Of a stretch of DNA of 64,000 bases, positions 1-64,000 are shown in pieces. Numbering within the stretch: the first letter of the stretch is position 1; each line of letters starts with the position of its first letter. The DNA is from Gulosibacter chungangensis (lineage in GTDB: Bacteria; Actinomycetota; Actinomycetes; Actinomycetales; Microbacteriaceae). The DNA lies in the NCBI RefSeq assembly GCF_008831155.1, contig NZ_WBKB01000004.1:62001-126000 (forward strand), given 5' to 3'. The translations under genes were made by a program, and so were the position numbers. The notes below the pieces were generated by a model. It was given only the letters and a program-made list of their open reading frames with translations, had not been told where the DNA came from and made no database searches.

Positions 1-828
1 CCCGAGTCGACGGTAGAGCGCCACCGCGCGCTCGTTTTCACCGTCCACATAGAGCGCCACCGTGTTCGCGCCGCGTTCGCGAAGACGCTGCAGACCCGCC
101 AGCATCAACGCCGTGCCATAGCCGTGCCCCGCTGCCTTCTCGGCCACCCCGATGACATAGATTTCGCCCTCTTCGGGGGTCACCTTGAGCCAGTTATAGC
201 CGAGCATCTCACCGCGACTCGATTCCAAAATGAGGAAGTCTTCCGCGTCGAACCAGTCCTGCGCGATCCGCGCATCCAGGTCGGCCAGCTGTAGCGCGCC
301 CTGTTCGGGATGCGTCGCAAAGACCTGGGCGTTCAACGCAATCCAGTCGGCACCGTCGCGTTCGCGATCGAAGCTGCGGATGCGTTCACCATCGGTCAGT
401 TGCGGTTCGGCCACTTCCGCAGTCAGCGGCATTTCCAGCTGGTAGAGGGTCCGCACATTCGCGAAGCCCTGACCGCCGGCGAGCTGCTGGGCACCAGCCA
501 GGTTCCCGTGAGCCCACAGCTGCAGGGCGCCGTTACCGGTTTCTCGCGCGTAGTTGCGCAGTGCCTGCAGCAGTTGCGTCCCGAGTCCGCGCGCGCGAAG
601 TTCGGGATGCACGGCCAACTCGCTCTCGAGGGTGCCGTCCTCGAGTCGGTGGCTCAGGGCGAGCGCCGCAAGGTCGCCATCAATTTCGACGGTGTGGGCT
701 TCGCGGTCACCGAGGTTCAGCACGGTGTCTTCGTTGAAGGCCGCGACGCCATCACTGAGTTCCACTGTCTTCGCGAATTTCGGGAATGCATCCGTGATTG
801 TGTCGCCTGCTACCGCTTTCACTGGCAT
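1..828 (-). CDS. mshD: Mycothiol synthase MshD (3' end outside the window)
   Basis: This encodes the acetyltransferase for the last step of mycothiol synthesis, adding acetyl from acetyl-CoA to Cys-GlcN-Ins. Translating the minus strand from the ATG at 826-828 gives MPVKAVAGDTITDAF, and the protein carries two GNAT folds. The first has an acetyl-CoA-binding loop reading LRARGLGTQLL; the second ends with GHGYGTALMLAGLQ and ENERAVALYRRLG, the latter typical of MshD. Family members are about 300 residues; 276 are present, so roughly the last 25-30 lie beyond the left edge. An AGAGGA ribosome site lies about 7 bases before the ATG. Mycothiol is restricted to Actinobacteria, so this gene also supports the taxonomic call. 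The gene is divergent from the small membrane protein that follows. Confidence 0.9.
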   Translation of the reverse strand, partial: MPVKAVAGDTITDAFPKFAKTVELSDGVAAFNEDTVLNLGDREAHTVEIDGDLAALALSHRLEDGTLESELAVHPELRARGLGTQLLQALRNYARETGNGALQLWAHGNLAGAQQLAGGQGFANVRTLYQLEMPLTAEVAEPQLTDGERIRSFDRERDGADWIALNAQVFATHPEQGALQLADLDARIAQDWFDAEDFLILESSRGEMLGYNWLKVTPEEGEIYVIGVAEKAAGHGYGTALMLAGLQRLRERGANTVALYVDGENERAVALYRRLG

Positions 829-1001
829 TGCTGCATCCTCTCGTATGGCCCCGTTGACCGTGCCGGGGCTCGTGCATCCGGTCCCGCCGCAGCCGTGCGC
901 CGATGCCGGTGCCGCTGCTTCGCGAGTGCTGTGTGTTCAGCTTATAGAAGGAGAGCTTCCGGAAACCCTGCGCGGGCAATTTCATGCGTCATACTTGTGC
1001 C

Positions 1002-1280
1002 ATGACCCGGGAGCACTTGAGTATCGGAGTGATCTGGCTCGCGGCGGTCTTTGCCGCCGTGGGCATCGGTCTGCTTGCCGATCCCGACCGGCAGCTGGCC
1101 TGGGTACCGATCACCATGCTGATGCTGGTGCTGGTCACCGCCCTGCTGCAACTCGGCAGCGCCAAGGCGGTAGGCTTCATTCACCGCATGGCCCTGAGCA
1201 TGAGCGGCGCCGCGATCATCCTCGGTATCGCCTCGCTGATCTTTGTGCTGCTCGGTGGCCACGCGGTGGTAGCCCTCTAG
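1002..1280 (+). CDS. Small three-helix membrane protein of unknown function
   Basis: A 92-residue protein starting MTREHLSIGVIW, with three hydrophobic stretches that look like membrane helices: about residues 5-25, 34-54 and 65-88. There are almost no charged residues between them. An in-frame ATG at 984 would add six residues; I prefer 1002 because homologous small membrane proteins usually begin just before the first helix. It is divergent from mshD, so the two genes share the 829-1001 promoter region. I do not recognise a family with a known function. A three-copy tandem repeat follows its stop codon. Confidence 0.6.
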   Translation: MTREHLSIGVIWLAAVFAAVGIGLLADPDRQLAWVPITMLMLVLVTALLQLGSAKAVGFIHRMALSMSGAAIILGIASLIFVLLGGHAVVAL

Positions 1281-1302
1281 CTGTCGTAGCGCTCTAGCGG
1301 GA

Positions 1303-1350
1303 GCGCCCTCGCGAAACTGTGCCCTCGTGAAACTGTGCCCTCGTGAAACT
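1303..1350. repeat. Tandem repeat, 16 bp x 3
   Basis: Three adjacent copies of GTGCCCTCGTGAAACT occupy 1303-1318, 1319-1334 and 1335-1350; the first copy differs at two positions and the other two are identical. The array lies just after the stop codon of the small membrane protein and before the 36-codon gene. It has no hairpin of its own. It is one of many short tandem arrays found downstream of genes in this window. Confidence 0.9.
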
Positions 1351-1408
1351 AAGGTCAGGGTTACTTTGGCTGGCACTTTGTCTGCCTAACCCGGGGTAAG
1401 CTTGAGGC

Positions 1409-1519
1409 ATGGAAATGTTCTTCGAGATCCTGTTCATGGGCCTTCTTGGTGCCGCCATGGTTGGCATCCTCGGCACCGCCGTCGTCGTGCTGCGTCGCCT
1501 CTTCAAGGGCCAGGCGTAG
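1409..1519 (+). CDS. 36-residue single-span membrane protein
   Basis: A very short reading frame starting MEMFFEILFMGLL and ending VVVLRRLFKGQA. It is one membrane helix of about 25 residues, followed by a basic tail (RR, K) that would sit in the cytoplasm by the positive-inside rule. The start has no clear ribosome site, although GAGG lies immediately before it, so translation may be leaderless. The next gene begins 27 bases after the stop. Support is composition and position only; no function can be stated. Confidence 0.5.
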   Translation: MEMFFEILFMGLLGAAMVGILGTAVVVLRRLFKGQA

Positions 1520-1546
1520 TCCTACCACTTAGGGCACTCACCGCCA

Positions 1547-2182
1547 ATGATTGAAATTCCGGTCGGTCTGCAACCCGAGCTGGTGCCGCTGTACTGGCTC
1601 ATCGGTACCTGGGAAGGCACCGGCATGGTCGAATACGAGGTCGATGGGGAGCTGCGCAAGCATCCCTTCCGGCAGCGTGTGACCTTCCGGCACGATGATC
1701 TGCCCTACCTCGAGTATCACTCGAAGGTCTGGCTCCTCGATGAGGAGTCAGACGAGGCTTCGCCGCTGACTGCGGAGACCGGGTTTTGGCGGCTCTCGCG
1801 CCAGCGGGATGCGGGCGATGTTGGCCCGGGGTTCCTGCCGCCGAGCGAGAGCCCCACAATGCACAATGCCGAGACGGTCGAAACACTTCGCAATGATGAA
1901 GGTGGCTTTGACCTCGAAGTGGCGATCGTGCATCCCACCGGTATCTCCGAGCACTATTACGGGATGATCCGCGGGCCACGAGTCGATCTCGCGACCAACG
2001 GCATCCTCAGCTCGAAAAATGCCGAGGACTACCGAGCCGCGACTCGCATGTACGGACTTGTGAACAACAAGATGTTCTGGCTCTGGAATATCAAGGCACT
2101 CGGGCAGGATGAACTGGCCACCCACGCGTCAGCCGAACTCGCGCGGGTCGAGGCTGATGAATCCACCACTGCCGCCCACTAG
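1547..2182 (+). CDS. Nitrobindin-like heme-binding beta-barrel (FABP-like, DUF1794)
   Basis: The 211-residue product has the N-terminal signature of the actinobacterial nitrobindin / fatty-acid-binding-protein-like family: LYWLIGTWEGTG near residues 18-29, followed by repeated beta-strand patterns such as FRQRVTFRH. Proteins of this family form ten-stranded barrels, and characterised members bind heme and isomerise peroxynitrite; that function is inferred from family, not visible here. The stop is 9 bases before the start of ygfZ, so the two are probably co-transcribed. The C-terminal 15 residues are polar and variable. Confidence 0.8.
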   Translation: MIEIPVGLQPELVPLYWLIGTWEGTGMVEYEVDGELRKHPFRQRVTFRHDDLPYLEYHSKVWLLDEESDEASPLTAETGFWRLSRQRDAGDVGPGFLPPSESPTMHNAETVETLRNDEGGFDLEVAIVHPTGISEHYYGMIRGPRVDLATNGILSSKNAEDYRAATRMYGLVNNKMFWLWNIKALGQDELATHASAELARVEADESTTAAH

Positions 2183-2191
2183 GGTGGCGGC

Positions 2192-3388
2192 ATGACTACC
2201 GAATCACCTTTCCTCGGTCTGCCCGGCGCAATCGCTGCCGCCGAACCCGACGCGGGCGTGGCCGCACACTATGGCGGCGTACCGCTGCGCGAACAGCGCG
2301 AGTTCGCGCGCGGCGCAGCGGTGGTGGACTGCTCGCACCTCGCGATCATCGAGGTGGCCGGTGAAGATCGGCTCACCTGGATCGATTCGCTCACCACACA
2401 GTCGGTCGCTGGGCTCCAACCCGGTGAAAGCGCCGAGAACCTGCTGCTGAGCCCCCAAGGGCGCATCGAATACGCCTTCGGCATGGTCGATGACGGCAGT
2501 TCGGTGTGGCTGATTGCCGAGCCCGATCTCGGCCCGGGGCTCGCGGAATGGCTGCACCGGATGCGCTTCCGGATGCGCGTGGCCGTGACCGATCGTTCGG
2601 CGGAGATATTTGCGATTGCCACGCTCGGGGACAAGGACCTCGGCGCCTACGCACCCCACGGCGTGCCGCTGATCTGGCACGACCCGTGGACTGAGGGCGT
2701 GGCCGGTGCGGTGAGCTACGCCGCCGTTGCGCCGGCAGATCACCCCGGCCACGGCTTCCCGCTGTCGCTCCACCTCGTGGATGCGGCAGGTCGCGAGGCG
2801 ATCGTCGAACGCATTCGTGCGGGAGAGCTTGCTGGCGCGGGAGCGATGGCACTCAACGGCCTGCGGGTAGCCGCCTGGCGTCCGAGGCAGGCGTATGAAT
2901 TTGATGAGCGGGTAATTCCGCACGAACTCGACCTGCTGCGCTCCGCGGTGCACCTCAATAAGGGCTGCTATCGCGGGCAAGAGACCATCGCGAAGGTGCA
3001 CAATCTCGGGCATCCGCCGCGTCGGCTCGTGCGGCTCGACCTGGAAGGCACCGACGGGCGACTGCCCGCCAAGGGTTCGCTCATTCACCTCGCGAGCGAT
3101 CCCGAGGGCCGCCCGGTGGGGCGGGTGACCAGCGCCGTGAACCACTATGAGGACGGTCCGATCGCGCTGGCACTGCTCAAGCGCGTAGTGGATCCGACCG
3201 CGCAACTGCTCGTGGAACTGGCTGAAGAAGCGCCGCTGATTGCTGACACGGCAACGGGTGTCGCCGATGACTCGGTCGAGCAGCCGCCGGTGGAACAACT
3301 TGCGGCCTTCCAGACGGTGATCGTGAGTCCCGACTCGGGTAGCGCCGTGAGCATCCCCAAGAATCTTCGCCGTCGTATCGCGAAATAA
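2192..3388 (+). CDS. ygfZ: Folate-binding YgfZ/GcvT-like protein
   Basis: A 398-residue tetrahydrofolate-binding protein related to the glycine-cleavage T protein; YgfZ relatives support repair or assembly of iron-sulfur enzymes. The diagnostic motif KGCYRGQETI is present near residue 260, including the conserved cysteine. The N-terminal half has the GcvT-like fold, with the sequence VVDCSHLAIIEVAGEDR close to the start. It starts 9 bases after the nitrobindin-like gene. The last ~50 residues are less conserved and Pro/Val/Glu rich. The family call is strong; the exact client enzymes in this organism are unknown. Confidence 0.9.
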   Translation: MTTESPFLGLPGAIAAAEPDAGVAAHYGGVPLREQREFARGAAVVDCSHLAIIEVAGEDRLTWIDSLTTQSVAGLQPGESAENLLLSPQGRIEYAFGMVDDGSSVWLIAEPDLGPGLAEWLHRMRFRMRVAVTDRSAEIFAIATLGDKDLGAYAPHGVPLIWHDPWTEGVAGAVSYAAVAPADHPGHGFPLSLHLVDAAGREAIVERIRAGELAGAGAMALNGLRVAAWRPRQAYEFDERVIPHELDLLRSAVHLNKGCYRGQETIAKVHNLGHPPRRLVRLDLEGTDGRLPAKGSLIHLASDPEGRPVGRVTSAVNHYEDGPIALALLKRVVDPTAQLLVELAEEAPLIADTATGVADDSVEQPPVEQLAAFQTVIVSPDSGSAVSIPKNLRRRIAK

Positions 3389-3437
3389 TGCGCCGCGGTA
3401 CGGGAATCGTTTACCGGCTTCCGACTAGGCTGGGAGC

Positions 3438-4193
3438 ATGAACGCACCGCTGACGCTCATCCTGGTCCGCCACGGCCAGAGCGAATGGAATGAAAAGAAC
3501 CTGTTCACCGGCTGGGTCGACGTGAACCTCACCGAGAAGGGCCGGGCCGAAGCTGTCCGCGCCGGCGAACTCCTGCACGAAGCGGGCCTCGCGCCCGACA
3601 TCCTCTACACCTCGCGACTCACGCGCGCGATCGACACCGCAAATATTGCCCTGAAGACCGCCGGGCTCGGCTGGATCGACGTGAAGCGTGACTGGCGACT
3701 GAATGAGCGCCACTACGGTGCCCTGCAGGGTAAGGACAAAGCTCAGATCCGCGACGAGTTCGGTGAAGAGCAGTTCATGACCTGGCGGCGTTCCTATGAC
3801 ACCCCGCCGCCCGCGCTCGCGGACGACAGCGAGTGGTCGCAGGTCGGCGACCCGCGCTATGCCGGGCTCGGGGACGAACTGCCCCGCACCGAGTGCCTCA
3901 AGGACGTGCTCGAGCGACTGCTGCCCTACTGGGAATCGGATATCGCCGCCGACCTGCGCGCCGGCAAGACCGTGATGGTCGCCGCCCACGGCAACTCGCT
4001 GCGTGCGCTGGTGAAGCACCTGGATGGGATCTCCGACGACGAGATCGCGGGCCTCAACATTCCGACCGGTATCCCGCTCGTCTACAAGCTCGACCCCGAA
4101 ACGCTCAAGCCGGTTGAGCCCGCCGCCTACCTCGACCCCGAAGCTGCAGCCGCCGGGGCCGCCGCGGTAGCCAGCCAGGGCGAGAAGAAATAA
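3438..4193 (+). CDS. gpmA: 2,3-bisphosphoglycerate-dependent phosphoglycerate mutase
   Basis: Interconverts 3- and 2-phosphoglycerate in glycolysis and gluconeogenesis. The phosphohistidine motif [10 protein letters not shown] is at residues 8-17, followed by [15 protein letters not shown]; the second catalytic histidine is in [11 protein letters not shown] near residue 185. The length of 251 residues matches the dPGM family, apart from an alanine-rich C-terminal tail. The ATG at 3438 is preceded by GGGAG at 8 bases. Transcription ends at the perfect hairpin at 4270-4317, shared with the convergent phoU. Confidence 0.96.
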
Positions 4194-4201
4194 CCCCAGT
4201 G

Positions 4202-4271
4202 AGCGCAGTCTGATAGCGCAGTCTGACACCACGTAGAAACTTGGCGTAAAAACTCGGCGGAGAAACTCGGC
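4202..4271. repeat. Two adjacent 13-bp tandem repeats
   Basis: Just after the gpmA stop, AGCGCAGTCTGAT occurs twice (4202-4214, 4215-4227; one mismatch). It is followed by three copies of a second 13-bp unit, close to GTAGAAACTCGGC, at 4233-4245, 4246-4258 and 4259-4271. The second array runs straight into the terminator hairpin. The shared 13-bp period suggests slippage-driven expansion in the gene's 3' untranslated region. Confidence 0.85.
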
Positions 4272-4317
4272 GCAGAAAGATAGCTCCGGCCAAATGGCCG
4301 GAGCTATCTTTCTGCGC
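4270..4317. terminator. Bidirectional hairpin terminator between gpmA and phoU
   Basis: A 48-base perfect palindrome: the left arm begins GCGCAGAAAGATAGC at 4270 and pairs without mismatch up to 4292 with the right arm ending at 4317, leaving a two-base centre. The outer part has AGAAAG / CTTTCT, giving T-rich tails in both directions. It lies exactly between the two convergent genes, as expected for a shared intrinsic terminator. Confidence 0.9.
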
Positions 4318-4336
4318 GTGAGGCTACGACTACCGG

Positions 4337-5002
4337 TTACTCGCCGGGCTCGATCTCGTCGAGCGTACCTTCCTGCATGTACCGCATCCGGCGGGCGATG
4401 CTCACCGCATGATCGGAGAAGCGCTCGAAGTAGCGGTTCGCGAGGGTGGCATCCACAATCTGCGCGACGGGCGCATCCCCGGCCTGCTCGTGCTTGGTGA
4501 GGAACTGCAGGACCTCCTTGTGGATCTGATCCACAGCGTCATCCGCAGCGATGATCTCGTCGATCAGGTCGGAGTCTTCAGTCTCCAACAGTCGCATCAC
4601 GCGGTCAGCTTGAGCGACATCGAGCTCACCGACGCGCTGGAAGTGGTCGTGCAGATCAGTGGGCGCGGAGCGGTCCGGGTAGCGCATGCGTGCGAGCTGA
4701 GCGACGTGTGCGGCGAGGTCACCCATCCGCTCCAAGGCCGCGGTCATCCGCATCGTTGCGACGATAAAGCGCAGGTCACGAGCCACCGGCGACTGCATCA
4801 ACAGGATCTCGACACCGAGGTCATCGACGTGGATGGTCTTCTCGTCGATCTTGAGGTCGTCACCGATCACCTCGTCGGCGAGCGACACATCAGACGATGT
4901 AAATGCCGCAGTCGCACGGGTGATTGCCGAGTGCACATCCTTTGAAATTGCAATCAGGCCGGACTGAACTTCGGCAAGTTCTTGCTGGAATACTTCGCGC
5001 AT
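4337..5002 (-). CDS. phoU: Phosphate-signalling protein PhoU
   Basis: PhoU links the Pst phosphate transporter to the phosphate sensor kinase and restrains the regulon when phosphate is plentiful. The 221-residue product is all-helical with two PhoU repeats; motifs RDLRFIVATMRM and ALERMGDLAAH in the first half and RYFERFSDHAVSIARR in the second are the metal-binding E/DxxxD signatures. I chose the ATG at 5000-5002. The ATG at 5006-5008 overlaps the AAAGGA ribosome site (5008-5013), which sits 5 bases from the chosen start. It is divergent from senX3, with PHO-box-like repeats between them. Confidence 0.95.
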   Translation of the reverse strand: MREVFQQELAEVQSGLIAISKDVHSAITRATAAFTSSDVSLADEVIGDDLKIDEKTIHVDDLGVEILLMQSPVARDLRFIVATMRMTAALERMGDLAAHVAQLARMRYPDRSAPTDLHDHFQRVGELDVAQADRVMRLLETEDSDLIDEIIAADDAVDQIHKEVLQFLTKHEQAGDAPVAQIVDATLANRYFERFSDHAVSIARRMRYMQEGTLDEIEPGE

Positions 5003-5103
5003 TGGCATCCTTTAGTGTGTTGCTGGGTGGAACTTAATCAGCTTCCTTGAACCCTAGCGGGGAAGAACCGGGAATGTATCGATTTGCGAAGCTACCCGGC
5101 GGA

Positions 5104-5143
5104 GTTGTCTACGCGGTGTCCTGCCGGTAACCATTTGTTAATC
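5104..5143. promoter_or_regulatory. Putative PHO box array upstream of senX3
   Basis: Four 7-base units spaced exactly 11 bases apart: GTTGTCT (5104), GGTGTCC (5115), GGTAACC (5126) and GTTAATC (5137). They resemble the GTTCACC direct-repeat unit with 11-bp period bound by PhoP/RegX3-type response regulators in Actinobacteria. They lie in the intergenic space between phoU and senX3, so RegX3 could control either gene. The match is by eye; the units are imperfect. Confidence 0.55.
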
Positions 5144-5199
5144 TGCGCTGCGCCGCCCAGTTGAAACCACCAGTTCCGCTGCTGCTCTACAGTTGCTGT

Positions 5200-6402
5200 A
5201 TGAGTACGGCAGGGGCCATATATGCAAGCGTTGGACTCGGGATCGTGGTTGGCCTCGTCATTGCCGCGGTGGTCTACGTAATAGTGCGCGCGCGATCCCA
5301 AGCAGCTGCGCTGGCGCAGCCGGTGATTTCCGCGGATGTTGAGGAAGTTCTCGCGGCCTTGCCCCAAACCGCGATCGTTTCCGACCCCTCGCATCAGGTC
5401 ATTCGCTCCAGCTTCGGGGCCACCAAGGCGGGCCTCGTTACTCGCAATGGGCGACTTGCGCCCATCCTCGTGCCGGTTGCATCCAAGGCCTGGGAGAGCG
5501 AGCAACCGGTCGAAGCGACAAAAATCGTGCCCCGTGGCCGATACGGTTCCGCGGGCGTGCAATACCGGATTCGTTCGACCCAGTTGGCCCCGCGATTCAT
5601 CCTGACGCTCGCGCAAGACATCACCGAGTCCATCCGCGTCGAGGAAGTGCGCCGGGACTTCGTCGCGAATGTCTCGCACGAATTGAAAACCCCAATCGGG
5701 GCGGTGACGCTGCTGGCCGAAGCCGTCCAGGAAGCCGCGGATGACACCGAACAGGTGCGGTATTTCGCGGGGCGGATGCTCGTGGAGACCGATCGGCTGG
5801 CTCGCCTTACGCGGGAGCTAATTGACCTCAGTCGACTGCAAGCCATGGACACCCTCGAAAACGCGGCGGTGGTCGACATGGCCGAGGTTGTCGAGCAGGC
5901 CATCGACCTCACGCGCGTGCCCGCAGAGGCGAAGGGAATTCGAGTGCGGGCGAAGACCGCCCCCGATGCCAAGGTCTGGGGCGATGATTCCTTCCTTCTT
6001 ATGTGCGTGCAAAATCTGATTACGAATGCGATTACCTATTCGCCAGAGAATTCCAGTGTGGGTCTCGGCATGCGCAAGACCGAGGATGTGCTGGAGATCT
6101 CGGTGGCGGACCAGGGGATTGGCATTAGTGACGCAGACCAGCAGCGCATTTTCGAACGCTTCTATCGGGTGGATGCAGCCCGGTCAAGAAATACCGGTGG
6201 CACCGGACTCGGGCTGAGTATCGTGCGACACATTGTGGAGAATCACGGTGGCGAAATCCGGGTGTGGTCGAAGCCGGAGGAAGGCTCGACCTTCACGATT
6301 CGGATACCGCTCATTGACTCGCTTCGTGAGGAGCCGGTGCGGTACGAAGCGGAGCAGACCTCGCCGATTCAGCTGCCAAAATTTTCGCCCGATCGAGACT
6401 GA
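5200..6402 (+). CDS. senX3: Phosphate-sensing histidine kinase SenX3
   Basis: Membrane sensor kinase of the phosphate-starvation system, partner of the response regulator encoded downstream. The 400-residue protein begins MSTAGAIYASVGLG with one N-terminal membrane helix (about residues 7-28). A PAS-like region follows, then the H box FVANVSHELKTPIGAV near residue 160 and the ATPase domain with N box NLITNAITYSP, G1 VADQGIGIS and G2 GTGLGLSIVRHI. SenX3-type kinases lack a large extracellular sensor, as here. I chose the ATG at 5200 over an upstream in-frame TTG at 5161. No ribosome site is evident. The regX3 gene follows 50 bases on. Confidence 0.92.
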   Translation: MSTAGAIYASVGLGIVVGLVIAAVVYVIVRARSQAAALAQPVISADVEEVLAALPQTAIVSDPSHQVIRSSFGATKAGLVTRNGRLAPILVPVASKAWESEQPVEATKIVPRGRYGSAGVQYRIRSTQLAPRFILTLAQDITESIRVEEVRRDFVANVSHELKTPIGAVTLLAEAVQEAADDTEQVRYFAGRMLVETDRLARLTRELIDLSRLQAMDTLENAAVVDMAEVVEQAIDLTRVPAEAKGIRVRAKTAPDAKVWGDDSFLLMCVQNLITNAITYSPENSSVGLGMRKTEDVLEISVADQGIGISDADQQRIFERFYRVDAARSRNTGGTGLGLSIVRHIVENHGGEIRVWSKPEEGSTFTIRIPLIDSLREEPVRYEAEQTSPIQLPKFSPDRD

Positions 6403-6413
6403 AAATTCGATGT

Positions 6414-6431
6414 GTTTACCAACCGTTAGCC
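6414..6431 (+). promoter_or_regulatory. Putative PHO box upstream of regX3
   Basis: GTTTACC (6414-6420) and GTTAGCC (6425-6431) form a direct repeat with the same 11-bp period as the array upstream of senX3. It ends 21 bases before the preferred GTG start of regX3. It suggests regX3 has its own autoregulated promoter in addition to read-through from senX3. Confidence 0.45.
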
Positions 6432-6452
6432 CTACGTATGCACAATAGCTCT

Positions 6453-7136
6453 GTGACTCGAATTTTGATTGTTGAGGATGAATCCTCGCTCCACGAACCA
6501 CTCGCTTTCCTCCTCAACCGCGAAGGATTCGAAACCGCGGTGGCCGAAAACGGTAACGATGCGGTCGAGATGTTCGAGCGGGAGGGGGCAGACCTCATTC
6601 TGCTCGACCTGATGCTGCCGGGGATTCCGGGCACCGAAGTCTGCAAGCGCATCCGAGCCACCTCGAATGTGCCAATCATCATGCTGACGGCGAAGGATTC
6701 CGAAGTCGACATCATTGTCGGTCTTGAACTCGGCGCTGATGACTACGTGACCAAGCCCTATTCGACGCGTGAGCTGCTGGCTCGCGTGCGGGCGGTACTG
6801 CGCCGCGCCGAGCAGGTCGAAGAGGAAGAAGACGATGGCATCGTCGAAGTCAATGACATTCGGATGGATGTGGACCGTCACACCGTGGTGGTGCGGGGAG
6901 AGCTGACGCAGATGCCGCTGAAGGAATTTGAGCTGCTCGAATTCCTGATGCGCAATGCTGGGCGGGTGCTGACCCGCGGTCAGCTGATCGACCGAGTCTG
7001 GGGTCCCGACTATTACGGCGACACGAAGACTCTCGACGTGCACATTAAGCGCATCCGTTCGCGAATCGAATTGACGCCATCCTCACCGCGACTGCTGATG
7101 ACCGTGCGCGGCCTGGGTTACCGCTTCGAAGGCTAG
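6453..7136 (+). CDS. regX3: Response regulator RegX3 (OmpR family)
   Basis: DNA-binding response regulator of the phosphate-starvation system. The receiver domain starts RILIVEDESSLHEPL, with the phospho-acceptor aspartate in LILLDLMLPG (about residue 51) and the conserved lysine in DDYVTKPYS. The C-terminal winged helix has RVLTRGQLIDRVWG and DVHIKRIRSRIE. I prefer the GTG at 6453, which gives 227 residues and matches the usual RegX3 length and N terminus; the ATG at 6438 would add five residues. Neither has a good ribosome site. A GAAA-loop terminator follows at 7181-7208. Confidence 0.93.
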   Translation: MTRILIVEDESSLHEPLAFLLNREGFETAVAENGNDAVEMFEREGADLILLDLMLPGIPGTEVCKRIRATSNVPIIMLTAKDSEVDIIVGLELGADDYVTKPYSTRELLARVRAVLRRAEQVEEEEDDGIVEVNDIRMDVDRHTVVVRGELTQMPLKEFELLEFLMRNAGRVLTRGQLIDRVWGPDYYGDTKTLDVHIKRIRSRIELTPSSPRLLMTVRGLGYRFEG

Positions 7137-7180
7137 CGCCGACCCACACGGGGTGGAAAACAGCCGAGTGGAAAATAGTT

Positions 7181-7208
7181 CGGCCCCAACGAGAAATCGT
7201 TGGGGCCG
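7181..7208. terminator. Bidirectional terminator, 12-bp stem with GAAA loop
   Basis: CGGCCCCAACGA (7181-7192) pairs perfectly with TCGTTGGGGCCG (7197-7208) around a GAAA tetraloop. It lies between the convergent regX3 and the lipoprotein gene and probably terminates both. Confidence 0.85.
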
Positions 7209-7232
7209 AGCTATTGGTGTCTTCAGGAGCGC

Positions 7233-7838
7233 TTAGGGCTGGATTTCGGTGTCGAGCTGTTCCTGCTCGCCCTCGTCCTCGCCGACCTCTTCTTCGATGG
7301 TTTCTTCCGTCTCGGTGAACCCGGGCTCGGTGGCTTCCGGCAGGAGGGTGGCGTACTCGCCGAGTACGCCTTCGGCAATCTCCGACCCGAGCACGGGAAC
7401 AATCACGGTCTGCTCGGCCGTCTGGGTGTTGCCCTCGTCGTCGGTGTAGGTGGAGGTGAAGGTCACCTCGAAGGTCGAGCCGCTCACAAAGTCGCCCGAA
7501 ACAATTTCCGACCCGCTCTCACCAAAGCCAACCTTGACGAGTCTGTTGTTGATGGTGTGGTCGATGGTCTTCTCTACCGAGGATGCGCCGACCTGTGCGG
7601 TTACGGTCGCTTCGGCATTGGTGAGGTTGACTGCGGTGAAGACGAAGTTTGCCTCGTCGACCGACTCGGTGGTCAGCAGCAGAGCGTTCTGCACAGAAAC
7701 TCCGCCGAGGTCAGCGCTGACACCGTCGCTCGCGTCGTATTGCATCTCCGTACGCTGAGGGCTGATCATGTTGCAGCCAGTCAGCCCAACGCCGATGGCG
7801 AGGGCAAGCGCGGCTGCGGCAACGGCGCGGATCTTCAC
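7233..7838 (-). CDS. Secreted lipoprotein of unknown function
   Basis: A 201-residue protein beginning at the GTG at 7836-7838, 8 bases after a perfect AGGAGG ribosome site. The N terminus is KIRAV, then a hydrophobic run, then the lipobox VGLTGC near residue 23, so it is predicted to be anchored to the outer face of the membrane by a lipidated cysteine. The middle looks like a beta-rich domain (ANFVFTAVNLTNAEATVTA), and the tail is very acidic (EEEVGEDEGEQEQ). The upstream in-frame extension to 8006 is not needed. It is divergent from carD and convergent with regX3. I recognise no functional family. Confidence 0.8.
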   Translation of the reverse strand: MKIRAVAAAALALAIGVGLTGCNMISPQRTEMQYDASDGVSADLGGVSVQNALLLTTESVDEANFVFTAVNLTNAEATVTAQVGASSVEKTIDHTINNRLVKVGFGESGSEIVSGDFVSGSTFEVTFTSTYTDDEGNTQTAEQTVIVPVLGSEIAEGVLGEYATLLPEATEPGFTETEETIEEEVGEDEGEQEQLDTEIQP

Positions 7839-8032
7839 TGCAGGGGCCTCCTGGTCACGGTCCGAGTTGTCGGAGCTGACAACTCGCGAATAACAAATCT
7901 TCCTCAAGCCTAGCCGATTGCGTGAGTGGCTTTGGCACGCTGCGTGATTCTGCTGCCTCATTGTGCGGCGCGAAATCCTAGCACTAATCCGTGCTAGAAT
8001 AGACAAATCTGCGTAAGTGAGGGGAACTATTT

Positions 8033-8515
8033 ATGAAGTTTGAGGTCGGAGAGACTGTCGTCTACCCACACCACGGTGCGGCAACGATCGAAGAAGTCAA
8101 GACTCGAGTTATCAAGGGCGAGGAGAAGACCTATCTGAAGCTCAACGTAGCTCAGGGCGATCTCACCATTGAAGTTCCGGCTGACAACGTTGAACTTGTT
8201 GGGGTGCGTGACGTCATCGACGAAAAGGGCCTCGAAGAGGTGTTTGACGTACTGCGAGCACCGATCACCGAGGAGCCGACCAACTGGTCGCGTCGCTACA
8301 AGTCGAATATGGAAAAGCTTGCCTCGGGCGATGTCATTAAGGTTTCGGAAGTTGTTCGCGACCTGTGGCGTCGCGATCAGGACAAGGGGCTGTCCGCTGG
8401 CGAGAAGCGGATGCTCTCGAAGGCACGTCAGGTGCTGGTCTCGGAGCTCGCACTTGCCGAGGAGACCAGCGAGGATGCCGCAAATGAGCACCTCGACGAG
8501 GTACTCGCTTCCTAG
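8033..8515 (+). CDS. carD: RNA polymerase-binding transcription factor CarD
   Basis: Essential global regulator that binds the RNA polymerase beta subunit and stabilises open complexes at rRNA and other promoters. The 160-residue product has the N-terminal Tudor-like RNA polymerase-interacting domain ([20 protein letters not shown]) and a helical C-terminal DNA-binding domain ([13 protein letters not shown], with the conserved tryptophan, and [13 protein letters not shown]). GAGGGGA lies 8 bases before the ATG. A -10-like TAGAAT at 7995-8000 is the only promoter element I can see. A strong terminator follows at 8568. Confidence 0.97.
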
Positions 8516-8567
8516 CTGAGCCTGACTCGCTGAGCGTGATTCGATGAGTTCGAGTCACTGAGTTATT

Positions 8568-8611
8568 AGCCGAGTGGCTGCCGCAGATCGCGGCGGGCCA
8601 CTCGGCTTTTT
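8568..8611 (+). terminator. carD intrinsic terminator
   Basis: AGCCGAGTGGC (8568-8578) pairs perfectly with GCCACTCGGCT (8597-8607) around an 18-base loop and is followed by a T-run, the textbook form of an intrinsic terminator on the plus strand. Confidence 0.9.
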
Positions 8612-8716
8612 CGTGCCTGTGCCCAAGCTATCGCGGGCGTGATGCTTTAGATGCGGTTTGGAGCATTCGTGCGCAGCCTTGCTTGGGTAGGCGGATGCTG
8701 TGGGAAGCTTGCCGGT

Positions 8717-9994
8717 ATGAGTGAACTCTCGCCCTGCACTGGAATCGTGATCGTTGCCGCGGGTTCGGGAACGCGTCTCGGGCTCGGAACTCCGAAGGCG
8801 TTCGTCACCCTCGCCGGCGAACCGATACTGGCGCATGCACTGCGCAGTCTCACGGGTCTGCCCGGACGCGTGGCCGTGACGATTGCCGTACCGCCGGGCG
8901 ATGCATCCTCCCGGGCAATGGCCGAAGAACTGGCACAGCATGAGCTCGTACCACTCGGGGAGAAACTGGCCGCGACCGCTATCGTCGACGGCGGTGATAG
9001 TCGCCACGAATCGGTGCGCGCGAGCTTGGCGGCGCTCCCCGAGCACTGCGATATCGTGCTCGTGCATGATGCCGCCCGCGCGCTTGCCTCGCCTGATTTC
9101 TTTGCTCGAATTGCCGGGGCGGTGCGTGCAACTAGGCACGGGATCGTGCCGGGGTTGCCGGTGATCGACACGATCAAGCAGGTGGATGCAACCGGTCGCG
9201 TCGTCAACACCGTGGACCGCGAGTTCCTTCGCGTGGTGCAGACGCCGCAGGGGTTCCCCTTTTCGCAATTGCTCGCGGCCTATCGGGCTGGCGAGGGGGA
9301 GACCACGGATGATGCGGCAACCTTCGCCGCAGCTGGTGGCACCGTAGAAATCGTGCCGGGCGAGGCATCCGCCTTCAAAATCACCGGTCCTGAAGACCTC
9401 AGGCAGGCGGAGGAGCTGCTGGCGCGGCAGCGCGGCAATGTCGCTTCCGGACCAGTCACTCCCGGCCCCGTCGCTCCCGGGCCCGCCCCCAGCCCCGGCG
9501 AATTGCGGGTCGGTGTCGGAACTGATGCGCATGCCTTCGATGTCAGCGCGCCGTGCTGGCTCGCCGGCATCCACTTTCCGAATGAGCGGGGGCTCTCGGG
9601 GCATAGCGATGGCGATGCCGCAAGTCACGCGATGGTGGATGCACTGCTGGGGGCCGCGGGTCTCGGGAGCATCGGTTCGGTGTTTGGGACTTCCGATCCA
9701 CAATTTCAGGGTGTCCACGGCACCGTCTTTCTCGAGGCGACGCGGGAGCTGCTCGCGACGAAAGGCTGCCGGATCCAGAACGTGAGTCTGCAGGTGGTCT
9801 GCCACCGGCCGCGATTTGCAGAGCGTGTGGGGGAAGCTGAAACGGTGCTCTCCGCATCCATCGGCGCGCCGGTGACGGTATCCGCAACCACCTCTGACGG
9901 CCTTGGTTTCAGCGGTCGCAACGAAGGTGTCTTCGCAATCGCCACCGCACTCGTGGCGGTGCCGGCATCCACTTCGACCGCCGCGCGCCCATAA
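8717..9994 (+). CDS. ispDF: IspD-IspF bifunctional isoprenoid enzyme
   Basis: A fusion of two non-adjacent steps of the MEP pathway to isoprenoids: 2-C-methyl-D-erythritol 4-phosphate cytidylyltransferase (residues ~1-240) and 2,4-cyclodiphosphate synthase (~265-425). IspD motifs: VAAGSGTRLGLGTPKAF near the start and VHDAARA. IspF motifs: VGVGTDAHAFD with the metal ligands D and H, HSDGDAASHAMVDALLGAAG, and CHRPRFAER. The linker is a Pro/Gly/Val repeat (GPVTPGPVAPGP) encoded by a 15-bp tandem repeat. I chose the ATG at 8717; upstream in-frame codons to 8651 do not resemble the family. Confidence 0.93.
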   Translation: MSELSPCTGIVIVAAGSGTRLGLGTPKAFVTLAGEPILAHALRSLTGLPGRVAVTIAVPPGDASSRAMAEELAQHELVPLGEKLAATAIVDGGDSRHESVRASLAALPEHCDIVLVHDAARALASPDFFARIAGAVRATRHGIVPGLPVIDTIKQVDATGRVVNTVDREFLRVVQTPQGFPFSQLLAAYRAGEGETTDDAATFAAAGGTVEIVPGEASAFKITGPEDLRQAEELLARQRGNVASGPVTPGPVAPGPAPSPGELRVGVGTDAHAFDVSAPCWLAGIHFPNERGLSGHSDGDAASHAMVDALLGAAGLGSIGSVFGTSDPQFQGVHGTVFLEATRELLATKGCRIQNVSLQVVCHRPRFAERVGEAETVLSASIGAPVTVSATTSDGLGFSGRNEGVFAIATALVAVPASTSTAARP

Positions 9995-10043
9995 CTGGCG
10001 GGTGCGCGGCGAGATCCCGGCTCGCGACCCTAGGATGGAAGGC

Positions 10044-11441
10044 GTGAGTCAGCGCCTTTACGACACCCGCCAACAGACGTACGTGGATTTCGTCCCTCTC
10101 CGCGAAGGTGAGGTATCGATGTACGTGTGTGGACCAACCGTGCAGTCCTCGCCGCACGTCGGTCACCTGCGTTCGGCACTGGTCTACGACCAGATTCGCC
10201 GTTGGTTCCGCCACGAAGGGTATCGAGTTACGCTCGTGCGCAATGTCACGGACATTGATGACAAGACCCTCGCAAACGCCACCGAACACGAACCCTGGTG
10301 GGCACTCGCGTACCGCATCGAACGCGAGTTCACCTCGGCGTACGCGACCCTGCGCATCCAACCGCCGACCTATGAGCCGCGCGCGACCGGCGCGATCCCG
10401 GAGATGCAGGCGATCATCGCCCGACTCATCGACCGGGGCCACGCCTATGTCGCCGATGACGGGGTGTATTTCGACACCGCATCCTGGACCGACTATGGCG
10501 AGCTGACCCATCAGCGACCCGCCGACATGGTCGCCGCCGAGGATGGCGCCCCGCGCGGGAAGCGTTCACCGCAAGATTTCGCCCTCTGGAAGGGGAAGAA
10601 AGCCGAGGAACCCGAGTCGGCAGCCTGGGATTCACCCTGGGGGCGAGGCCGACCGGGTTGGCACATTGAGTGCTCGGCCATGTCGACGAAGTACCTCGGC
10701 ACCGAGTTTGATATTCACGGCGGTGGGCGCGACCTGCGCTTTCCCCACCACGAGAACGAACTCGCGCAGTCGCGCGCCGCGGGGGATGGCTTCGCGCGCA
10801 CCTGGTTGCACAACGGGCTGGTCTCCCTCGGCGGCACCAAGATGTCGAAGTCGATCGGCAATGTGGTCTCGGTGGGGGAGTTGCTCAGCGACCGGCGGCC
10901 GATTGTGGTGCGCTACCTCTTCGGTTCGGCGCACTATCGCTCCACGATCGAGTTGAGCGAGGAAGCCTATGCCGAAGCCCAAGCGGCCTTCGAACGCATT
11001 GAGAACTTCCTCGCACGCGCCACTCGCCTCGTCGGGAGCGTACCGACCCCGGCGACTGCGCTTCCCGAACCGTTCGTGGCCGCGATGCGCGATGACTTTG
11101 GTGTGCCGCAGGCGCTCGCAGTCGTGCATGAGACCGTCACCGAGGGAAACCAGGGGATTGAGGCTAAGGATGCGGGGCGCGTTCAGGAACTCGCGTCGGC
11201 AGTTCGCGGAATGCTCGGTATTCTTGGTGTTGATCCGCAGGCCGATGAATGGGCAGATTCTTCCGCGAGCGATTCAGCGCTCGAACCCGCCCTGGATTCA
11301 CTGATCAGCGGGCTGCTTGAACAGCGAGCGGCGGCGCGAGCCGCGCGCGACTGGGAAGCCGCTGACCGCATCCGAGATGCCCTGGCCGCCGCGGGAATAA
11401 CGATTGAAGATACCCCGCAGGGGTCGCACTGGAGTGTATGA
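10044..11441 (+). CDS. cysS: Cysteinyl-tRNA synthetase
   Basis: Charges tRNA-Cys with cysteine. The protein begins VSQRLYDTRQQ, with the zinc-site cysteine in MYVCGPTV, the HIGH-type motif PHVGHLRSAL, the further zinc ligands in WHIECSAMS and FPHHENE, and the KMSKS motif TKMSKSIGN. I chose the GTG at 10044 (465 residues) because bacterial CysS proteins begin one or two residues before RLYDT; an ATG three codons upstream is also possible. Its stop overlaps the rlmB start (ATGA), so the two are translationally coupled. ispDF ends 49 bases before. Confidence 0.95.
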   Translation: MSQRLYDTRQQTYVDFVPLREGEVSMYVCGPTVQSSPHVGHLRSALVYDQIRRWFRHEGYRVTLVRNVTDIDDKTLANATEHEPWWALAYRIEREFTSAYATLRIQPPTYEPRATGAIPEMQAIIARLIDRGHAYVADDGVYFDTASWTDYGELTHQRPADMVAAEDGAPRGKRSPQDFALWKGKKAEEPESAAWDSPWGRGRPGWHIECSAMSTKYLGTEFDIHGGGRDLRFPHHENELAQSRAAGDGFARTWLHNGLVSLGGTKMSKSIGNVVSVGELLSDRRPIVVRYLFGSAHYRSTIELSEEAYAEAQAAFERIENFLARATRLVGSVPTPATALPEPFVAAMRDDFGVPQALAVVHETVTEGNQGIEAKDAGRVQELASAVRGMLGILGVDPQADEWADSSASDSALEPALDSLISGLLEQRAAARAARDWEAADRIRDALAAAGITIEDTPQGSHWSV

Positions 11442-12427
11442 GTATGAGTACTGGTGGTAAGCGCCCAACGGGCAACCGCAAGAAGAAGGGCCCGCTTAAG
11501 GGCACCGGTGGTCACGGGCGCAAGGCGCTCGAGGGCAAGGGACCGACCCCGAAGGCGGCGGACCGGCACTGGGCTAAGGACCGTCGTCGTCGCGCGGCTG
11601 CGGAGGCGGCCGGAAGCGGCCAAAAGCAGCCGCAGCGTCGCCCGCAGCAGCGCCGCAGCTCGCAGATTAGCGATGTCGAGCTCGTCACCGGTCGCAACTC
11701 GGCGCTCGAAGCCCTACGCGCCAATATTCCGGCGACCACGGTGTTTGTTGCCCAGGGTGCGGACCTCGACGATCGGATGCGCGAGATCGTGCAACTTGCC
11801 GCAAAGCGCAATATCCCGATGCTGGAGGTCACCCGACAGGAAATGGATCGCATGGTGCCCTTCGACGCCGTGCACCAGGGGGTTGCGCTCAAGGTCCCCG
11901 CCTATGAGTACGCCGACCCGATCGAGCTCCTCGAAAAAACCGTCTCGCGTGCCGAAGTACCGCTGTTTGTGGCACTCGATGGGATCACCGACCCGCGTAA
12001 CCTCGGGGCGATTGTGCGCTCGGTGGCGGCATTCGGCGGTCACGGTGTGATCGTGCCGCAGCGTCGGGCCGCGGGGATGACAGCCTCGGCCTGGAAGACC
12101 TCGGCCGGTGCCGCTGCGCGCCTACCGGTAGCGCTCGCGGGCAACCTGACGAATACCGTGAAGGCCTTCCGGGAAGCCGGGGTGTTTGTGATCGGTCTCG
12201 ACGGAGACGGCGACGTGTCGCTGCCCGGCCTCGATTTGGCGACCTCACCGCTCCTTGTTGTGGTTGGCTCCGAAGGCAAGGGTCTTTCGCGACTCGTGGC
12301 CGAGCACTGCGACGCGATCGTATCGATTCCGATTGACTCGGCTACCGAATCCCTCAATGCCGGTATCGCCGCTTCGGTCACCCTCTATGAGGTCTCGAAG
12401 CTGCGCGCGGAAGCCGCCGCTGAGTAG
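11438..12427 (+). CDS. rlmB: 23S rRNA (guanosine-2'-O-)-methyltransferase RlmB
   Basis: SpoU/TrmH-family methyltransferase that modifies 23S rRNA. The first ~75 residues are a basic, Gly/Lys/Arg-rich extension typical of actinobacterial members. An RNA-binding substrate domain then starts at ELVTGRNSALEALRA, and the SAM-binding knotted domain has the three SpoU motifs: GITDPRNLGAIVRS, VVVGSEGKGLSRLV and IPIDSATESLNAGIAASV. The ATG at 11438 overlaps the cysS stop by 4 bases. A second in-frame ATG is two codons later. The 3' flank holds short GC-rich repeats. Confidence 0.95.
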   Translation: MSMSTGGKRPTGNRKKKGPLKGTGGHGRKALEGKGPTPKAADRHWAKDRRRRAAAEAAGSGQKQPQRRPQQRRSSQISDVELVTGRNSALEALRANIPATTVFVAQGADLDDRMREIVQLAAKRNIPMLEVTRQEMDRMVPFDAVHQGVALKVPAYEYADPIELLEKTVSRAEVPLFVALDGITDPRNLGAIVRSVAAFGGHGVIVPQRRAAGMTASAWKTSAGAAARLPVALAGNLTNTVKAFREAGVFVIGLDGDGDVSLPGLDLATSPLLVVVGSEGKGLSRLVAEHCDAIVSIPIDSATESLNAGIAASVTLYEVSKLRAEAAAE

Positions 12428-12431
12428 CGCA

Positions 12432-12495
12432 CTGCCGCCCGCGCCCTGCCGCCCGCGCCCTGGGCACTTCGCTCTAGGCCCCGCGCTCTAGGCCC
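12432..12495. repeat. Short tandem duplications after rlmB
   Basis: CTGCCGCCCGCGCC occurs twice in tandem (12432-12445, 12446-12459), and CGCTCTAGGCCC occurs twice (12470-12481, 12484-12495). They fill most of the gap between the convergent rlmB and the ABC ATPase gene. Confidence 0.8.
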
Positions 12496-12501
12496 TGCGC
12501 G

Positions 12502-13581
12502 TCAGAGGCGTTCACCGGTGGCGGCATCAAAGAGGTGCAGCCGCCGGGTATTGGGAAGCACGGTCACCGTGTCGCCAATCTGGGCGTGATGACGTCCATC
12601 GACCCGGACGGTGAGTGGCAACTCGCCGCCGGGGAGTGCGGCACGCCCGTAGAGATAGCCGTCGCTGCCGAGCTCCTCCACGAGGTCCACGCGCATCCTG
12701 AGCCCGGTTTCACCGTCGGCTGCCACCGCAAAGTCTTCGGCGCGAAGCCCCACGCGAACCTCGCGGTCGCCCGCGAGTTGCGCGACCGTGTCGGGAACCC
12801 GAGTCGAAGCACCGCCGAGATCGAGCATCCCGCCCCGCAACCGGGTAGACCAGATCGTCATGGCGGGGGAGCCGATGAAGCTGGCCACGAATTCATTGGC
12901 GGGGGCGTCGTAGAGTTCCTGCGGCGCACCAACCTGCTGCAGTTTGCCGTGATTGAGCACGGCGATTCGGTCGCCCATGGTCATTGCCTCGGTCTGGTCA
13001 TGGGTGACATAGACCGTGGTGACGCCGAGTCGATTCTGCAGGGAGGCAATCTGCGTGCGGGTCTGCACGCGCAGCTTTGCGTCGAGGTTCGACAGGGGTT
13101 CGTCCATTAGAAAAACCTGCGGTTCGCGGACGATCGCGCGGCCCATCGCCACGCGCTGGCGTTGACCGCCAGAAAGTTCGCCCGGCCTGCGGTGCAGTAG
13201 CTCGCCCAGTCCAAGCAGGTCCACGGCCTCGCGTACCTTCACTGCACGCTGGGCCTTGGGCATGCCACTGGTGCGCAGCGGAAAGCCGATGTTTTGTTCC
13301 ACCGTCATGTGCGGGTAGAGGCCGTAGCTTTGAAAGACCATCGCCATGTCGCGATCCTTCGGCGGCACATTCGTGACGTCTCGCTCGCCGATGTGAATCG
13401 AACCGCTATCGACGGGCTCGAGCCCCGCGAGCATCCGCAACGTGGTCGTCTTGCCGCAACCGGATGGTCCCACCATCACCAGGAACTCACCGTCCCCGAT
13501 TTCAAGGTCAAAACGGTCAACGGCGTTACGGGTCGTGCCATGGAATCGACGGGTCACACCGCGAAAAGTCACTGTTGCCAT
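12502..13581 (-). CDS. Sugar ABC importer ATPase, UgpC/MsmK/MsiK type (orphan)
   Basis: Cytoplasmic ATPase of the CUT1 carbohydrate-importer class. The 359-residue protein has Walker A GPSGCGKTTTLRML, Q-loop MVFQSYGLYPHMTV, signature LSGGQRQRVAMGRAI, Walker B VFLMDEPLSNLDAKL and the H-loop YVTHDQTEAMTM, then a C-terminal regulatory TOBE/MalK-like domain. No permease or binding-protein gene is nearby, so it is probably a shared ATPase that energises several sugar transporters, like MsiK of Streptomyces; that is inference. I chose the ATG at 13579-13581, which begins ATVTFRGVTRRF; the longer frame has no family similarity. Confidence 0.92.
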   Translation of the reverse strand: MATVTFRGVTRRFHGTTRNAVDRFDLEIGDGEFLVMVGPSGCGKTTTLRMLAGLEPVDSGSIHIGERDVTNVPPKDRDMAMVFQSYGLYPHMTVEQNIGFPLRTSGMPKAQRAVKVREAVDLLGLGELLHRRPGELSGGQRQRVAMGRAIVREPQVFLMDEPLSNLDAKLRVQTRTQIASLQNRLGVTTVYVTHDQTEAMTMGDRIAVLNHGKLQQVGAPQELYDAPANEFVASFIGSPAMTIWSTRLRGGMLDLGGASTRVPDTVAQLAGDREVRVGLRAEDFAVAADGETGLRMRVDLVEELGSDGYLYGRAALPGGELPLTVRVDGRHHAQIGDTVTVLPNTRRLHLFDAATGERL

Positions 13582-13808
13582 GAAGAGCAATCGTAGTCCC
13601 CGTACGCAGGCCGACACATAGCGAAACAACGCGAAGTAAACCTCGATGATTTTTGGCTCGGGGTGCAGTCTTTCGCGAAAATGAACGTGGATTGAGATAT
13701 TTGCGAACCAGCGTCGATTAGGTTGAAGGCAATTCTGCGACCGACCACGTTTCAGCGGCGCGTTGGTTGCACAAACGGTACGTGACGAGCAGTTGGCGAG
13801 GAGGGACA

Positions 13809-16631
13809 TTGGCACATTCGTCCGCCAATCCGGTCAAGAATCACTCGGCCTCACCGGTGCAACAGCGCCGCCAATGGGCCGTGGAAGCGTTGCGGCAGGC
13901 GCAGGAACAAGCCGGAATGACTGTGCTCATCGAGGGGCTCGCGGGGATGGGGAAAACCTGTCTGCTGCGTGAACTGCGTACGGCAGCCCTCGATGATGGT
14001 CGCTGGTCACTCGTGGTCGTACACGCGGATGAATTTGAGGTCGGTGAGCCCTATAGCTTCATTGAGCGCATCGTTGCCGCGAGCGGGGTCACCGACTGGT
14101 ATTTCGAACCCGGTTCCTTGACCGACCCGATCGCTGTTGCCCGGGAATGCATCCGGCGACTCTTCGGCAATGGCAGCCATCCCGGCCGGGTGTTTCTGAT
14201 TGACGATGCGCAATGGATTGATCATCAGTCGCATCGGGTCCTGCGCTATCTGATCCCACGCATCACCCGGCGCCAAATGTTCCTCGCCTTCAGCGCCCGC
14301 ACGCCGCATGAGTCGGGGTCATTCGGTGAATTTCTACAGGCACTGGTAGCCGACAGCCATCTCGACACCAGCATCCACTTAGGGCCGCTGGATGCGCACG
14401 CCGTTAGCTGCCTCATCGCCGAGCGCCACGGTGCGGTCGTGGGCCCGGCTATCGCCCAGCAAATTGTCGACGAGACAGAAGGTTCCTTTCTCGAGATCGA
14501 CAGCATCGTGTCCGGCTTGACCCCGCAGGATGTTGAACAGTTGCAACTCGGTTGGCAGTCACCAACACGAGTCGGTCACGAGGCGAACGGTCCGCTGCTG
14601 CGCGAATTTAAGGGGCTTGATCGGGCGTCACAAGCCACGGCGGAACTCATCTCTGTCGCCGGCCATGTGCTCACCCGGACACAGATCGAAGCGGCGGCGG
14701 AGATCCTCGATGAGCCGGTACACCTTGACCGGGCAATCGAAGCGGGAGTGATCACAGAATCGCATGACGAGGAACACTTTCACACTCGGCATGCGCTCCT
14801 CGCGGAGGCGATTTCGGAATCCCTGGCTCCCGAACGTGCTCGCGCGCTCTACCGTGCGCTTGCAGAGGTCACCGATGGCTACCGTTCGCTGCGGCACCGG
14901 CTGCTTGGCGCAACGCACTGGGATGCGCAGCTTCAGACCGAGGTGCGGCGGTACGCCAGTGTGGCCGCGAGCGAGCGGAAATTTGGCAGTGCCAATGAGG
15001 TACTCCGCGCCGCACTCAAGCTGGTAACCGAACCTGCTGCCCGAATTGAACTCGTCGAGACGCTTGCGTTATTGCACCTGCAAGCAAGGACCGGCTATCT
15101 GGTGTTGGATTTATTGCCAGATATCGAGCAACAGCCACCGAATCTGCTGCGACACTTACTCGCACAGATCCTCTCGGCACACCGCGTTGGGGTAGAGGTT
15201 TCGCCTCGCGCGATGAAAGAAATATTGGCCACGGCGCCAACGAATGCCGATGAAGCGACGATCCTCGGGTTCTTTGCGTTCATGGTGGTGCTGCTCAGCA
15301 TGCGCAAAGCGGACACCTCGGCCGTTCCAGGGCTGATTGAACGGGCCCGTACCCTCGTGGCCGCGGCTCCGGCGAGCGGGGAAGAACTCACCGATTCCCG
15401 GCTTGCCTGGATGGTGGATCGGGACGGTCGCTTACTCGTGCTCGATTGCTATTCGATGGTGCAAGATCAACAGCAGGGTGATTTAGATGCGGTCATCGCA
15501 CGATTGCCCGCGCTCATCGCTCGGATCGACCGTACCCCCGATAGTCCGCTTAAGGTAGATGCGCTCGTCGCAATCGCCGGTGCGCAAGTGGCCATCGGCC
15601 GTGCTGATTTGGCGAGGGTTACCGCGGAACAGAGCGTGGAGATACTCGAGCGGGTGGGGGAACCTTGGGCAGCAGGCACTGCCCGTGTCATACTCGGGCA
15701 CTGCATGATCCTCGGCGGGGAATTGCGGGCTGCGGTTGAACTGATGGAACTCACCGAAGCTGTGACGCATAGTGCGCTCGATGTGGAAACACGATTCGGC
15801 TGGGCCGCCCTAAGACTGATGGTTTCGGCGATTGCCGGTCACGAGGACACCGACTTCTACGTGGAAGCGGCGCGGCGCTACGGCGAGATCGATTGGGAAG
15901 GCTACAGCCCAGATCTTGGTGTGATCGCCGAATGCGAGCTTGCCCGAGTGCGCGGCGATCATGCTGAAACATTACGGCTCACTTCGCCGGAAGCAATCCG
16001 CGGCTTCCGCAGCACCCAGCACGGGTTCCTCACTTATCGAGCGCTTGCTCTCATCGAACATGGTGAGGTTGCCGAAGCACAACACCTGATTGCGCAACTC
16101 GGGAAATGGCGCGGCAAGCAATGGCAGGAATACTGGGGCTCGCTCGACTGGCTGAACGCCAGGCTTGCACAGGCCGAAGGCGACCTGCAGACGGCTCGTT
16201 GGCATTTCCAATCTGCCGTGGAACATCGAAACTACCCGCTGCAACACGGGCTCGCGCTCGCGGACTATGGACGCTTTTTGGCGCAGCAGGGGGAAGACGC
16301 CGAGGCGCAAGAGGTCGTGCACTCGGCCACCGCGATATTGGCGGGTATTGGTGCCGATGGCTACCTGCCTCGGGTACGCGAGCTGGCAGATTCCGTGAGC
16401 GGTGGATCGACACGGCATCCCGAGGCACAGCGGTTACTCGATCGACTTACCGAACGCGAGCGCCAAGTGGCCGAACAGCTCGCGAAGGGGCGCTCGAACC
16501 CGCAGATCGCAGACTCGCTCGTGGTCTCCGTGGCCACGGTGCGGTCGCACATCTCAAATATTCTGCGAAAGCTGGGGCTGTCCTCCCGCGCAGAAGTCGC
16601 GCGACTGATCGGTGAACCCCGCAAAGAATAG
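13809..16631 (+). CDS. Large P-loop LuxR-family regulator (STAND/LAL type)
   Basis: A signal-transduction ATPase fused to a LuxR DNA-binding domain, about 940 residues. The N-terminal ATPase has Walker A IEGLAGMGKTCLLREL and Walker B VFLIDDAQWID. A long helical TPR-like middle follows, and the C terminus is a LuxR helix-turn-helix: LTERERQVAEQLAKG, then SVATVRSHISNILRKLG. I chose the TTG at 13809 because AGGAGG lies 4 bases before it; a GTG at 13782 is an alternative. Such proteins bind a small ligand and activate nearby operons. In mycobacteria a signal-transduction ATPase of this kind (IniR) controls iniBAC, and an iniBAC-like operon lies 3.5 kb downstream here. The ligand is unknown. Confidence 0.85.
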   Translation: MAHSSANPVKNHSASPVQQRRQWAVEALRQAQEQAGMTVLIEGLAGMGKTCLLRELRTAALDDGRWSLVVVHADEFEVGEPYSFIERIVAASGVTDWYFEPGSLTDPIAVARECIRRLFGNGSHPGRVFLIDDAQWIDHQSHRVLRYLIPRITRRQMFLAFSARTPHESGSFGEFLQALVADSHLDTSIHLGPLDAHAVSCLIAERHGAVVGPAIAQQIVDETEGSFLEIDSIVSGLTPQDVEQLQLGWQSPTRVGHEANGPLLREFKGLDRASQATAELISVAGHVLTRTQIEAAAEILDEPVHLDRAIEAGVITESHDEEHFHTRHALLAEAISESLAPERARALYRALAEVTDGYRSLRHRLLGATHWDAQLQTEVRRYASVAASERKFGSANEVLRAALKLVTEPAARIELVETLALLHLQARTGYLVLDLLPDIEQQPPNLLRHLLAQILSAHRVGVEVSPRAMKEILATAPTNADEATILGFFAFMVVLLSMRKADTSAVPGLIERARTLVAAAPASGEELTDSRLAWMVDRDGRLLVLDCYSMVQDQQQGDLDAVIARLPALIARIDRTPDSPLKVDALVAIAGAQVAIGRADLARVTAEQSVEILERVGEPWAAGTARVILGHCMILGGELRAAVELMELTEAVTHSALDVETRFGWAALRLMVSAIAGHEDTDFYVEAARRYGEIDWEGYSPDLGVIAECELARVRGDHAETLRLTSPEAIRGFRSTQHGFLTYRALALIEHGEVAEAQHLIAQLGKWRGKQWQEYWGSLDWLNARLAQAEGDLQTARWHFQSAVEHRNYPLQHGLALADYGRFLAQQGEDAEAQEVVHSATAILAGIGADGYLPRVRELADSVSGGSTRHPEAQRLLDRLTERERQVAEQLAKGRSNPQIADSLVVSVATVRSHISNILRKLGLSSRAEVARLIGEPRKE

Positions 16632-16673
16632 CTTTCTGGGATGCTCTGGCCAGGGTTCAATCTCGGGTGGGCG

Positions 16674-18599
16674 CTACTCCAATTCCGCGATGATCTCCTG
16701 GAGTTTTGCGAGGAGTTCGCCGCGGCTTGCCGCACCGAGACGGTTTCGCATCCGCGCGACGTGGTGTTCCACCGTCTTGGGCGAGATGAACAGCTGCTCA
16801 CCGATCGCCCGATAGCCGTGCCCCTCGGTGACCAGTCGAGCGACTTCCAGCTCACGACTGGTCAGTTGCGTGGTTTGTCGTGGTGTCGCGCCGTTCCCGG
16901 TCTGTGCCTTATTGATCTCGCGCGCGAGTTGCATGAGCGAGAGCGCCCCCTCGCGTTCCGGCTCCTGCAGGGCGGCTTGTCCTGCAAGTCGGGCCGCATC
17001 CCACACCTGGCCGTGTTCTGCGAGTGCCTTCGCGCTCATTGCGACGGACTCAAAATTAGCCTCGCGACGAAGCACCTGTAGCCAAGTCTGGCCGGCACTG
17101 GCAAGGGTTGCGGCGTAGGTGCTGGTTTGTCTCGCCGCGACCAATGCATTTGCATGCGGGATGAGGGTGGCCGGTGCATTGGCTTGGAACGCGGCTTGCA
17201 CTCCGGACCAGTGGAACGGTGCCGTCCAGACGATCGGTTCGTGGAGCCCAGTCGCAACTGACTGTGCACGCAGTGCGAGTTCTTCCGCACGCTCCGAATC
17301 ACGCAGTCTTGCGGCAACCACCATCATTTCCCCGAGTGGGAGGAGGTCAAAAAGCGTGAGTGAAATTCCGAAGGTGTGACCTCGCAAGGCTTGCCAAGCA
17401 TCCCGCATTGCGGTGAGATCCGTGCGGCGTCGTGCGATGCCTGCCAACAAACACAAATGGAAGAGACGATCGCGGTCACTGAGGTTTTCGACTGCTTGGA
17501 GCTTGGCGAGCGTGGCTTCCGCGGCATCCACCTGCCCCTGCACCATTTGCGACCAGGAACTCAACAAGAGATGACGCGTTCGGCCCCAGGCACCACCAAG
17601 GTTTGCCTTGAGGGCGCGGTCGAGGAGCGTCTGGGCGGTGGCGGGGTCGCCCCGGCCAATCGCGACGATGGCGGCTAACGCGGCCGGGCTCTCTGGCAGC
17701 AGCACATGTTCGCCCAGCGGCGCCAGTGCGGACACCGACCGCGCCAGTAATTCCAAGGCACCATCACCATTGCCGGATACGGTATTGAGGATGCCGTCGG
17801 CAAGGTCGACCAGGCCGGACTCATGATTCGTCAGGGTGTCATTGCCGAGTACCGAACGCCAATGCCGGGCCGCGGCCAAATCGCCCTTGCCGATGGCGGC
17901 AACGACCGCCCAGGCGGCATTGAACCCGATGCGTTCTGCCCCGATTCGCCGATACACGGCGAGCGCGCGCTCGAGACGATTACTTTGAATGAGCGCGGCG
18001 GCGGCAAGTGCACCGGCTTCCGCGAATACTTCGGGAGACGCCGTAGCCAACAAACCGTCGGTGAGCGACAGTACCTGCTCGGTCTGGCCTCGGTATGCCG
18101 CGTGAGTCGCCGTCATCACGCGGACATCCTCATCACAGTTCCCGCGGGCACGGGCCACCGTGGTCAGTGCCCCAATCGCCAGCGCATCCTCCGGATGCTC
18201 GCTTACGGCTTCGATGAGCGCTCGCAGTAGCGCCTCATCGGTGCAGCCCGATTCTGCGAGCGCCACGAGCGTGGCGGTGCGTGACGCTGCCCCTGATTCG
18301 ATCTCGGCGAGAATTTGGTCGTGAATTTCACGGAGTTGTTCGGCCGGGGCGGACGCGATGATTCTCGAGGCGGCGGCGGCGCGCAGTGCGCCATCGTGGA
18401 AATAGACGTCACCACTTGCCATCAGCTGCGTGAGATCCTCGTGAATTGCAGCCTTTGCGCGGGTGATTCTGCGGGACAGTTCTGCGGCATCACAGGGGCA
18501 CGAAACCGCGATGTGCATCAGCAGCGTGTCAACCTCTTGCTCACGGTCCTCAGTGCGCTGCGCAAAATGACTTTTCGGGAGGGTGTCCTGCGAACTCAT
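16674..18599 (-). CDS. LuxR-family regulator lacking a P-loop ATPase domain
   Basis: A 641-residue protein with a C-terminal LuxR helix-turn-helix (LTSRELEVARLVTEG, then ISPKTVEHHVARMRNRLG) and a long alanine-rich helical region resembling the TPR half of MalT/LAL regulators. The first ~100 residues look like the winged-helix segment that normally follows a STAND ATPase, but no Walker A or B is visible, so the ATP switch seems to be missing. It starts immediately after the stop of the Hsp70-like gene (the GTG at 18602 or the ATG at 18599), so the two are translationally coupled. It is convergent with the P-loop LuxR gene. It may respond through a partner protein, possibly the Hsp70-like one; that is inference. 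Confidence 0.8.
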   Translation of the reverse strand: MSSQDTLPKSHFAQRTEDREQEVDTLLMHIAVSCPCDAAELSRRITRAKAAIHEDLTQLMASGDVYFHDGALRAAAASRIIASAPAEQLREIHDQILAEIESGAASRTATLVALAESGCTDEALLRALIEAVSEHPEDALAIGALTTVARARGNCDEDVRVMTATHAAYRGQTEQVLSLTDGLLATASPEVFAEAGALAAAALIQSNRLERALAVYRRIGAERIGFNAAWAVVAAIGKGDLAAARHWRSVLGNDTLTNHESGLVDLADGILNTVSGNGDGALELLARSVSALAPLGEHVLLPESPAALAAIVAIGRGDPATAQTLLDRALKANLGGAWGRTRHLLLSSWSQMVQGQVDAAEATLAKLQAVENLSDRDRLFHLCLLAGIARRRTDLTAMRDAWQALRGHTFGISLTLFDLLPLGEMMVVAARLRDSERAEELALRAQSVATGLHEPIVWTAPFHWSGVQAAFQANAPATLIPHANALVAARQTSTYAATLASAGQTWLQVLRREANFESVAMSAKALAEHGQVWDAARLAGQAALQEPEREGALSLMQLAREINKAQTGNGATPRQTTQLTSRELEVARLVTEGHGYRAIGEQLFISPKTVEHHVARMRNRLGAASRGELLAKLQEIIAELE

Positions 18600-18601
18600 C
18601 A

Positions 18602-19840
18602 CTATCGAACCAGGCTTTCATTCCGCGCGGTGGTTGGAATCCAACTCGTATCGGGGGTGCCGATGGGTTCGTGTGTGGCGGCGGGGTCCAAGAGCGTGTC
18701 CATTTCTTCTTCTGGAGCCGGGGCCGGGGCCGGGGCCGGGGCGACACTCGATTCGCCTTGTGGCACCGCGGTTTGCACGGGCCCGGTCCACTGCGAGACA
18801 CGATCTCGAATGAGTTTCCAGAAGGTGCCAGTCTCTGGCTCCCGTACGGGCTCTGCGTGGTGCTCTGATTCGGTGAGTTCAGTCATCGGTTGGGCGTTGA
18901 GGAGCCGCTCTGCGCCGCGCACTACGATCAGCGTCGGGTCGTCTGGGACATAGACTTCCAGCCCGAGGTCTGCGGAGAGCCGTTGACTGATCAGAGGCAT
19001 ATTGGCAAGTCCGCCCATGAGCAGGACCGCCTCGATTGGTGCCGCACATTGCTCAAGGACGGCTCCGACGGTGCGGACCACAGTATCTGCCCATGGGGTT
19101 GCGAGTTCCTCGAGCTCGCTGCGGACCATCCGCAGCCGCGGCGTTGTCTCTGGAAATTCGGGCTGCATGGATTCCGTCACGGACAGCGAGAGCGACTCGC
19201 GCAGGGCACGGCAGTCAGCGAGCGAGGCGCGTGCGGCGGCTAAGACGTCCGGGTCGGTGGGATCAACGGTGTAGCCGTCGGAAGCGAGACCTTGGAGAAC
19301 ATGCTGGAGTACTGCGACGTCGAGGTCATCGCCGCCTTCGTTGTGGACGAGAACCGGACTGGTGAGTGCGGTTGGGCGAGTGTTGCAGTTTTTCACCACG
19401 ACAGCACTCACTTGGCTTGCACGCAGACCCACCACGGCCACCGTGCTGGGGAGCGGTTCGGTAGACCGTTGATACTCGACCACTGCGGCTTCGGCGTCAT
19501 TGACCATCAGCACATCGAGGCCACGCGCGCGGAGCGCATCCTGGACGCGGGCGAGGGTCCGCGGCGTCCACCAGCCGGGAACCGCGACTGCGGCCCGAAA
19601 ATCCGCCGGCGCATCCACTGATTCAACAGCCAGGGCTTCGCCGACGGCGGATGCGTACATCTCGTGCGCGGGGTAAAGTTCGGCACGGTCTTCGGTGACC
19701 GTGACATAGGGGAGATCGTCCGCAACGCGGATCAGTAGATCCCGCGGGAAATCTTGGTTGATGGAAGCGACTTCACCATTGCTGAAGGTGACTTTCGACA
19801 CCCCTACTTCTATTCCGACCACGTTGTCTCCCACCATCAT
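18602..19840 (-). CDS. Hsp70/actin-fold protein with degenerate ATPase motifs
   Basis: A 412-residue protein with the layout of the Hsp70 nucleotide-binding domain but no substrate-binding domain. The phosphate-1 loop reads GIEVGVSKVTF where DnaK has a GIDLGTT-type sequence. The phosphate-2 region reads VAVVGLRASQVSAVVV and lacks the usual D-GGGT. The adenosine motif is kept (VLLMGGLANMPLI). Connecting elements typical of Hsp70 are present (AVAVPGWWTPRTLARVQDA; LMVNDAEAAVVEY). The C terminus is an Ala-Pro repeat (APAPAPAPAPEEE) and a polar tail. It heads an operon with the P-loop-less LuxR gene and is divergent from the IniB-like gene. A regulatory or scaffold role seems likelier than folding. 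The start is the ATG at 19838-19840 or the next codon. Confidence 0.75.
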   Translation of the reverse strand: MMVGDNVVGIEVGVSKVTFSNGEVASINQDFPRDLLIRVADDLPYVTVTEDRAELYPAHEMYASAVGEALAVESVDAPADFRAAVAVPGWWTPRTLARVQDALRARGLDVLMVNDAEAAVVEYQRSTEPLPSTVAVVGLRASQVSAVVVKNCNTRPTALTSPVLVHNEGGDDLDVAVLQHVLQGLASDGYTVDPTDPDVLAAARASLADCRALRESLSLSVTESMQPEFPETTPRLRMVRSELEELATPWADTVVRTVGAVLEQCAAPIEAVLLMGGLANMPLISQRLSADLGLEVYVPDDPTLIVVRGAERLLNAQPMTELTESEHHAEPVREPETGTFWKLIRDRVSQWTGPVQTAVPQGESSVAPAPAPAPAPEEEMDTLLDPAATHEPIGTPDTSWIPTTARNESLVR

Positions 19841-20156
19841 TTGCAATCGCGCGAACGATCGTGCTGCGCGAATCCCCTATAGCGATTTTGTTTATTGCGA
19901 CCCGGTAACAGTCCGAAGCGTAACCCGCAGGGAGCGAGCAAAGATTGCTGAAGCCGCAGAGCTGTTGCAACTCAAAAGTCTTGAATCCCCTAATCGGTCC
20001 CCTAGTCCACCTCACCCTCGGAGTGAGCCTGTAATGGGTGGTTAGGGAGAAAAGCAGGGGGCGGTGCCCCGTGGTGGGGTGGGTATTTCGGTTCCTAGTC
20101 TCGAAAGTGCCGAAATCGAAAAATTCGATCTCGGATTTCTTGGGAAAGGAAATCTC
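19841..20156. promoter_or_regulatory. Divergent control region of the hsp70-like/luxR and iniB-like operons
   Basis: This 316-base gap has no gene. It holds a direct repeat TCCCCTAATC (19986-19995) and TCCCCTAGTC (19998-20007) with a 12-base period, and the inverted heptamer TTAGGGA at 20042-20048, so CCCTAA-type words face each other. Paired direct repeats are typical of MalT/LuxR-class activators. Both LuxR genes of the locus are candidates for binding. Nearer the iniB-like start is an AT-rich stretch (GAAAAATTC) and then the ribosome site GAAAGGA at 20144-20150. I could not place -10 or -35 boxes confidently. Confidence 0.45.
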
Positions 20157-21599
20157 ATGGCAACTACAACTGCTGATCTGTTGAGCTTCATCCTCAGCCT
20201 GCTGGGGGACCCGGTGAAGTCAGAAGAATTCTCGGCTGACCCCGACACGGTGCTGTCGGCAAACGGCCTTGACGACATCACTTGCGCCGATGTTGACGCA
20301 ATTACCCCTCTCATCACCAACGCAACCAACGGTTTCATCCAGGTGAACCAGTCCGGTGCTAACAACGCGGGTGGTCACGCAGGTGGCGGCGGACACCACG
20401 GCGGTGGCGGACACCACGGCGGTGGCGGACACCACGGCGGTGGCGGCGGCCATCACGGTGGCGGCGGTGGCGGTCACCACGGTGGTGGCGGCGGTGGTCA
20501 CCACGGTGGCGGACAGCCGGAGCCTTCGGAGCTCATCCAGCAGCTCGTGCAGAACGTCTCCGTAGTGAACTGGGACAACAGCGGCATCATCCAGAACATC
20601 TGGGGTGCTGACGAGGTCACCCAGGCCTTTGCGACCGACGGTAGCTTCGCGGTCACCGGCGATGTCTTCGCGAAGGACCCGATCGTGGTCGGCGACGGCA
20701 ACGCGGTCGGTCACGGCAACGTTGTCGCTTCAGGCGACGCCGTGGCAGCTGGCCGCGACGTGATCCAGAACAACGGTGATGGCAACCTCGCGCTCGGCAG
20801 CAACCAGACCGTGGCACAGGACGGCGGCGTTGTGGCCGGTGGCGACTACACCTCCAACCGCAACTCGAACAACAACACCGACTCGGGTAACACCGTGACG
20901 CTCACGCACGACGAGTCGATCACGGTTGGGGATGTTGGGGTCGACCTCTCGGAGAACACCAACACCTTCGTTGGTGGCAACCAGAACAACGGCGACAACT
21001 CGGGCAATGCGACCTGGAACCACAACTCGAACAACACCGTTGCTTCGAACAACAACGTCAACTCGAACAACAACGAGGACTCGTTCAACACCGACAACTC
21101 GGTTGAGGTTGATGTTGAAGACTCGTTCAACACCGACAACTCCACCAACATCGGTGGTAACCAGAACAACGGTGACTTCTCGGGCAACAACGTTGAGGTT
21201 GACATCGAAGACTCGTTCAACACCGACAACTCCACCAACCTTGATGTTGAGATCGATGACTCGTTCAACGACAACTCGACCAACCTTGATGTTGATGTCG
21301 ACGACTCGTTCAACGACAACTCGACGAACACCGAGGTTGACGTTGAGGTTGAGGACTCGTTCAACACCGACAACTCGGTAGAGGTAGAGCTGGAAGACTC
21401 GTTCAACGACAACTCGACGAACACCGAGGTTGACGTTGAGATCGAGGACTCCTTCCAGGACAACTCGGTTGAAGCAGAGTTCGAGTGGGAGTACGAGAAC
21501 AACGAGTACTCCTACGAGAGCAACAACAACGACTACAACTACCAGAGCAACAACGATGTGCTCAGCAACAACGAGGTTGATGTCGAGATCGGCGGCTAG
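20157..21599 (+). CDS. iniB-like: IniB-like repeat protein (IniB N-terminal domain, Gly-His and Asn/Asp repeats)
   Basis: A 480-residue protein. Residues 1-~55 (start ATTTADLLSFILSLLG, then VLSANGLDDITCADVD) match the N-terminal domain of mycobacterial IniB. Next come six HH pairs separated by glycine runs (~74-120), then a G-D/N-rich region (~165-245, e.g. GDGNAVGHGNVVASGDAV) that suggests short beta-solenoid turns, then eight [ED]DSFN-DNS repeats alternating with EVDVEV-type strands (~307-440), and a Tyr/Asn-rich acidic tail. There is no signal peptide or membrane helix. Asn is coded almost only by AAC, suggesting high expression. The start is set by GAAAGGA 6 bases before the ATG at 20157. 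It is followed by a hairpin and two dynamin-like genes in the iniB-iniA-iniC order. Function is unknown; IniB of mycobacteria is induced by cell-wall inhibitors. Confidence 0.8.
   Translation: MATTTADLLSFILSLLGDPVKSEEFSADPDTVLSANGLDDITCADVDAITPLITNATNGFIQVNQSGANNAGGHAGGGGHHGGGGHHGGGGHHGGGGGHHGGGGGGHHGGGGGGHHGGGQPEPSELIQQLVQNVSVVNWDNSGIIQNIWGADEVTQAFATDGSFAVTGDVFAKDPIVVGDGNAVGHGNVVASGDAVAAGRDVIQNNGDGNLALGSNQTVAQDGGVVAGGDYTSNRNSNNNTDSGNTVTLTHDESITVGDVGVDLSENTNTFVGGNQNNGDNSGNATWNHNSNNTVASNNNVNSNNNEDSFNTDNSVEVDVEDSFNTDNSTNIGGNQNNGDFSGNNVEVDIEDSFNTDNSTNLDVEIDDSFNDNSTNLDVDVDDSFNDNSTNTEVDVEVEDSFNTDNSVEVELEDSFNDNSTNTEVDVEIEDSFQDNSVEAEFEWEYENNEYSYESNNNDYNYQSNNDVLSNNEVDVEIGG
20377..20517 (+). repeat. 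Gly-His coding repeat
   Basis: Tandem units of about 15-21 bases built on GGCGGACACCACGGCGGT encode GGGGHH blocks. Six HH pairs occur, with the glycine spacer growing from four to six residues along the array. Third-codon differences are few at first and increase toward the 3' end, which fits recent duplication of the first copies. Confidence 0.9.
21076..21480 (+). repeat. Coding repeat for [ED]DSFN-DNS motifs
   Basis: Eight copies of a core like GAAGACTCGTTCAACACC encode [ED]DSFNTDNS or DDSFNDNS, each separated by 4-20 residues of alternating acidic and hydrophobic residues (VEVDV, LDVEI, TEVDVEV). The period is variable, roughly 42-90 bases. The alternation suggests stacked beta strands with acidic, possibly cation-binding, turns. 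Confidence 0.85.
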
Positions 21600-21668
21600 T
21601 CTCACCAGACTGGACACCAACCCAGTAGTGTGAGGGCACGCTCAACGCGGAGCCAACACGCGCAGAAC

Positions 21669-21715
21669 GAATGCTGTACCGGAGCAACAGCGAATGTCGC
21701 CCCGGTACAGCATTC
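21669..21715 (+). terminator. Hairpin between the iniB-like and iniA-like genes
   Basis: GAATGCTGTACCGG (21669-21682) pairs perfectly with CCGGTACAGCATTC (21702-21715) around a 19-base loop, followed by TTCTTC. It lies between the iniB-like stop and the iniA-like start, so it could be a partial terminator that makes the repeat protein far more abundant than the GTPases, or a 3'-stabilising structure. Confidence 0.75.
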
Positions 21716-21765
21716 TTCTTCACAGCTCTCGCACCCCAAATCGTGGCATCTGCCGAGGAGTTTGA

Positions 21766-23613
21766 ATGTTGTTATCGCAAGTCCGCGCCACTGCAGATCA
21801 ATTGCAGTCAATCGCTACGCAGTTGCGGGAGATTGCGCAGCGAAGCGGCAGGGCCGATCTCACGGAAAAATTTCACGAAGTTGATCGTGAACTTGCTGAC
21901 ACTACCACCGAGATTGTGGTGGTGGGGCAGATCAAACAGGGCAAGAGCGCTCTGGTCAATGCGCTCGTTTCGGCACCCGTATGCCCGGTCGATGACGTCC
22001 TGGCAACCTCGGTGCCGACAATGGTGCGGTGGGGTGAACAACCGACCGCCACACTCGTGACCGAGATGGCGGAAGACAAACGCACCATTCGCACGAAGAT
22101 AAATCCCGCAAAGCTCCGCGAGCATGTCACGGAACTCGCGGGGGAGTCAGGGCTGCTCGGTAACGTGCGGGCGGAAATCACCCTGCCGCGACAGATCCTC
22201 TCCGAAGGTCTCGTCTTCATCGATACGCCGGGAGTGGACGGTATCCGAGTGCATGCCGCTCGAAACGTCACGCTGCTCCCGCAAGTGGATGCGGCCATCA
22301 TGGTGACTGACGCAACGCAGGAGCTTACCGAGCCGGAACTCGCTTTTCTCAAGCAAGCGGTAGCGCTGTGTCCGCACGTGGTCGGCGTTATGAGTAAGAC
22401 CGACCTGCAACACCAGTGGCGCGACATCCTGGAAGCAAATACCGAGCACATCGCCAAAGCCGATATCGACATTCCGCTGCTGCCGACATCCTCATTGCTG
22501 CACAGCCTGGCCGACCGCGATGCCGATCCGGAGCTGCGAAAGGTTGCGCGCATCGACGACCTCGCAGAGCACCTGCGCACGGATGTCCGGAAAAAAGTAC
22601 TCGCTGACCGCCACCGCAGCATTGCCAAGGACATTGGCACCATCGGTGAGCATCTCGCGATGGTGATCGAAGCCGAACTCCTGGCACTCAAGGACCCGGG
22701 CGATGGCAAAGCAATTGTGCAGAACTTGCAAAAGGCCGAGGAATCCGCACAAAGCCTCATGGACCGCTCTGCCCGGTGGCAGCAAACACTTTCCGACGGC
22801 TCGGCCGACTTGCTCTCCGATATCGAATATGACCTCCGAGACCGACTGCGTGCGGTGGGACGGGAGGCGGAACAGCTTATCGACGCGAGCGACCCCGGCA
22901 AGTCCTGGGAAGAAATTGGCTCGTGGTTGGCAGAATCCGTCACCCTCGCAATCTCAGACAACTTCGTGTGGGCGCATCAGCGCAGCGTCCACCTCGCGGA
23001 AGTGGTGGCACAGCATTTCTCCACCGACGGACGCACCGCTGTGCCGGACCTTGCCGTAGCCGACACCGGGCAGTTGATTAGCTCCATCGGCGGACTCGAA
23101 TCCGTGTCGAGCGGTCACCTCTCGATCGGCCAAAAGCTCATGATCGGGATGAAGGGTTCCTACGGTGGGGTGCTGATGTTTGGCCTCATGACCACACTGG
23201 CGGGGATGGCGCTGGTCAACCCGATCTCGATCGCCGCCGGTTTGATTATGGGCGGGTTCGCGTACCGGCAAGAGGCAAACTCACGTCTGGAACAGCGTCG
23301 CAATGAAGCGAAAATGGCGGTTCGAAAGCTGGTTGATGAGTCGATCTTCCAGGTCAGCAAGGAAGCGCGCGACCGAATCAGCCGCATTCGCCGGGTCTTG
23401 CGTGATCATTTCTCGTCTGCTGCAGAGGACCTCAAACTTTCACTTGGTGAATCGGTCAAGATGGCGAAGAAGCAGGCGAACGTACCGCAGTCTGAACGTA
23501 ATCGGCGCACAGTGCAGGCCGCGACCGAATTACAAGAGATTCGGGCACTGTGCAGGCAGGCCATCGAGGCAACCGAGGTGGAAATCAATGGAGATTGGAG
23601 TGGCAATGAGTGA
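21766..23613 (+). CDS. iniA-like: Dynamin-like GTPase, IniA type
   Basis: A 615-residue bacterial dynamin-like protein. GTPase motifs: G1 VGQIKQGKSALVNAL (~48-62), a G2 threonine in LATSVPT, G3 FIDTPGVDG and G4 MSKTD. A long helical stalk follows, and near residues 458-505 is a strongly hydrophobic hairpin (GGVLMFGLMTTLAGMALVNP and AAGLIMGGFAY) expected to insert in the membrane. Mycobacterial IniA is about 640 residues with this layout and remodels membranes. GAGGAG lies 6 bases before the ATG. It overlaps the next GTPase gene by 8 bases. A role in membrane maintenance under envelope stress is inferred from family. Confidence 0.9.
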   Translation: MLLSQVRATADQLQSIATQLREIAQRSGRADLTEKFHEVDRELADTTTEIVVVGQIKQGKSALVNALVSAPVCPVDDVLATSVPTMVRWGEQPTATLVTEMAEDKRTIRTKINPAKLREHVTELAGESGLLGNVRAEITLPRQILSEGLVFIDTPGVDGIRVHAARNVTLLPQVDAAIMVTDATQELTEPELAFLKQAVALCPHVVGVMSKTDLQHQWRDILEANTEHIAKADIDIPLLPTSSLLHSLADRDADPELRKVARIDDLAEHLRTDVRKKVLADRHRSIAKDIGTIGEHLAMVIEAELLALKDPGDGKAIVQNLQKAEESAQSLMDRSARWQQTLSDGSADLLSDIEYDLRDRLRAVGREAEQLIDASDPGKSWEEIGSWLAESVTLAISDNFVWAHQRSVHLAEVVAQHFSTDGRTAVPDLAVADTGQLISSIGGLESVSSGHLSIGQKLMIGMKGSYGGVLMFGLMTTLAGMALVNPISIAAGLIMGGFAYRQEANSRLEQRRNEAKMAVRKLVDESIFQVSKEARDRISRIRRVLRDHFSSAAEDLKLSLGESVKMAKKQANVPQSERNRRTVQAATELQEIRALCRQAIEATEVEINGDWSGNE

Positions 23614-25102
23614 TTCTCTGGAATCGGCCCGGGAGCTGATCGCCGCAGCGCGCGAACGCTATCAAGGCGACGCGGCAGCACTGACCATCCTCAACGAACT
23701 CAATGACCGGCTCGATCAGCCGCTTCGGGTCGCGCTGGTGGGATCGGTGAAGGCGGGCAAGTCAACGCTCTTGAACGGGCTGCTCGGTGAGCGGCTCGCG
23801 CCGACTGATTCTCGAGAATCCACTCGCGTGGTCACGTGGTATCACTACGGGAAAACCCCCACGGTGCGGGCACGCCTGGCGAATGGCAAATCGGTGCCAT
23901 TGCCGGCCAGGCGGGATCGCGACCGCCACGAACTCGACCTCAACGACTTGGCTCTGCAGGACTACGACCGACTCGATGTCACCTGGCCAGCCCCGGGCAT
24001 CCAAGGCATCACGCTGATCGATACTCCCGGCATTGCTTCGATCTCCCAAGACGTCTCCAACGAAACCAACCGCTTCCTGCTCCCTGAGCAGGGGGCTTCG
24101 GGGGCGGATGCGGTCGTGTACCTCTTGCGCTCGCTCCACGAATCCGACATCCGCTATTTACAGGCCTTGGATGCGCGCACTCGCCATGGCAATGCCGCCA
24201 TCGGCTCCATCGCGGTGCTCTCACGTGCGGATGAACTCGGTTCAGGACGGCTCACGGCAATGGTGTCGATCAATCAGGCTGTCGAGCGATTGCGGAAGCA
24301 TCCTGATTTGCAGGGGGTCTGCGAAACGATCGTGCCGCTCGCGGGTCTCATGGGGATGGGCGCGATGACCCTCCGGCAGGCCGACTACGCCGTCTTGCGG
24401 CAGTTGGCGGCGCTTGCGCCCGAGGACACGAATCGTCTCTTGGTGAGCGCAGAGCTGTTCATTACGGCGAAGGGCGACTCCCTGCCATCAGAGCGCACCC
24501 GCGTAGAACTTGTCGACCGGTTCGGCATGTACGGTATTCGCATTGCCATTGCGGTGATCCGCGGCGGCATCAATGACGCCAGTGACCTCGCGGCAGAGCT
24601 ACTGCGACGCAGCGGGCTGGATGAACTTCGACGGGTTATCGACGTGCACTTCACTCAGCGGCAGTCCGAGTTGAAGGCGCATTCAATCGTTCATGCCCTG
24701 CACCGGCTCCTGCGTCAGAAGCCCGTGCCCGGCTCCGAAGAACTGCTCGTGCGGGCGGATGAACACATGTCGCGCACGCACACGTTCACGGAGATGCAGT
24801 TGCTGGGGCGTATTGCCGGTCAGCAGGTTAAGCTGGGTGCCTCTTTGGTGAATGAGCTGGAACGACTCATCGGGGGTCACGGTGCGGATACCGCGACGCG
24901 GCTCGGGTTCGAAGAACCGCAGGATAACGAGATCATGCTTGCCAGTGCCGTGGAGCACTTGCAGCGCTGGCGGGGGCTGCTGGATAACCCACTGCTCGAC
25001 CGACCGACCCTGCTGGCCTGTCGGGTAGCCGAGCGCAGCTGCGAAAATATTATCGTTGCGCTCAACAATGAGCAGCAGGTGGCGGTTATGCCTCGCGGGT
25101 AG
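23606..25102 (+). CDS. iniC-like: Dynamin-like GTPase, IniC type
   Basis: A 498-residue partner of the preceding GTPase; mycobacterial IniC has almost the same length. Motifs: G1 VGSVKAGKSTLLNGL (~41-55), G2 threonine in ESTRVVTW, G3 LIDTPGIAS and G4 LSRADELGSG. The C-terminal half is helical without an obvious membrane hairpin, unlike the IniA-type protein, so it may work as the soluble half of a heterodimer. I chose the ATG at 23606, which overlaps the upstream stop by 8 bases and follows GGAG; the frame upstream of it is a shadow of the iniA-like gene. Its 3' end overlaps the convergent membrane-protein gene by 17 bases. Confidence 0.88.
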   Translation: MSDSLESARELIAAARERYQGDAAALTILNELNDRLDQPLRVALVGSVKAGKSTLLNGLLGERLAPTDSRESTRVVTWYHYGKTPTVRARLANGKSVPLPARRDRDRHELDLNDLALQDYDRLDVTWPAPGIQGITLIDTPGIASISQDVSNETNRFLLPEQGASGADAVVYLLRSLHESDIRYLQALDARTRHGNAAIGSIAVLSRADELGSGRLTAMVSINQAVERLRKHPDLQGVCETIVPLAGLMGMGAMTLRQADYAVLRQLAALAPEDTNRLLVSAELFITAKGDSLPSERTRVELVDRFGMYGIRIAIAVIRGGINDASDLAAELLRRSGLDELRRVIDVHFTQRQSELKAHSIVHALHRLLRQKPVPGSEELLVRADEHMSRTHTFTEMQLLGRIAGQQVKLGASLVNELERLIGGHGADTATRLGFEEPQDNEIMLASAVEHLQRWRGLLDNPLLDRPTLLACRVAERSCENIIVALNNEQQVAVMPRG

Positions 25103-25829
25103 TGTCCTCGAAACCGTCTTCGGGAACCTTGAGGTTCTCGAGATCGATCTGGTCGGCCTGAGCTTCTTCGGATACAGCTTCTTTGGACTCAGCCCGACCA
25201 GTTCGCAGTTTGGTGAGTTCCTCAATGGGACGCCCGGAGGTGTCATGGAACGCCGTGATGGGCGTTGCCGGAGCCTTATCGCTCTGTCGCAACCACGTCG
25301 TCACTGCCGTGCCTTGGTAGAGGACTGCCGCTGCCAAGAACGCGAGGGCGGCAAGCGCCCCGAGCACCAGTTCCAGCGCGTTCTCCTCGCGCAGGGAGGC
25401 GACGAGGAAAGCGGCTGGGATGAATAGCGCAAGCAAGATGAACATAATGATCCGGCCGGCAGAATTCTTGCTCGCCTTGACCGAAGTCGCAGCCATCAGC
25501 AGCCCCAACGTCACCATTAACGCGAGGATGCCCATGATGCCGAGCATGATGTAGACGGCCTTTTCTTTGTCCTCTTGGGCGTAGTCCTCTTCGAGGTTGT
25601 CATTGAGGACCGCAATGAAGCTTTCGCGAATCTGATCAATGTGCAGGATGGCGATGAGGAGGACCCCCAGGAAGCACAACGTCCCAAAGAGCGCCAGATA
25701 GTACGCGACCATTACTCGCTGCGGGCGGTCAATGCGCTGTTCTTTGATGAGGCCCGTGGGAATACTCGGGCGTTCGGGTGCTGCCTCGCGTTGTGCATCC
25801 CAACTGGGAATATTGCCTGTCTCAGTCAT
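25086..25829 (-). CDS. Four-helix membrane protein of unknown function
   Basis: A 247-residue protein with a polar N terminus (~40 residues), four predicted membrane helices (about 42-64, 93-113, 126-144 and 152-172) and a long acidic cytoplasmic-type tail. The loop after helix 1 is rich in D and E (DNLEEDYAQEDKEKA). The ATG overlaps the stop of the DsbA-like gene upstream (ATGA), so the two are translationally coupled. Its end overlaps the IniC-type gene on the opposite strand. No family recognised. Confidence 0.75.
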   Translation of the reverse strand: MTETGNIPSWDAQREAAPERPSIPTGLIKEQRIDRPQRVMVAYYLALFGTLCFLGVLLIAILHIDQIRESFIAVLNDNLEEDYAQEDKEKAVYIMLGIMGILALMVTLGLLMAATSVKASKNSAGRIIMFILLALFIPAAFLVASLREENALELVLGALAALAFLAAAVLYQGTAVTTWLRQSDKAPATPITAFHDTSGRPIEELTKLRTGRAESKEAVSEEAQADQIDLENLKVPEDGFEDTTREA

Positions 25830-26602
25830 TGGTTTTCCTTGAGGACGTATTCCAGTTCGGCGGGACCGGGGATGGATTCTTTGCCGTCGATAGTCTTGAC
25901 GACGTTAACGCCGTCGATTCTGATTGTCGGTGTTGCCGATACATCAACGCGCTTCGCCTCTTTGAGGGCCTCTTCCAGCCACGGGCCAAAGGTACGGTTC
26001 GCAACACACTCGCTAATATCGCCAGCACCCGCCTGTTCGGCAAACGTAATAAGTTCCTGATCGCTGAGGCCTTCACCGCCCTGCGCGGGCTGGTTTTCCA
26101 TGAGCAGCGAATGCATGCTGGCGTAGGCGAGTACCCCGGCTTGATCGGCCACACAAACCGCGGCATTGGATGCCCTTTGGCTGTACTCGTCAGTGGATGC
26201 ATTCACGAGGAAGGCGATCGGGTGATAGGTGAGGCTGATGTTTCCGGCAGCGAGTTGCTCATTGAGGAAATCGCCTGATTCTTCGTGGAACACACTGCAG
26301 GTGGGGCAGAGGAAGTCCTCGTAAATTTTGATTTCTGTGGGGTTTGCATCCGCATTCACCGAGTCTGAGACCAGATCGGGTGTGATCGCGAAGCCGTAGT
26401 CTTCGGTGGCGTTTTGCGGGCTGGCGACGGTGGCGTCGCTGGGATTGGCCCGCAATTGAATCCAGATCAGCGACGCCGCGCTCATGAGCACGCCGATGGT
26501 GACAAAAATGGACAGCACCATTCGCTGCCGTTGGGTGTCCTTGCGGTGTTTTTGCCGAATGGAATCGGCGAGCTCTTGCCGCTGACCTGCACCAACACCC
26601 AT
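25826..26602 (-). CDS. Membrane-anchored DsbA-like thioredoxin-fold protein
   Basis: A 258-residue protein with a cytoplasmic N terminus, one signal-anchor helix (~29-50), then an extracytoplasmic thioredoxin-fold domain. The active-site motif CPTC is in EDFLCPTCSVFHEE, and the cis-proline region is VSATPTIRIDG. An inserted helical domain between them fits the DsbA fold, so it probably makes or isomerises disulfides in exported proteins. Two more cysteines (AAVCVAD and ISECVAN) could form a structural pair. I chose the ATG at 26600-26602, with GAGGGAG 6-7 bases upstream. It is coupled to the four-helix membrane gene. Confidence 0.85.
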   Translation of the reverse strand: MGVGAGQRQELADSIRQKHRKDTQRQRMVLSIFVTIGVLMSAASLIWIQLRANPSDATVASPQNATEDYGFAITPDLVSDSVNADANPTEIKIYEDFLCPTCSVFHEESGDFLNEQLAAGNISLTYHPIAFLVNASTDEYSQRASNAAVCVADQAGVLAYASMHSLLMENQPAQGGEGLSDQELITFAEQAGAGDISECVANRTFGPWLEEALKEAKRVDVSATPTIRIDGVNVVKTIDGKESIPGPAELEYVLKENQ

Positions 26603-26776
26603 AAAAAGCTCCCTCGCCGTGGCATAGAAAACGCAACACCTAATGGGTCGAATCATAAGTGAACCACGGTTACATAAACGCGCGCGCTTTGGTCCAATAC
26701 CGCTGATTTCGCCGCGCGGCCGCGAAGTCGCCCGGATTGGTGATTCGAGCACATTTCCCCCTAGGATGGACCTCGC

Positions 26777-26852
26777 GCCGCCTTAGCTCAGCTGGTAGAG
26801 CATCTGTCTTGTAAACAGAAGGTCATCGGTTCGAACCCGATAGGCGGCTCCA
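26777..26852 (+). tRNA. tRNA-Thr (anticodon TGT)
   Basis: A complete cloverleaf of 76 bases including an encoded CCA. The acceptor arm GCCGCCT pairs with AGGCGGC, discriminator T; the T loop is GGTTCGAACCC; the anticodon loop is CTTGTAA with anticodon TGT at 26810-26812, which reads ACA threonine codons. Confidence 0.97.
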
Positions 26853-27015
26853 CTTAGACTTCTCCACCGCAGCCGCGACTTCTAGAGCGCCGCGACAGCA
26901 GTGTGAGCTCGCTTCGCGCTATCCTCGAATTTGATTTGTCACGCGGCCCGCACCAGCGAATTCCTCGACAACCAGTCGAGTGCTTGCGGGGCAGCGGAGT
27001 GGAGAGCGGGGCAAC

Positions 27016-29232
27016 GTGATACTTCTGGTCGACAACCGCGACTCCTACACGTTTAATCTCGCGCAGCTCATTGCCGCCGTCGCGGACTCGGCGCCGCTCG
27101 TGGTGCCCGCCGAGGAGGTGTTCGCGCAACGCATCCCGGCGCGGATTCGGGCAGGAGAATTCAGTCACCTGGTGATCTCACCCGGCCCGGGTACTCCCGC
27201 GGAGCTCGCAGACTTCGCCGGATCCCGGGCAGCGCTCGAAGCCGCCACCGAAATTCCAGTGCTCGGGGTGTGCCTCGGCCATCAGGGGCTCGGGATGCTC
27301 GCGGGAGCGACCGTGGATCGGGCCCCGCAGGCGCGCCACGGCTTCGTGAGCCGGGTCACACACTCTGGCGACGGAATGTTCGCCAACTTGCCGCAGGATT
27401 TCGCGGCAGTGCGCTACCACTCGCTGCACGTGCGGGATATCGACGAGAAGACCCTACGCATCCACGCCCGCTCGGAAGACGACGTGGTGATGGGCCTTGA
27501 GGTCATCGGACGCCCCCACTGGGGAGTGCAATTTCACCCGGAATCGATCCTCACTGAGCACGGGGCAAGCCTGATCCGGAACTTTCTCGCGCTTGACTCG
27601 CGAGCCGGAACCGCCGAGGCCAAGTCAAAGCCAGGACGGTGGGGCAGCCGGCTCGACCGCGCATCCCACCTGCTGTCGTCACAACACGGTGAGGATGCCG
27701 CCACGGTGCACATCGAAACGCTTGAGCTTGCGATCGACGCCGAAGCGACGTTCACGCGATTACAAGCCGGCGCATCCGCCGCATTTTGGCTGGACTCGGC
27801 CTCGCGGGTGGGCGACTCGGGTCGGTATAGCGTGCTCGGCACGAACCGAGGTTCCGGTGCCCAAACCATCCGCTACCGGGTCGGCGGCCAGACGGAGGTA
27901 TTGACCGGGGACCGAACCGAACTCGTCGAAGCGGACATCTTCGAGTACCTCGAGCGCGGCCTTCCGCCCCATGCGGAAGTTACGCGCAGCGGCGAGCCGA
28001 TAGTCGGCGACGACCGCGTGCCCTTCAGCGACGGCTACTTTGGCTACTTCGGATACGAGTGCAAGTCGCTCACGGTGCCAGGGCACCAACCCCGGCACCG
28101 CGCGGAGCAAGCCGATGCGTACTGGATCTTCCCGCAGGCGCACTTGGTGATCGACCATGACCACGAGCGAGTGCACTTGATCGTGCGGGACGGCGCAGAC
28201 CGCGAAGCGCTACTGGAGGAACTTCGAGATGCCGTGCGTGTGGGAACACGCGCTGCCGCGGCAGACGCAAGCTCGGCTCGGGTTCGTCCCCACCACGCCC
28301 AGACAGGCTCGACTGCTGATCCCGCGCGGTCGGGCGTTCCCGGCAGTTGGCGGCTGAGCGACCGCGAATACGCTGCCCGAATTCTCGAGATCAAATCCGC
28401 CCTGCTGCGCGGCGACTCCTATGAAGTGTGCCTCACCGACACCTTCGAAGCTGATGCTCGAGTGGATGGATTCGAACTCTACCAGCAGCTGCGTCGACAA
28501 AATGCCGCTCCTTACGCCGCCTATTTCCGGTTTGAAACCTTCGGCGACGACCTGGAAATCCTCTCGGCATCGCCAGAACGGTTCTTGCTCGCGCAGCCCG
28601 ATCGCACCGTCGAATCGAAACCGATTAAGGGCACCGCACCGCGCGCGGCCGATCCCGCCCAGGATGCTCGAATCGCGCTCGACCTGCAGGCGGACCCGAA
28701 GACCCGGGCCGAGAACCTGATGATCGTGGACCTGCTGCGAAATGACCTCGGTCGGGTTTGCGAAACCGGGAGCGTCGAGGTCCCCGCGCTCATGCAGATC
28801 GAAAGCTACGCCACAGTGCATCAGCTGGTATCCACGATTCGTGGCAGGCTGCGTGCCGACCACACGCTCATCGACCTCCTGCGCGCGACCTTCCCGGGCG
28901 GTTCGATGACGGGGGCGCCCAAGGCCCGCACACTCGAGATCATTGATCAGCTCGAGGCCGGGCCTCGCGGCATCTACTCCGGCACGCTCGGTTACCTCGG
29001 TCGGGATGGTAGTGCCGACCTCAATATCCTGATTCGCACCATCGTGAAGTCGGGCCGCCGACTGCAGCTTGGAGCGGGTGGGGCGATCGTGCTCGACTCG
29101 GATGCGCAGGCCGAGATCGATGAGAAGGACCTCAAGGCCGCGGCGCTCATCGCCGCAATTGCCCGCACGGTAGCGGGCGAGAAAGGTACCCGAGATGAAG
29201 GCACCCGAGACGACGACTGTGATGGCAGCTGA
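27016..29232 (+). CDS. pabAB: Aminodeoxychorismate synthase, PabA-PabB fusion
   Basis: Makes 4-amino-4-deoxychorismate from chorismate and glutamine for folate synthesis. The N-terminal ~190 residues are a class I glutamine amidotransferase: LLVDNRDSYTFNL, oxyanion SPGPGTP, nucleophile LGVCLGHQGLGM and the catalytic pair in QFHPESI. The C-terminal ~500 residues are the chorismate-binding PabB domain, with PERFLLAQPDRTVESKPIKG, FPGGSMTGAPKARTLEIID and RGIYSGTLGYLG. I chose the GTG at 27016, which begins right at the conserved first strand. The pabC gene overlaps its 3' end. The PIKGT form supports a PabB rather than TrpE assignment. Confidence 0.94.
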   Translation: MILLVDNRDSYTFNLAQLIAAVADSAPLVVPAEEVFAQRIPARIRAGEFSHLVISPGPGTPAELADFAGSRAALEAATEIPVLGVCLGHQGLGMLAGATVDRAPQARHGFVSRVTHSGDGMFANLPQDFAAVRYHSLHVRDIDEKTLRIHARSEDDVVMGLEVIGRPHWGVQFHPESILTEHGASLIRNFLALDSRAGTAEAKSKPGRWGSRLDRASHLLSSQHGEDAATVHIETLELAIDAEATFTRLQAGASAAFWLDSASRVGDSGRYSVLGTNRGSGAQTIRYRVGGQTEVLTGDRTELVEADIFEYLERGLPPHAEVTRSGEPIVGDDRVPFSDGYFGYFGYECKSLTVPGHQPRHRAEQADAYWIFPQAHLVIDHDHERVHLIVRDGADREALLEELRDAVRVGTRAAAADASSARVRPHHAQTGSTADPARSGVPGSWRLSDREYAARILEIKSALLRGDSYEVCLTDTFEADARVDGFELYQQLRRQNAAPYAAYFRFETFGDDLEILSASPERFLLAQPDRTVESKPIKGTAPRAADPAQDARIALDLQADPKTRAENLMIVDLLRNDLGRVCETGSVEVPALMQIESYATVHQLVSTIRGRLRADHTLIDLLRATFPGGSMTGAPKARTLEIIDQLEAGPRGIYSGTLGYLGRDGSADLNILIRTIVKSGRRLQLGAGGAIVLDSDAQAEIDEKDLKAAALIAAIARTVAGEKGTRDEGTRDDDCDGS

Positions 29233-30187
29233 GATGACGGTTGAGTACCGCTGGCAGGGCGGACAGTTTGTCCGCTTTGAACGCGCCGCTGCCGGGGAAA
29301 TCCTCGTCGCGGACTCCTGGCGCAGCGAAGCCACCCGGGCGGCGGCCTTTGACTATCACGTCGCTCGATTTGAGGATGCGGTGGCTCGCGTTTCGCAGAC
29401 TCGCTTTGACTGGCCCGCGATCTGGCGGGGCGTTGCCGCGTTGATCGCGGCGGAAGGCGCCGCATCGCTTTTTCCGCGTATCAGTGTGGAAACGAGCTCG
29501 GCACCCGGTGAAGGCGCAGACATAGCCACGGGCACGGGTACGGGCACAGACATGGCCACGGACAGGGGCATGGGCAAGAGCACCGGCAAAGGCAACCCCA
29601 GCGGTACGCTGATCGATGGGGCGCTGGAACCACCCCTCGTACTCGCGATTCGCCCTTGCCCAAGCGCGCGCGAATTCACGAGTCTCACCGTGTACGACGG
29701 CCTCGATCCGCGCCAAAGCCCACAGATTAAAGGTCCCGACATCGCGCGGCTGGCTGCAGCCAAGGCCACCGTCGGCACCGATGACATTATTCTGCGTGAC
29801 GCTGACGGGGTGGTGCTCGAGGCATCCACCGGAGCACTCGTGCACTGGCTTGATCGGCAGATCGTGTTGTCCAATCGCTTCGACCGGCAACTGGCAAGTG
29901 TGACGCAGCGGCAGGTCTATGATCGGGCGCTCGAACTGGAGATTCCAGTGAGCTTCCGCGCGGTGCGACCGGAGGAACTTGGCCGGGGCCCGCTGTGGTT
30001 CGTGAATGCCGTGCACGGGGTGAGCCCGGTGCTTGAAATCCACACTGCCGATGGCCCGATCGCCATCCCCGAGCATCCTCAGGAAGCCGAATGGCGCGAC
30101 TGGTGGTGGACCACTCTGCAGCCCATCGACGCAACCGTCACGAGCCTGCAAGACCGGCACCGCACGCATCCGGCCCTGCACGACTAA
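29195..30187 (+). CDS. pabC: Aminodeoxychorismate lyase-like PLP protein (aminotransferase class IV)
   Basis: Probable second step of p-aminobenzoate synthesis, releasing pyruvate from aminodeoxychorismate. Class IV features: the substrate arginine context DSWRSEATRAAAFDYHVARF, a lysine-containing segment KGPDIARLAAAKA and the glutamate-serine PLP-phosphate motif GVVLEASTGALVHW. Similarity is moderate, so a related PLP function cannot be excluded, but position after pabAB supports it. A Thr/Gly/Met-rich insert at ~109-131 (ATGTGTGTDMATD) is coded by a short repeat at 29521-29600 and is not part of the fold. The ATG at 29195 has GAAAGG 8 bases upstream and overlaps pabAB by 38 bases; 29222 is an alternative. 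Confidence 0.75.
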   Translation: MKAPETTTVMAAEMTVEYRWQGGQFVRFERAAAGEILVADSWRSEATRAAAFDYHVARFEDAVARVSQTRFDWPAIWRGVAALIAAEGAASLFPRISVETSSAPGEGADIATGTGTGTDMATDRGMGKSTGKGNPSGTLIDGALEPPLVLAIRPCPSAREFTSLTVYDGLDPRQSPQIKGPDIARLAAAKATVGTDDIILRDADGVVLEASTGALVHWLDRQIVLSNRFDRQLASVTQRQVYDRALELEIPVSFRAVRPEELGRGPLWFVNAVHGVSPVLEIHTADGPIAIPEHPQEAEWRDWWWTTLQPIDATVTSLQDRHRTHPALHD

Positions 30188-30226
30188 CCCCGGCTCGACT
30201 AACCTCGGCGCGACTCGCCTCAGCAC
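30182..30226. repeat. Tandem repeat, 15 bp x 3, after pabC
   Basis: GACTAACCCCGGCTC (30182-30196) is repeated in tandem with three and five differences in the next two copies (30197-30211, 30212-30226). The first copy includes the pabC stop codon, so the array begins inside the gene's last codons and extends into the untranslated region. Confidence 0.75.
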
Positions 30227-30300
30227 GCTGGAGCTTCACGTCTGCCCTTGATCTTTCCTCGCTAGCCTCGGAACAGTGGCGTGAGTGATCGGAGGCCAGC

Positions 30301-31215
30301 GTGACCGAACTTGCCATCGAGGCGCGAAAGCTCGTGAAGACCTTCGGTCGCTTGCGTGCCCTCGACGATTTCAATCTGACGGCCCCTACCGGGCAGATCA
30401 CCGGCTTCCTGGGCCCCAACGGCGCGGGAAAATCTACCGCGATCCGGATCATGCTGGGGATGCTGCGGGCAACTTCCGGCGATTGTCGCGTCCTCGGGCA
30501 GGATGCCTGGCGGGATGCTGTGGGGATCCACAGTCGGGTGGCATACGTTCCGGGGGATACGAGTCTGTGGCCGAACCTCACCGGTGGCGAAGCGATTGAT
30601 TTGCTGCTGCGGATGCGCGGCAATCGGCATCGACAGCGCCGGTTGAGTGAGCTCATCGAGCGTTTTGAACTGGACCCGAAGAAAAAGGCGCGGACCTATT
30701 CGAAAGGGAACCGGCAGAAGGTTGCGCTGATCGCCGCGCTCGCGGCGGATGCGGAACTCTTCGTATTCGACGAACCAACCTCGGGCCTCGACCCGCTTAT
30801 GGAAGCGGTCTTCACCGAAGAGGCTCGAGCGCTCCGGGATGCGGGACACACGATCCTACTCTCGAGCCACATTCTCGCGGAGGTGGAGAAGCTCTGCGAT
30901 TCGGTGACCATCATTCGTGCCGGCAAGGCTGTTGAAACGGGCACGCTCGCGCAGCTGCGGCATCTTACGCGCGCCACGGTGCGGGTGCACACATCCAGGC
31001 CTGCGGATGCATTCGCGAAGCTCGCCGGGGTACATGATCTCAAGGCACAGTCGGGTCAGGTGCAATTTGATATTGACGGGGGACACCTGGCGGCGCTGCT
31101 GGGGGTGCTCGCCGAGGGCGGTATCGAGAATGTCACCATTACTCCGCCTTCACTCGAAGACCTCTTCCTGCGTCACTATGGCGATCGCATTGCGAGCGAG
31201 GCGAATAGCGAATGA
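30301..31215 (+). CDS. ABC exporter ATPase (drug/antibiotic type)
   Basis: A 304-residue ATPase with Walker A GFLGPNGAGKSTAIRI, Walker B LFVFDEPTSGLDP and H-loop ILLSSHILAEVEKL. The signature is atypical: YSKGNRQKVALIAALA in place of LSGGQ, as seen in the actinobacterial multidrug/antibiotic exporter subclass. The C-terminal ~85 residues are the usual DUF4162-like domain of that class. GTG start, with GGAGG 6-7 bases upstream. It is coupled by a 4-base overlap to the permease gene, so the two form a complete half of an exporter. The substrate is not evident. Confidence 0.9.
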   Translation: MTELAIEARKLVKTFGRLRALDDFNLTAPTGQITGFLGPNGAGKSTAIRIMLGMLRATSGDCRVLGQDAWRDAVGIHSRVAYVPGDTSLWPNLTGGEAIDLLLRMRGNRHRQRRLSELIERFELDPKKKARTYSKGNRQKVALIAALAADAELFVFDEPTSGLDPLMEAVFTEEARALRDAGHTILLSSHILAEVEKLCDSVTIIRAGKAVETGTLAQLRHLTRATVRVHTSRPADAFAKLAGVHDLKAQSGQVQFDIDGGHLAALLGVLAEGGIENVTITPPSLEDLFLRHYGDRIASEANSE

Positions 31216-32840
31216 GCCACGCGGCGAAGACCACGGAGGTTGCCGGCGGGCCATTCACCGGGCTCGGCGCACTGCTGCGGTTTCGCTTGCGACTGGATCG
31301 GATCCGCATCCCCGTGTGGGTATTCGCCATCGCCCTCGGTGTCTGGGCCTCGGTGCTCTCGCTCGACGAGGCGTATCCAACGGCTGAATCCTTGCAAGCT
31401 CGAGCGGCACTGCTAGGAAACCCCGCGACTGTGCTGATGACCGGGCCCGCGTTCTCCCTCGAGCACTACACCTTCGGTGCCATGGTCGCCAACGAGCACT
31501 ACCTGTACGTACTCATCACCGTGGCCATCATGTCCATTCTCTTGACGGCACGGCACACCCGCGGAGAGGAAGAAGCGGGCCGGCTGGAACTGCTGCAGGC
31601 GCTCCCGGTGGGCCGTTTTGCATCCGCCGCGGCCGCGCTGCTGGCGGTGGCGCTGGCCAATCTCCTCATCGGTGTGGGGACCGCGGCTGGGCTCATTGCC
31701 GCGGAGATGGCCGTGCTGGATTCGGTAGCCTTCGGGCTTGGAACTGCGCTTATCGGCATGGTGTTTGCGAGTATTACCCTGCTGGTCGCACAGCTCTCGG
31801 AACACGCACGCACGGTGGTCGGGGTCTCTTCCGGAGCCCTTGCCGCGGCCTTCCTCGTACGTGGGGCCGGTGATGTTCTCGAGAGCCAGGGCTCGTGGCT
31901 GTCCTGGTTTTCACCGCTCGCCTGGGCACAGCAGACCCGAGTGTTTGTGGACCTGCGGTGGTGGCCGCTGCTTGCCGCCGTCGCGCTCGTGCTGGTGGCA
32001 CTGGGGATCGCATATCTGCTGGCGCGCCGCCGTGACCTCGGTGCGGGATTCGTGGCTTCCCGATCGGGGCGACTCACCGCATCCGCTTGGTTGATGGCAC
32101 CGTGGGGACTCGCCGATCGACTGCTGCGCACGAACGCCATCGTGACAACGCTGGGGACCATGTTTTTTGGTGTCGCGATGGGCTCGCTGGCCACAAATCT
32201 GGACGATTTTCTCGCCGAGAACCCGGCACTGAAAGACTGGATTTCGATTGAAGGAAGTGACCTCACGGGAGAGTTCGCGGGGGTCATCCTTTCCTACGTC
32301 ATGCTCGCGCCGATCATTCTCGCGGTGGCTGCGGTACTGCGCCTGCGCGCGGAAGAGGATGCGGGCAGGCTCGAGGAGCTGTTGGTCGCGGGTCGTTCGC
32401 GCAGCGGCTTCCTGGCGGGTTGGCTCGGCGTGGTCGCGGTGCACACGGTGGTCGCGACGATGCTCGTTGGCGTGAGTGTGGCGGTGGGCGTGGGAATCGG
32501 CAGCGGTGAACCCGAGCGCGTCGGCGAACTGGCGATTGCGACGATGCTGTACCTGCCCGCGATCCTGGCCATTGCATCCCTCGCGGCCGCGCTCTATGGG
32601 CTGCTGCCGCGGGCGAGTATCTTGGCGTGGCTGCTGGTGATTTGGGTGGCTGTGGTGCTCTTTCTCGGACAGCTTTTGCGACTACCGGACTGGGCGATGG
32701 ATATTTCGCCGCTCACGCACGTACCGAACTATCCCGTTGAATCGGTGGCTCCGCTGCCGCCTGTCATATTGACGGCGCTGATGTTGCTATTTGTGTTGCT
32801 CGGCTTCGGGGGATTGCGTCGACGGGACATCGGCGCGTAA
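31212..32840 (+). CDS. ABC exporter permease, large 12-helix type
   Basis: The membrane partner of the upstream ATPase. The 542-residue protein has two repeated halves, each starting with an amphipathic stretch and containing about six hydrophobic helices, including LLRFRLRLDRIRIPVWVFAI at the start and matching EEEAGRLELLQALPVGRF / EEDAGRLEELLVAGRSRSGF motifs in the two halves. This layout is that of the polyketide-antibiotic exporter permeases (tetronasin type). ATG overlaps the ATPase stop by 4 bases. A role in antibiotic self-resistance or lipid export is possible; nothing local decides. Confidence 0.87.
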   Translation: MSHAAKTTEVAGGPFTGLGALLRFRLRLDRIRIPVWVFAIALGVWASVLSLDEAYPTAESLQARAALLGNPATVLMTGPAFSLEHYTFGAMVANEHYLYVLITVAIMSILLTARHTRGEEEAGRLELLQALPVGRFASAAAALLAVALANLLIGVGTAAGLIAAEMAVLDSVAFGLGTALIGMVFASITLLVAQLSEHARTVVGVSSGALAAAFLVRGAGDVLESQGSWLSWFSPLAWAQQTRVFVDLRWWPLLAAVALVLVALGIAYLLARRRDLGAGFVASRSGRLTASAWLMAPWGLADRLLRTNAIVTTLGTMFFGVAMGSLATNLDDFLAENPALKDWISIEGSDLTGEFAGVILSYVMLAPIILAVAAVLRLRAEEDAGRLEELLVAGRSRSGFLAGWLGVVAVHTVVATMLVGVSVAVGVGIGSGEPERVGELAIATMLYLPAILAIASLAAALYGLLPRASILAWLLVIWVAVVLFLGQLLRLPDWAMDISPLTHVPNYPVESVAPLPPVILTALMLLFVLLGFGGLRRRDIGA

Positions 32841-32919
32841 TGAAGCGACATAGGTTTCGCGTGCGGGTTCAGTCCATGACAGATTGGTGCAATTGGTATT
32901 GACGCATGTGGAGGGCACC

Positions 32920-34329
32920 GTGACCGAACCGACCGAGGTCGTGATCGTTGAAGGCGATATCGAGCAGCGTGATTTCGAGCGAGACGATATCGAACAAGAC
33001 GTGCGGATCGTTGAGCCCAACTATGACTGGGACGGCTACGGGTTCGAGACCCGCCAGGTGCACGCGGGGGAGCAGCCCCGCAATGACTTCGGTGATCGAG
33101 TGGTGCCGATCCACATTAGTAACGCCTTCCGGTTCGATTCTTTTCAGCACACCTGGGATCGCTTCAGCCTCGAAGATGAAGGCCAGCTATATTCGCGACA
33201 CCTCAACCCCACCGCCGAGGTCGCCGAGCAGAAGATTGCCTCACTCGAAGGTGGTACCGGGGCGGTAGCGGTGGCCTCCGGCACCGCGGCGATCAGCTCG
33301 GTGCTCTTCGGTCTGCTCGAAGCGGGCGACCACTTTATCTCCACCGCGAGTATCTACAGCGGTACGCAGACCATTTTCAACCGGGCGATGAAGCGTCTCG
33401 GGGTGAGCGTCGACTACGTCTGGGACTGGCGCAATGAGCAGGAGTGGGAAGCACTCATTCGCCCCGAGACGAAGATGATCTTCACCGAGACCATCCCGAA
33501 CCCGAAAAACGACATCACCGATGTGGCGGCAATCGCGAAAATTGCCCATCGGCACGGCATTCCTTTCGTTGTCGACAACACAGTTGCGACACCGTATTTG
33601 ATCCGCCCCATCGAGCACGGCGCCGATATTGTGGTGCACTCGGCCACGAAGTTTCTTGCGGGCCAGGGCGCGGGCCTCGCCGGGCTCATCGTCGACGGCG
33701 GCCGTTTTGACTGGACCTCGACCGGGGACCGCTATTCGCTGCTGACCGAACGCCAGTCGGCTGCGAGTCCCTCGTTCTTGGAGCGCTTCGGCAATGACCG
33801 CGCGTTTGCCAATTACCTTCGCCAGACTGCCGTCAACGACATCGGCCCGTCAATCTCGGCCTTCAACGCTTTTCTGCTGCAGCAGGGGATGGAGACACTC
33901 TCGCTGCGCATGGAGCGACACGTCGATAATTCGGTTGCGATTGCGAAGTGGCTGGTGGGCAAGCCCGGCGTGGAGTCGGTCGACTATGCGGGGCTTCCGC
34001 ACGGTATCGATAGCGAACTCGCGCAACGGCTCTACGGCGGCCGCACCGGTTCGGTCTTCGGGGTGACGGTCAAGGGCGGGCTCGAAGGTGCCCGTACCTT
34101 TATCGACAACCTGCGGGTGTTCTCGCGGATGACCAATATCGGTGATGTGCGATCGCTCGCGATCAACCCGCGCACCTCAACGCACAACGGTTTCAGCGCG
34201 GAGCATCGCGAGCGACTCGGCATTCACGACGGGCTTATCCGGCTGTCGATTGGTATTGAATCGGTTGCCGACCTCATTGCGGACCTCGAGCAGGCCCTCG
34301 CTGCGGTGGTCCGTCAATTCGGCCCGTAG
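32920..34329 (+). CDS. metY: O-acetylhomoserine sulfhydrylase
   Basis: PLP enzyme that makes homocysteine from O-acetylhomoserine and sulfide for methionine synthesis. Motifs of the Cys/Met-metabolism family: FETRQVHAGEQP, LYSRHLNPTAEVAE, VAVASGTAAISSVL and the PLP lysine in HSATKFLAGQGAGLAG. The C-terminal block NIGDVRSLAINPRTSTH is characteristic. The N terminus has an unusual acidic extension of ~35 residues (VIVEGDIEQRDFERDD). I chose the GTG at 32920, 4-5 bases after GGAGGG; the frame starts upstream at 32884 with a TTG. Confidence 0.92.
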   Translation: MTEPTEVVIVEGDIEQRDFERDDIEQDVRIVEPNYDWDGYGFETRQVHAGEQPRNDFGDRVVPIHISNAFRFDSFQHTWDRFSLEDEGQLYSRHLNPTAEVAEQKIASLEGGTGAVAVASGTAAISSVLFGLLEAGDHFISTASIYSGTQTIFNRAMKRLGVSVDYVWDWRNEQEWEALIRPETKMIFTETIPNPKNDITDVAAIAKIAHRHGIPFVVDNTVATPYLIRPIEHGADIVVHSATKFLAGQGAGLAGLIVDGGRFDWTSTGDRYSLLTERQSAASPSFLERFGNDRAFANYLRQTAVNDIGPSISAFNAFLLQQGMETLSLRMERHVDNSVAIAKWLVGKPGVESVDYAGLPHGIDSELAQRLYGGRTGSVFGVTVKGGLEGARTFIDNLRVFSRMTNIGDVRSLAINPRTSTHNGFSAEHRERLGIHDGLIRLSIGIESVADLIADLEQALAAVVRQFGP

Positions 34330-34539
34330 TCGCCGAGTAATTGCGGCCAGGGCGGTGCCTTGGACAGGTGGCTTCGCGCGGGATGCTTCGGGCAGGACGC
34401 ACAGCGTAGCTGAGCCCATGCCGAGAACGTTTGTTGAAAACGCACAGAGCTGCTCGGATTAATCACTTGCGGGTTACCCTGGGCTCATTGGGAACATCCG
34501 GGTGCGGCCGTGTTCGCATCCGCCCGGGGAGGCAGATCA

Positions 34540-34881
34540 ATGACTGATCTCAACGCGCTGGCGTACGAGCATTTGCTGGCCGCTCGCGAGGGCGAACGCG
34601 GTCGAAGTGCAGAACTCGTGCTGCACGACGGTGAGCTGCGTCAGTCACTCATTGCCTTGACCGAGCACTCCGTGTTGCCGGAACATAATTCGCCACCGGC
34701 TGGCAGCATCCAGGTCTTAGTTGGTCGAATCCGCGTGGCGACGGGACAGGGCATCCAGCGTGACATTCGTGCCGGGGAGCTGTGGTTGCTTTCGCACGAG
34801 CGCCACGAGGTCACCGCCTTGGAAGATGCCGCGTTTCTGCTGACCACAGTGACCGGCGTCGGACGAGATTCATTTTCATGA
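34540..34881 (+). CDS. Small cupin-domain protein
   Basis: A 113-residue protein with a single cupin barrel: LIALTEHSVLPEHNSPPAGS, then GRIRVATGQG and GELWLLSHERHEVTALEDAAF. The likely metal ligands are histidine in LPEHN and H-ER-H later in the barrel, although the canonical spacing is loose. The start at 34540 is set by GGGGAGG 8 bases upstream; the longer frame from 34510 lacks one. The gene is 11 bases from the next one, so they are probably co-transcribed. Substrate unknown. Confidence 0.75.
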   Translation: MTDLNALAYEHLLAAREGERGRSAELVLHDGELRQSLIALTEHSVLPEHNSPPAGSIQVLVGRIRVATGQGIQRDIRAGELWLLSHERHEVTALEDAAFLLTTVTGVGRDSFS

Positions 34882-34892
34882 GGTGAGGGGCG

Positions 34893-35435
34893 ATGAGAGT
34901 CGTGTCAGAGCCACAGGGGTACCGCCGGCGAGGTGCCGATGCACAGCCTACGGTTCAGCACAACTACGATCGGGTCGTCCGTGACCAGCAGCTCGCGCTG
35001 TCGAAGATGCGGGGGATTTGGGAGCGTCGCCCGCGCAACGTGCCACACGCCGAACGAGCAGTCGCACACCTCATGGTGGAGCATCGCATCCCCATCGAAA
35101 CCGTCACCGAAACCCTCGGGCTGTCGTATGTGCGCGTGGTTCGGATTCTCAAGCGCGCCACCGGCAGGATGCCGAGTGCACTGGCGATCACCGAAGCTCG
35201 CGCAGCCGGGGTAATTGGCCAAGAAGACATGATCACGCTGCTGTCGAACCGCGAATATGACGCACCGATTTCTAATGGCACCAGGCCCGGTACGGCGGCC
35301 CACGATGAGATTGATCTGCGGCAGCGCCCCAACAGTGTCTCGGTGCTGCAGCAGGCCTATTTTCGGGGGTTGGTGACGCAGGGAGAACTGTGGTTGATTA
35401 GTGACAGCATCACGATTCGGAAGTGGCGCGAATAA
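34893..35435 (+). CDS. Unknown protein with helix-turn-helix-like region
   Basis: A 180-residue basic protein. Residues ~60-92 (HLMVEHRIPIETVTETLGLS then YVRVVRILKRATG) resemble a helix-turn-helix, and the C-terminal half contains another helical segment (VLQQAYFRGLVTQGELWLIS). No known family recognised. It follows the cupin gene by 11 bases with a GAGGGG ribosome site, so a regulator-plus-cupin pair is possible. It is convergent with msrB, which ends 10 bases downstream. Confidence 0.65.
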   Translation: MRVVSEPQGYRRRGADAQPTVQHNYDRVVRDQQLALSKMRGIWERRPRNVPHAERAVAHLMVEHRIPIETVTETLGLSYVRVVRILKRATGRMPSALAITEARAAGVIGQEDMITLLSNREYDAPISNGTRPGTAAHDEIDLRQRPNSVSVLQQAYFRGLVTQGELWLISDSITIRKWRE

Positions 35436-35445
35436 CGCTCGACCG

Positions 35446-35850
35446 CTACTGCGCGCTGGGCGTGAACTCCATGCTTACTGAGTTCATGCAATAGCGGTCA
35501 CCTGTGGGGGTGCCGAAGCCGTCGGGGAACACGTGCCCGAGATGAGAGCCGCATTTGGCGCAGAGAACTTCGACTCGACGCATTCCGAGGGAGTTGTCCT
35601 CCACGTGCTTGACCGCTTCCTGGCGCAGTGGCTCCCAGAAGCTGGGCCAACCGCAGCCCGCATCAAATTTGGTCTCGGCTTTGAAAAGCTCGTTGCCGCA
35701 AGCGCGGCAGGAGTACACGCCTGGGCGTGCCTCATCCAGTAGCGGCCCGGTCCAGGGGCGTTCGGTCGCGGCCTCGCGAAGCACCTGGAATTCCTGCGGG
35801 TTGAGAATCTCTCGCCACTGCTCGGTGGTGCGCTCGATTTCATAAGTCAT
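35446..35850 (-). CDS. msrB: Peptide methionine-(R)-S-oxide reductase MsrB
   Basis: Repairs methionine-R-sulfoxide in proteins. The 134-residue protein has two zinc-binding CxxC pairs (SCRACGNEL and LCAKCGSHLGHVF), the conserved FDAGCGWPSFW and the catalytic cysteine in RYCMNSVSMEF near the C terminus. The start ATG at 35848-35850 has GAGAGGAG at 9 bases. It is divergent from the DUF3263 gene. Confidence 0.96.
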   Translation of the reverse strand: MTYEIERTTEQWREILNPQEFQVLREAATERPWTGPLLDEARPGVYSCRACGNELFKAETKFDAGCGWPSFWEPLRQEAVKHVEDNSLGMRRVEVLCAKCGSHLGHVFPDGFGTPTGDRYCMNSVSMEFTPSAQ

Positions 35851-35986
35851 TTGGGGGAACTCCTCTCGCGATCCATCAGTGTACGCGCGTCAGTTGCAAA
35901 GGCTCAGCGGGTCCGGCCTATCCTCACTAGAGCGTCTCCACGAAGTTCGGAGACAATTCGGTTGTGGATCGCGGAAAGGGGAGCCG

Positions 35987-36289
35987 ATGGGGAAGACAGC
36001 GCAGCCTGCTGAGACAGCGCAGCCTGCTGACCAGGCGAAACCCTCGCAGCCCCGCGATCTGACTGACCTCGAGCGACAAATCCTCGATTTCGAGGATGCG
36101 CATCCGAAGCACTCCCGGGCGAAAGAGGACGCGATTCGCACCGATTTTGGCTATTCCTCAACTCGTTACTATCAAATACTCGGTACGCTCATGGAATCAC
36201 CGGTCGCGCTTCGCGAAAACCCGCTCCTCGTGAAACGGTTGCAGCGAATTCGTGACCGAAAACGTGCCCGACGCTACCGGTCGGCATAG
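35987..36289 (+). CDS. DUF3263 protein
   Basis: A 100-residue protein whose C-terminal ~65 residues match DUF3263: LERQILDFEDAHPKHSRAKE, then FGYSSTRYYQILGTLMES and NPLLVKRLQRIRDRK. The pattern suggests a small helical DNA-binding module, but the family has no established function. The N terminus has two copies of ETAQPA/TAQPAD from a coding repeat at 35995-36035. AAAGGGG is 7 bases before the ATG. In Actinobacteria DUF3263 and LytR_C genes are commonly adjacent, as here. Confidence 0.88.
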   Translation: MGKTAQPAETAQPADQAKPSQPRDLTDLERQILDFEDAHPKHSRAKEDAIRTDFGYSSTRYYQILGTLMESPVALRENPLLVKRLQRIRDRKRARRYRSA

Positions 36290-36336
36290 ACTTTCTCAGT
36301 CCGCTCGATCCCACCGCACCAGGAAAGACCCACCAC

Positions 36337-36912
36337 GTGAAGTACCCCAAAGATCGTTTCGACGATTTCCCCGCCAGCCTGAAACGGCGCGGGGCGCACC
36401 GTGCGCCGCGTGGGCGGGGTTCGAAACTGGCGTCCTGGCTGATTGCACTGGCCTCCTTCGTCCTCTTGGTCGGCATTGGTGTCGGTGTGATGTGGATGAT
36501 CGACCGGCAGGTGCAGTTCACTTCGCAGGCGGGAGACGAGGCCACAACCGAAACCACCCCCGCGGCAACGGAGGAACCCGAAACCACGCCCACCCCCACC
36601 GAACCGGAAGCGACGCAAGACCCCAATATCTCGGTGACCGTGCTCAATGGCGCGGGCGTCGGTGGCCTCGCGGGTGCGACTTCGGATCTGCTGACTGGTG
36701 ATTCGTGGAATGTGGTTACCGTGAGCGATGCGGATTCTGCTGACTACTCGACCACGATCGTCGCCGTCGGCAGCGAAGCGGATCTCGGTGCGGCGTTGGG
36801 TGTTGTTGAGACGCTTGGTTTTGGTGAAGCGCAGGTCGACCCGCAGATTGCGAACGCCGGGGAGATTGTGGTGATTGCGGGCGCCGACGCCGCATCACTC
36901 GTAAACGGCTGA
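36337..36912 (+). CDS. LytR_C-domain membrane protein
   Basis: A 191-residue protein with a basic cytoplasmic N terminus, one membrane helix (~31-53), a Thr/Glu/Pro-rich extracellular linker and a C-terminal LytR_C domain starting [20 protein letters not shown]. LytR_C domains accompany LytR-CpsA-Psr cell-wall ligases; this is the stand-alone form, so a role in the envelope is likely but not specified. Start GTG at 36337. It probably forms an operon with DUF3263, 47 bases upstream. Confidence 0.85.
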
Positions 36913-37049
36913 GTCCGGCTGGCGGTTTGCCACCCGTTCAGCTGCCGTTTGCACTCATGCCCGGTATCGGCACCGAGGCGTTTCCCTCAGCCAGTAGCTT
37001 GCCCCGTGCTGATATACGAGGGCGCGCAGGTGCCGGGAAGGCGATCGCT

Positions 37050-37262
37050 ATGAGCACTGGGATCGTGAAGTGGTTCAATGCCGAAAAGGGTTTCGGCTTT
37101 ATCACCGTCGATGAGGGTGGCGGTGATGTGTTCGTGCACTACCGCTCGATCGAGATGAAGGGTTTCCGGACGCTTGTCGAAGGGCAGCCCGTGGAATTTG
37201 AGATCGTTGCGGGCGAGAAAGGGCCGCAAGCCGAGCAGGTCCGGATGCTGGAAGCTCGCTAG
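37050..37262 (+). CDS. Cold-shock-domain protein
   Basis: A 70-residue single cold-shock domain that binds single-stranded nucleic acid. RNP1 is KGFGFITV and RNP2 is DVFVHYRS; the N terminus [13 protein letters not shown] is standard. The ATG at 37050 is preceded by GGGAAGG at about 8 bases; the open frame upstream to 36927 has no similarity. It lies just upstream of groL but has its own transcription direction and no CIRCE of its own. Confidence 0.95.
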
Positions 37263-37328
37263 CCGAGGCAATGGCAGCGAGCCGGTGACAGTGAGTGAGT
37301 TCGCCCAAAGCGGACCGAGAGACGCCTG

Positions 37329-37355
37329 CTTGCACTCTCAGGGTCAGAGTGCCAA
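37329..37355 (+). promoter_or_regulatory. Upstream CIRCE-like operator of groL
   Basis: CTTGCACTC - 9 bases - GAGTGCCAA. The nine-base spacing and inner GCACTC / GAGTGC are those of the HrcA-binding CIRCE element (TTAGCACTC-N9-GAGTGCTAA); three outer positions differ. It begins 35 bases before the perfect copy. Confidence 0.75.
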
Positions 37356-37363
37356 CATGGTCT

Positions 37364-37390
37364 TTAGCACTCGAATTAGCTGAGTGCTAA
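37364..37390 (+). promoter_or_regulatory. Perfect CIRCE operator of groL
   Basis: TTAGCACTC at 37364-37372, nine bases, GAGTGCTAA at 37382-37390: an exact match to the CIRCE consensus bound by the heat-shock repressor HrcA. It is 43 bases upstream of the groL start, in the promoter or leader. Confidence 0.97.
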
Positions 37391-37418
37391 TTTGTTGAAC
37401 CGCCAATGGACGTCCTGA

Positions 37419-39053
<1,635 letters not shown>

Positions 39054-39130
39054 GTCTCATTCACGGTTCACACAGCGGGCGGTACCCTTTGGGCACCGCC
39101 CGCTGGTGCATTTCCGGGAGAGGCATTCTT

Positions 39131-39205
39131 GGGTGATGCACTGCCGGGCGACGCACTGCCGGGCGACGCACTGCCGGACGCTGCACTGCCGGGTGATGTA
39201 CCGGC
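39131..39205. repeat. Tandem repeat, 15 bp x 5, after groL
   Basis: The unit GGGCGACGCACTGCC occurs at 39131, 39146, 39161, 39176 and (degenerate) 39191. The middle two copies are identical. The array fills the gap between convergent groL and the WXG100 gene and forms no clear terminator. Confidence 0.88.
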
Positions 39206-39219
39206 GACCCAGCCGCCGC

Positions 39220-39510
39220 CTAAACCGCAAAGAGGCGGATAACGTCACCTTCCGTGGTGCCATAGTGCTCGGCGGCCGCACCGAGCGCGGTGTTGATCTG
39301 CTGGATCGCCTCTTCCACTTGAGTCTGCACGCCACGCCACTGCTCGACCGCATTGAGGAAGGCAAGTGAACCCTGTCCCTGCCAGCTCGATTCGAGCGTA
39401 TTGAGCGTGGTGGTCAACTGTGCCGAGTGGGTTTGTACGGCGTCGATCTCGGTGTATGCGGTCGACATGGTCGAGGACATCAGATCTGAATCTACGGTGA
39501 ACTTTGCCAT
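39220..39510 (-). CDS. WXG100-family (ESAT-6-like) protein
   Basis: A 96-residue helical-hairpin protein with the WxG motif in LESSWQGQGSLAF near residue 44, the expected midpoint of the family. The flanking helices are rich in A, Q and T. These proteins are substrates of type VII (ESX) secretion and usually occur as dimers. No other ESX gene (EccC ATPase, partner WXG100) is in the window, so it is a lone copy. ATG with AGGAGC 6 bases upstream. Confidence 0.9.
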   Translation of the reverse strand: MAKFTVDSDLMSSTMSTAYTEIDAVQTHSAQLTTTLNTLESSWQGQGSLAFLNAVEQWRGVQTQVEEAIQQINTALGAAAEHYGTTEGDVIRLFAV

Positions 39511-39654
39511 CGCTTGCTCCTTTGGGTTGCTCCTCGCCTGCGCACCTCACGCGGGCGATGAGATCACCGTAGGGCGAGCATCCACTCGCGGGCATGACAA
39601 GGCCCTCGGGCTGTGGGTAAGTGGGTATCCACAGCCAAGATGCATGCCAGGCCT

Positions 39655-39740
39655 GACTCGCCGGGCCTGACCTGCCGAGCCTGGCCTGCCGAGTCTGACC
39701 TGCTGAGCCTGCCCTGCCGAGTCTGCCCTGCCGAGCCTGA
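39655..39740. repeat. Degenerate tandem repeat of about 14-15 bp
   Basis: Six or so degenerate copies of a unit close to CTGCCGAGTCTGCC run through this stretch, between the divergent start of the WXG100 gene and the end of the histidine-kinase gene. Periods are 14-15 bases, and copies differ by one to four bases. Confidence 0.8.
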
Positions 39741-39752
39741 AGACGCAGCGCG

Positions 39753-39783
39753 CAAAAGGGCCCCATCGCAATGATGGGGCCCT
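39753..39783 (-). terminator. Terminator of the histidine-kinase operon
   Basis: AGGGCCCCATC (39757-39767) pairs perfectly with GATGGGGCCCT (39773-39783) around a five-base loop; on the minus strand it is followed by TTTTGCG. It lies 15 bases past the kinase stop. Confidence 0.88.
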
Positions 39784-39798
39784 GCAGTGCGGCGTTGC

Positions 39799-41646
39799 CT
39801 AGTGATTCGTTAGCTGCTCGTCAACCGGTGGCGCGGTTAGCAGCGGGAACTTCAGGCGGAAGGTCGCGCCGCCACCGGGAGTGTCCACGACATCCACGGT
39901 GCCTTCGTGCGCCTGCATGATGGCGGATACGATTGCCAGGCCAAGCCCGGTGCCGCCCGTGTCACGGGCTCGGGAAGTGTCGGCGCGCCAGAAGCGCTGG
40001 AAGATCTTCTGTCGCTCCTCTTCTGTCACGCCATCGCCGTGGTCGATCACCTCGATAATCGCGAGCTTGCGCGGCACATCCACGACGACGCCCAACTCGA
40101 GGGGGCTGCCTTCGGGGGTATAGCGCAGCGCGTTGCCGACGATATTCTGAATCGCCTGGCGCACCTTGTCGCTGTTGCCGTAGATCATCGCGGGGATATC
40201 GCCCTCGTCGCCGTCATCCTCGTAGGGATCAGCGGCCATTTCCACTGGGGCAACGAGCTGCGGTTCCGGGGCAAACTCGGTGGTTGCCGCGACGGTGTCG
40301 GTTTCGGTAGCTGCTTCCGATTGATTATTCCGACGGATGCGTGGCAACTTCAGTGCCTGGGCGAGGCGACGGCGACGCGAAGTACGTTCGCCGGTTGCCG
40401 AGTCATCACTCGCCGAACCGTTGTCTTCAAGCGATTGTCCGGAGAGGGCGGTCGCGTCAAGCAGCGTGTTCGTGGTTTTCGGACCAGGGGAGCCGGGCCG
40501 ACCGAACGCACTCTCTGCAGGGTCGTATTTGCCGTCACCGGGCAGCACCACGATCACGGGCATGACGCTGACGGTGCGGCCCGGCGCCTGCGCGGTGGTA
40601 TCCATGGCAGCGTCCTCGGCCAGCGGCTCAAGGTCGATGACGTCCTTCGGCATTTCACGGTCCTCGTCGAGGCGCGCAAGCTGCAGCAGGTCCTCCACGA
40701 GGCCCCCCATGCGCTTGGCCTCGCCCTCAATACGGTCCATCGCACCGTCGACCTTTTCCTCGTTATCGAGCGCCCCCATCCGGTAGAGCTCGGCATAGCC
40801 GCGGACGGTAACCAGGGGCGTGCGAAGCTCGTGGGAGGCGTCTCCGACGAAGCGGCGCATCTGAGAGATAGTGCGATCTCGTTCGATCAGTGCCGAGTCG
40901 ATTCGACCGAGCATTGAGTTGAGCGCTCGGGAGAGCCGCCCGACTTCAGTATTTGGCGTGGACTCAGGCAGTCGCTGATCGTAGTCACCGGCCGCGAAGG
41001 CCATCGCGGTGGACTCCACCTTGCGCAGCGGTTGCAGCGTGGCCGAAACGAGCAGGCGCGTCAGCGCGGCCGCGAAAATAAGCACCGACAGACCGAAACC
41101 AAAGAAGATCGCCAGGAAGCTCGCCATGGTCGCGTTCACGCTCGACAGGGGCATCGCCACGACCAAGGTGCCGTAGACCTGATCCGCCTGGTACTGGTCC
41201 TCGCGGACGGTGACCACCCGCCAGGGCGCACCTAGGCCATCCCGTATCTCCGAGATGAGATAGGAGGGACCATCCGGATCCCCGGGCACACCCACGGCGA
41301 TATCGGTGGTGTCCGGAGCCAGCGATCGGGGCCTACCCGTCCAGTTATCGACGAGCAGGCGCCCGTCATCGTCAACAATGGCCACGTAATACGGCTGCGG
41401 GGCAGTACGGATGTGCTCAAAGGTGAACTGGCCCGTATTCGCTTCGCTGCCTACGACCAGTGAGGGGTCGGCGGCGATTGAGCGCAGGTTCGCATCGAGT
41501 TGACCGACCAGGGTTGGGCGCAACAGCAACGTGGTGCCGGTGCCCGCCACGATGAGTGAGAAGGCAAGCAGCACCACGTTGACGATGGTGAGCTGATTGC
41601 GAAGGGAAAATTGGTCCCAGCGCGGGAAGCGCTTGGCCACAGGCAA
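39799..41646 (-). CDS. Sensor histidine kinase with large insertion (PhoR/TcrY type)
   Basis: A 615-residue membrane kinase. It has helices at ~20-40 and ~175-200 flanking an extracytoplasmic sensor domain, a HAMP domain, the H box RFVGDASHELRTPLVTVRG (histidine near 270), N box NIVGNALRYTPEG (~504), G1 IDHGDGVTEEE and G2 GTGLGLAIVSAI. Between the dimerisation helices and the N box, where kinases normally have under 60 residues, are about 180, including a ~120-residue low-complexity insert that is first basic (SRRRRLAQALKLPRIRRNN) and then acidic. Start is TTG at 41646 or GTG at 41640, directly after the regulator's stop. Partner of the next gene. Confidence 0.9.
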   Translation of the reverse strand: MPVAKRFPRWDQFSLRNQLTIVNVVLLAFSLIVAGTGTTLLLRPTLVGQLDANLRSIAADPSLVVGSEANTGQFTFEHIRTAPQPYYVAIVDDDGRLLVDNWTGRPRSLAPDTTDIAVGVPGDPDGPSYLISEIRDGLGAPWRVVTVREDQYQADQVYGTLVVAMPLSSVNATMASFLAIFFGFGLSVLIFAAALTRLLVSATLQPLRKVESTAMAFAAGDYDQRLPESTPNTEVGRLSRALNSMLGRIDSALIERDRTISQMRRFVGDASHELRTPLVTVRGYAELYRMGALDNEEKVDGAMDRIEGEAKRMGGLVEDLLQLARLDEDREMPKDVIDLEPLAEDAAMDTTAQAPGRTVSVMPVIVVLPGDGKYDPAESAFGRPGSPGPKTTNTLLDATALSGQSLEDNGSASDDSATGERTSRRRRLAQALKLPRIRRNNQSEAATETDTVAATTEFAPEPQLVAPVEMAADPYEDDGDEGDIPAMIYGNSDKVRQAIQNIVGNALRYTPEGSPLELGVVVDVPRKLAIIEVIDHGDGVTEEERQKIFQRFWRADTSRARDTGGTGLGLAIVSAIMQAHEGTVDVVDTPGGGATFRLKFPLLTAPPVDEQLTNH

Positions 41647-42345
41647 TTAGACCTTTGCGCCGGGAACCTTGAGCATGTACCCGAAGCCTCGTTTCGTTTG
41701 GATGAGCGACTCGCTCGTGTGCGCATCCAACTTGCGGCGCAAGTAGGAAATATAGGACTCGACGATTCCCGCGTCTCCGTTGAAATCGTATTCCCAAACG
41801 TGGTCGAGGATCTGCGCCTTCGAGAGCACCCGGTTGGGGTTCAGCATGAGGTAGCGCAGCAGCTTGAATTCAGTCGGGCTGAGGTCGATCGGTTCGTCGT
41901 TAATGAACACCTCGTGGGTGTCCTGATCCATGGTCAGCTCGCCCGCGCGGATCACCGCTTCCTCTTCAGTCTGCATCGTGCGGCGCAGGATCGCCTTAAT
42001 GCGCGCGACAATCTCATCGAGGGAGAAGGGCTTGGTGACATAGTCATCGCCACCGGAATTCAGGCCCTCGATCTTGTCGTCAGTGGAATCCTTCGCGGTG
42101 AGGAAAAGGATCGGAGAAACATAGCCGGAGGCGCGCAGCCGCTTGGTCACACCAAAACCGGACATGTCGGGGAGCATCACATCGAGCACGATCAGGTCGG
42201 GCTCCTCGTCGATCACTGCGGCAATGGCTCCAGCGCCGTTGCCGACGGTGCGAACCATGAACCCGGCAAAGCGGAGGCTCGTCGAAAGCAGTTCGCGAAT
42301 ATTTGGCTCGTCGTCAACAACAAGGATCTTGGGTCCGTCAGTCAT
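41647..42345 (-). CDS. OmpR-family response regulator (PhoP-like)
   Basis: A 232-residue regulator for the downstream kinase. Receiver: KILVVDDEPNIRELL, phospho-aspartate in LIVLDVMLPDMSGFGV, lysine in DDYVTKPFSLDEIVARI. DNA-binding domain: SPTEFKLLRYLMLN, KAQILDHVWEYDFNG and IVESYISYLRRKLD. The last block is closest to PhoP/TcrX-type regulators of mycobacteria. Its stop is directly followed by the kinase start. Target genes are not evident; the next gene upstream (XPB) is on the same strand but 147 bases away. Confidence 0.93.
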   Translation of the reverse strand: MTDGPKILVVDDEPNIRELLSTSLRFAGFMVRTVGNGAGAIAAVIDEEPDLIVLDVMLPDMSGFGVTKRLRASGYVSPILFLTAKDSTDDKIEGLNSGGDDYVTKPFSLDEIVARIKAILRRTMQTEEEAVIRAGELTMDQDTHEVFINDEPIDLSPTEFKLLRYLMLNPNRVLSKAQILDHVWEYDFNGDAGIVESYISYLRRKLDAHTSESLIQTKRGFGYMLKVPGAKV

Positions 42346-42492
42346 ACAGACAAGTATTGCCGCTTCTGGCTGAAGGCATGCTGGTGATCATTCCCAGGTT
42401 CCCTGATGAGACGGTAAATTCATAGCTCCGAGATAGCCGATTCATAGACTTCAAAACGGCTTTGAAGCCGCTGCGAGGTGTTCGGTGTGCGA

Positions 42493-44133
42493 TCACACCG
42501 CCGCGGTGAGCGATTCCGCATCGAGGATCGAGTACGCATAGCCCTGCTCGGCAAGAAAACGCTGGCGATTCTGCGCGAAGTCCTGATCGACGGTCTCGCG
42601 CGAAACAATCGTGTAAAAGGATGCGGAAACGCCTGTCGAGGACGGCCGCAGCAGACGGCCCAGTCGCTGCGCCTCTTCCTGCCGGGAACCATAGGAGCCC
42701 GAAATCTGGATCGCGACCGAAGCATCCGGCAAATCCACGGAGAAATTCGCGACCTTGGAGACCACCAAAATCGGTGCATCCCCGTTACGGAAGGCCTCGT
42801 AGAGCTCCTCTCGCTCGGCATTCGGGGTCTGGCCGGTAAGCTTCGGGACGCCGAGTTCTTCGGCGACCTGATCGATCTGGTCGAGGTACTGCCCGATGAT
42901 GAGGATGCGCTCCTCGCGGTGCTTTTCGACAATGTGCCTCATCACCTCGAGCTTGGCCTCAGCAGTGGCGGCGATCCGGTAGCGGTCCTCATCGGCGGCG
43001 GAAGCGTACTCCATCCGCGTCTCGTAGGGCAGATCCACGCGGATCTCGAAGCACTCGGCGGGGGAAATGAATCCCTGCGCTTCAATTTCCTTCCAGGGAG
43101 CATCGAAGCGCTTAGGACCGATCAGCGAGAACACATCACTCTCGCGGCCGTCTTCGCGCACGAGCGTCGCAGTGAGCCCGAGGCGTCGGCGGGCCTGGAG
43201 GTCAGCGGTGAGCTTGAACACCGGTGCCGGCAGCAGGTGCACCTCGTCGTACACGATCAGCCCCCAGTCGAGCGCGTTCAGCAGTGAAAGGTGCGCATAT
43301 TCTCCCTTTCGCTTCGCCGTGAGGATTTGATAGGTCGCAATCGTGACGGGCTTGACCTCTTTGGTGTCTCCCGAGTACTCGCCGATTTCGTCCTCCGTCA
43401 GGGAGGTGCGGCGCAGCAATTCGGCACGCCACTGCCGTGCCGAGACGGTATTGGTCACGAGGATGAGGGTGTTCGTGTCGGCAGCGGCCATCGCCCCGGC
43501 CCCGACGATGGTTTTTCCCGCTCCGCAAGGGAGTACCACGACGCCCGAACCACCCTCGAAGAAGTTATTCACGGCATCCCGCTGGTACTCACGCAGGGAC
43601 CAGCCGTCCTCATTGAGGTCGATCTCGTGGGGCGTGCCGGGGGTGTATCCAGCGAGGTCCTCGGCAGGCCAACCGAGCTTCACGAGCTGCTGCTTCAGCG
43701 AACCGCGGGCCCAATCCTGTACCCGGTAGCCACCGTGGATTGGCGCCTCGAGCATCGGGGCGACCTTCTTATTGGTCGCAATCTGGCGAATGATGGCTTC
43801 GTCATCGGAGTGGATGACGAGGCCCTCGTCATCGCGGTCAATGACGAGTTTGCCGTAGCGGTCAACTGTCTCGCGCAGGTCATAGGCCACCGAATCTGGC
43901 ACCGGGAACTTGGCGTACTTATTCAGGGTCTCGAGCATTTCATCGGCGGTGTGCCCGGCTGCCCGCGCATTCCACAGGCCGAGCCGGGTGATCCGATAGG
44001 TGTGGACGTGCTCGGGAGCACGCTCGAGCTCGGCGAAGATTGCGAGTTCGTGACGGGCATCATTGGCGTCGGGATGCGCGACCTCCAGCAGGACGGTTCG
44101 GTCGCTTTGCACAATGAGAGGTCCAAGAGCCAT
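42493..44133 (-). CDS. XPB/Ssl2-type DNA repair helicase
   Basis: A 546-residue SF2 helicase. Walker A LPCGAGKTIVGAGAM, DEVH box IVYDEVHLLPAPVF, motif III LTATLVREDGRESDV, and a C-terminal RecA domain with GSYGSRQEEAQRLGRLLRP. The first ~170 residues contain a DNA-damage-recognition-like domain. It resembles the XPB homologue of mycobacteria, which unwinds and anneals DNA and works with a nuclease in repair. I chose the ATG at 44131-44133 (MALGPLIVQSD). The helicase-associated gene lies just upstream on the same strand. Confidence 0.95.
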   Translation of the reverse strand: MALGPLIVQSDRTVLLEVAHPDANDARHELAIFAELERAPEHVHTYRITRLGLWNARAAGHTADEMLETLNKYAKFPVPDSVAYDLRETVDRYGKLVIDRDDEGLVIHSDDEAIIRQIATNKKVAPMLEAPIHGGYRVQDWARGSLKQQLVKLGWPAEDLAGYTPGTPHEIDLNEDGWSLREYQRDAVNNFFEGGSGVVVLPCGAGKTIVGAGAMAAADTNTLILVTNTVSARQWRAELLRRTSLTEDEIGEYSGDTKEVKPVTIATYQILTAKRKGEYAHLSLLNALDWGLIVYDEVHLLPAPVFKLTADLQARRRLGLTATLVREDGRESDVFSLIGPKRFDAPWKEIEAQGFISPAECFEIRVDLPYETRMEYASAADEDRYRIAATAEAKLEVMRHIVEKHREERILIIGQYLDQIDQVAEELGVPKLTGQTPNAEREELYEAFRNGDAPILVVSKVANFSVDLPDASVAIQISGSYGSRQEEAQRLGRLLRPSSTGVSASFYTIVSRETVDQDFAQNRQRFLAEQGYAYSILDAESLTAAV

Positions 44134-44276
44134 AAGGGTTAATTGTACCGACCCGGATGCGGCACAGTCGCGCTCAGCGCGAACGGAGCCCGCAGACCTG
44201 CGGCTGGACTGTGCGGTGCCGGCAAAGTCGCCATCCTGGTGTAGAAAGCACGAAGACAGCGCCTGGTCCGGCAAAC

Positions 44277-46028
44277 TCAGTCATCGATGGCGAGGATGGA
44301 GCGCATCGGAAGGGTCCGCTCAACATCGGCGTCCAGATCGAGCGCGCGCAGCCGCTGGCCCCCAACAGAGAGGGGCACCAGCCCGAGCGAGACCGGATCC
44401 TTCCCGGGCACTTCAATCGAGACGTGCACCTCCGCGCGATTGCGGCGGGCGATCTCGAGCCGACGCTGCAGCCAGGTGAGCCGGTCATCGGCGTGATCAC
44501 TCGCAGCGGCCTGCTCGGCGAGGTTCGCCGCGGCTCGAGCGGCGATCGGCCCGGGCTCGGGATGCTGTGGTTCGGCGAGCTGTTGATCGTGAGGGGGGAG
44601 CGGCTGGCCGTTCTCGTCTTCCAGGATCGCCGCATAGCGCGCATCCAAGAGCGCCGCATGCGCAACATGTGGTGAGACGCGACTGAGGAGGTCTGCTCCG
44701 CTCGGGCGAAGCGCGAGGGTGCCGAGGGCGGTGTCTACGGCGAGCGTATCGCGCAATTGCGAGTCCGCGACCACGATTCGGGTGGCAAGGCCCGTACCGA
44801 AATCCGCAGCTTGCACGCGAACTCGTCCGTGTGCGGCCGCGGTACTGCTGATGAGATAGTCCACCGGTTGGGGAATGCCAGTGAGCGAGATAGTGTCGAG
44901 GAACGAGCGGATTTCCGCTTCGCCCATGCCCTCATTCAATGCACGCATGAGCGAGGCCGAGGTGAGGCGATACTCGCTGGCAAGGGCACGACGCTCCAGG
45001 TCCGCGACCCGTCGCAGCTGCTGGTCGAGAATTCCGGATAGCGGCCCGGGCGCAAGAATCGTCTGATCCGGCTGAACATACACCTGCGAGATTTCTTCGG
45101 GCAGGTGGTGTTCGAGTAGTTCGGTGGCGGCAGCCAGATCGTCATCGAGCACGAAACCACCGAGCGGGGTGAGCCAACCTCGATCGGCGATGCCGAGTGC
45201 GGCCGCCGCGGCGAGCTGCGCCGCAATGGCATTCGGTAGAGTCACCTCGGCAGTGTCATCCTCGTCAAAACTGCTCGGTGCCTCGGCGGCATCCCGCCCG
45301 AACGACTCCCGGAGCGTGGCGAGCCGCTCAATAGTGAGTTCTCGCAGCCAGGCTTGCACGAGCGTGCGCCACCGCGTGCTGACCGGGAGCGAGCAAAACT
45401 CCGCTCCGGCATGCGTCAATAGCCACAGGTCCCCACGCGGCGTGATCAGCTCTGCCGCGTGCAACCAGCGATACAGCGCACTGACGACAGCGGAATCGGT
45501 TTCGAGCTCCGCGGAAAGTCGACGGATTTCGACGCCGCTGAGCCGAGCGTGCTCGCGGGTGCGACGCACGAGGCGCGGGGAAGTGGAAAGTAGCCAGAGG
45601 GCGTCGTTTGCCAGTTGCGCAATGTGCTGGGCGGATGCGGTTCCCGCCGCCGGTGTCACACTCTCGTCGGCGTCTTGGCTGGCTGCCAGTTGCGAATACG
45701 AGGGTACCTCGGGGAGCAACTGCGCCAACTGTTCCGCGGCCACAGGCAAAAGCGAACGCTCCGCGCCCTCGCCGATCGCAAGCTGAAGGTCCGCCGCGCG
45801 GCTGAGTGCATCCACATTCCCAAGGCGCAGGCCACGCAGCGTCGGCCAATCGAGGCGGCCGAGTGCCGCGGCAATATTGCTGGGAGCCTCGAGCCATTCG
45901 GCAAGATCGAGGAGGTCATCGATGCCCCGCGCATTGACTTTGCGGTCGTGGATCAGTCGTGCGAATCCGCGCTCATCGAGCGTTCGGAGCGAAGCCAGAA
46001 TGCGTAGCGAATCGGGGACTGAAGACAC
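44277..46028 (-). CDS. Helicase-associated domain protein (XPB partner)
   Basis: A 583-residue protein from the GTG at 46026-46028 (SSVPDSLRILASLRTLDE). Members of the helicase-associated family have a winged-helix N-terminal region and a C-terminal domain with LPEEISQVYVQPDQTILAPGP, which is present here. They occur next to XPB in Actinobacteria, and the same order is found here, 143 bases apart. The likely role is DNA binding or recruitment in XPB-dependent repair; that is inferred from neighbours. Alanine- and leucine-rich helical composition throughout. Confidence 0.85.
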   Translation of the reverse strand: MSSVPDSLRILASLRTLDERGFARLIHDRKVNARGIDDLLDLAEWLEAPSNIAAALGRLDWPTLRGLRLGNVDALSRAADLQLAIGEGAERSLLPVAAEQLAQLLPEVPSYSQLAASQDADESVTPAAGTASAQHIAQLANDALWLLSTSPRLVRRTREHARLSGVEIRRLSAELETDSAVVSALYRWLHAAELITPRGDLWLLTHAGAEFCSLPVSTRWRTLVQAWLRELTIERLATLRESFGRDAAEAPSSFDEDDTAEVTLPNAIAAQLAAAAALGIADRGWLTPLGGFVLDDDLAAATELLEHHLPEEISQVYVQPDQTILAPGPLSGILDQQLRRVADLERRALASEYRLTSASLMRALNEGMGEAEIRSFLDTISLTGIPQPVDYLISSTAAAHGRVRVQAADFGTGLATRIVVADSQLRDTLAVDTALGTLALRPSGADLLSRVSPHVAHAALLDARYAAILEDENGQPLPPHDQQLAEPQHPEPGPIAARAAANLAEQAAASDHADDRLTWLQRRLEIARRNRAEVHVSIEVPGKDPVSLGLVPLSVGGQRLRALDLDADVERTLPMRSILAIDD

Positions 46029-46036
46029 GGGACGCG

Positions 46037-46306
46037 CTAGAGGTTCTTTTGCGCTTTCCGGTTGGCGATTACGCGCCAAATCACGAAGACTATGAGCAGG
46101 ATGAGCGCCAGCGGGAAGCCCCAATAGGCAATGAAGACGCATGTGGGCCAGAGCCAGGAGTCGCTGACCGCGAAGTCAACTCCGAACAGTGGTGCAAGCA
46201 ATACGGTGAACAACGCAATGAACGACAGCCCCGCCACGCCCACGGTGAGATAGGCGAGCAGGCGCTCGGCGAATGAGGCTTCAATTTCGTTCTGCGAAGT
46301 GGTCAC
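46037..46306 (-). CDS. Small two-helix membrane protein
   Basis: An 89-residue protein with two strong hydrophobic segments (~19-42 and ~53-78) and a basic C-terminal tail (RVIANRKAQKNL). It ends 8 bases before the GTG of the helicase-associated gene, so the three genes probably form one transcript. No family recognised. The positive tail suggests both termini are cytoplasmic. Confidence 0.7.
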   Translation of the reverse strand: MTTSQNEIEASFAERLLAYLTVGVAGLSFIALFTVLLAPLFGVDFAVSDSWLWPTCVFIAYWGFPLALILLIVFVIWRVIANRKAQKNL

Positions 46307-46492
46307 CGAACCAGCTTAGTCGACTCGGTTACCGACATGGGTTGCCAGGTAGACTGCTGAGGTTGGAGATCGGCCCCGCGTTACGCGCGTGCATGTCGCG
46401 TGCGCGAGTGGGCCACGACGCTCCACCAACCAAGTTTTCCATGAGTAAGGACGACGCGCTCATCGAGTTGAGAGCGCACAAGGAGATGTGCC

Positions 46493-46876
46493 ATGCCAAC
46501 GGGCAAGGTGAAGTTTTATGACGCTGACAAGGGATTCGGTTTCATCCAGGGTGATGACGGTCAGGAAGTCTTCCTGCACGTCACCGCGCTGCCACCGGAA
46601 GTGACTGCGCTCAAGTCCGGTACCCGACTCGAATACGGCATCGCCGATGGTCGAAAGGGCGCCCAGGCACTTTCGGTGCGCGTATTGGATGCGCCAGCTT
46701 CGGTCGTGAAAATGAAGCGCAAGTCGGCTGACGACATGGCAGTCATCGTGGAGGACCTCGTGAAGGTGCTCGATAGGGTTGGCGGGCAGTTGCGTCGAGG
46801 CCAGTACCCGCCGGCCTCGACCGGCAGCAAGATCGCAGCGATGCTGCGCCGAGTGGCAGACGACCTCGATGCCTGA
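46493..46876 (+). CDS. Cold-shock-domain protein with C-terminal extension
   Basis: A 127-residue protein: residues 1-65 are a cold-shock domain (TGKVKFYDADKGFGFIQGD, with VFLHVTAL as RNP2), followed by a ~60-residue helical extension (ADDMAVIVEDLVKVLDRVGG then AAMLRRVADDL). The extended form is the one found beside DUF3027 in Actinobacteria. ATG 46493 has GGAGA at 7-8 bases. Its stop overlaps the start of the DUF3027 gene by 8 bases. Confidence 0.93.
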   Translation: MPTGKVKFYDADKGFGFIQGDDGQEVFLHVTALPPEVTALKSGTRLEYGIADGRKGAQALSVRVLDAPASVVKMKRKSADDMAVIVEDLVKVLDRVGGQLRRGQYPPASTGSKIAAMLRRVADDLDA

Positions 46877-47807
46877 GTCCACCCCAAGCAGCGAGCCCGT
46901 TGCCGAAGTCGAGCCGGATAGCGCGGCCCGGGAGAGCAGTGCTGTTGAGAGTAGCTCCGTCCAGGGCAGCGCTGTCGAAGAAAGTGCCGCCGAGAACGGT
47001 GCTGTCGAGGAGGGCACTGCGGAGGACCTCCCCGTAAAGCGTGCTCCCGACCTCAGCGCCGAAGAACTCGCGACGGCGATCGAAATTGGGAAGACAGCCC
47101 TATACGAGATCACCGAGTTCAACTTCGTCGGTGATTTTCATGAGGCGGTGGCCGAAGACGACGAGATTTTCTCGCTGCGGTTTGTCTCTCATTCACCGGG
47201 GTTCCGCGACTGGTGGTGGACGGTCACGATGACGCAGGTCGCCGGGGCCGAGGCGCCGACCGTGCTCGAGTGCGGCTTGCTTCCGGGTGAGGATGCGCTG
47301 CTCGCGCCCGAGTGGGTGCCCTGGGCGAAGCGACTGGCCCGGTTCCGCGCCACGCACGATTCGCACGGCAACCCACTTCCGGAAGCTGACGCTGCTACTG
47401 AGGAAGAAGCCCCCGCGGCCCCGCGGATGCGCACCCGCAAACGCACCCGCACCCGGCTGCGTCGTCGCGGCGAGTCGAACAACACCGCTGCTGACTCCGG
47501 TACCGAGGCCGAAGCCTCGACGGATGGAACTGCATCCAGCGATGCGGCGGCGGAAGCAGGCGCGAGCGAAGCTGTGCAAGCGGGCGAGGCTTTGCACGCG
47601 AGCGAGGCTGTGCACGCGAGCGAGGCGGCGCGAACAAACGAGGCGGAGGCGGCAGCGGACCGGGCAACTGAGTCCAGCGCCACCCTGCCGGTAGCTGCGG
47701 ACATCCGCGACTATGCCGAAGAAATGGATGAGGTGCTCGACGGCGTCACGTTTGAAGATGACGATGACACCGCGACCGAAGCGGATGCCGCGGATAGCGC
47801 ATCCTGA
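46869..47807 (+). CDS. DUF3027 protein with acidic repeats
   Basis: A 312-residue protein. The DUF3027 core is at ~65-165, with WWWTVTMTQVAGAEAPTVLE and LLPGEDALLAPEWVPWAKRL. A basic Arg/Thr segment (RTRKRTRTRLRRR) follows, then an Ala/Glu/Ser repeat region (EALHASEAVHASEAARTNEA) encoded by an 18-bp tandem repeat near 47575-47640. The N terminus is also E/S rich. Function of the family is unknown. ATG at 46869 is coupled to the cold-shock gene. A strong terminator follows the stop. Confidence 0.88.
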   Translation: MPESTPSSEPVAEVEPDSAARESSAVESSSVQGSAVEESAAENGAVEEGTAEDLPVKRAPDLSAEELATAIEIGKTALYEITEFNFVGDFHEAVAEDDEIFSLRFVSHSPGFRDWWWTVTMTQVAGAEAPTVLECGLLPGEDALLAPEWVPWAKRLARFRATHDSHGNPLPEADAATEEEAPAAPRMRTRKRTRTRLRRRGESNNTAADSGTEAEASTDGTASSDAAAEAGASEAVQAGEALHASEAVHASEAARTNEAEAAADRATESSATLPVAADIRDYAEEMDEVLDGVTFEDDDDTATEADAADSAS

Positions 47808-47813
47808 ACGAAC

Positions 47814-47850
47814 AGCGCCCCCGACTTTAAGATCGGGGGCGCTGCGTTTT
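47814..47850 (+). terminator. Terminator after the DUF3027 gene
   Basis: AGCGCCCCCGA (47814-47824) pairs perfectly with TCGGGGGCGCT (47833-47843) around an eight-base loop, followed by GCGTTTTT. Confidence 0.9.
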
Positions 47851-47862
47851 TGCGACTACCTC

Positions 47863-48975
47863 TTAGTCGAGTCGTTCGACCACGTAGGTAATGCAGTCGG
47901 CCAGACTCGAGACATCCAGCGGATCCACCGATGCGAAGGTGCCGATCCGCAGCTGGTTTCGGCCGAGCTTGCGATAGGGGTCGATATCCACGATGCCGTT
48001 TTCACGCAGAATCGAGGTGACGGCCTTGCCGTTGACCGAATGATCGAGATCAATCGTGACAACTACCTGCGAGCGGTATTCCTCTTCGCTTACGAACGGG
48101 TTCGACCACGGGTTGTGAGCGACCCACTCGTAGAGGAAGTTTGAAGACTGACGGGTGCGAGCATCCACGAATTCGAGACCACCGTTGTCGTTCATCCAAC
48201 GAACCTGCGACTCGAGCAACGACAGGGATGCGACTGCCGGCGTATTGAGCGTCTGATCTTTCCGCGAGTTATCAATCGCGTGCTTGAGATTCAGGAACTC
48301 GGGAATGTACCGATCCGAGGCAGCGATGCGCTCGATGCGCTCGATTGCAGCTGGCGACACAATCGCAAGCCACAGGCCACCGTCCGAACCAAAGTTCTTT
48401 TGCGGTGAGAAGTAATAGACATCGGTCTCTGAGAGGTCGACGTCGATACCGCCTGCCGCACTCGTGGCGTCGATCATGGTCAGAGCGCCCTCTGCGGCGA
48501 CACGCCGAACTGAAACCATCGCACCGGTGGATGTCTCGTTGTGCGGGGTTGCGTAGAGGTCGATGCCCTCGGCCGGTTCCAAATGGGCGACCGAACCGGC
48601 CGGAGCCTCGCGAACATCCGGTGCCGAAAGCCATGGAGCTGCCGCGGCCTTGGCGAACTTGCCACCGAACTCGCCGAATACTGCAGTCTGTGCACGCTGT
48701 TCAATCAATCCGAATGCGGCCGCATCCCAAAAGGCGCTGGCGCCACCATTTGCGAGGAGAACCTCGTAGCCATCGGGGATTCGATACAGCTGTGCGATGC
48801 CTTCTCGGATATCGTGGACAAGCTGCTTCACCGGCTGTTGCCGGTGCGAGGTACCGATCACGGTGGTGGCGCGATTCAAGAGATCGTCAAACTGCTGGGC
48901 ACGCACAAGCGAAGGGCCGGATCCGAATCTCCCGTCTTGGGGGAGGAGGTCAGCCGGAATACGAATTTCGGTCAT
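47863..48975 (-). CDS. serC: Phosphoserine aminotransferase
   Basis: PLP enzyme of serine synthesis that converts 3-phosphohydroxypyruvate and glutamate to phosphoserine. The 370-residue protein has the actinobacterial SerC motifs FGSGPSLVRAQQ, the PLP lysine in YYFSPQKNFGSDGGLW and the substrate-binding RSQVVVTIDL region. I chose the ATG at 48973-48975 (MTEIRIPADLLP); the 20-residue upstream extension is not family-like. Divergent from the DtxR-family gene. Confidence 0.94.
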   Translation of the reverse strand: MTEIRIPADLLPQDGRFGSGPSLVRAQQFDDLLNRATTVIGTSHRQQPVKQLVHDIREGIAQLYRIPDGYEVLLANGGASAFWDAAAFGLIEQRAQTAVFGEFGGKFAKAAAAPWLSAPDVREAPAGSVAHLEPAEGIDLYATPHNETSTGAMVSVRRVAAEGALTMIDATSAAGGIDVDLSETDVYYFSPQKNFGSDGGLWLAIVSPAAIERIERIAASDRYIPEFLNLKHAIDNSRKDQTLNTPAVASLSLLESQVRWMNDNGGLEFVDARTRQSSNFLYEWVAHNPWSNPFVSEEEYRSQVVVTIDLDHSVNGKAVTSILRENGIVDIDPYRKLGRNQLRIGTFASVDPLDVSSLADCITYVVERLD

Positions 48976-49079
48976 GTCGACCAGCCTAGAGCGATTGTGC
49001 GGTTTCTGATCTGTAGGCTTGCAGTTGGCGCTCATGCGCGATGTATTCGATTGACGATGCGAAGAAGGGAGGGGATGAC

Positions 49080-49763
49080 GTGGCGGATCTCATCGACACA
49101 ACGGAGATGTACCTGCGGACCATTCTTGACCTCGAGGAAGAAGGCATCACCCCGCTGCGCGCGCGGATCTCGGAACGGTTGGGGCACTCCGGTCCCACGG
49201 TTTCGCAGACCATCGCCAGGATGGAGCGTGACGGGCTCGTGGAGGTCGCTCCCGATCGTCGTCTGGTGCTGAGCGAAGAGGGTCGTGAAAAGGCAACGCG
49301 GGTGATGCGGAAGCATCGCATCGCCGAGTCACTCCTCGCCAATGTGATTGGTCTGGATCTCTCGCAGGTACACGATGAGGCCTGCCGGTGGGAACACGTC
49401 ATGAGTGATGAGGCCGAAGAACGTATCTTTGATTTGCTCGGCCAGCCCACTCATTCGCCTTATGGCACCCCAATCCCGAGTTCTGGGGATGACAGTAAGT
49501 CGGCTCGGGATTCCTTTCTTGAAGGTGTCCAGGCGCTCAGCGATGTCGCGGTGGATGCTGGGCCGCAGGAAGTGCGTCGCCTCGGTGAGCCGGTTCAAGC
49601 GGATCTCGACCTACTCTCAATGTTGCATGGTGGGGGAGTCTTCCCCGGTGCATCCATCACGATTGAAAACGCGGGGCAGCGGTTCATCGTGACGGTGGTT
49701 GGACGAAATGCTGGAGTCATCATTCCGCGTGAAGCGGCCCAACACATCTACGTTTCGAAGTAG
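49080..49763 (+). CDS. DtxR-family metal-dependent repressor (IdeR-like)
   Basis: A 227-residue metal-responsive repressor. Winged helix: DTTEMYLRTILDLEEEG, then SGPTVSQTIARMERDGL as the recognition helix. The dimerisation and metal-binding helices contain HDEACRWEHVMSDEAEERI with H, C, E and H ligands typical of DtxR/IdeR. The C-terminal ~80 residues are the SH3-like domain. Start is the GTG at 49080, 6 bases after GGGAGGGG. Iron or manganese cannot be distinguished here, but the domain order is that of IdeR. Confidence 0.92.
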   Translation: MADLIDTTEMYLRTILDLEEEGITPLRARISERLGHSGPTVSQTIARMERDGLVEVAPDRRLVLSEEGREKATRVMRKHRIAESLLANVIGLDLSQVHDEACRWEHVMSDEAEERIFDLLGQPTHSPYGTPIPSSGDDSKSARDSFLEGVQALSDVAVDAGPQEVRRLGEPVQADLDLLSMLHGGGVFPGASITIENAGQRFIVTVVGRNAGVIIPREAAQHIYVSK

Positions 49764-49801
49764 CGTCTGTGCCCCGAAGTAATGCAGAGCTGGGAGCATG
49801 G

Positions 49802-49834
49802 TCGGGTTTCCCGCCTTTTTCGGGCCCGATTTTT
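49802..49834 (+). terminator. Probable terminator of the DtxR-family gene
   Basis: TCGGG (49802-49806) pairs with CCCGA (49825-49829), and the inner CCCG (49810-49813) with CGGG (49821-49824), with a three-base bulge. Five T follow. The structure is weaker than other terminators here but in the right place. Confidence 0.55.
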
Positions 49835-49879
49835 GGACTCTGGCGCAAGAGTTGCTGATGCTTGGCACGATTCTGTAAC

Positions 49880-50207
49880 TCTTTGGAATTCGTGTAGTGT
49901 TGTCGAGGTTGCTTTCACAACCAGGTTTCTGACCCGCATTTCTGCGGGAAAGGGCCGGTCCGGATCTCGGGCTTTGCGGATCTGATCCGCGCAAACTCAA
50001 TAGCAAAACTGTCCTCGTTATAAATCCGTAAGATTTTCGTCACCAAGACGTGACATTTCCGAGATCTTTCGTTACGCTCGTAGCTATCGACGAACACATC
50101 CGTGTTCAGATCATGTCGGGGCGTCGCAATCCCGCTCCTCGACATTGTTCATCCACAGCACTTTGTGGGGCGGGCGGCGATAGCCGGGCGACGTGGAGGG
50201 TCGAACT
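49880..50207 (+). promoter_or_regulatory. Long structured leader of the NlpC/P60 gene
   Basis: About 330 bases with no gene before the NlpC/P60 start. Visible hairpins: CCCGCA/TGCGGG (49933-49948), GCGGAT/ATCCGC (49976-49990), GAACAC/GTGTTC with loop ATCC (50092-50107), and ATGTCGGGG/CCTCGACAT (about 50113-50145; one mismatch). The base composition is lower in GC than the flanking genes between 50000 and 50100. NlpC/P60 hydrolases in Actinobacteria are often under leader control such as c-di-AMP riboswitches, but I do not see that riboswitch's conserved blocks, so the type of RNA, if any, is unknown. Confidence 0.5.
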
Positions 50208-51236
50208 TTGGAACAAACCACGCTGACCGGCACTGCGCCGCTTACTCGTCGCCAGGCTCGTGAGATTGAGCGCCGCACCGGTGTTCGTCCCATCGCGGGC
50301 TTCGTGCCTTCGGGCGCTCCGAAGGACACCGGCGAAATCGAGCGCAATGAAATGGACGCGCTGGTATCAGTGCTCCCGACCGAACTCGTTGAGCGCGTCT
50401 CTGCACCGCTTGCCGAGGATGAGGTTGAAATCCCCGCAGCTTTTGACGCTCGCAGCCTCACCGTTCGCGCTGCTCGTCCCGCCGCACTGGTTGCGCAGCG
50501 ACGTCGACGTGTTGCCGGTGGCTTTGCCGCCGCCGCATCGGTGACCGCTCTTGCAACTGCCGCACTCACCACCGTTGGTGGGCAGGGCGTAAACGTTGCT
50601 GCCGATGACCACCAGGCCAACCTGCTTTCGGCGACCACGAAGGATGCTTCGGAACTGCCGGAAGACGCGGTTGAAGAAGCCGCTGAGGTCGTCACCCCGG
50701 CACCGATCGAGGTGGACGCTAGCTCGACCTCGATTGAGAGCTTCGACGCTTCGGTCGTTCAGGCAGCTGCCACCGAGGTTGTTGTCGAGACTCCCGTTGA
50801 AGAGTCCACCGACTCGGAATCGGACTCATCGTCCTCGTCTTCGTCATCGAGCAGCTCATCTTCGAGTTCGACCAGCACTTCGTCGGCCTCCTATGAGCCC
50901 TCGGCACCCGGTGCAACGATTGCAGCGACCGCCGAAAGCTGGGTCGGGCAGGGTATGTACGGCCACGGAACCACTCCCAGTGCGTGGGACTGCTCGGGCT
51001 TCGTGCTTTACGTCTACGCACAGCACGGTATTTCACTGCCCTGGGGCGTTAACAGCCAGGCGGCCATGGGCACCGTTGTATCGGACCCGCAGCCCGGCGA
51101 CCTCGTTGTATTCGGTAACGGCTACCACGTCGGTATTTATGTTGGTGGCGGTCAGATGGTGCACTCACCCGACTGGGGTCGCAGCATTGAATACGGCGGC
51201 ATCAACTGGGACTCGCACTACTTCGTGCGCATCTAA
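50208..51236 (+). CDS. Secreted NlpC/P60 peptidoglycan hydrolase
   Basis: A 342-residue endopeptidase that cuts peptidoglycan stems. It has a cytoplasmic N-terminal segment (LTRRQAREIERRTGVRPIAG), a hydrophobic stretch near 105-125, a long linker ending in an 18-residue serine run, and the C-terminal NlpC/P60 domain with the catalytic cysteine in WDCSGFVLYV and histidine in GYHVGIYVGGG. Start: I prefer the TTG at 50208, 8 bases after GGAGGG, to the GTG at 50193 that overlaps that site. A hairpin terminator follows at 51255. Confidence 0.9.
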   Translation: MEQTTLTGTAPLTRRQAREIERRTGVRPIAGFVPSGAPKDTGEIERNEMDALVSVLPTELVERVSAPLAEDEVEIPAAFDARSLTVRAARPAALVAQRRRRVAGGFAAAASVTALATAALTTVGGQGVNVAADDHQANLLSATTKDASELPEDAVEEAAEVVTPAPIEVDASSTSIESFDASVVQAAATEVVVETPVEESTDSESDSSSSSSSSSSSSSSSTSTSSASYEPSAPGATIAATAESWVGQGMYGHGTTPSAWDCSGFVLYVYAQHGISLPWGVNSQAAMGTVVSDPQPGDLVVFGNGYHVGIYVGGGQMVHSPDWGRSIEYGGINWDSHYFVRI

Positions 51237-51254
51237 GTTCAGTCATGAATTTTG

Positions 51255-51284
51255 CAGAACGCCTCGCTGTTGCGGGGCGTTCTG
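51255..51284 (+). terminator. Terminator of the NlpC/P60 gene
   Basis: CAGAACGCCTCGC (51255-51267) pairs with GCGGGGCGTTCTG (51272-51284) across a TGTT loop, with one G-U pair. It is 18 bases after the stop codon. Confidence 0.85.
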
Positions 51285-51418
51285 CTGCTTTCCGGGCTGT
51301 GACAGGTAGTGAACTTCAGAGTGAATTATTCGTGACGAGATCAGAGAAATACACCGCTGTGGTTCCGAACGGGAGTACTATCGCTTGCAGCACGCCAGAC
51401 CAAGGACGTGGAGGCATC

Positions 51419-51658
51419 ATGCGAGTCGTCGAGACCAACCCCACCAGGGTTGTGTGCGCCTGCTCGGGTGCCTGCAGTGGGTTTGAGCGTCATTTTTTCC
51501 ACGTGATAAACATGGCTTTGCCCATGGGGGAGCACCGTAGTGTTCGTCCCGAGGCATTCCTCCGGCACCGTCTATTGACGGTGCCGTTCTCTGTTTCCGC
51601 AGCAAGCCTCGAGCCACGGGGCCCCAGGGAAGGAACCGTATGCGCACCCTCGTTCTAA
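51419..51658 (+). CDS. Possible small Cys-rich reading frame upstream of the HNH gene
   Basis: A 79-codon frame starting MRVVETNPTRVVCACSG with GGAGG 4-5 bases before its ATG. Its first third has three cysteines in nine residues, then FERHFFHVI. The rest runs through the hairpin at 51564-51585 and overlaps the HNH start by 19 bases, which argues against it being a full-length protein; only the N-terminal part may be translated as a leader peptide. The 51237-51639 gap holds otherwise only the two hairpins. Confidence 0.25.
   Translation: MRVVETNPTRVVCACSGACSGFERHFFHVINMALPMGEHRSVRPEAFLRHRLLTVPFSVSAASLEPRGPREGTVCAPSF
51564..51585 (+). terminator. Hairpin upstream of the HNH gene
   Basis: GGCACCGTC (51564-51572) pairs perfectly with GACGGTGCC (51577-51585) around TATT; GTTCTCTGTTT follows. 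It lies 55 bases before the HNH start, so it could terminate a short upstream transcript or act as an attenuator. Confidence 0.6.
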
Positions 51659-52137
51659 ATGCCGGCTATGAGCCGATTTCGATTGTGTCCGACCGTCGAG
51701 CGCTGGTGCTCGTGCTCGGGGGAAAGGCATCGGTTCTTGAGGCTGATGAGTCTCAGCCATTGCGTTCCATGTGTGAGGAGCATGCGCGGCCGCAGGTGAT
51801 TCTCTTGCGTCACTATGTGCGCATCCCGATGGCGCGCCAGCAGCCGGTGTCGCGCAAGGGAGTGCTGCGACGTGATAGCCACCGCTGTGGCTACTGCGAT
51901 GCCTTTGCTAACACTATCGATCACGTGCACCCGCGTTCTCGGGGTGGCCGTGACTCTTGGGAGAACCTCGTTGCCTGTTGCCTGCGGTGCAATAACGTCA
52001 AGGGCGATCGGACGCCGGAAGAGATGGGCTGGCGACTGCGTCGCCGTCCGGCTGCCCCTGCACCACAGCGTTGGCATTTGCGGGCTGCCGAACAAGTGGC
52101 TAGTGCACCGTGGGCTGCTTATTTGCAGGCAGCATAG
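51640..52137 (+). CDS. HNH endonuclease
   Basis: A 165-residue protein of the widespread actinobacterial single-domain HNH family. N terminus RTLVLNAGYEPISIVSDRRA is diagnostic. The HNH core is CGYCDAFANTIDHVHPRSRGG, then NLVACCLRCNNVKG; the zinc cysteines are CxxC and CxxC, and the DH pair is the catalytic site. ATG at 51640 with GGAAGGA at 5-6 bases. Cellular role of the family is unknown; it is usually chromosomal rather than mobile. Confidence 0.93.
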   Translation: MRTLVLNAGYEPISIVSDRRALVLVLGGKASVLEADESQPLRSMCEEHARPQVILLRHYVRIPMARQQPVSRKGVLRRDSHRCGYCDAFANTIDHVHPRSRGGRDSWENLVACCLRCNNVKGDRTPEEMGWRLRRRPAAPAPQRWHLRAAEQVASAPWAAYLQAA

Positions 52138-52214
52138 GCATGCCGCGTGGTCAGGCCGCGTAGGCAGGCAGCGTGGTCAGGCCGCGGTGGCAGGCAGAAT
52201 AGTCAGGCTGCGGT
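52137..52214. repeat. Tandem repeat, 26 bp x 3, after the HNH gene
   Basis: A 26-base unit containing GTGGTCAGGCCGCG recurs at 52137-52162, 52163-52188 and 52189-52214, with one to six differences between copies. The first copy overlaps the stop region of the HNH gene. No hairpin is evident. It is the longest period among the intergenic arrays of this window. Confidence 0.8.
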
Positions 52215-52342
52215 GGCGGATTGCGGAGACAGGCAGCGCCAGATGAGATGTGCGAGATGCGCCGAAGAGGTAGCCTGAGCGGACCGTTAGCGCAGATGCG
52301 TGAGCTTGAATCCCACGCGTACTCGCTCATGCCCATCGTTAG

Positions 52343-54706
52343 CTAGCCTTTGGGTCGGAAGGTTGGGCCGCGGTTGCTCCAGGACGCGTTCTCGTACCCC
52401 GGGATCGGCACCGGTGGATGGGCTTTCCGATAGCCCAGATCGAACCGTTTCCGACCACCTAACCGTGGTTCTCGGGATAGGTCGACGTTGGCGGGTGGAA
52501 TGAACCACACCGTCCCGCCGCCCTTTCGGATTGCGTTCAGTGCAGCGTTCTTGGTGGTGGCGGGGTCGTGCACGATTCGAATTTCCCAGCCCGCGTGTAC
52601 CCGCCGGTGGCAGGAGGAGCACAGCAGGATCCCGTTGTCGAGATCGGTGGCGCCCTCGTGGGCGTTCCAGTAGGCGATGTGATGGGCTTCGGTCATCCCG
52701 GGCGGGAGGCCGCAGAACGCGCAGCCCCCGTCACGTTCAACCAGCGCCTGGCGTTGTTGGCGGGTGAACAATCGTACTTCGCGGCCCATGTCGAGCACGA
52801 TCGAGTCCGGCCCGAGCACGATCGGGATCACTCCGGCACCCGCGGCGAGCATGCGGGCGGTTCCGACGTCGATGATTGTGCCGCCGCAGTGTCCGTCGAT
52901 GGTCGCGATCCGGGTATGCACCCGCGAGGGATAGCCCACGTCTGTGTGGCTGCTGCTGGTGCAGTTGCCGGGAGGTTGGTGGCGGAACGCTTCGGCTGAG
53001 TCGTGCTCCGTGCGGTCAGGATCGGCTGGGGTGTCAGCTGCCGGGCACCGGTAAGGTTCGGCAGCTGCGGGTACAGGACCAGCAGGCGCATCCGCAGTAG
53101 CCGGCGCTGCGGTGTCGGCAGTTGCCTCGGTGTCGAGTGTCGCCTCGGGTCTGGTCTCAGTGAGTGTGCTCGGTGGGGCGAGCTCGGTGAGGGCATCGGG
53201 TGGGAGGAAGTCTTCCAATCCCATGCGCACGACCACGCTCGTGGACGGTCCGGGGAGGTTGGCGAGATCGCAGCCGATGACGTGTTTTGCGAAGTCAACG
53301 AACGCGTCGGCCTGGATCTGCGGGATTGTTCTGGTTTCGACGGCGACTTGGTCTCGCCGGTAGGGGTCTTTGGCGAGGTCGTAACGGAAGCTCGCGTCAG
53401 GGAACGGGGTGTCTTCACTGAGGTACTCCGGCGCGGGGTTTGTCGCCGCGCTGGCTGCGGATTCAAGCCCCGCAGTATTGGGAGCAGCGGCGCCGGCCGC
53501 GGCACCCGCGTCGGCACCCGCGTCGGCACCCGCGTCGGCACCCACGTTGGTGTCAGTGGCAGTACCCGAAGGATCGCTGCTGGTTTCTGGCGCGTCGCTG
53601 ACCACTGGTGTGTCGCTGGCTGGAGTGTCCTCTCCCGCAGCTGTCGCGGCAGTCCCAGTAGGCGCGGTGGAGGCAGCACCAGCAGCAACGGGCTGGTCGG
53701 CACTTGCAGGGTTGGGATGGTTGTGGCCTCGGCAGGCACGCAACGTGCCCGTCACCACCGCTTCGAGGGCATGGCGAATATAGGCGCCGTCGGCGGCGTC
53801 GAACTTGCCATTCACGTGGAACATGCCGGTGTCCGCCATCGTGCGGAAGCTCAACCCGCGTTGTTGGCGTTGTGCTTCCAGGGTTGGGGCGAGCCCGTCG
53901 GGGTTCACATACCCCTCCAGGTGCGCGATCGCGCTGCGAAACTCGGGGAGCGGGAGCCCGTCGCAGGCGATATCGACTAAGAGTTGTTCGCTTTCATCGA
54001 TCTCGTCCGGGTCCACCTTCGGGTTTTTGCGGAGTTTTTCGGTGGTGCGCACGATCTCGTTTGCATGCGCGAACCCGAGGTCTCCTGAGCGGACGGCGTC
54101 GGCGACGAGCTCGGCTTTCGCGGGGAGGCGTTCGCCGGTGAGGGAGCGCTCGCCGATGATGGCTTTTCCAACCTTGGTGAGTGCGTACACGTCGCGGCGT
54201 TCGAGCTGGAGACAGTCCGCGATGAACTGGGGCGTGGAGCGGTAGCCGTATTGGAAGTCGAGTCGTTCGGAGAGTAACTCGCCTCGGCACCGGTGGGCGA
54301 GTTCTTGGGCGATTACGGCGAGCATCGCGGACAGTTGCCGGTTCACGGACGAGGCAGCATCGACAAGATCGAAGAGTGTGTTCTGTGGGGCGGTTTCGAG
54401 GTCATCTTCGAGCGCGCCAGTGGAGAGTGGAAAGCTGCGGGTATAGGCGTTGGTGAGGTGGGTGAACGACGCGAGTAAGCGGGCGAGGTCACCGTCACCG
54501 ATCGTCGCGCTACTGGCTGGTGTGTCGGCAGTCGCATCGGAGGGTACGTTTTTGTCGCCGGAATCCTGCGCGCCGGAATCCTGCGTACTGGAATCGGGAT
54601 CCCTGGAAATGTCGAAGGCGCGGGAGAAGCTAGCACCATCGAACCCGCGCTCGGCATCGAACGCGTCATCGTCATCGAATGGGAACGTTGCGGTGGACAC
54701 GGTCAT
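52343..54706 (-). CDS. DUF222/HNH endonuclease (13E12-type)
   Basis: A 787-residue protein of the DUF222 plus HNH family, often present in many copies in actinobacterial genomes. The DUF222 region has LDFQYGYRSTPQFIADCLQL and KAELVADAVRSGDLGFAHAN; the HNH core near the C terminus is GGCAFCGLPPGMTEAHHIAYW and ILLCSSCHRRVHAGW. Two long Ala/Thr/Pro/Asp linkers interrupt it (~345-420 and ~510-575), the first with a 12-bp coding repeat (ADAGADAGADAG). The start at 54704-54706 has GGAGGTGATCC at 6 bases, nearly the full complement of the 16S tail. Copies move by recombination, so it may vary between strains. Confidence 0.92.
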   Translation of the reverse strand: MTVSTATFPFDDDDAFDAERGFDGASFSRAFDISRDPDSSTQDSGAQDSGDKNVPSDATADTPASSATIGDGDLARLLASFTHLTNAYTRSFPLSTGALEDDLETAPQNTLFDLVDAASSVNRQLSAMLAVIAQELAHRCRGELLSERLDFQYGYRSTPQFIADCLQLERRDVYALTKVGKAIIGERSLTGERLPAKAELVADAVRSGDLGFAHANEIVRTTEKLRKNPKVDPDEIDESEQLLVDIACDGLPLPEFRSAIAHLEGYVNPDGLAPTLEAQRQQRGLSFRTMADTGMFHVNGKFDAADGAYIRHALEAVVTGTLRACRGHNHPNPASADQPVAAGAASTAPTGTAATAAGEDTPASDTPVVSDAPETSSDPSGTATDTNVGADAGADAGADAGAAAGAAAPNTAGLESAASAATNPAPEYLSEDTPFPDASFRYDLAKDPYRRDQVAVETRTIPQIQADAFVDFAKHVIGCDLANLPGPSTSVVVRMGLEDFLPPDALTELAPPSTLTETRPEATLDTEATADTAAPATADAPAGPVPAAAEPYRCPAADTPADPDRTEHDSAEAFRHQPPGNCTSSSHTDVGYPSRVHTRIATIDGHCGGTIIDVGTARMLAAGAGVIPIVLGPDSIVLDMGREVRLFTRQQRQALVERDGGCAFCGLPPGMTEAHHIAYWNAHEGATDLDNGILLCSSCHRRVHAGWEIRIVHDPATTKNAALNAIRKGGGTVWFIPPANVDLSREPRLGGRKRFDLGYRKAHPPVPIPGYENASWSNRGPTFRPKG

Positions 54707-54830
54707 GGTGGATCACCTCCCACAGGGCTGGTTACTACTACCAACCCTACAAGAGGTCGAATAGATTAGCTACAAGCTGTCCTCTCTGTTATCGAATAGA
54801 GATTCGAGTTTCGAATGCGGTGATGAGCGA

Positions 54831-54857
54831 TTGTTTGGCGAGCGTCTCGCCAAACAA
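54831..54857 (-). terminator. Hairpin between the SRPBCC and DUF222 genes
   Basis: TTGTTTGGCGAG (54831-54842) pairs perfectly with CTCGCCAAACAA (54846-54857) around CGT. It lies 14 bases past the SRPBCC stop on the minus strand, as a terminator would, though no T-run follows. Confidence 0.65.
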
Positions 54858-54870
54858 GTGGCCACAATCC

Positions 54871-55380
54871 CTATCGGTCGCGATGCCGGGCGAATTTCGG
54901 AAGCTGCCCCGAAACTGCATCCCGCACTAGAGCAGCGTCGAGGCTTGCCGCAACAAAATCTGCCATCCGCTCATCCAACTCGGATTTAAACGAAAGCTTC
55001 ATCACGGCACCGAGTTGATCACTGAGTACCTTCGCGGCGTGCTCATAGGTGATCTTCCAGGTCACTTTGGTTCCGCCGGCTGTCTCGTGGAAGTGCCAGC
55101 CCTCACCGTAGCTCGCGAGCCACCACGGGCCCTTGACCATTCGATTGCTCGAGAGCTGCCCTGGGAACCAAACGTCATATTCCAGGATCACGCGCCGGCC
55201 GTCCTTGACCCGTTCAAATACCTTGACGCCGCGATCGATTGATCGCGCGTCCCCGAGCAGCATTCGCTTTTCCACGTGACTATCCCAGGCAATACGATCC
55301 GCGCCGAGGGTGTGTGCGAGCGCGAACGCTTCTTCGGGGGAGAGGGTTACGGTCGCGGTGGCTTCGAGTGAATGCGGCAT
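54871..55380 (-). CDS. SRPBCC-type (START-like) protein, DUF2505-like
   Basis: A 169-residue predicted lipid-binding-fold protein. It begins PHSLEATATVTLSPEEAFAL, typical for a first strand and helix of the SRPBCC fold; GTKVTWKITYEH and a C-terminal helix (AVMKLSFKSELDERMADFV) complete it. I chose the ATG at 55378-55380. Proteins of this group in Actinobacteria have no assigned ligand. It may be co-transcribed with the DUF222 gene, although a hairpin lies between. Confidence 0.75.
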   Translation of the reverse strand: MPHSLEATATVTLSPEEAFALAHTLGADRIAWDSHVEKRMLLGDARSIDRGVKVFERVKDGRRVILEYDVWFPGQLSSNRMVKGPWWLASYGEGWHFHETAGGTKVTWKITYEHAAKVLSDQLGAVMKLSFKSELDERMADFVAASLDAALVRDAVSGQLPKFARHRDR

Positions 55381-55603
55381 GCTCCCTAGTGTACGAAGCG
55401 GGCCCGGCGTAGAGCGCATCCACGCTCAGGGTGAGAAAACCCTTGTCAGAGTGTCCCGGAATTGTCCAGGAATGCCCTTGCGTTGTCTTAGCGCGCCGCC
55501 TCGGTCGGATGCGCTTGAGGGTGTCGGAGGGTTCACATACGGTGAGTTCACCTGGCGCTGGTCGTTATGCCGCCGCGCTCAATGAAGAGAAGGGTCAACC
55601 TCA

Positions 55604-57022
55604 ATGTCGTTCAACTCTGTAGATGAACTCCTTTCCGCAATTCAGGCCGAGAACGGGGGCCGTGATGCCATCGACCCCGCCACCGGGGAAGTAATTGCAA
55701 GCGTTCCAGTGGCCACCGCCGAAGAGCTTGAGGACGCGGTAAACCGTGCGGAAGCTGCGCAGGTCGACTGGGCCAAGCTCTCGCACGCGCAGCGTAGCGA
55801 CTACCTCAACAAGGCAGCGGATGCGATTGAGGCAGCAGCAGAGCCCCTCGCGGTACTGCTTTCACGCGAACAGGGTAAGCCGCTGAACGGCCCGAACGCG
55901 CGCTTTGAAGTGGGTGCCTGCGCCGCATGGCTGCGCGCGAACGCCGCATTTGAACTCGAGCCCGAGGTCATCGTCGAGGACGACAACGTCCGCTCCGAGA
56001 TGCACTATGACCCGATCGGAATCGTCGGTGCAATCAGCCCCTGGAACTGGCCCATGATGATCTCGATTTGGCAGTGGGCCCCTTCGCTGCGCATGGGGAA
56101 CACCGTCGTCGCAAAGCCCGCCAGCTCGACCACACTCTCGGTGCTCGGTCTTGCCGCGGTGATGAACGAGGTGCTTCCGGCCGACGTGCTCAACGTTGTT
56201 CCCGCGAACAGCAAGGTGGGCGCCGCCCTGTCGAGCCACCCGAAGATCGGCAAGGTCATGTTCACCGGTTCGACCGAGGTTGGCAAGATTGTCGCTCGTG
56301 ACGCCGCCGACTCGATCGCGCGCTTGACCCTTGAACTCGGTGGCAACGATGCCGGCATCGTGCTGCCGGGTACCGACGTGAAGGCGATCGCCGAAGGCCT
56401 CTTCTGGGGAGCCTTCATCAACACCGGTCAGACCTGTGCCGCGCTGAAGCGCCTCTACGTGCACGAAAACGACTACGACGCCGCTGTCGAAGCGCTCGTA
56501 GAGGTCGCCAAGAACATGCCGATGGGTAACGGTCTTGACGAGCAGAACGTGCTCGGTCCGCTGCAGAACAAGGGCCAGTACGAGGTCGTCTCGAAGCTAG
56601 TCGAGGCAGCTCGCGAGTCGGGCGCCCGCATTGCGCTCGGCGGTAACCCCGACGAAAACCAGCCCGGCTACTTCTACCCGACCACGATCGTGGCCGACAT
56701 TGACAACGACAACCCGCTTGTTGCCGAAGAGCAGTTTGGCCCGGCCCTGCCGATCATCAAGTACTCCGATGTTGACCAGGCTATCGAGTGGGCTAACGGC
56801 GTCGACGTGGGTCTCGGTTCCTCGGTTTGGGGCACCGACACCGCCGCAGCGGTAGAGGTTGCCAAGCGCCTCGAAGCAGGTACGACCTGGATCAACGGCC
56901 ACGGTGGTGTTGACCCGCGCATCCCCTTTGGTGGTGCGAAGTCCTCGGGTTACGGCCTTGAGTTCGGCGCAGACGGTCTCAAGGCTGTCGCGCAGCCGCA
57001 CGTGATCACCGTCAACAAGTAA
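55604..57022 (+). CDS. Aldehyde dehydrogenase
   Basis: A 472-residue NAD(P)-dependent aldehyde dehydrogenase. Motifs: PWNWPMMISIWQWAPSLRMG and KPASSTTLSVL for cofactor binding, general base in LELGGNDAGIVLPG, and the catalytic cysteine in NTGQTCAALKRLYV. The ending IPFGGAKSSGYGLEFG is typical. Position of the aldehyde specificity is not visible. Codon use resembles that of groL, suggesting high expression. GAGAAGGG is upstream of the ATG at 55604. A strong hairpin terminator lies 50 bases after the stop. Confidence 0.9.
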   Translation: MSFNSVDELLSAIQAENGGRDAIDPATGEVIASVPVATAEELEDAVNRAEAAQVDWAKLSHAQRSDYLNKAADAIEAAAEPLAVLLSREQGKPLNGPNARFEVGACAAWLRANAAFELEPEVIVEDDNVRSEMHYDPIGIVGAISPWNWPMMISIWQWAPSLRMGNTVVAKPASSTTLSVLGLAAVMNEVLPADVLNVVPANSKVGAALSSHPKIGKVMFTGSTEVGKIVARDAADSIARLTLELGGNDAGIVLPGTDVKAIAEGLFWGAFINTGQTCAALKRLYVHENDYDAAVEALVEVAKNMPMGNGLDEQNVLGPLQNKGQYEVVSKLVEAARESGARIALGGNPDENQPGYFYPTTIVADIDNDNPLVAEEQFGPALPIIKYSDVDQAIEWANGVDVGLGSSVWGTDTAAAVEVAKRLEAGTTWINGHGGVDPRIPFGGAKSSGYGLEFGADGLKAVAQPHVITVNK

Positions 57023-57074
57023 TTACTAGCGGCGAATAACCCAGCACGCGGTCATTGTTCGCCGCATACGCTCC

Positions 57075-57117
57075 GCAATTTGGCGGTCGGTCCCAGAGGC
57101 TGACCGCCAAATTGCGT
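57075..57117. terminator. Bidirectional terminator between aldehyde dehydrogenase and tRNA-Arg
   Basis: CGCAATTTGGCGGTC (57075-57089) pairs perfectly with GACCGCCAAATTGCG (57103-57117) around a 13-base loop; TATTTGG follows. It separates the two convergent genes. Confidence 0.88.
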
Positions 57118-57158
57118 ATTTGGGAGCACCACAGACCGAGACATTCAGACCGCAAAAG

Positions 57159-57230
57159 TGCCCCCGGGGAGAATCGAACTCCCGCGCACCCTTTAGGAGA
57201 GGGATGCTCTATCCACTGAGCTACGGAGGC
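57159..57230 (-). tRNA. tRNA-Arg (anticodon CCT)
   Basis: On the minus strand the acceptor arm GCCTCCG pairs with CGGGGGC (with one G-U pair), discriminator A, CCA not encoded. The T loop is GAGTTCGATTC, and the anticodon loop CTCCTAA reads CCT, decoding AGG. A T-run follows the 3' end and may terminate it. Confidence 0.95.
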
Positions 57231-57381
57231 AACGCGTGTCGGACCGACAGCTTCGAGTGCCGGGTCGGAAGACATGCAACCGCTATCGTACAGCCCGTTT
57301 GGGGCTGAATTCTTCCAGAGGATGCGTGAAACTCCCGCGGGGTGAGCGATTCAACGGTGCTCTTCCCCTATCTTGAAGAGC

Positions 57382-60300
57382 GTGTGGGGGTTTTTCCGTA
57401 AGCGAAGCAATAGTCAGGCCGAGAACGATCGAGGTCAGGCGGATAACGCTGCTCCGACGCAGGACACCGAAGAGATATACCGCAACCAAAACCTCGAACT
57501 CGACGAGGGCGTTGGCGTCGGTGAAGACCCCTCCCGCTGGCTCGACCAAGTTAAAGAGACTCGCGCCTCGAACCCGAGCAGCGCATCCTCGCCCTTTGCT
57601 CCCACCAGGACGGATGACACCGCTGCGGAGGAAGCCGAAACCCCGGAACCCGCACGACGTTCGACCGTAAAACCGGCGACCAAACCCATCACGAGCATCC
57701 CCGCACAACCGCTCGACGCTTCACAGTTCGCCCAGGAGTCGCACAAGGAAGCCATGGCGCCTCCCGTCTCAACCGCGAGCAGCGAGTCAACCACAGGCAG
57801 CGAGCCTGAAGCAGGGGAGAAGCACGCAAGCCCGCAGCCGCTCGGCGAATCGCTCACCGAAGCGCAGAACCGCTGGCGGGCTGAACTCGAGTCGCTCGGC
57901 GGGCACGCCACACAACGAACCTTCCGCGGTCGTCGCGGAACCTACATCGACCTGTCTACCGCGCATCCTTCCGGGATTGCGCCACTGCTCTCGCGACGCC
58001 CGGTGAAGCTCTCGAGTCTGCTGCGCGAACCGCTTGCGTTCCGCAACGCGCTCGACTCCGCGATGCTCGTGGCCCAAAAAGGCATCGAGCTCGAAGCTAG
58101 TCGCGGGTTGAACACCGTCAAACTCGCCATTGGGTTCGCTTCATGGACCTCGAATAACGGCGAAGTGAACGCGCCGATCTTCTTGCGTGCGGCGGCGCTT
58201 CGTCGAGTGGGTCGCGACTATGAAGTACAGCTCACCGGTGCCCTCGCTCCGAATGCGGCCCTGCTGCGGGCACTCTATGAGGATGGCGTCACGCTGCGCG
58301 CGAGTGAACTCATGGCCCTCGCCGGCCCCGACGCGACGCTCTTCCCTGAGGACGCCTTCGACCGTCTACGCGAACTCGGCAGCATCCTGCCCGGATTCGA
58401 TATCGACTCGCGCGCCCTCGTAGCCACCTTCGCGGAAGTCTCCGAAGCGATGCTGGCGGATGCCGAGCAGCTCAATCACGCGGTGCTGGATGCGCTCGCC
58501 GGTCACCCCGGTGCGCGCGATCAGCTCGGCGCCGCCATGCACACCGAAACAAGCGTCAACCCCGATCGGCGCGACCCCTCGAGCGATCGACTGCTGCTGG
58601 ATGCTGACACCGAGCAGGAGCGGGTGGTCGACACCATCTTGGGCGGCTCCAATTTCGTGGTGGAAGCGCTCCCAGGTACGGGCGTCACCCAGACCGTGGT
58701 GAACGCGATCGGCCAACTGGTGGACCGCGGTCGCCGGGTGCTCGTCGTCTCGCCCCGGTCCGCATCCACGCGAGCGATCCGGGCCCGCCTGAAGCAGACC
58801 GGCCTCGACGGACTCGCGGTCTCGCCGCGCACCCTGCGCCGCGACCTCATCGCCGGGATCACCCGCAACGAGCGCGCCGAACGTCCCAACACCGCCGACC
58901 TTGATGACGCCCTCGTGCGGCTGCGTCACGTCCTTGCGGACTATCGCAGCGCTTTGAGCCGCCCAACTCCTGAATTCGGCGTCTCACCGCTGGATGTGCT
59001 GGAGGCGCTGAGCCGGCTCGAGCTGCTCGATATCCCACCGTCAACCACCGCTCGGCTTGAGCGAGAGGTGCTCATTCGGCTCGCGAATAAATCAGATCGG
59101 GAAGCCATCGCGGAGCGACTGCGCGAGCTCGGGGAACTCGGCCAATTCCGCTTTGGTCCCGAGGACTCGCCCTGGTATGCCGTGCAGTTCGGCTCCACCG
59201 AAGATGTTTCGCAGGTCCACGGTGCCGCCGTCGCGCTTGCCGATGGCCGCACCCGCGAGACAATCGACCAGGGGCTGAAAATCGTCACGCAGACCAATCT
59301 GCGGATGCCGGAAACCTATGCGGAACTTGGTGTCTATCTGCGCCTGCTCGCGGATATCCGCGAGACGCTAGATCGCTTCAAACCCGAAGTGTTCGATGCG
59401 GAACTCGCGGAACTCATCGACGCGACGAGCCCCCGCCGAGACCCAAACTCCACTATTCCGAACGCTCGCCGCCGCGAACTGCGCAATCTCGCGCGCGAAT
59501 ACGTGCGCCCGGGAACGCCCATCGCGGATTTGCACGAGTCGCTGAAATACGTGCAGCGGCAACGCATCCTGTGGCACCGTTACGTGCAGGATGCGGCACA
59601 GCCCAATGTGCCAATCGGTATCGAGCAGGCGCGCACCCAGTGGCGCGAGATTTCGGCGCTCATGCGCACCGTGGATGATGCCCTCACCGATGTCGGTGAG
59701 GTCGCCCTCGCGGATACCCCGCTTGAAGAGCTCGATGAGCGACTGGATGGCTTTGCGGCGGAATCCGAAGTGCTCGATAACGCGGTGGAACGCCTGCAGC
59801 TGAGCGAACAGCTCCACGCAGATGGGCTCGGCGGTCTGCTCGATGACCTCGCCGAACGCCACCTCGAAGCCGAGGTTGTCGGGGATGAGCTTGAACTCGC
59901 CTGGTGGCAATCCGTGCTGGAAGAGCAGCTCACTACTGAAAAGGCGCTGCTGAACGCGAATACTCGCGTGCTCACGAGACTCGAGGCAGATTTCCGCGTG
60001 GTGGACGAGGCCCACACCGAGTCGAGCGCGCAACAGCTGGCGTGGCAGCTCGCACAGGCGTGGAAGGTCGCGCTCGTGGACGAATCAGACGGTGCGCAGG
60101 CGCTGCGCGAATTGCTGCGCAACAGTGGCGTATCGGCAACCCGACTGGTCAATCGCGCGGGCCCGATAGCCAGCACGCTCGCACAGGTGTGGATTGCCAC
60201 TCCCTACGATGTCCCGCGGATTGATGATCGCATCCGCTTTGACACGGTGCTGCTTGTCGACGCCGCCGCATTCTCCACAGCCGAAGCGGTGGGCGCGATT

Positions 60301-61776
60301 CGGCGTGCCAAGCAGGTCGTGGCCTTCGGTGATCCGGTTACGCAATTCCCCTCACCGTTCACGGTCGGGGTCAAGCCCATGCTCGACCAAAAGCGTGAGC
60401 TGCACAGCGTGGATGCCGCGGAACTGGCGCGCCTGGAAGCCGATTCGGCCTATGCTCGGCTCGCCGAGTTCCTCCCGACAATTTCGCTCACGCGTTCCTA
60501 CCGGGCCGGGGGAGAGGACCTCGCCGAGCTCGTCAACGAGCGCTTCTACGGTGGCCGGATGCAATCCATGCCCTGGGCGGGCGCGTTCCTCGGTCACTCC
60601 TCCCTGACGTACTCCTACGTCGAAGGCGGCACGGGACTTCCCGACCAAGACTCGGGTGCGGTCGAAGCCACGGATGCGGAGGTTACGCGAGTCGTGGAAC
60701 TCGTCGTCGACCACGCGCTGCGTCGCACGCGCGAGTCGCTGATGGTGGTGAGCGCCTCCGCGGCGCACGTGCAGCGTGTCGAGCAGGCGGTGTGGTCCGC
60801 AGTGTCGAAGCGCGCGGATGTCACCGATTTCTTCACCCGACCGCGCAATGAGCCCTTCGTGGTGACCACGATCGAAGGTGCCGCCGCACAGTCACGCGAT
60901 CGCGTGATCTTCTCACTCGGGTACGGGATCACCCCGCACGGGCGGGTGCTGTCCGAATTCGGCATCCTCGGCACCCCACTCGGCGAGAAGGCCCTCGCGA
61001 TCGCGATGACACGCGCACGTCGATCCCTCGTGATCGTCACCTGCGTGCGCGCTGATCAGATGGATATCAACCGGATGTCCGCCGGGGCCATTGGCCTGGC
61101 GCAAATCCTCACCGAGCTGGCGGAGCGCACCGAACGTCCGGGCGCTTCGGCGCCGTTGGATGAGCAGCGCACACCGATGCTCGTTGACCTCGCGCGACGG
61201 CTCGGAAGTTTCGGGATGCACGTGGCCCTGGACTATCGAGGGCGCGTTCCGCTGGCCGCATCCTATGGCAATCGCGCGATTGCGATTGATCTCGAGGGTC
61301 GCGTGACCACGGCGGGACGCGTCACCACGCTGCGCGAATCCCTCCGTCTGCGCCCCGAATTGCTCAAGCGGCTTGGGTGGTACTACCTGCGCGTGCACGC
61401 CTTTGAGCTGTTTGCCAATCCCGAATCGGTGGCCCGTCGAATTGCGGTCGCGCTCGAAGTGCCTATGCCGGAAGAACGCGAGCCGATTGCTGGCGAAATC
61501 ACCGACGGGACGGATGCTGATACGGTTCAGTCTCAGGGCGAACTTACCGCGCTCAGCAGCTCGGTACCGCGTCGCCCCAATCAATTCGACGCCGAAGACT
61601 CTGCCGCGGAGGAATTTTCCGACCCGGTGGCCGCGTTAGACGAAGTGTCTGCGTCTGAAGCAACGACGCAACCCCAGGATGCCGGCGGCCACGGTGACGA
61701 GGACGACAGCATCGAATTGAGTGAGACAGCGATCAGCAACCCGAGGAATGCCACGTCCGCGCAAACGCCGGAGTAA
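57382..61776 (+). CDS. Giant SF1-helicase-like protein with degenerate Walker motifs
   Basis: About 1464 residues. Residues 1-170 are polar and low complexity. The central and C-terminal parts follow the AAA_11/AAA_12 (Upf1-like SF1) layout, but Walker A reads EALPGTGVTQTVV, with valine instead of lysine, and Walker B reads VLLVDAAAFST instead of DEASQ. Other motifs remain recognisable: RRAKQVVAFGDPVTQFPSPF, SLTRSYRAGGEDL, GEKALAIAMTRARRSLVIVT. The last ~200 residues contain a nuclease-like segment (AIAIDLEGR then LLKRLGWYYLRVHAFEL) also seen in Vsr-like families. It is probably not an active ATPase. Start at the GTG at 57382 (VWGFFRKRSNS); TTG 57373 is possible. The role is unknown. Confidence 0.8.
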   Translation: MWGFFRKRSNSQAENDRGQADNAAPTQDTEEIYRNQNLELDEGVGVGEDPSRWLDQVKETRASNPSSASSPFAPTRTDDTAAEEAETPEPARRSTVKPATKPITSIPAQPLDASQFAQESHKEAMAPPVSTASSESTTGSEPEAGEKHASPQPLGESLTEAQNRWRAELESLGGHATQRTFRGRRGTYIDLSTAHPSGIAPLLSRRPVKLSSLLREPLAFRNALDSAMLVAQKGIELEASRGLNTVKLAIGFASWTSNNGEVNAPIFLRAAALRRVGRDYEVQLTGALAPNAALLRALYEDGVTLRASELMALAGPDATLFPEDAFDRLRELGSILPGFDIDSRALVATFAEVSEAMLADAEQLNHAVLDALAGHPGARDQLGAAMHTETSVNPDRRDPSSDRLLLDADTEQERVVDTILGGSNFVVEALPGTGVTQTVVNAIGQLVDRGRRVLVVSPRSASTRAIRARLKQTGLDGLAVSPRTLRRDLIAGITRNERAERPNTADLDDALVRLRHVLADYRSALSRPTPEFGVSPLDVLEALSRLELLDIPPSTTARLEREVLIRLANKSDREAIAERLRELGELGQFRFGPEDSPWYAVQFGSTEDVSQVHGAAVALADGRTRETIDQGLKIVTQTNLRMPETYAELGVYLRLLADIRETLDRFKPEVFDAELAELIDATSPRRDPNSTIPNARRRELRNLAREYVRPGTPIADLHESLKYVQRQRILWHRYVQDAAQPNVPIGIEQARTQWREISALMRTVDDALTDVGEVALADTPLEELDERLDGFAAESEVLDNAVERLQLSEQLHADGLGGLLDDLAERHLEAEVVGDELELAWWQSVLEEQLTTEKALLNANTRVLTRLEADFRVVDEAHTESSAQQLAWQLAQAWKVALVDESDGAQALRELLRNSGVSATRLVNRAGPIASTLAQVWIATPYDVPRIDDRIRFDTVLLVDAAAFSTAEAVGAIRRAKQVVAFGDPVTQFPSPFTVGVKPMLDQKRELHSVDAAELARLEADSAYARLAEFLPTISLTRSYRAGGEDLAELVNERFYGGRMQSMPWAGAFLGHSSLTYSYVEGGTGLPDQDSGAVEATDAEVTRVVELVVDHALRRTRESLMVVSASAAHVQRVEQAVWSAVSKRADVTDFFTRPRNEPFVVTTIEGAAAQSRDRVIFSLGYGITPHGRVLSEFGILGTPLGEKALAIAMTRARRSLVIVTCVRADQMDINRMSAGAIGLAQILTELAERTERPGASAPLDEQRTPMLVDLARRLGSFGMHVALDYRGRVPLAASYGNRAIAIDLEGRVTTAGRVTTLRESLRLRPELLKRLGWYYLRVHAFELFANPESVARRIAVALEVPMPEEREPIAGEITDGTDADTVQSQGELTALSSSVPRRPNQFDAEDSAAEEFSDPVAALDEVSASEATTQPQDAGGHGDEDDSIELSETAISNPRNATSAQTPE

Positions 61777-61798
61777 CGCGCAGGAACATAAGAGAGAA

Positions 61799-62041
61799 AT
61801 GGCACGTCAACCACGTCGTGTACGCACCGCACCTCAGCCCGGTGTTGACCCCACCCCACAGAAATTCCCGGCAACCGTTGGGCGACCGGAAACCATCCGT
61901 GCCGTCGCAGCTGCTGAAGACCGACTCGATGCCTGGGGTGAGCGGACCGTGCAGGATAATGAAGGCCTAAACATTCGAGAAGATACCGTCGACTCGAACG
62001 ATGACCGGCTGCGCGAGAATATCCCACCCCACAATGTCTAA
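61799..62041 (+). CDS. Small acidic/basic protein of unknown function
   Basis: An 80-residue protein starting ARQPRRVRTAPQPG and containing RPETIRAVAAAEDRLDAWGE and a polar acidic C terminus. It follows the helicase-like gene by 22 bases and overlaps the MFS gene by 8 bases, so the three form a likely transcript. No membrane helix, and no family recognised. AGGAA lies upstream of the ATG. Confidence 0.65.
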   Translation: MARQPRRVRTAPQPGVDPTPQKFPATVGRPETIRAVAAAEDRLDAWGERTVQDNEGLNIREDTVDSNDDRLRENIPPHNV

Positions 62042-63509
62042 GCGCGATATGTCTGAGCGCGATTTTCCGGAGCGCGACATGTCTGAGCGTGATAAGTCCG
62101 AGCGTGAAATTCCCGAACGAGACACGACTGATCGCGACACGCCTGAACCTGCGGTCTCCAGTAACGGCATACCTGAACGCGACGCACCTGGCGGCGAGGT
62201 GACCGTCGGCGAAAGCTGCAAGCAGGACCGCATCGAAACGCGACGCGAATTAGTTTCGCTCGAAACCAGCATGTTGCCGCTGCCGAGCCCGAAGGAAATC
62301 GCACCGGAACGCATCCCGGCCGAAATTTGGTTGCTGCTGAGCGCCACCTTCTTTATCGCCGTGGGCTTTGGTCTGGTGGTGCCCGTGCTGCCGCAATATG
62401 CCGATTCCTTCGATGTGGGTGCGACGCTCGTGTCCGTCGTGGTCAGTGCGTTTGCGTTTATGCGCCTCGTCACCGCACCGTTCGCGGGGCCCCTCGTGGA
62501 AAGAATTGGCGAACGAACCATCTACGTGCTGGGGCTGATTATTGTCGCCGGTTCAAGCTTCGCGACGGCGTTCGCGGGCGACTATCTGCAATTGCTGATC
62601 TTCCGCGGACTCGGTGGGATTGGTTCGGCGATGTTCACGATCGCCTCATCGTCAATGATCGTGAAATTCGCCCCACCGTCCCTGCGCGGGAAGATATCTT
62701 CGCTTTGGGGCGGGATGTTCCTCATCGGCAATATTTCGGGTCCAATTTTCGGCGGCATCCTCGGCCAAATGGGGTTGCGCGTGCCGTTCATTGTCTATGG
62801 CGCGGCCCTGCTGGTCGCGGCTGCCATTGTCGGCTTCATGCTTGGTCGAAATGACGGCAAAGACGGTTCCGCGGCGATGCTGAAGAAGCGCCTACCGCCC
62901 TTCTTGATGCGGGATGCTCTGGCCGTTCCCGCTTATCGGGCTTCGCTTACCTTTGGCTTTGCGAATGGATGGGCGAATTTTGGTATGCGCGCCGCGGTAG
63001 TGCCGTTATTTGTGAGTCAGATCATCAACGACGAGCCCTGGGCGGCGGGCGCGGTTGTGGCGGCAAATGCCGTGGGCAATGTGCTGGCCCTGCAGTGGTC
63101 GGGACGCGCGAGCGACCGACTCGGACGCAAGCCGCTGATCATCGCGGGATTGATCGTCGCGAGCTTGGGACTGCTCGCGCTCACCTTCGGTGCGGACCTC
63201 TGGTATGTCTTGCTCGTCAGTGCGATCGGTGGTGCCGGTTCGGGCCTCTGTGCGCCCACGCAACAAGCCGCGATGGCCGACATTATTGGTCGTGAACGCT
63301 CGGGCGGCCGAGCGCTCAGCAGCTATCAAATGACGCAGGACCTTGGCCAAATTATTGGACCGATCATCGCGGGGCTGATCATTGATTTCGCCGGATACGA
63401 ATGGACCTTCGTGCTCGGGGCCGTAATTTTGCTCATCCCGGCATTCGCCTGGATTGGTGCTAAGGACACCCTGCCCGATTCGGTCAAGCAGGCCGCACGG
63501 AAGGGGTAA
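62034..63509 (+). CDS. MFS transporter with N-terminal charged repeat
   Basis: A 491-residue transporter with 12 predicted helices from about residue 92 on. MFS motif A-type loops are visible: GPLVERIGERTIYVLG between helices 2 and 3 and SGRASDRLGRKPLIIAG in the second half. The first ~85 residues are hydrophilic, with repeated ERD/SERD-type units (e.g. MSERDFPERDMSERDKSE) encoded by an approximately 15-bp tandem repeat at about 62035-62160. Such a tail is not usual in the family. The ATG at 62034 overlaps the upstream stop by 8 bases. Substrate (drug or sugar) unclear. Confidence 0.85.
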   Translation: MSKRDMSERDFPERDMSERDKSEREIPERDTTDRDTPEPAVSSNGIPERDAPGGEVTVGESCKQDRIETRRELVSLETSMLPLPSPKEIAPERIPAEIWLLLSATFFIAVGFGLVVPVLPQYADSFDVGATLVSVVVSAFAFMRLVTAPFAGPLVERIGERTIYVLGLIIVAGSSFATAFAGDYLQLLIFRGLGGIGSAMFTIASSSMIVKFAPPSLRGKISSLWGGMFLIGNISGPIFGGILGQMGLRVPFIVYGAALLVAAAIVGFMLGRNDGKDGSAAMLKKRLPPFLMRDALAVPAYRASLTFGFANGWANFGMRAAVVPLFVSQIINDEPWAAGAVVAANAVGNVLALQWSGRASDRLGRKPLIIAGLIVASLGLLALTFGADLWYVLLVSAIGGAGSGLCAPTQQAAMADIIGRERSGGRALSSYQMTQDLGQIIGPIIAGLIIDFAGYEWTFVLGAVILLIPAFAWIGAKDTLPDSVKQAARKG

Positions 63510-63541
63510 ACTACGCCGCGCGGGACCGTCGCCGGATAAGA

Positions 63542-63588
63542 AAATTCCCCGTTGCAAAGTTCACAGCGGATCGTGCAACGGGGAATTT
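63542..63588. terminator. Bidirectional terminator between MFS gene and mscL
   Basis: AAATTCCCCGTTGCA (63542-63556) pairs perfectly with TGCAACGGGGAATTT (63574-63588) around a 17-base loop. A- and T-rich outer ends suit termination in both directions. Confidence 0.9.
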
Positions 63589-63612
63589 CGCCTTCGCGAG
63601 GATTGCCAGGAA

Positions 63613-64000
63613 TTACTTTCCCTGACCCTCGCGCGCTGCGAGCAGATCGCGAATCTCGGTGAGCAGGTCGGTCTCGGTAACCTCGGCCTCTTCTTCAGAA
63701 GGCTTGTGGCCGTGCTTGCGCTCGTAGGCCTTCTCGTTGAACTTGTTGATCGGCAGCACGATGCAGAAGTACACCACGGCCGCGATCAGCAGGAAGTTAA
63801 TAATTGCGGCAATAACGCTACCGATACCGAAGTTGATGCCGGCGATCTGGAGCGTCGCGTCTGCGATGGCGTCAGCGTTGAAGAGTGCTGCAATCAGCGG
63901 ATCGAAGATGCCGCCAACGAGGGCATCCACGATCGACGTAAATGCCGCACCGATAATCACGGCTACGGCGAGGTCAATTACATTACCGCGAGCGATAAAT
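63613..64000 (-). CDS. mscL: Large-conductance mechanosensitive channel MscL (5' end outside the window)
   Basis: Membrane channel that opens under osmotic downshock. Reading the minus strand from the right edge gives FIARGNVIDLAVAVIIGAAF, the first transmembrane helix, followed by a periplasmic loop, the second helix (VIAAIINFLLIAAVVYFCIV) and the cytoplasmic helix ending TEIRDLLAAREGQGK. About 129 residues are present; only a few N-terminal residues are missing. The C-terminal segment EEEAEVTETDLLTEIRDLLA is the family's conserved helix. Confidence 0.95.
   Translation of the reverse strand, partial: FIARGNVIDLAVAVIIGAAFTSIVDALVGGIFDPLIAALFNADAIADATLQIAGINFGIGSVIAAIINFLLIAAVVYFCIVLPINKFNEKAYERKHGHKPSEEEAEVTETDLLTEIRDLLAAREGQGK

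Follow-up and report, generated by a model that had tools for sequence, protein, structure and literature searches.

In mycobacteria, the iniBAC operon is often used to report damage to the cell wall. For the iniR/iniB*/iniB-iniA-iniC systems of M. tuberculosis, M. marinum and M. smegmatis, IniR is described as the direct and dedicated activator of iniBAC, with a ChIP peak upstream of the operon, and in M. smegmatis a dnaK-like gene is noted as a neighbour of iniR (PMC5760070). An ATP-sensing role has been proposed for the AAA domain of IniR (PMC6104191). IniA cuts membranes in vitro, and the M. smegmatis protein requires R488 and K489 for lipid binding and R63 for GTP hydrolysis (PMC6715688).

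A relative of this system, comprising eight genes over 13.15 kb, is found in the soil-type bacterium Gulosibacter chungangensis, within the 64,000-nucleotide stretch analysed here (the window). The reading favoured, at a probability of roughly 0.55, is that of an acquired ini-type envelope-stress island in which an IniR devoid of its ATPase domain would act on a CCCCTA element to switch on iniBAC, with an Hsp70-like protein as its partner.

Gene content and borders of the island

The first-pass annotation had recognised an IniB-type protein followed by two GTPases of 615 and 498 residues in the order iniB-iniA-iniC, with the GTPase genes overlapping by 8 bp, and had interpreted them as an ini-type system of a Microbacteriaceae-like organism. 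The reading-frame positions it named for these three proteins, both regulators and the Hsp70-like protein are all confirmed (Table 1), and the family assignments hold. The N-terminal domain of IniB scores 52.1 bits against the cut-off of 40 for NCBIfam IniB_NTERM (NF038175), and its tail has a net charge of -64 by composition. Both GTPases match Pfam Dynamin_N (IniA, 3e-19; IniC, 6.9e-13), and residues 22-587 of IniA match the solved M. smegmatis IniA structure, 6j72 (E 4.8e-126). In the dynamin tree, the window pair groups with mycobacterial-type IniA and IniC and apart from the second dynamin pair of the same genome; with this and the 6j72 match, the reading survives the refutation test that the annotation had set. 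The branch setting off 26 IniA rows has an SH-aLRT of 99 and that setting off 26 IniC rows one of 89, below the 95 mark; this tree and that of IniR are quick trees with no bootstrap, and both came with warnings of long branches meeting. In the alignment to 6j72, under an inferred numbering offset of 2, the P-loop Lys and Ser of IniA are retained, R488 and K489 align with Gly-Phe, and R63 aligns with Pro, a point against the favoured reading.

Table 1. Features of the ini-type locus, in window coordinates
Feature	Position	Strand	Basis or remarks
Island	13603..26753	none	13.15 kb with no alignment at this site in G395 and G020, two relatives within the genus
STAND-LuxR (LAL/MalT-like), 954 aa	13767..16631	+	Walker A and B intact; GerE, AAA_16
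IniR, 642 aa, without AAA ATPase	16674..18602	-	Winged helix, helical superhelix, LuxR HTH; NF038181 match
Hsp70-NBD-like, 412 aa	18602..19840 (ATG 19840; ORF from 19846)	-	HSP70 match, AF2, motifs, hydropathy
Tandem direct repeat CCCCTAATCGGTCCCCTA	19987..20004	+	Proposed IniR operator
Inverted repeat GGGGGCGGTGCCCC	20057..20070	none	Possible second promoter element
IniB	ATG 20157..21599 (ORF from 20064)	+	IniB_NTERM domain, His/Gly-rich stretch, Asn/Asp/Ser-rich repeat tail
IniA, dynamin-like GTPase, 615 aa	21766..23613	+	6j72 match and tree
IniC, dynamin-like GTPase, 498 aa	23606..25102 (ORF opens 23303)	+	Tree and Dynamin_N
4-TM protein, 247 aa	25086..25829	-	Four hydrophobic segments; clade matches
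DsbA/thioredoxin-like	25826..26752	-	Thioredoxin_4 1.1e-21, N-terminal hydrophobic segment, CxxC
tRNA-Thr(TGT)	26777..26852	+	At right border of island

The ini locus is best read as an acquired island with a putative role in envelope stress. In alignments to G395 and G020, the flanks reach 13602 or 13597 and resume from 26754 or 26782, and the gap between them at this site measures 67 bp in G395 and 59 bp in G020. Beyond the bounds initially set at 13809-25102, the unit extends over about 13603-26753 and includes two more genes, for membrane and thiol proteins, on the right. No exact direct or inverted repeats of 10-30 bp were found between 13401-13900 and 26501-26900. As an attachment site, the tRNA-Thr is a lead only, as the island lies on its 5' side and its borders yielded no repeats of at least 10 bp; its 3' end is duplicated in G395, around a block other than the ini island. 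The same eight genes occur in the same order in five further loci (L064-L068) from three genera, Aeromicrobium, Leucobacter and Microbacterium, in two families, and ARAGORN detected no tRNA in these. For wider comparison, 80 census loci were taken as the best 80 of 511 relatives in the IniA alignment, which gives close copies of the Arthrobacter type too much weight; after removal of three duplicates, 124 of 127 loci remained overall.

IniR and the Hsp70-like protein

Two LuxR regulators had been regarded as additions to the system. This stands for the STAND-LuxR protein; the other, judged by its domain content, is IniR itself minus the AAA ATPase domain. The protein matches NCBIfam NF038181 (E 9.6e-88) over model positions 270-826 of 827 only, and its 295 bits fall below the equivalog cut-off of 750, which among 394 genomes of the class is passed by 18 that share a single genus code; this cut-off and the shared code, rather than names, define the loci termed mycobacterial-type (L200-L217). 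The helical sensor part and LuxR HTH are present both in this match and in the AF2 model (pLDDT 92), and the gene adjoins iniBAC. Searched with a model built for the ATPase part, the ini locus gave no match, and a PDB fold search with IniR gave no specific match, only weak unspecific ones to helical repeats (best E 3e-4). Across an IniR tree of 117 loci, from which seven loci without an IniR in reach were left out, the presence of the AAA ATPase changes at least seven times; six rows were left unscored, four of them truncated at contig ends and two unclear. Most of the Arthrobacter group has an ATPase-less IniR. The organisms with such an IniR are not known to make mycolic acids, and their natural IniRs suggest that the AAA domain is dispensable in evolution.

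The Hsp70 homologue had likewise been considered an added control part, which does not survive the census. Of the 111 scored ini loci, 107 encode an Hsp70-NBD protein, which in most cases has a single transmembrane helix (called by a plain hydropathy rule) and a tail; this usually membrane-anchored protein is thus a regular partner of ini loci. It is very improbable that the locus is the mycobacterial system to which an Hsp70 and two LuxR regulators have been added: the identities of IniB, IniA and IniC agree with that description, as does the STAND-LuxR, truly an addition of the clade, but one of the LuxR proteins is IniR and Hsp70 accompanies ini loci generally. In the window, the end of the hsp70-like gene touches the start of iniR. 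Its product matches Pfam HSP70 (2.2e-11) over part of the NBD only, and its AF2 model (pLDDT 83) has Hsp70s as top PDB matches (E 5e-17). The domain matches run out close to the NBD end, leaving the substrate-binding domain absent. The phosphate-2 loop is lost in the window clade and part of the adenosine-side motif is kept; hydropathy reveals no transmembrane segment. On these motif and hydropathy grounds, the window-clade protein is a predicted soluble pseudo-ATPase.

These losses, namely of the IniR domain and of the Hsp70 motif and transmembrane helix, could be read as a locus in decay with both proteins becoming pseudogenes. The iniR of L066 is split over two ORFs, the 4-TM match of L067 has an in-frame stop, and dN/dS values of 0.29 and 0.57 mark the 4-TM protein as fast-evolving. 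Yet the same reduced IniR and Hsp70 recur in several genera, in six loci counting that of the window. Between L064 and L065, NG86 dN/dS values are 0.17 for IniR, 0.18 for the Hsp70-like protein and 0.18 for STAND-LuxR; over three pairs, IniR and the Hsp70-like protein range from 0.17 to 0.33 (324 residues compared for IniR in the two L066 pairs), at dS values of 0.9-2.4 where synonymous sites are near saturation. Decay is therefore highly improbable, and the reduced parts, as their substitution ratios indicate, are under purifying selection.

The iniR gene of most relatives follows directly on that of a membrane-spanning Hsp70-NBD protein, probably the gate of IniR; among the 111 loci scored for IniR status, 91 have hsp70 immediately before iniR in the same orientation. 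The pseudo-ATPase of the window clade would at most serve as a hydrolysis-independent binding partner of IniR, and gating of an IniR without its own ATPase is presumed. That Hsp70 takes over the ATPase function of IniR is rejected as a general rule: Hsp70 phosphate-2 is intact in 32 of 43 loci with ATPase-less IniR versus 31 of 64 with complete IniR, kinship being ignored, and this small difference, with 11 of the 43 having neither, leaves a clean hand-over unsupported. Tentatively, it may even be this overlooked membrane-spanning protein that senses envelope stress in the ini systems of Actinobacteria at large; with its Hsp70 head in the cytoplasm, a single transmembrane helix and a tail that faces the wall and is often rich in Pro, it would gate IniR. 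This would explain the repeated loss of the ATPase from IniR; in the window clade, the sensor would have become a soluble scaffold, with STAND-LuxR and the membrane and thiol proteins taking over.

The Hsp70-like protein might instead act on the dynamins or on IniB, in assembly or disassembly, much as eukaryotic Hsc70 acts on clathrin coats. The second, paralogous dynamin pair of the genome has an Hsp70 gene between its two dynamin genes, encoding a protein with intact motifs, a transmembrane helix and an outside domain, and no IniR is among the genes seen there; because this similar membrane-anchored protein sits within the pair, a wider dynamin-Hsp70 partnership in Actinobacteria is suggested. 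Moreover, six Pseudonocardia loci (L086, L101, L123, L125, L133, L134) have iniR on the far side of iniC, with hsp70 still next to the iniB end. The prevailing position of hsp70 directly before iniR argues against this alternative, as does the window-clade protein, ill-suited to a chaperone cycle since it retains part of the adenosine-side motif but no phosphate-2 loop, and it is considered possible but doubtful.

Upstream elements and clade additions

The tandem CCCCTA repeat lies about 160 bp before iniB and is likely the IniR operator, a proposal drawn from its pattern and position. The pattern CCCCTA-N3-6-CCCCTA has one match in the 3.24-Mb genome, as does the reversed control, and its strict form occurs at the same place upstream of iniB in 35 of 111 ini loci and in 4 of the 18 mycobacterial-type loci. 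Only the tandem arrangement is rarer than chance; the single box TCCCCTAATC, with one mismatch allowed, is not (2 seen in the window, 1.8 expected). The boxes resemble MalT boxes. A sigma-70 promoter scan of 19700-21800 found none. The pattern of the inverted repeat, GGGG-N4-7-CCCC, was found at -150..-50 in 66 of 140 iniB upstreams against 4.5 expected from local shuffling, and the mirror control CCCC-N-GGGG was raised too (32 of 140, at -150..-100); part of the signal therefore reflects G/C-run composition. As a site of STAND-LuxR itself, this element is excluded because many loci without a STAND-LuxR gene carry it.

The additions of the clade, identified by homology among the best 14 matches listed per protein, are STAND-LuxR, the 4-TM protein and the DsbA-like protein, the last common to one outlier, L069. 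STAND-LuxR (GerE, 1.6e-17; AAA_16, 5.4e-12) has orthologs of 46-48% identity in all five of L064-L068, convergent to iniR, and its P-loop and Walker B are intact in 6 of 6 loci including the window. The 4-TM matches there are 26-34% identical. The DsbA-like protein, whose true start is probably inside its ORF, retains CxxC in 6 of 6 loci.

Conservation of STAND-LuxR throughout the clade, with both Walker motifs intact and its gene convergent to iniR, would fit it being the real iniBAC activator, with IniR as a brake or relic. This is unlikely, however, since IniR is under comparable purifying selection, the CCCCTA element also lies upstream of iniB in loci without a STAND-LuxR ortholog, and ATPase-less IniR occurs in L069 and the Arthrobacter group, where no ortholog is among the best 14 matches listed. 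Returning to IniR as activator, envelope damage would lead it to bind the CCCCTA element and switch on iniBAC, whereupon IniA and IniC, partnered by the acidic and repeat-rich IniB, may reshape or mend the cytoplasmic membrane. Perhaps STAND-LuxR, the 4-TM protein and the DsbA-like protein have taken on the ATP-dependent and envelope-side control.

Comparison with known systems

The Hsp70-like partner and the short DNA element offer testable parts of the iniBAC switch. With the mycobacterial systems (PMC5760070, PMC6715688), the window has in common the IniB N-terminal domain, orthologous IniA and IniC in the same order, the sensor and DNA-binding part of IniR and, for some mycobacterial-type loci, the strict CCCCTA tandem. 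It differs in lacking the AAA ATPase of IniR, in its soluble pseudo-ATPase Hsp70, in the repeat tail of IniB, in the replaced R63, R488 and K489 of IniA, and in the three added genes.

Loci of Arthrobacter, Pseudarthrobacter and other Actinobacteria (L043-L052, L064-L143), for which the papers found give no description as ini loci, similarly hold hsp70, iniR, iniB, iniA and iniC together. Those of the Arthrobacter/Pseudarthrobacter type, however, are mostly collinear, have mostly intact Hsp70 motifs, usually with a transmembrane helix and tail, and no STAND-LuxR ortholog among the best 14 matches listed. Of the broader families, IniR shares the winged helix, helical superhelix and LuxR HTH of MalT/LAL STAND regulators without their NTPase, whereas the STAND-LuxR product has their full plan. 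The Hsp70-like protein, in turn, is predicted to share the actin-like NBD fold of DnaK/Hsp70 chaperones, but without their substrate-binding domain and phosphate-2 loop.

Gene content of the clade and the genomic island

Eight genes are encoded within positions 13603-26753 of the window, which itself represents positions 62001-126000 of contig 16 in a genome of 3.24 Mb. The same eight genes occur in identical order in two loci from Aeromicrobium (L064, L065), two from Leucobacter (L066, L067) and one from an uncultured Microbacterium (L068), which together with the window are here called the clade. Over matched segments, the window proteins share 46-48% (STAND-LuxR), 52-64% (IniR), 42-54% (Hsp70-like), 26-34% (4-TM) and 46-56% (DsbA-like) identity with those of the other five loci, and IniA shares 55-63%. 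All six loci retain the Walker A and B motifs of the STAND-LuxR protein and a CxxC motif in the DsbA-like protein. The DsbA-like gene is also present in Aeromicrobium terrae (L069), where no ortholog-level STAND-LuxR or 4-TM protein was found among the matches listed. In the Candidatus Leucobacter sulfamidivorax MAG, iniR is split over two overlapping ORFs (L066:4932-7056), and in Leucobacter sp. G161 the match to the 4-TM gene contains an in-frame stop (L067:13465-14043).

Features of the ini locus in the window
Feature	Position	Strand	Arrangement
Island	13603-26753
STAND-LuxR	13767-16631	+	convergent to IniR
IniR	16674-18602	-
Hsp70-like	18602-19840	-	in front of IniR
CCCCTA-N3-6-CCCCTA	19987-20004
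IniB	20157-21599	+	IniB-IniA-IniC divergent from Hsp70-like/IniR pair
IniA	21766-23613	+
IniC	23606-25102	+
4-TM	25086-25829	-	with DsbA-like, after and convergent to IniB-IniA-IniC
DsbA-like	25826-26752	-

The island IniA is present in just one of 11 genus genomes, that of the window; the matches in the other 10 reach just 24-32% identity, which is the range of the second dynamin pair. As aligned, the island flanks are separated by 67 bp in G395 and 59 bp in G020, two genus relatives, so the island is either an insertion in the window genome or a loss in these two. Its occurrence in one of the 11 genomes favours gain. G020 also differs on the right side, as its alignment past the tRNA starts again only at window position 35480. 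G395 holds a different block of ~22 kb (L261, L262) that lies 3' of this tRNA-Thr and ends in a 53-bp exact copy of the tRNA-Thr 3' end, so this place has been used repeatedly. The ORFs of ~8651-13602, ending at the left border with a gene for a MalK/UgpC-type ABC ATPase, can be aligned to both relatives and thus lie outside the island.

IniR was detected above 290 bits in 11 of 150 family genomes, including that of the window, and, at a threshold of E 1e-40, in 38 of the 394 genomes of the class; for IniB_NTERM, a threshold of E 0.001 gave 11 of the 248 genomes of the order, 10 of them above the cut-off. No publication on ini loci outside mycobacteria, or on an ATPase-less IniR, was found among the best-ranked open-access matches; one match containing iniA and iniB employs these words for its samples, and another reviews the responses of mycobacteria.

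IniR and its Hsp70-like neighbour

The window IniR matches the IniR model with an E-value of 9.6e-88, yet the match covers nothing before position 270 of the model's 827. In the predicted structure (pLDDT 92), a winged-helix-like part at the start is followed by a helical superhelix and, at the end, a LuxR-type HTH. A profile of the missing ATPase part matches nothing elsewhere in the window's ini locus, and the abutting Hsp70 ORF leaves no room for it beside IniR. Among 117 ini loci, IniR carries the ATPase in 67 and lacks it in 44, with six unscored. Presence and absence require at least seven changes on the 117-locus tree, counts that do not separate loss from gain. Loss is the simpler reading, because complete IniR is the form of the mycobacterial-type loci and of most lineages.

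In loci with ATPase-less IniR, hsp70 lies directly upstream on the same strand in 41 of 44 (elsewhere in the locus in two, cut by a contig end in one); the corresponding count with complete IniR is 50 of 67 (elsewhere in 14, contig-end cut in one, none in two). The usual protein consists of an Hsp70 nucleotide-binding domain, one hydrophobic segment and a mostly Pro-rich tail, as in L044, and no substrate-binding domain was found in the examples checked. Of the loci with complete IniR, 60 of 64 show the hydrophobic segment, compared with 26 of 43 for the ATPase-less form. Very long tails occur in two ATPase-less loci (L069:4970-8494 and L227:10200-14561), with open frames of ~1175 and ~1454 codons. 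In the clade, the phosphate-2 loop DLGGGTFD is replaced by VGLRASQV and similar sequences, the first phosphate loop is altered, no TM segment was found, and a tail of 42-93 residues is left. An Hsp70 fold is still predicted for the window protein (pLDDT 83), with Hsp70s as top PDB matches (E 5e-17). Decay of either gene is argued against by dN/dS values of 0.17-0.33 for IniR and the Hsp70-like protein in three pairs, with synonymous sites near saturation. As to an Hsp70 partner of ini loci, the best-ranked open-access matches held nothing beyond one sentence in PMC5760070, which mentions the M. smegmatis hsp70 gene as dnaK-like.

The Hsp70-like protein may instead serve the dynamins rather than IniR, for which the main support is the second dynamin pair of this genome (L042:4186-6045 and 8287-9747; region 4186-12969, at 256-265 kb of contig 16). 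Between the two GTPase genes of this pair lies the gene of a membrane-anchored Hsp70 (725 aa), whose motifs are intact and which also has a Pro-rich linker, a single TM helix and ~190 further residues; no IniR was found among the matches in the locus. The neighbours of the pair include two genes whose products carry DxDGDG-type repeats. The two GTPases adjoin IniA and IniC, respectively, in a tree flagged for long branches, and the arrangement supports an old link between such Hsp70s and dynamin pairs. Low-identity dynamin matches number at least two in each of the 11 genus genomes, the associated Hsp70 having been examined in the window's genome alone.

The iniB promoter and a proposed mechanism

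The iniB upstream regions of the clade have in common a ATCCCCTAATCCATCCCCTAATCCACCTC-like sequence. Of 140 upstream regions, 35 (in 35 of 111 loci) hold a strict tandem (CCCCTA followed by CCCCTA or CCCCTC, spaced by 3-6 bases) at a distance of 129-178 bp from the IniB start, including four of 18 mycobacterial-type loci (L201, L203, L204, L205), and these are 35 of all 40 matches across both strands of all loci (4.86 Mb). A slightly wider form occurs at -200 to -130 in 49 of 140, against 0.2 expected from local shuffling. The reversed control is itself somewhat raised, with 3, 11 and 7 of the 140 regions matching in the successive 50-bp bins that cover -250 to -100, so C-run composition forms part of this signal. 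The CCCCTA-N3-6-CCCCTA form occurs once in the window's genome, as does its reversed control, at another place. The position of the element agrees with the IniR ChIP peak upstream of iniBAC and the dedicated regulon (PMC5760070). A term search of two publications, one of them PMC13413693, found no IniR site; for the repressor HpoR, PMC13413693 reports a different site in the iniBAC promoter.

IniR is a direct iniBAC activator (PMC5760070), induction of iniBAC goes along with trehalose and with a rise in ATP, and IniA cuts membranes (PMC6715688). A role of the AAA domain as an ATP-burst sensor is a proposal left open by its authors (PMC6104191). The analysis itself shows which genes are present, their orthology, the lost domains, the island and the conserved element. 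On the proposed scheme, IniR would bind the tandem element and, in most species, be gated by the membrane-spanning Hsp70-like protein. In the clade, ATP hydrolysis is unlikely for both proteins, and control may come from the added STAND-LuxR, 4-TM and DsbA-like proteins, the weakest step of the scheme.

The effector proteins IniB, IniA and IniC

The first-pass annotation had taken the repeat protein and two GTPases for IniB, IniA and IniC, and this assignment holds. IniB scores 52.1 bits against a cut-off of 40 for NCBIfam IniB_NTERM, and continues as a His/Gly stretch and an Asn/Asp/Ser-rich tail with DSFN-type repeats. In a quick 60-row tree with long branches, a branch with SH-aLRT 99 sets apart 26 IniA rows and one with SH-aLRT 89 sets apart 26 IniC rows, the window's among them. 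The second dynamin pair of this genome falls outside both groups; the GTPases thus do not group with unrelated dynamins. Three loci (L050:16323-17108, L051:1437-2414, L052:16564-17595) have a further Asn/Asp/Thr-rich ORF upstream of iniA, with iniAC convergent to iniB, and four Pseudonocardia loci (L123, L133, L134, L101) have two or three IniB-domain genes ahead of iniA.

The window IniA matches the solved M. smegmatis IniA almost end to end (E 4.8e-126). In the latter, R63 is required for GTP hydrolysis and R488/K489 form a lipid-binding pair (PMC6715688). Aligned with the solved protein, with residue numbers shifted by 2 as judged from the P-loop, the window IniA differs in having Gly-Phe in place of R488/K489 and Pro in place of R63, the latter being invariant across seven Microbacteriaceae IniA sequences.
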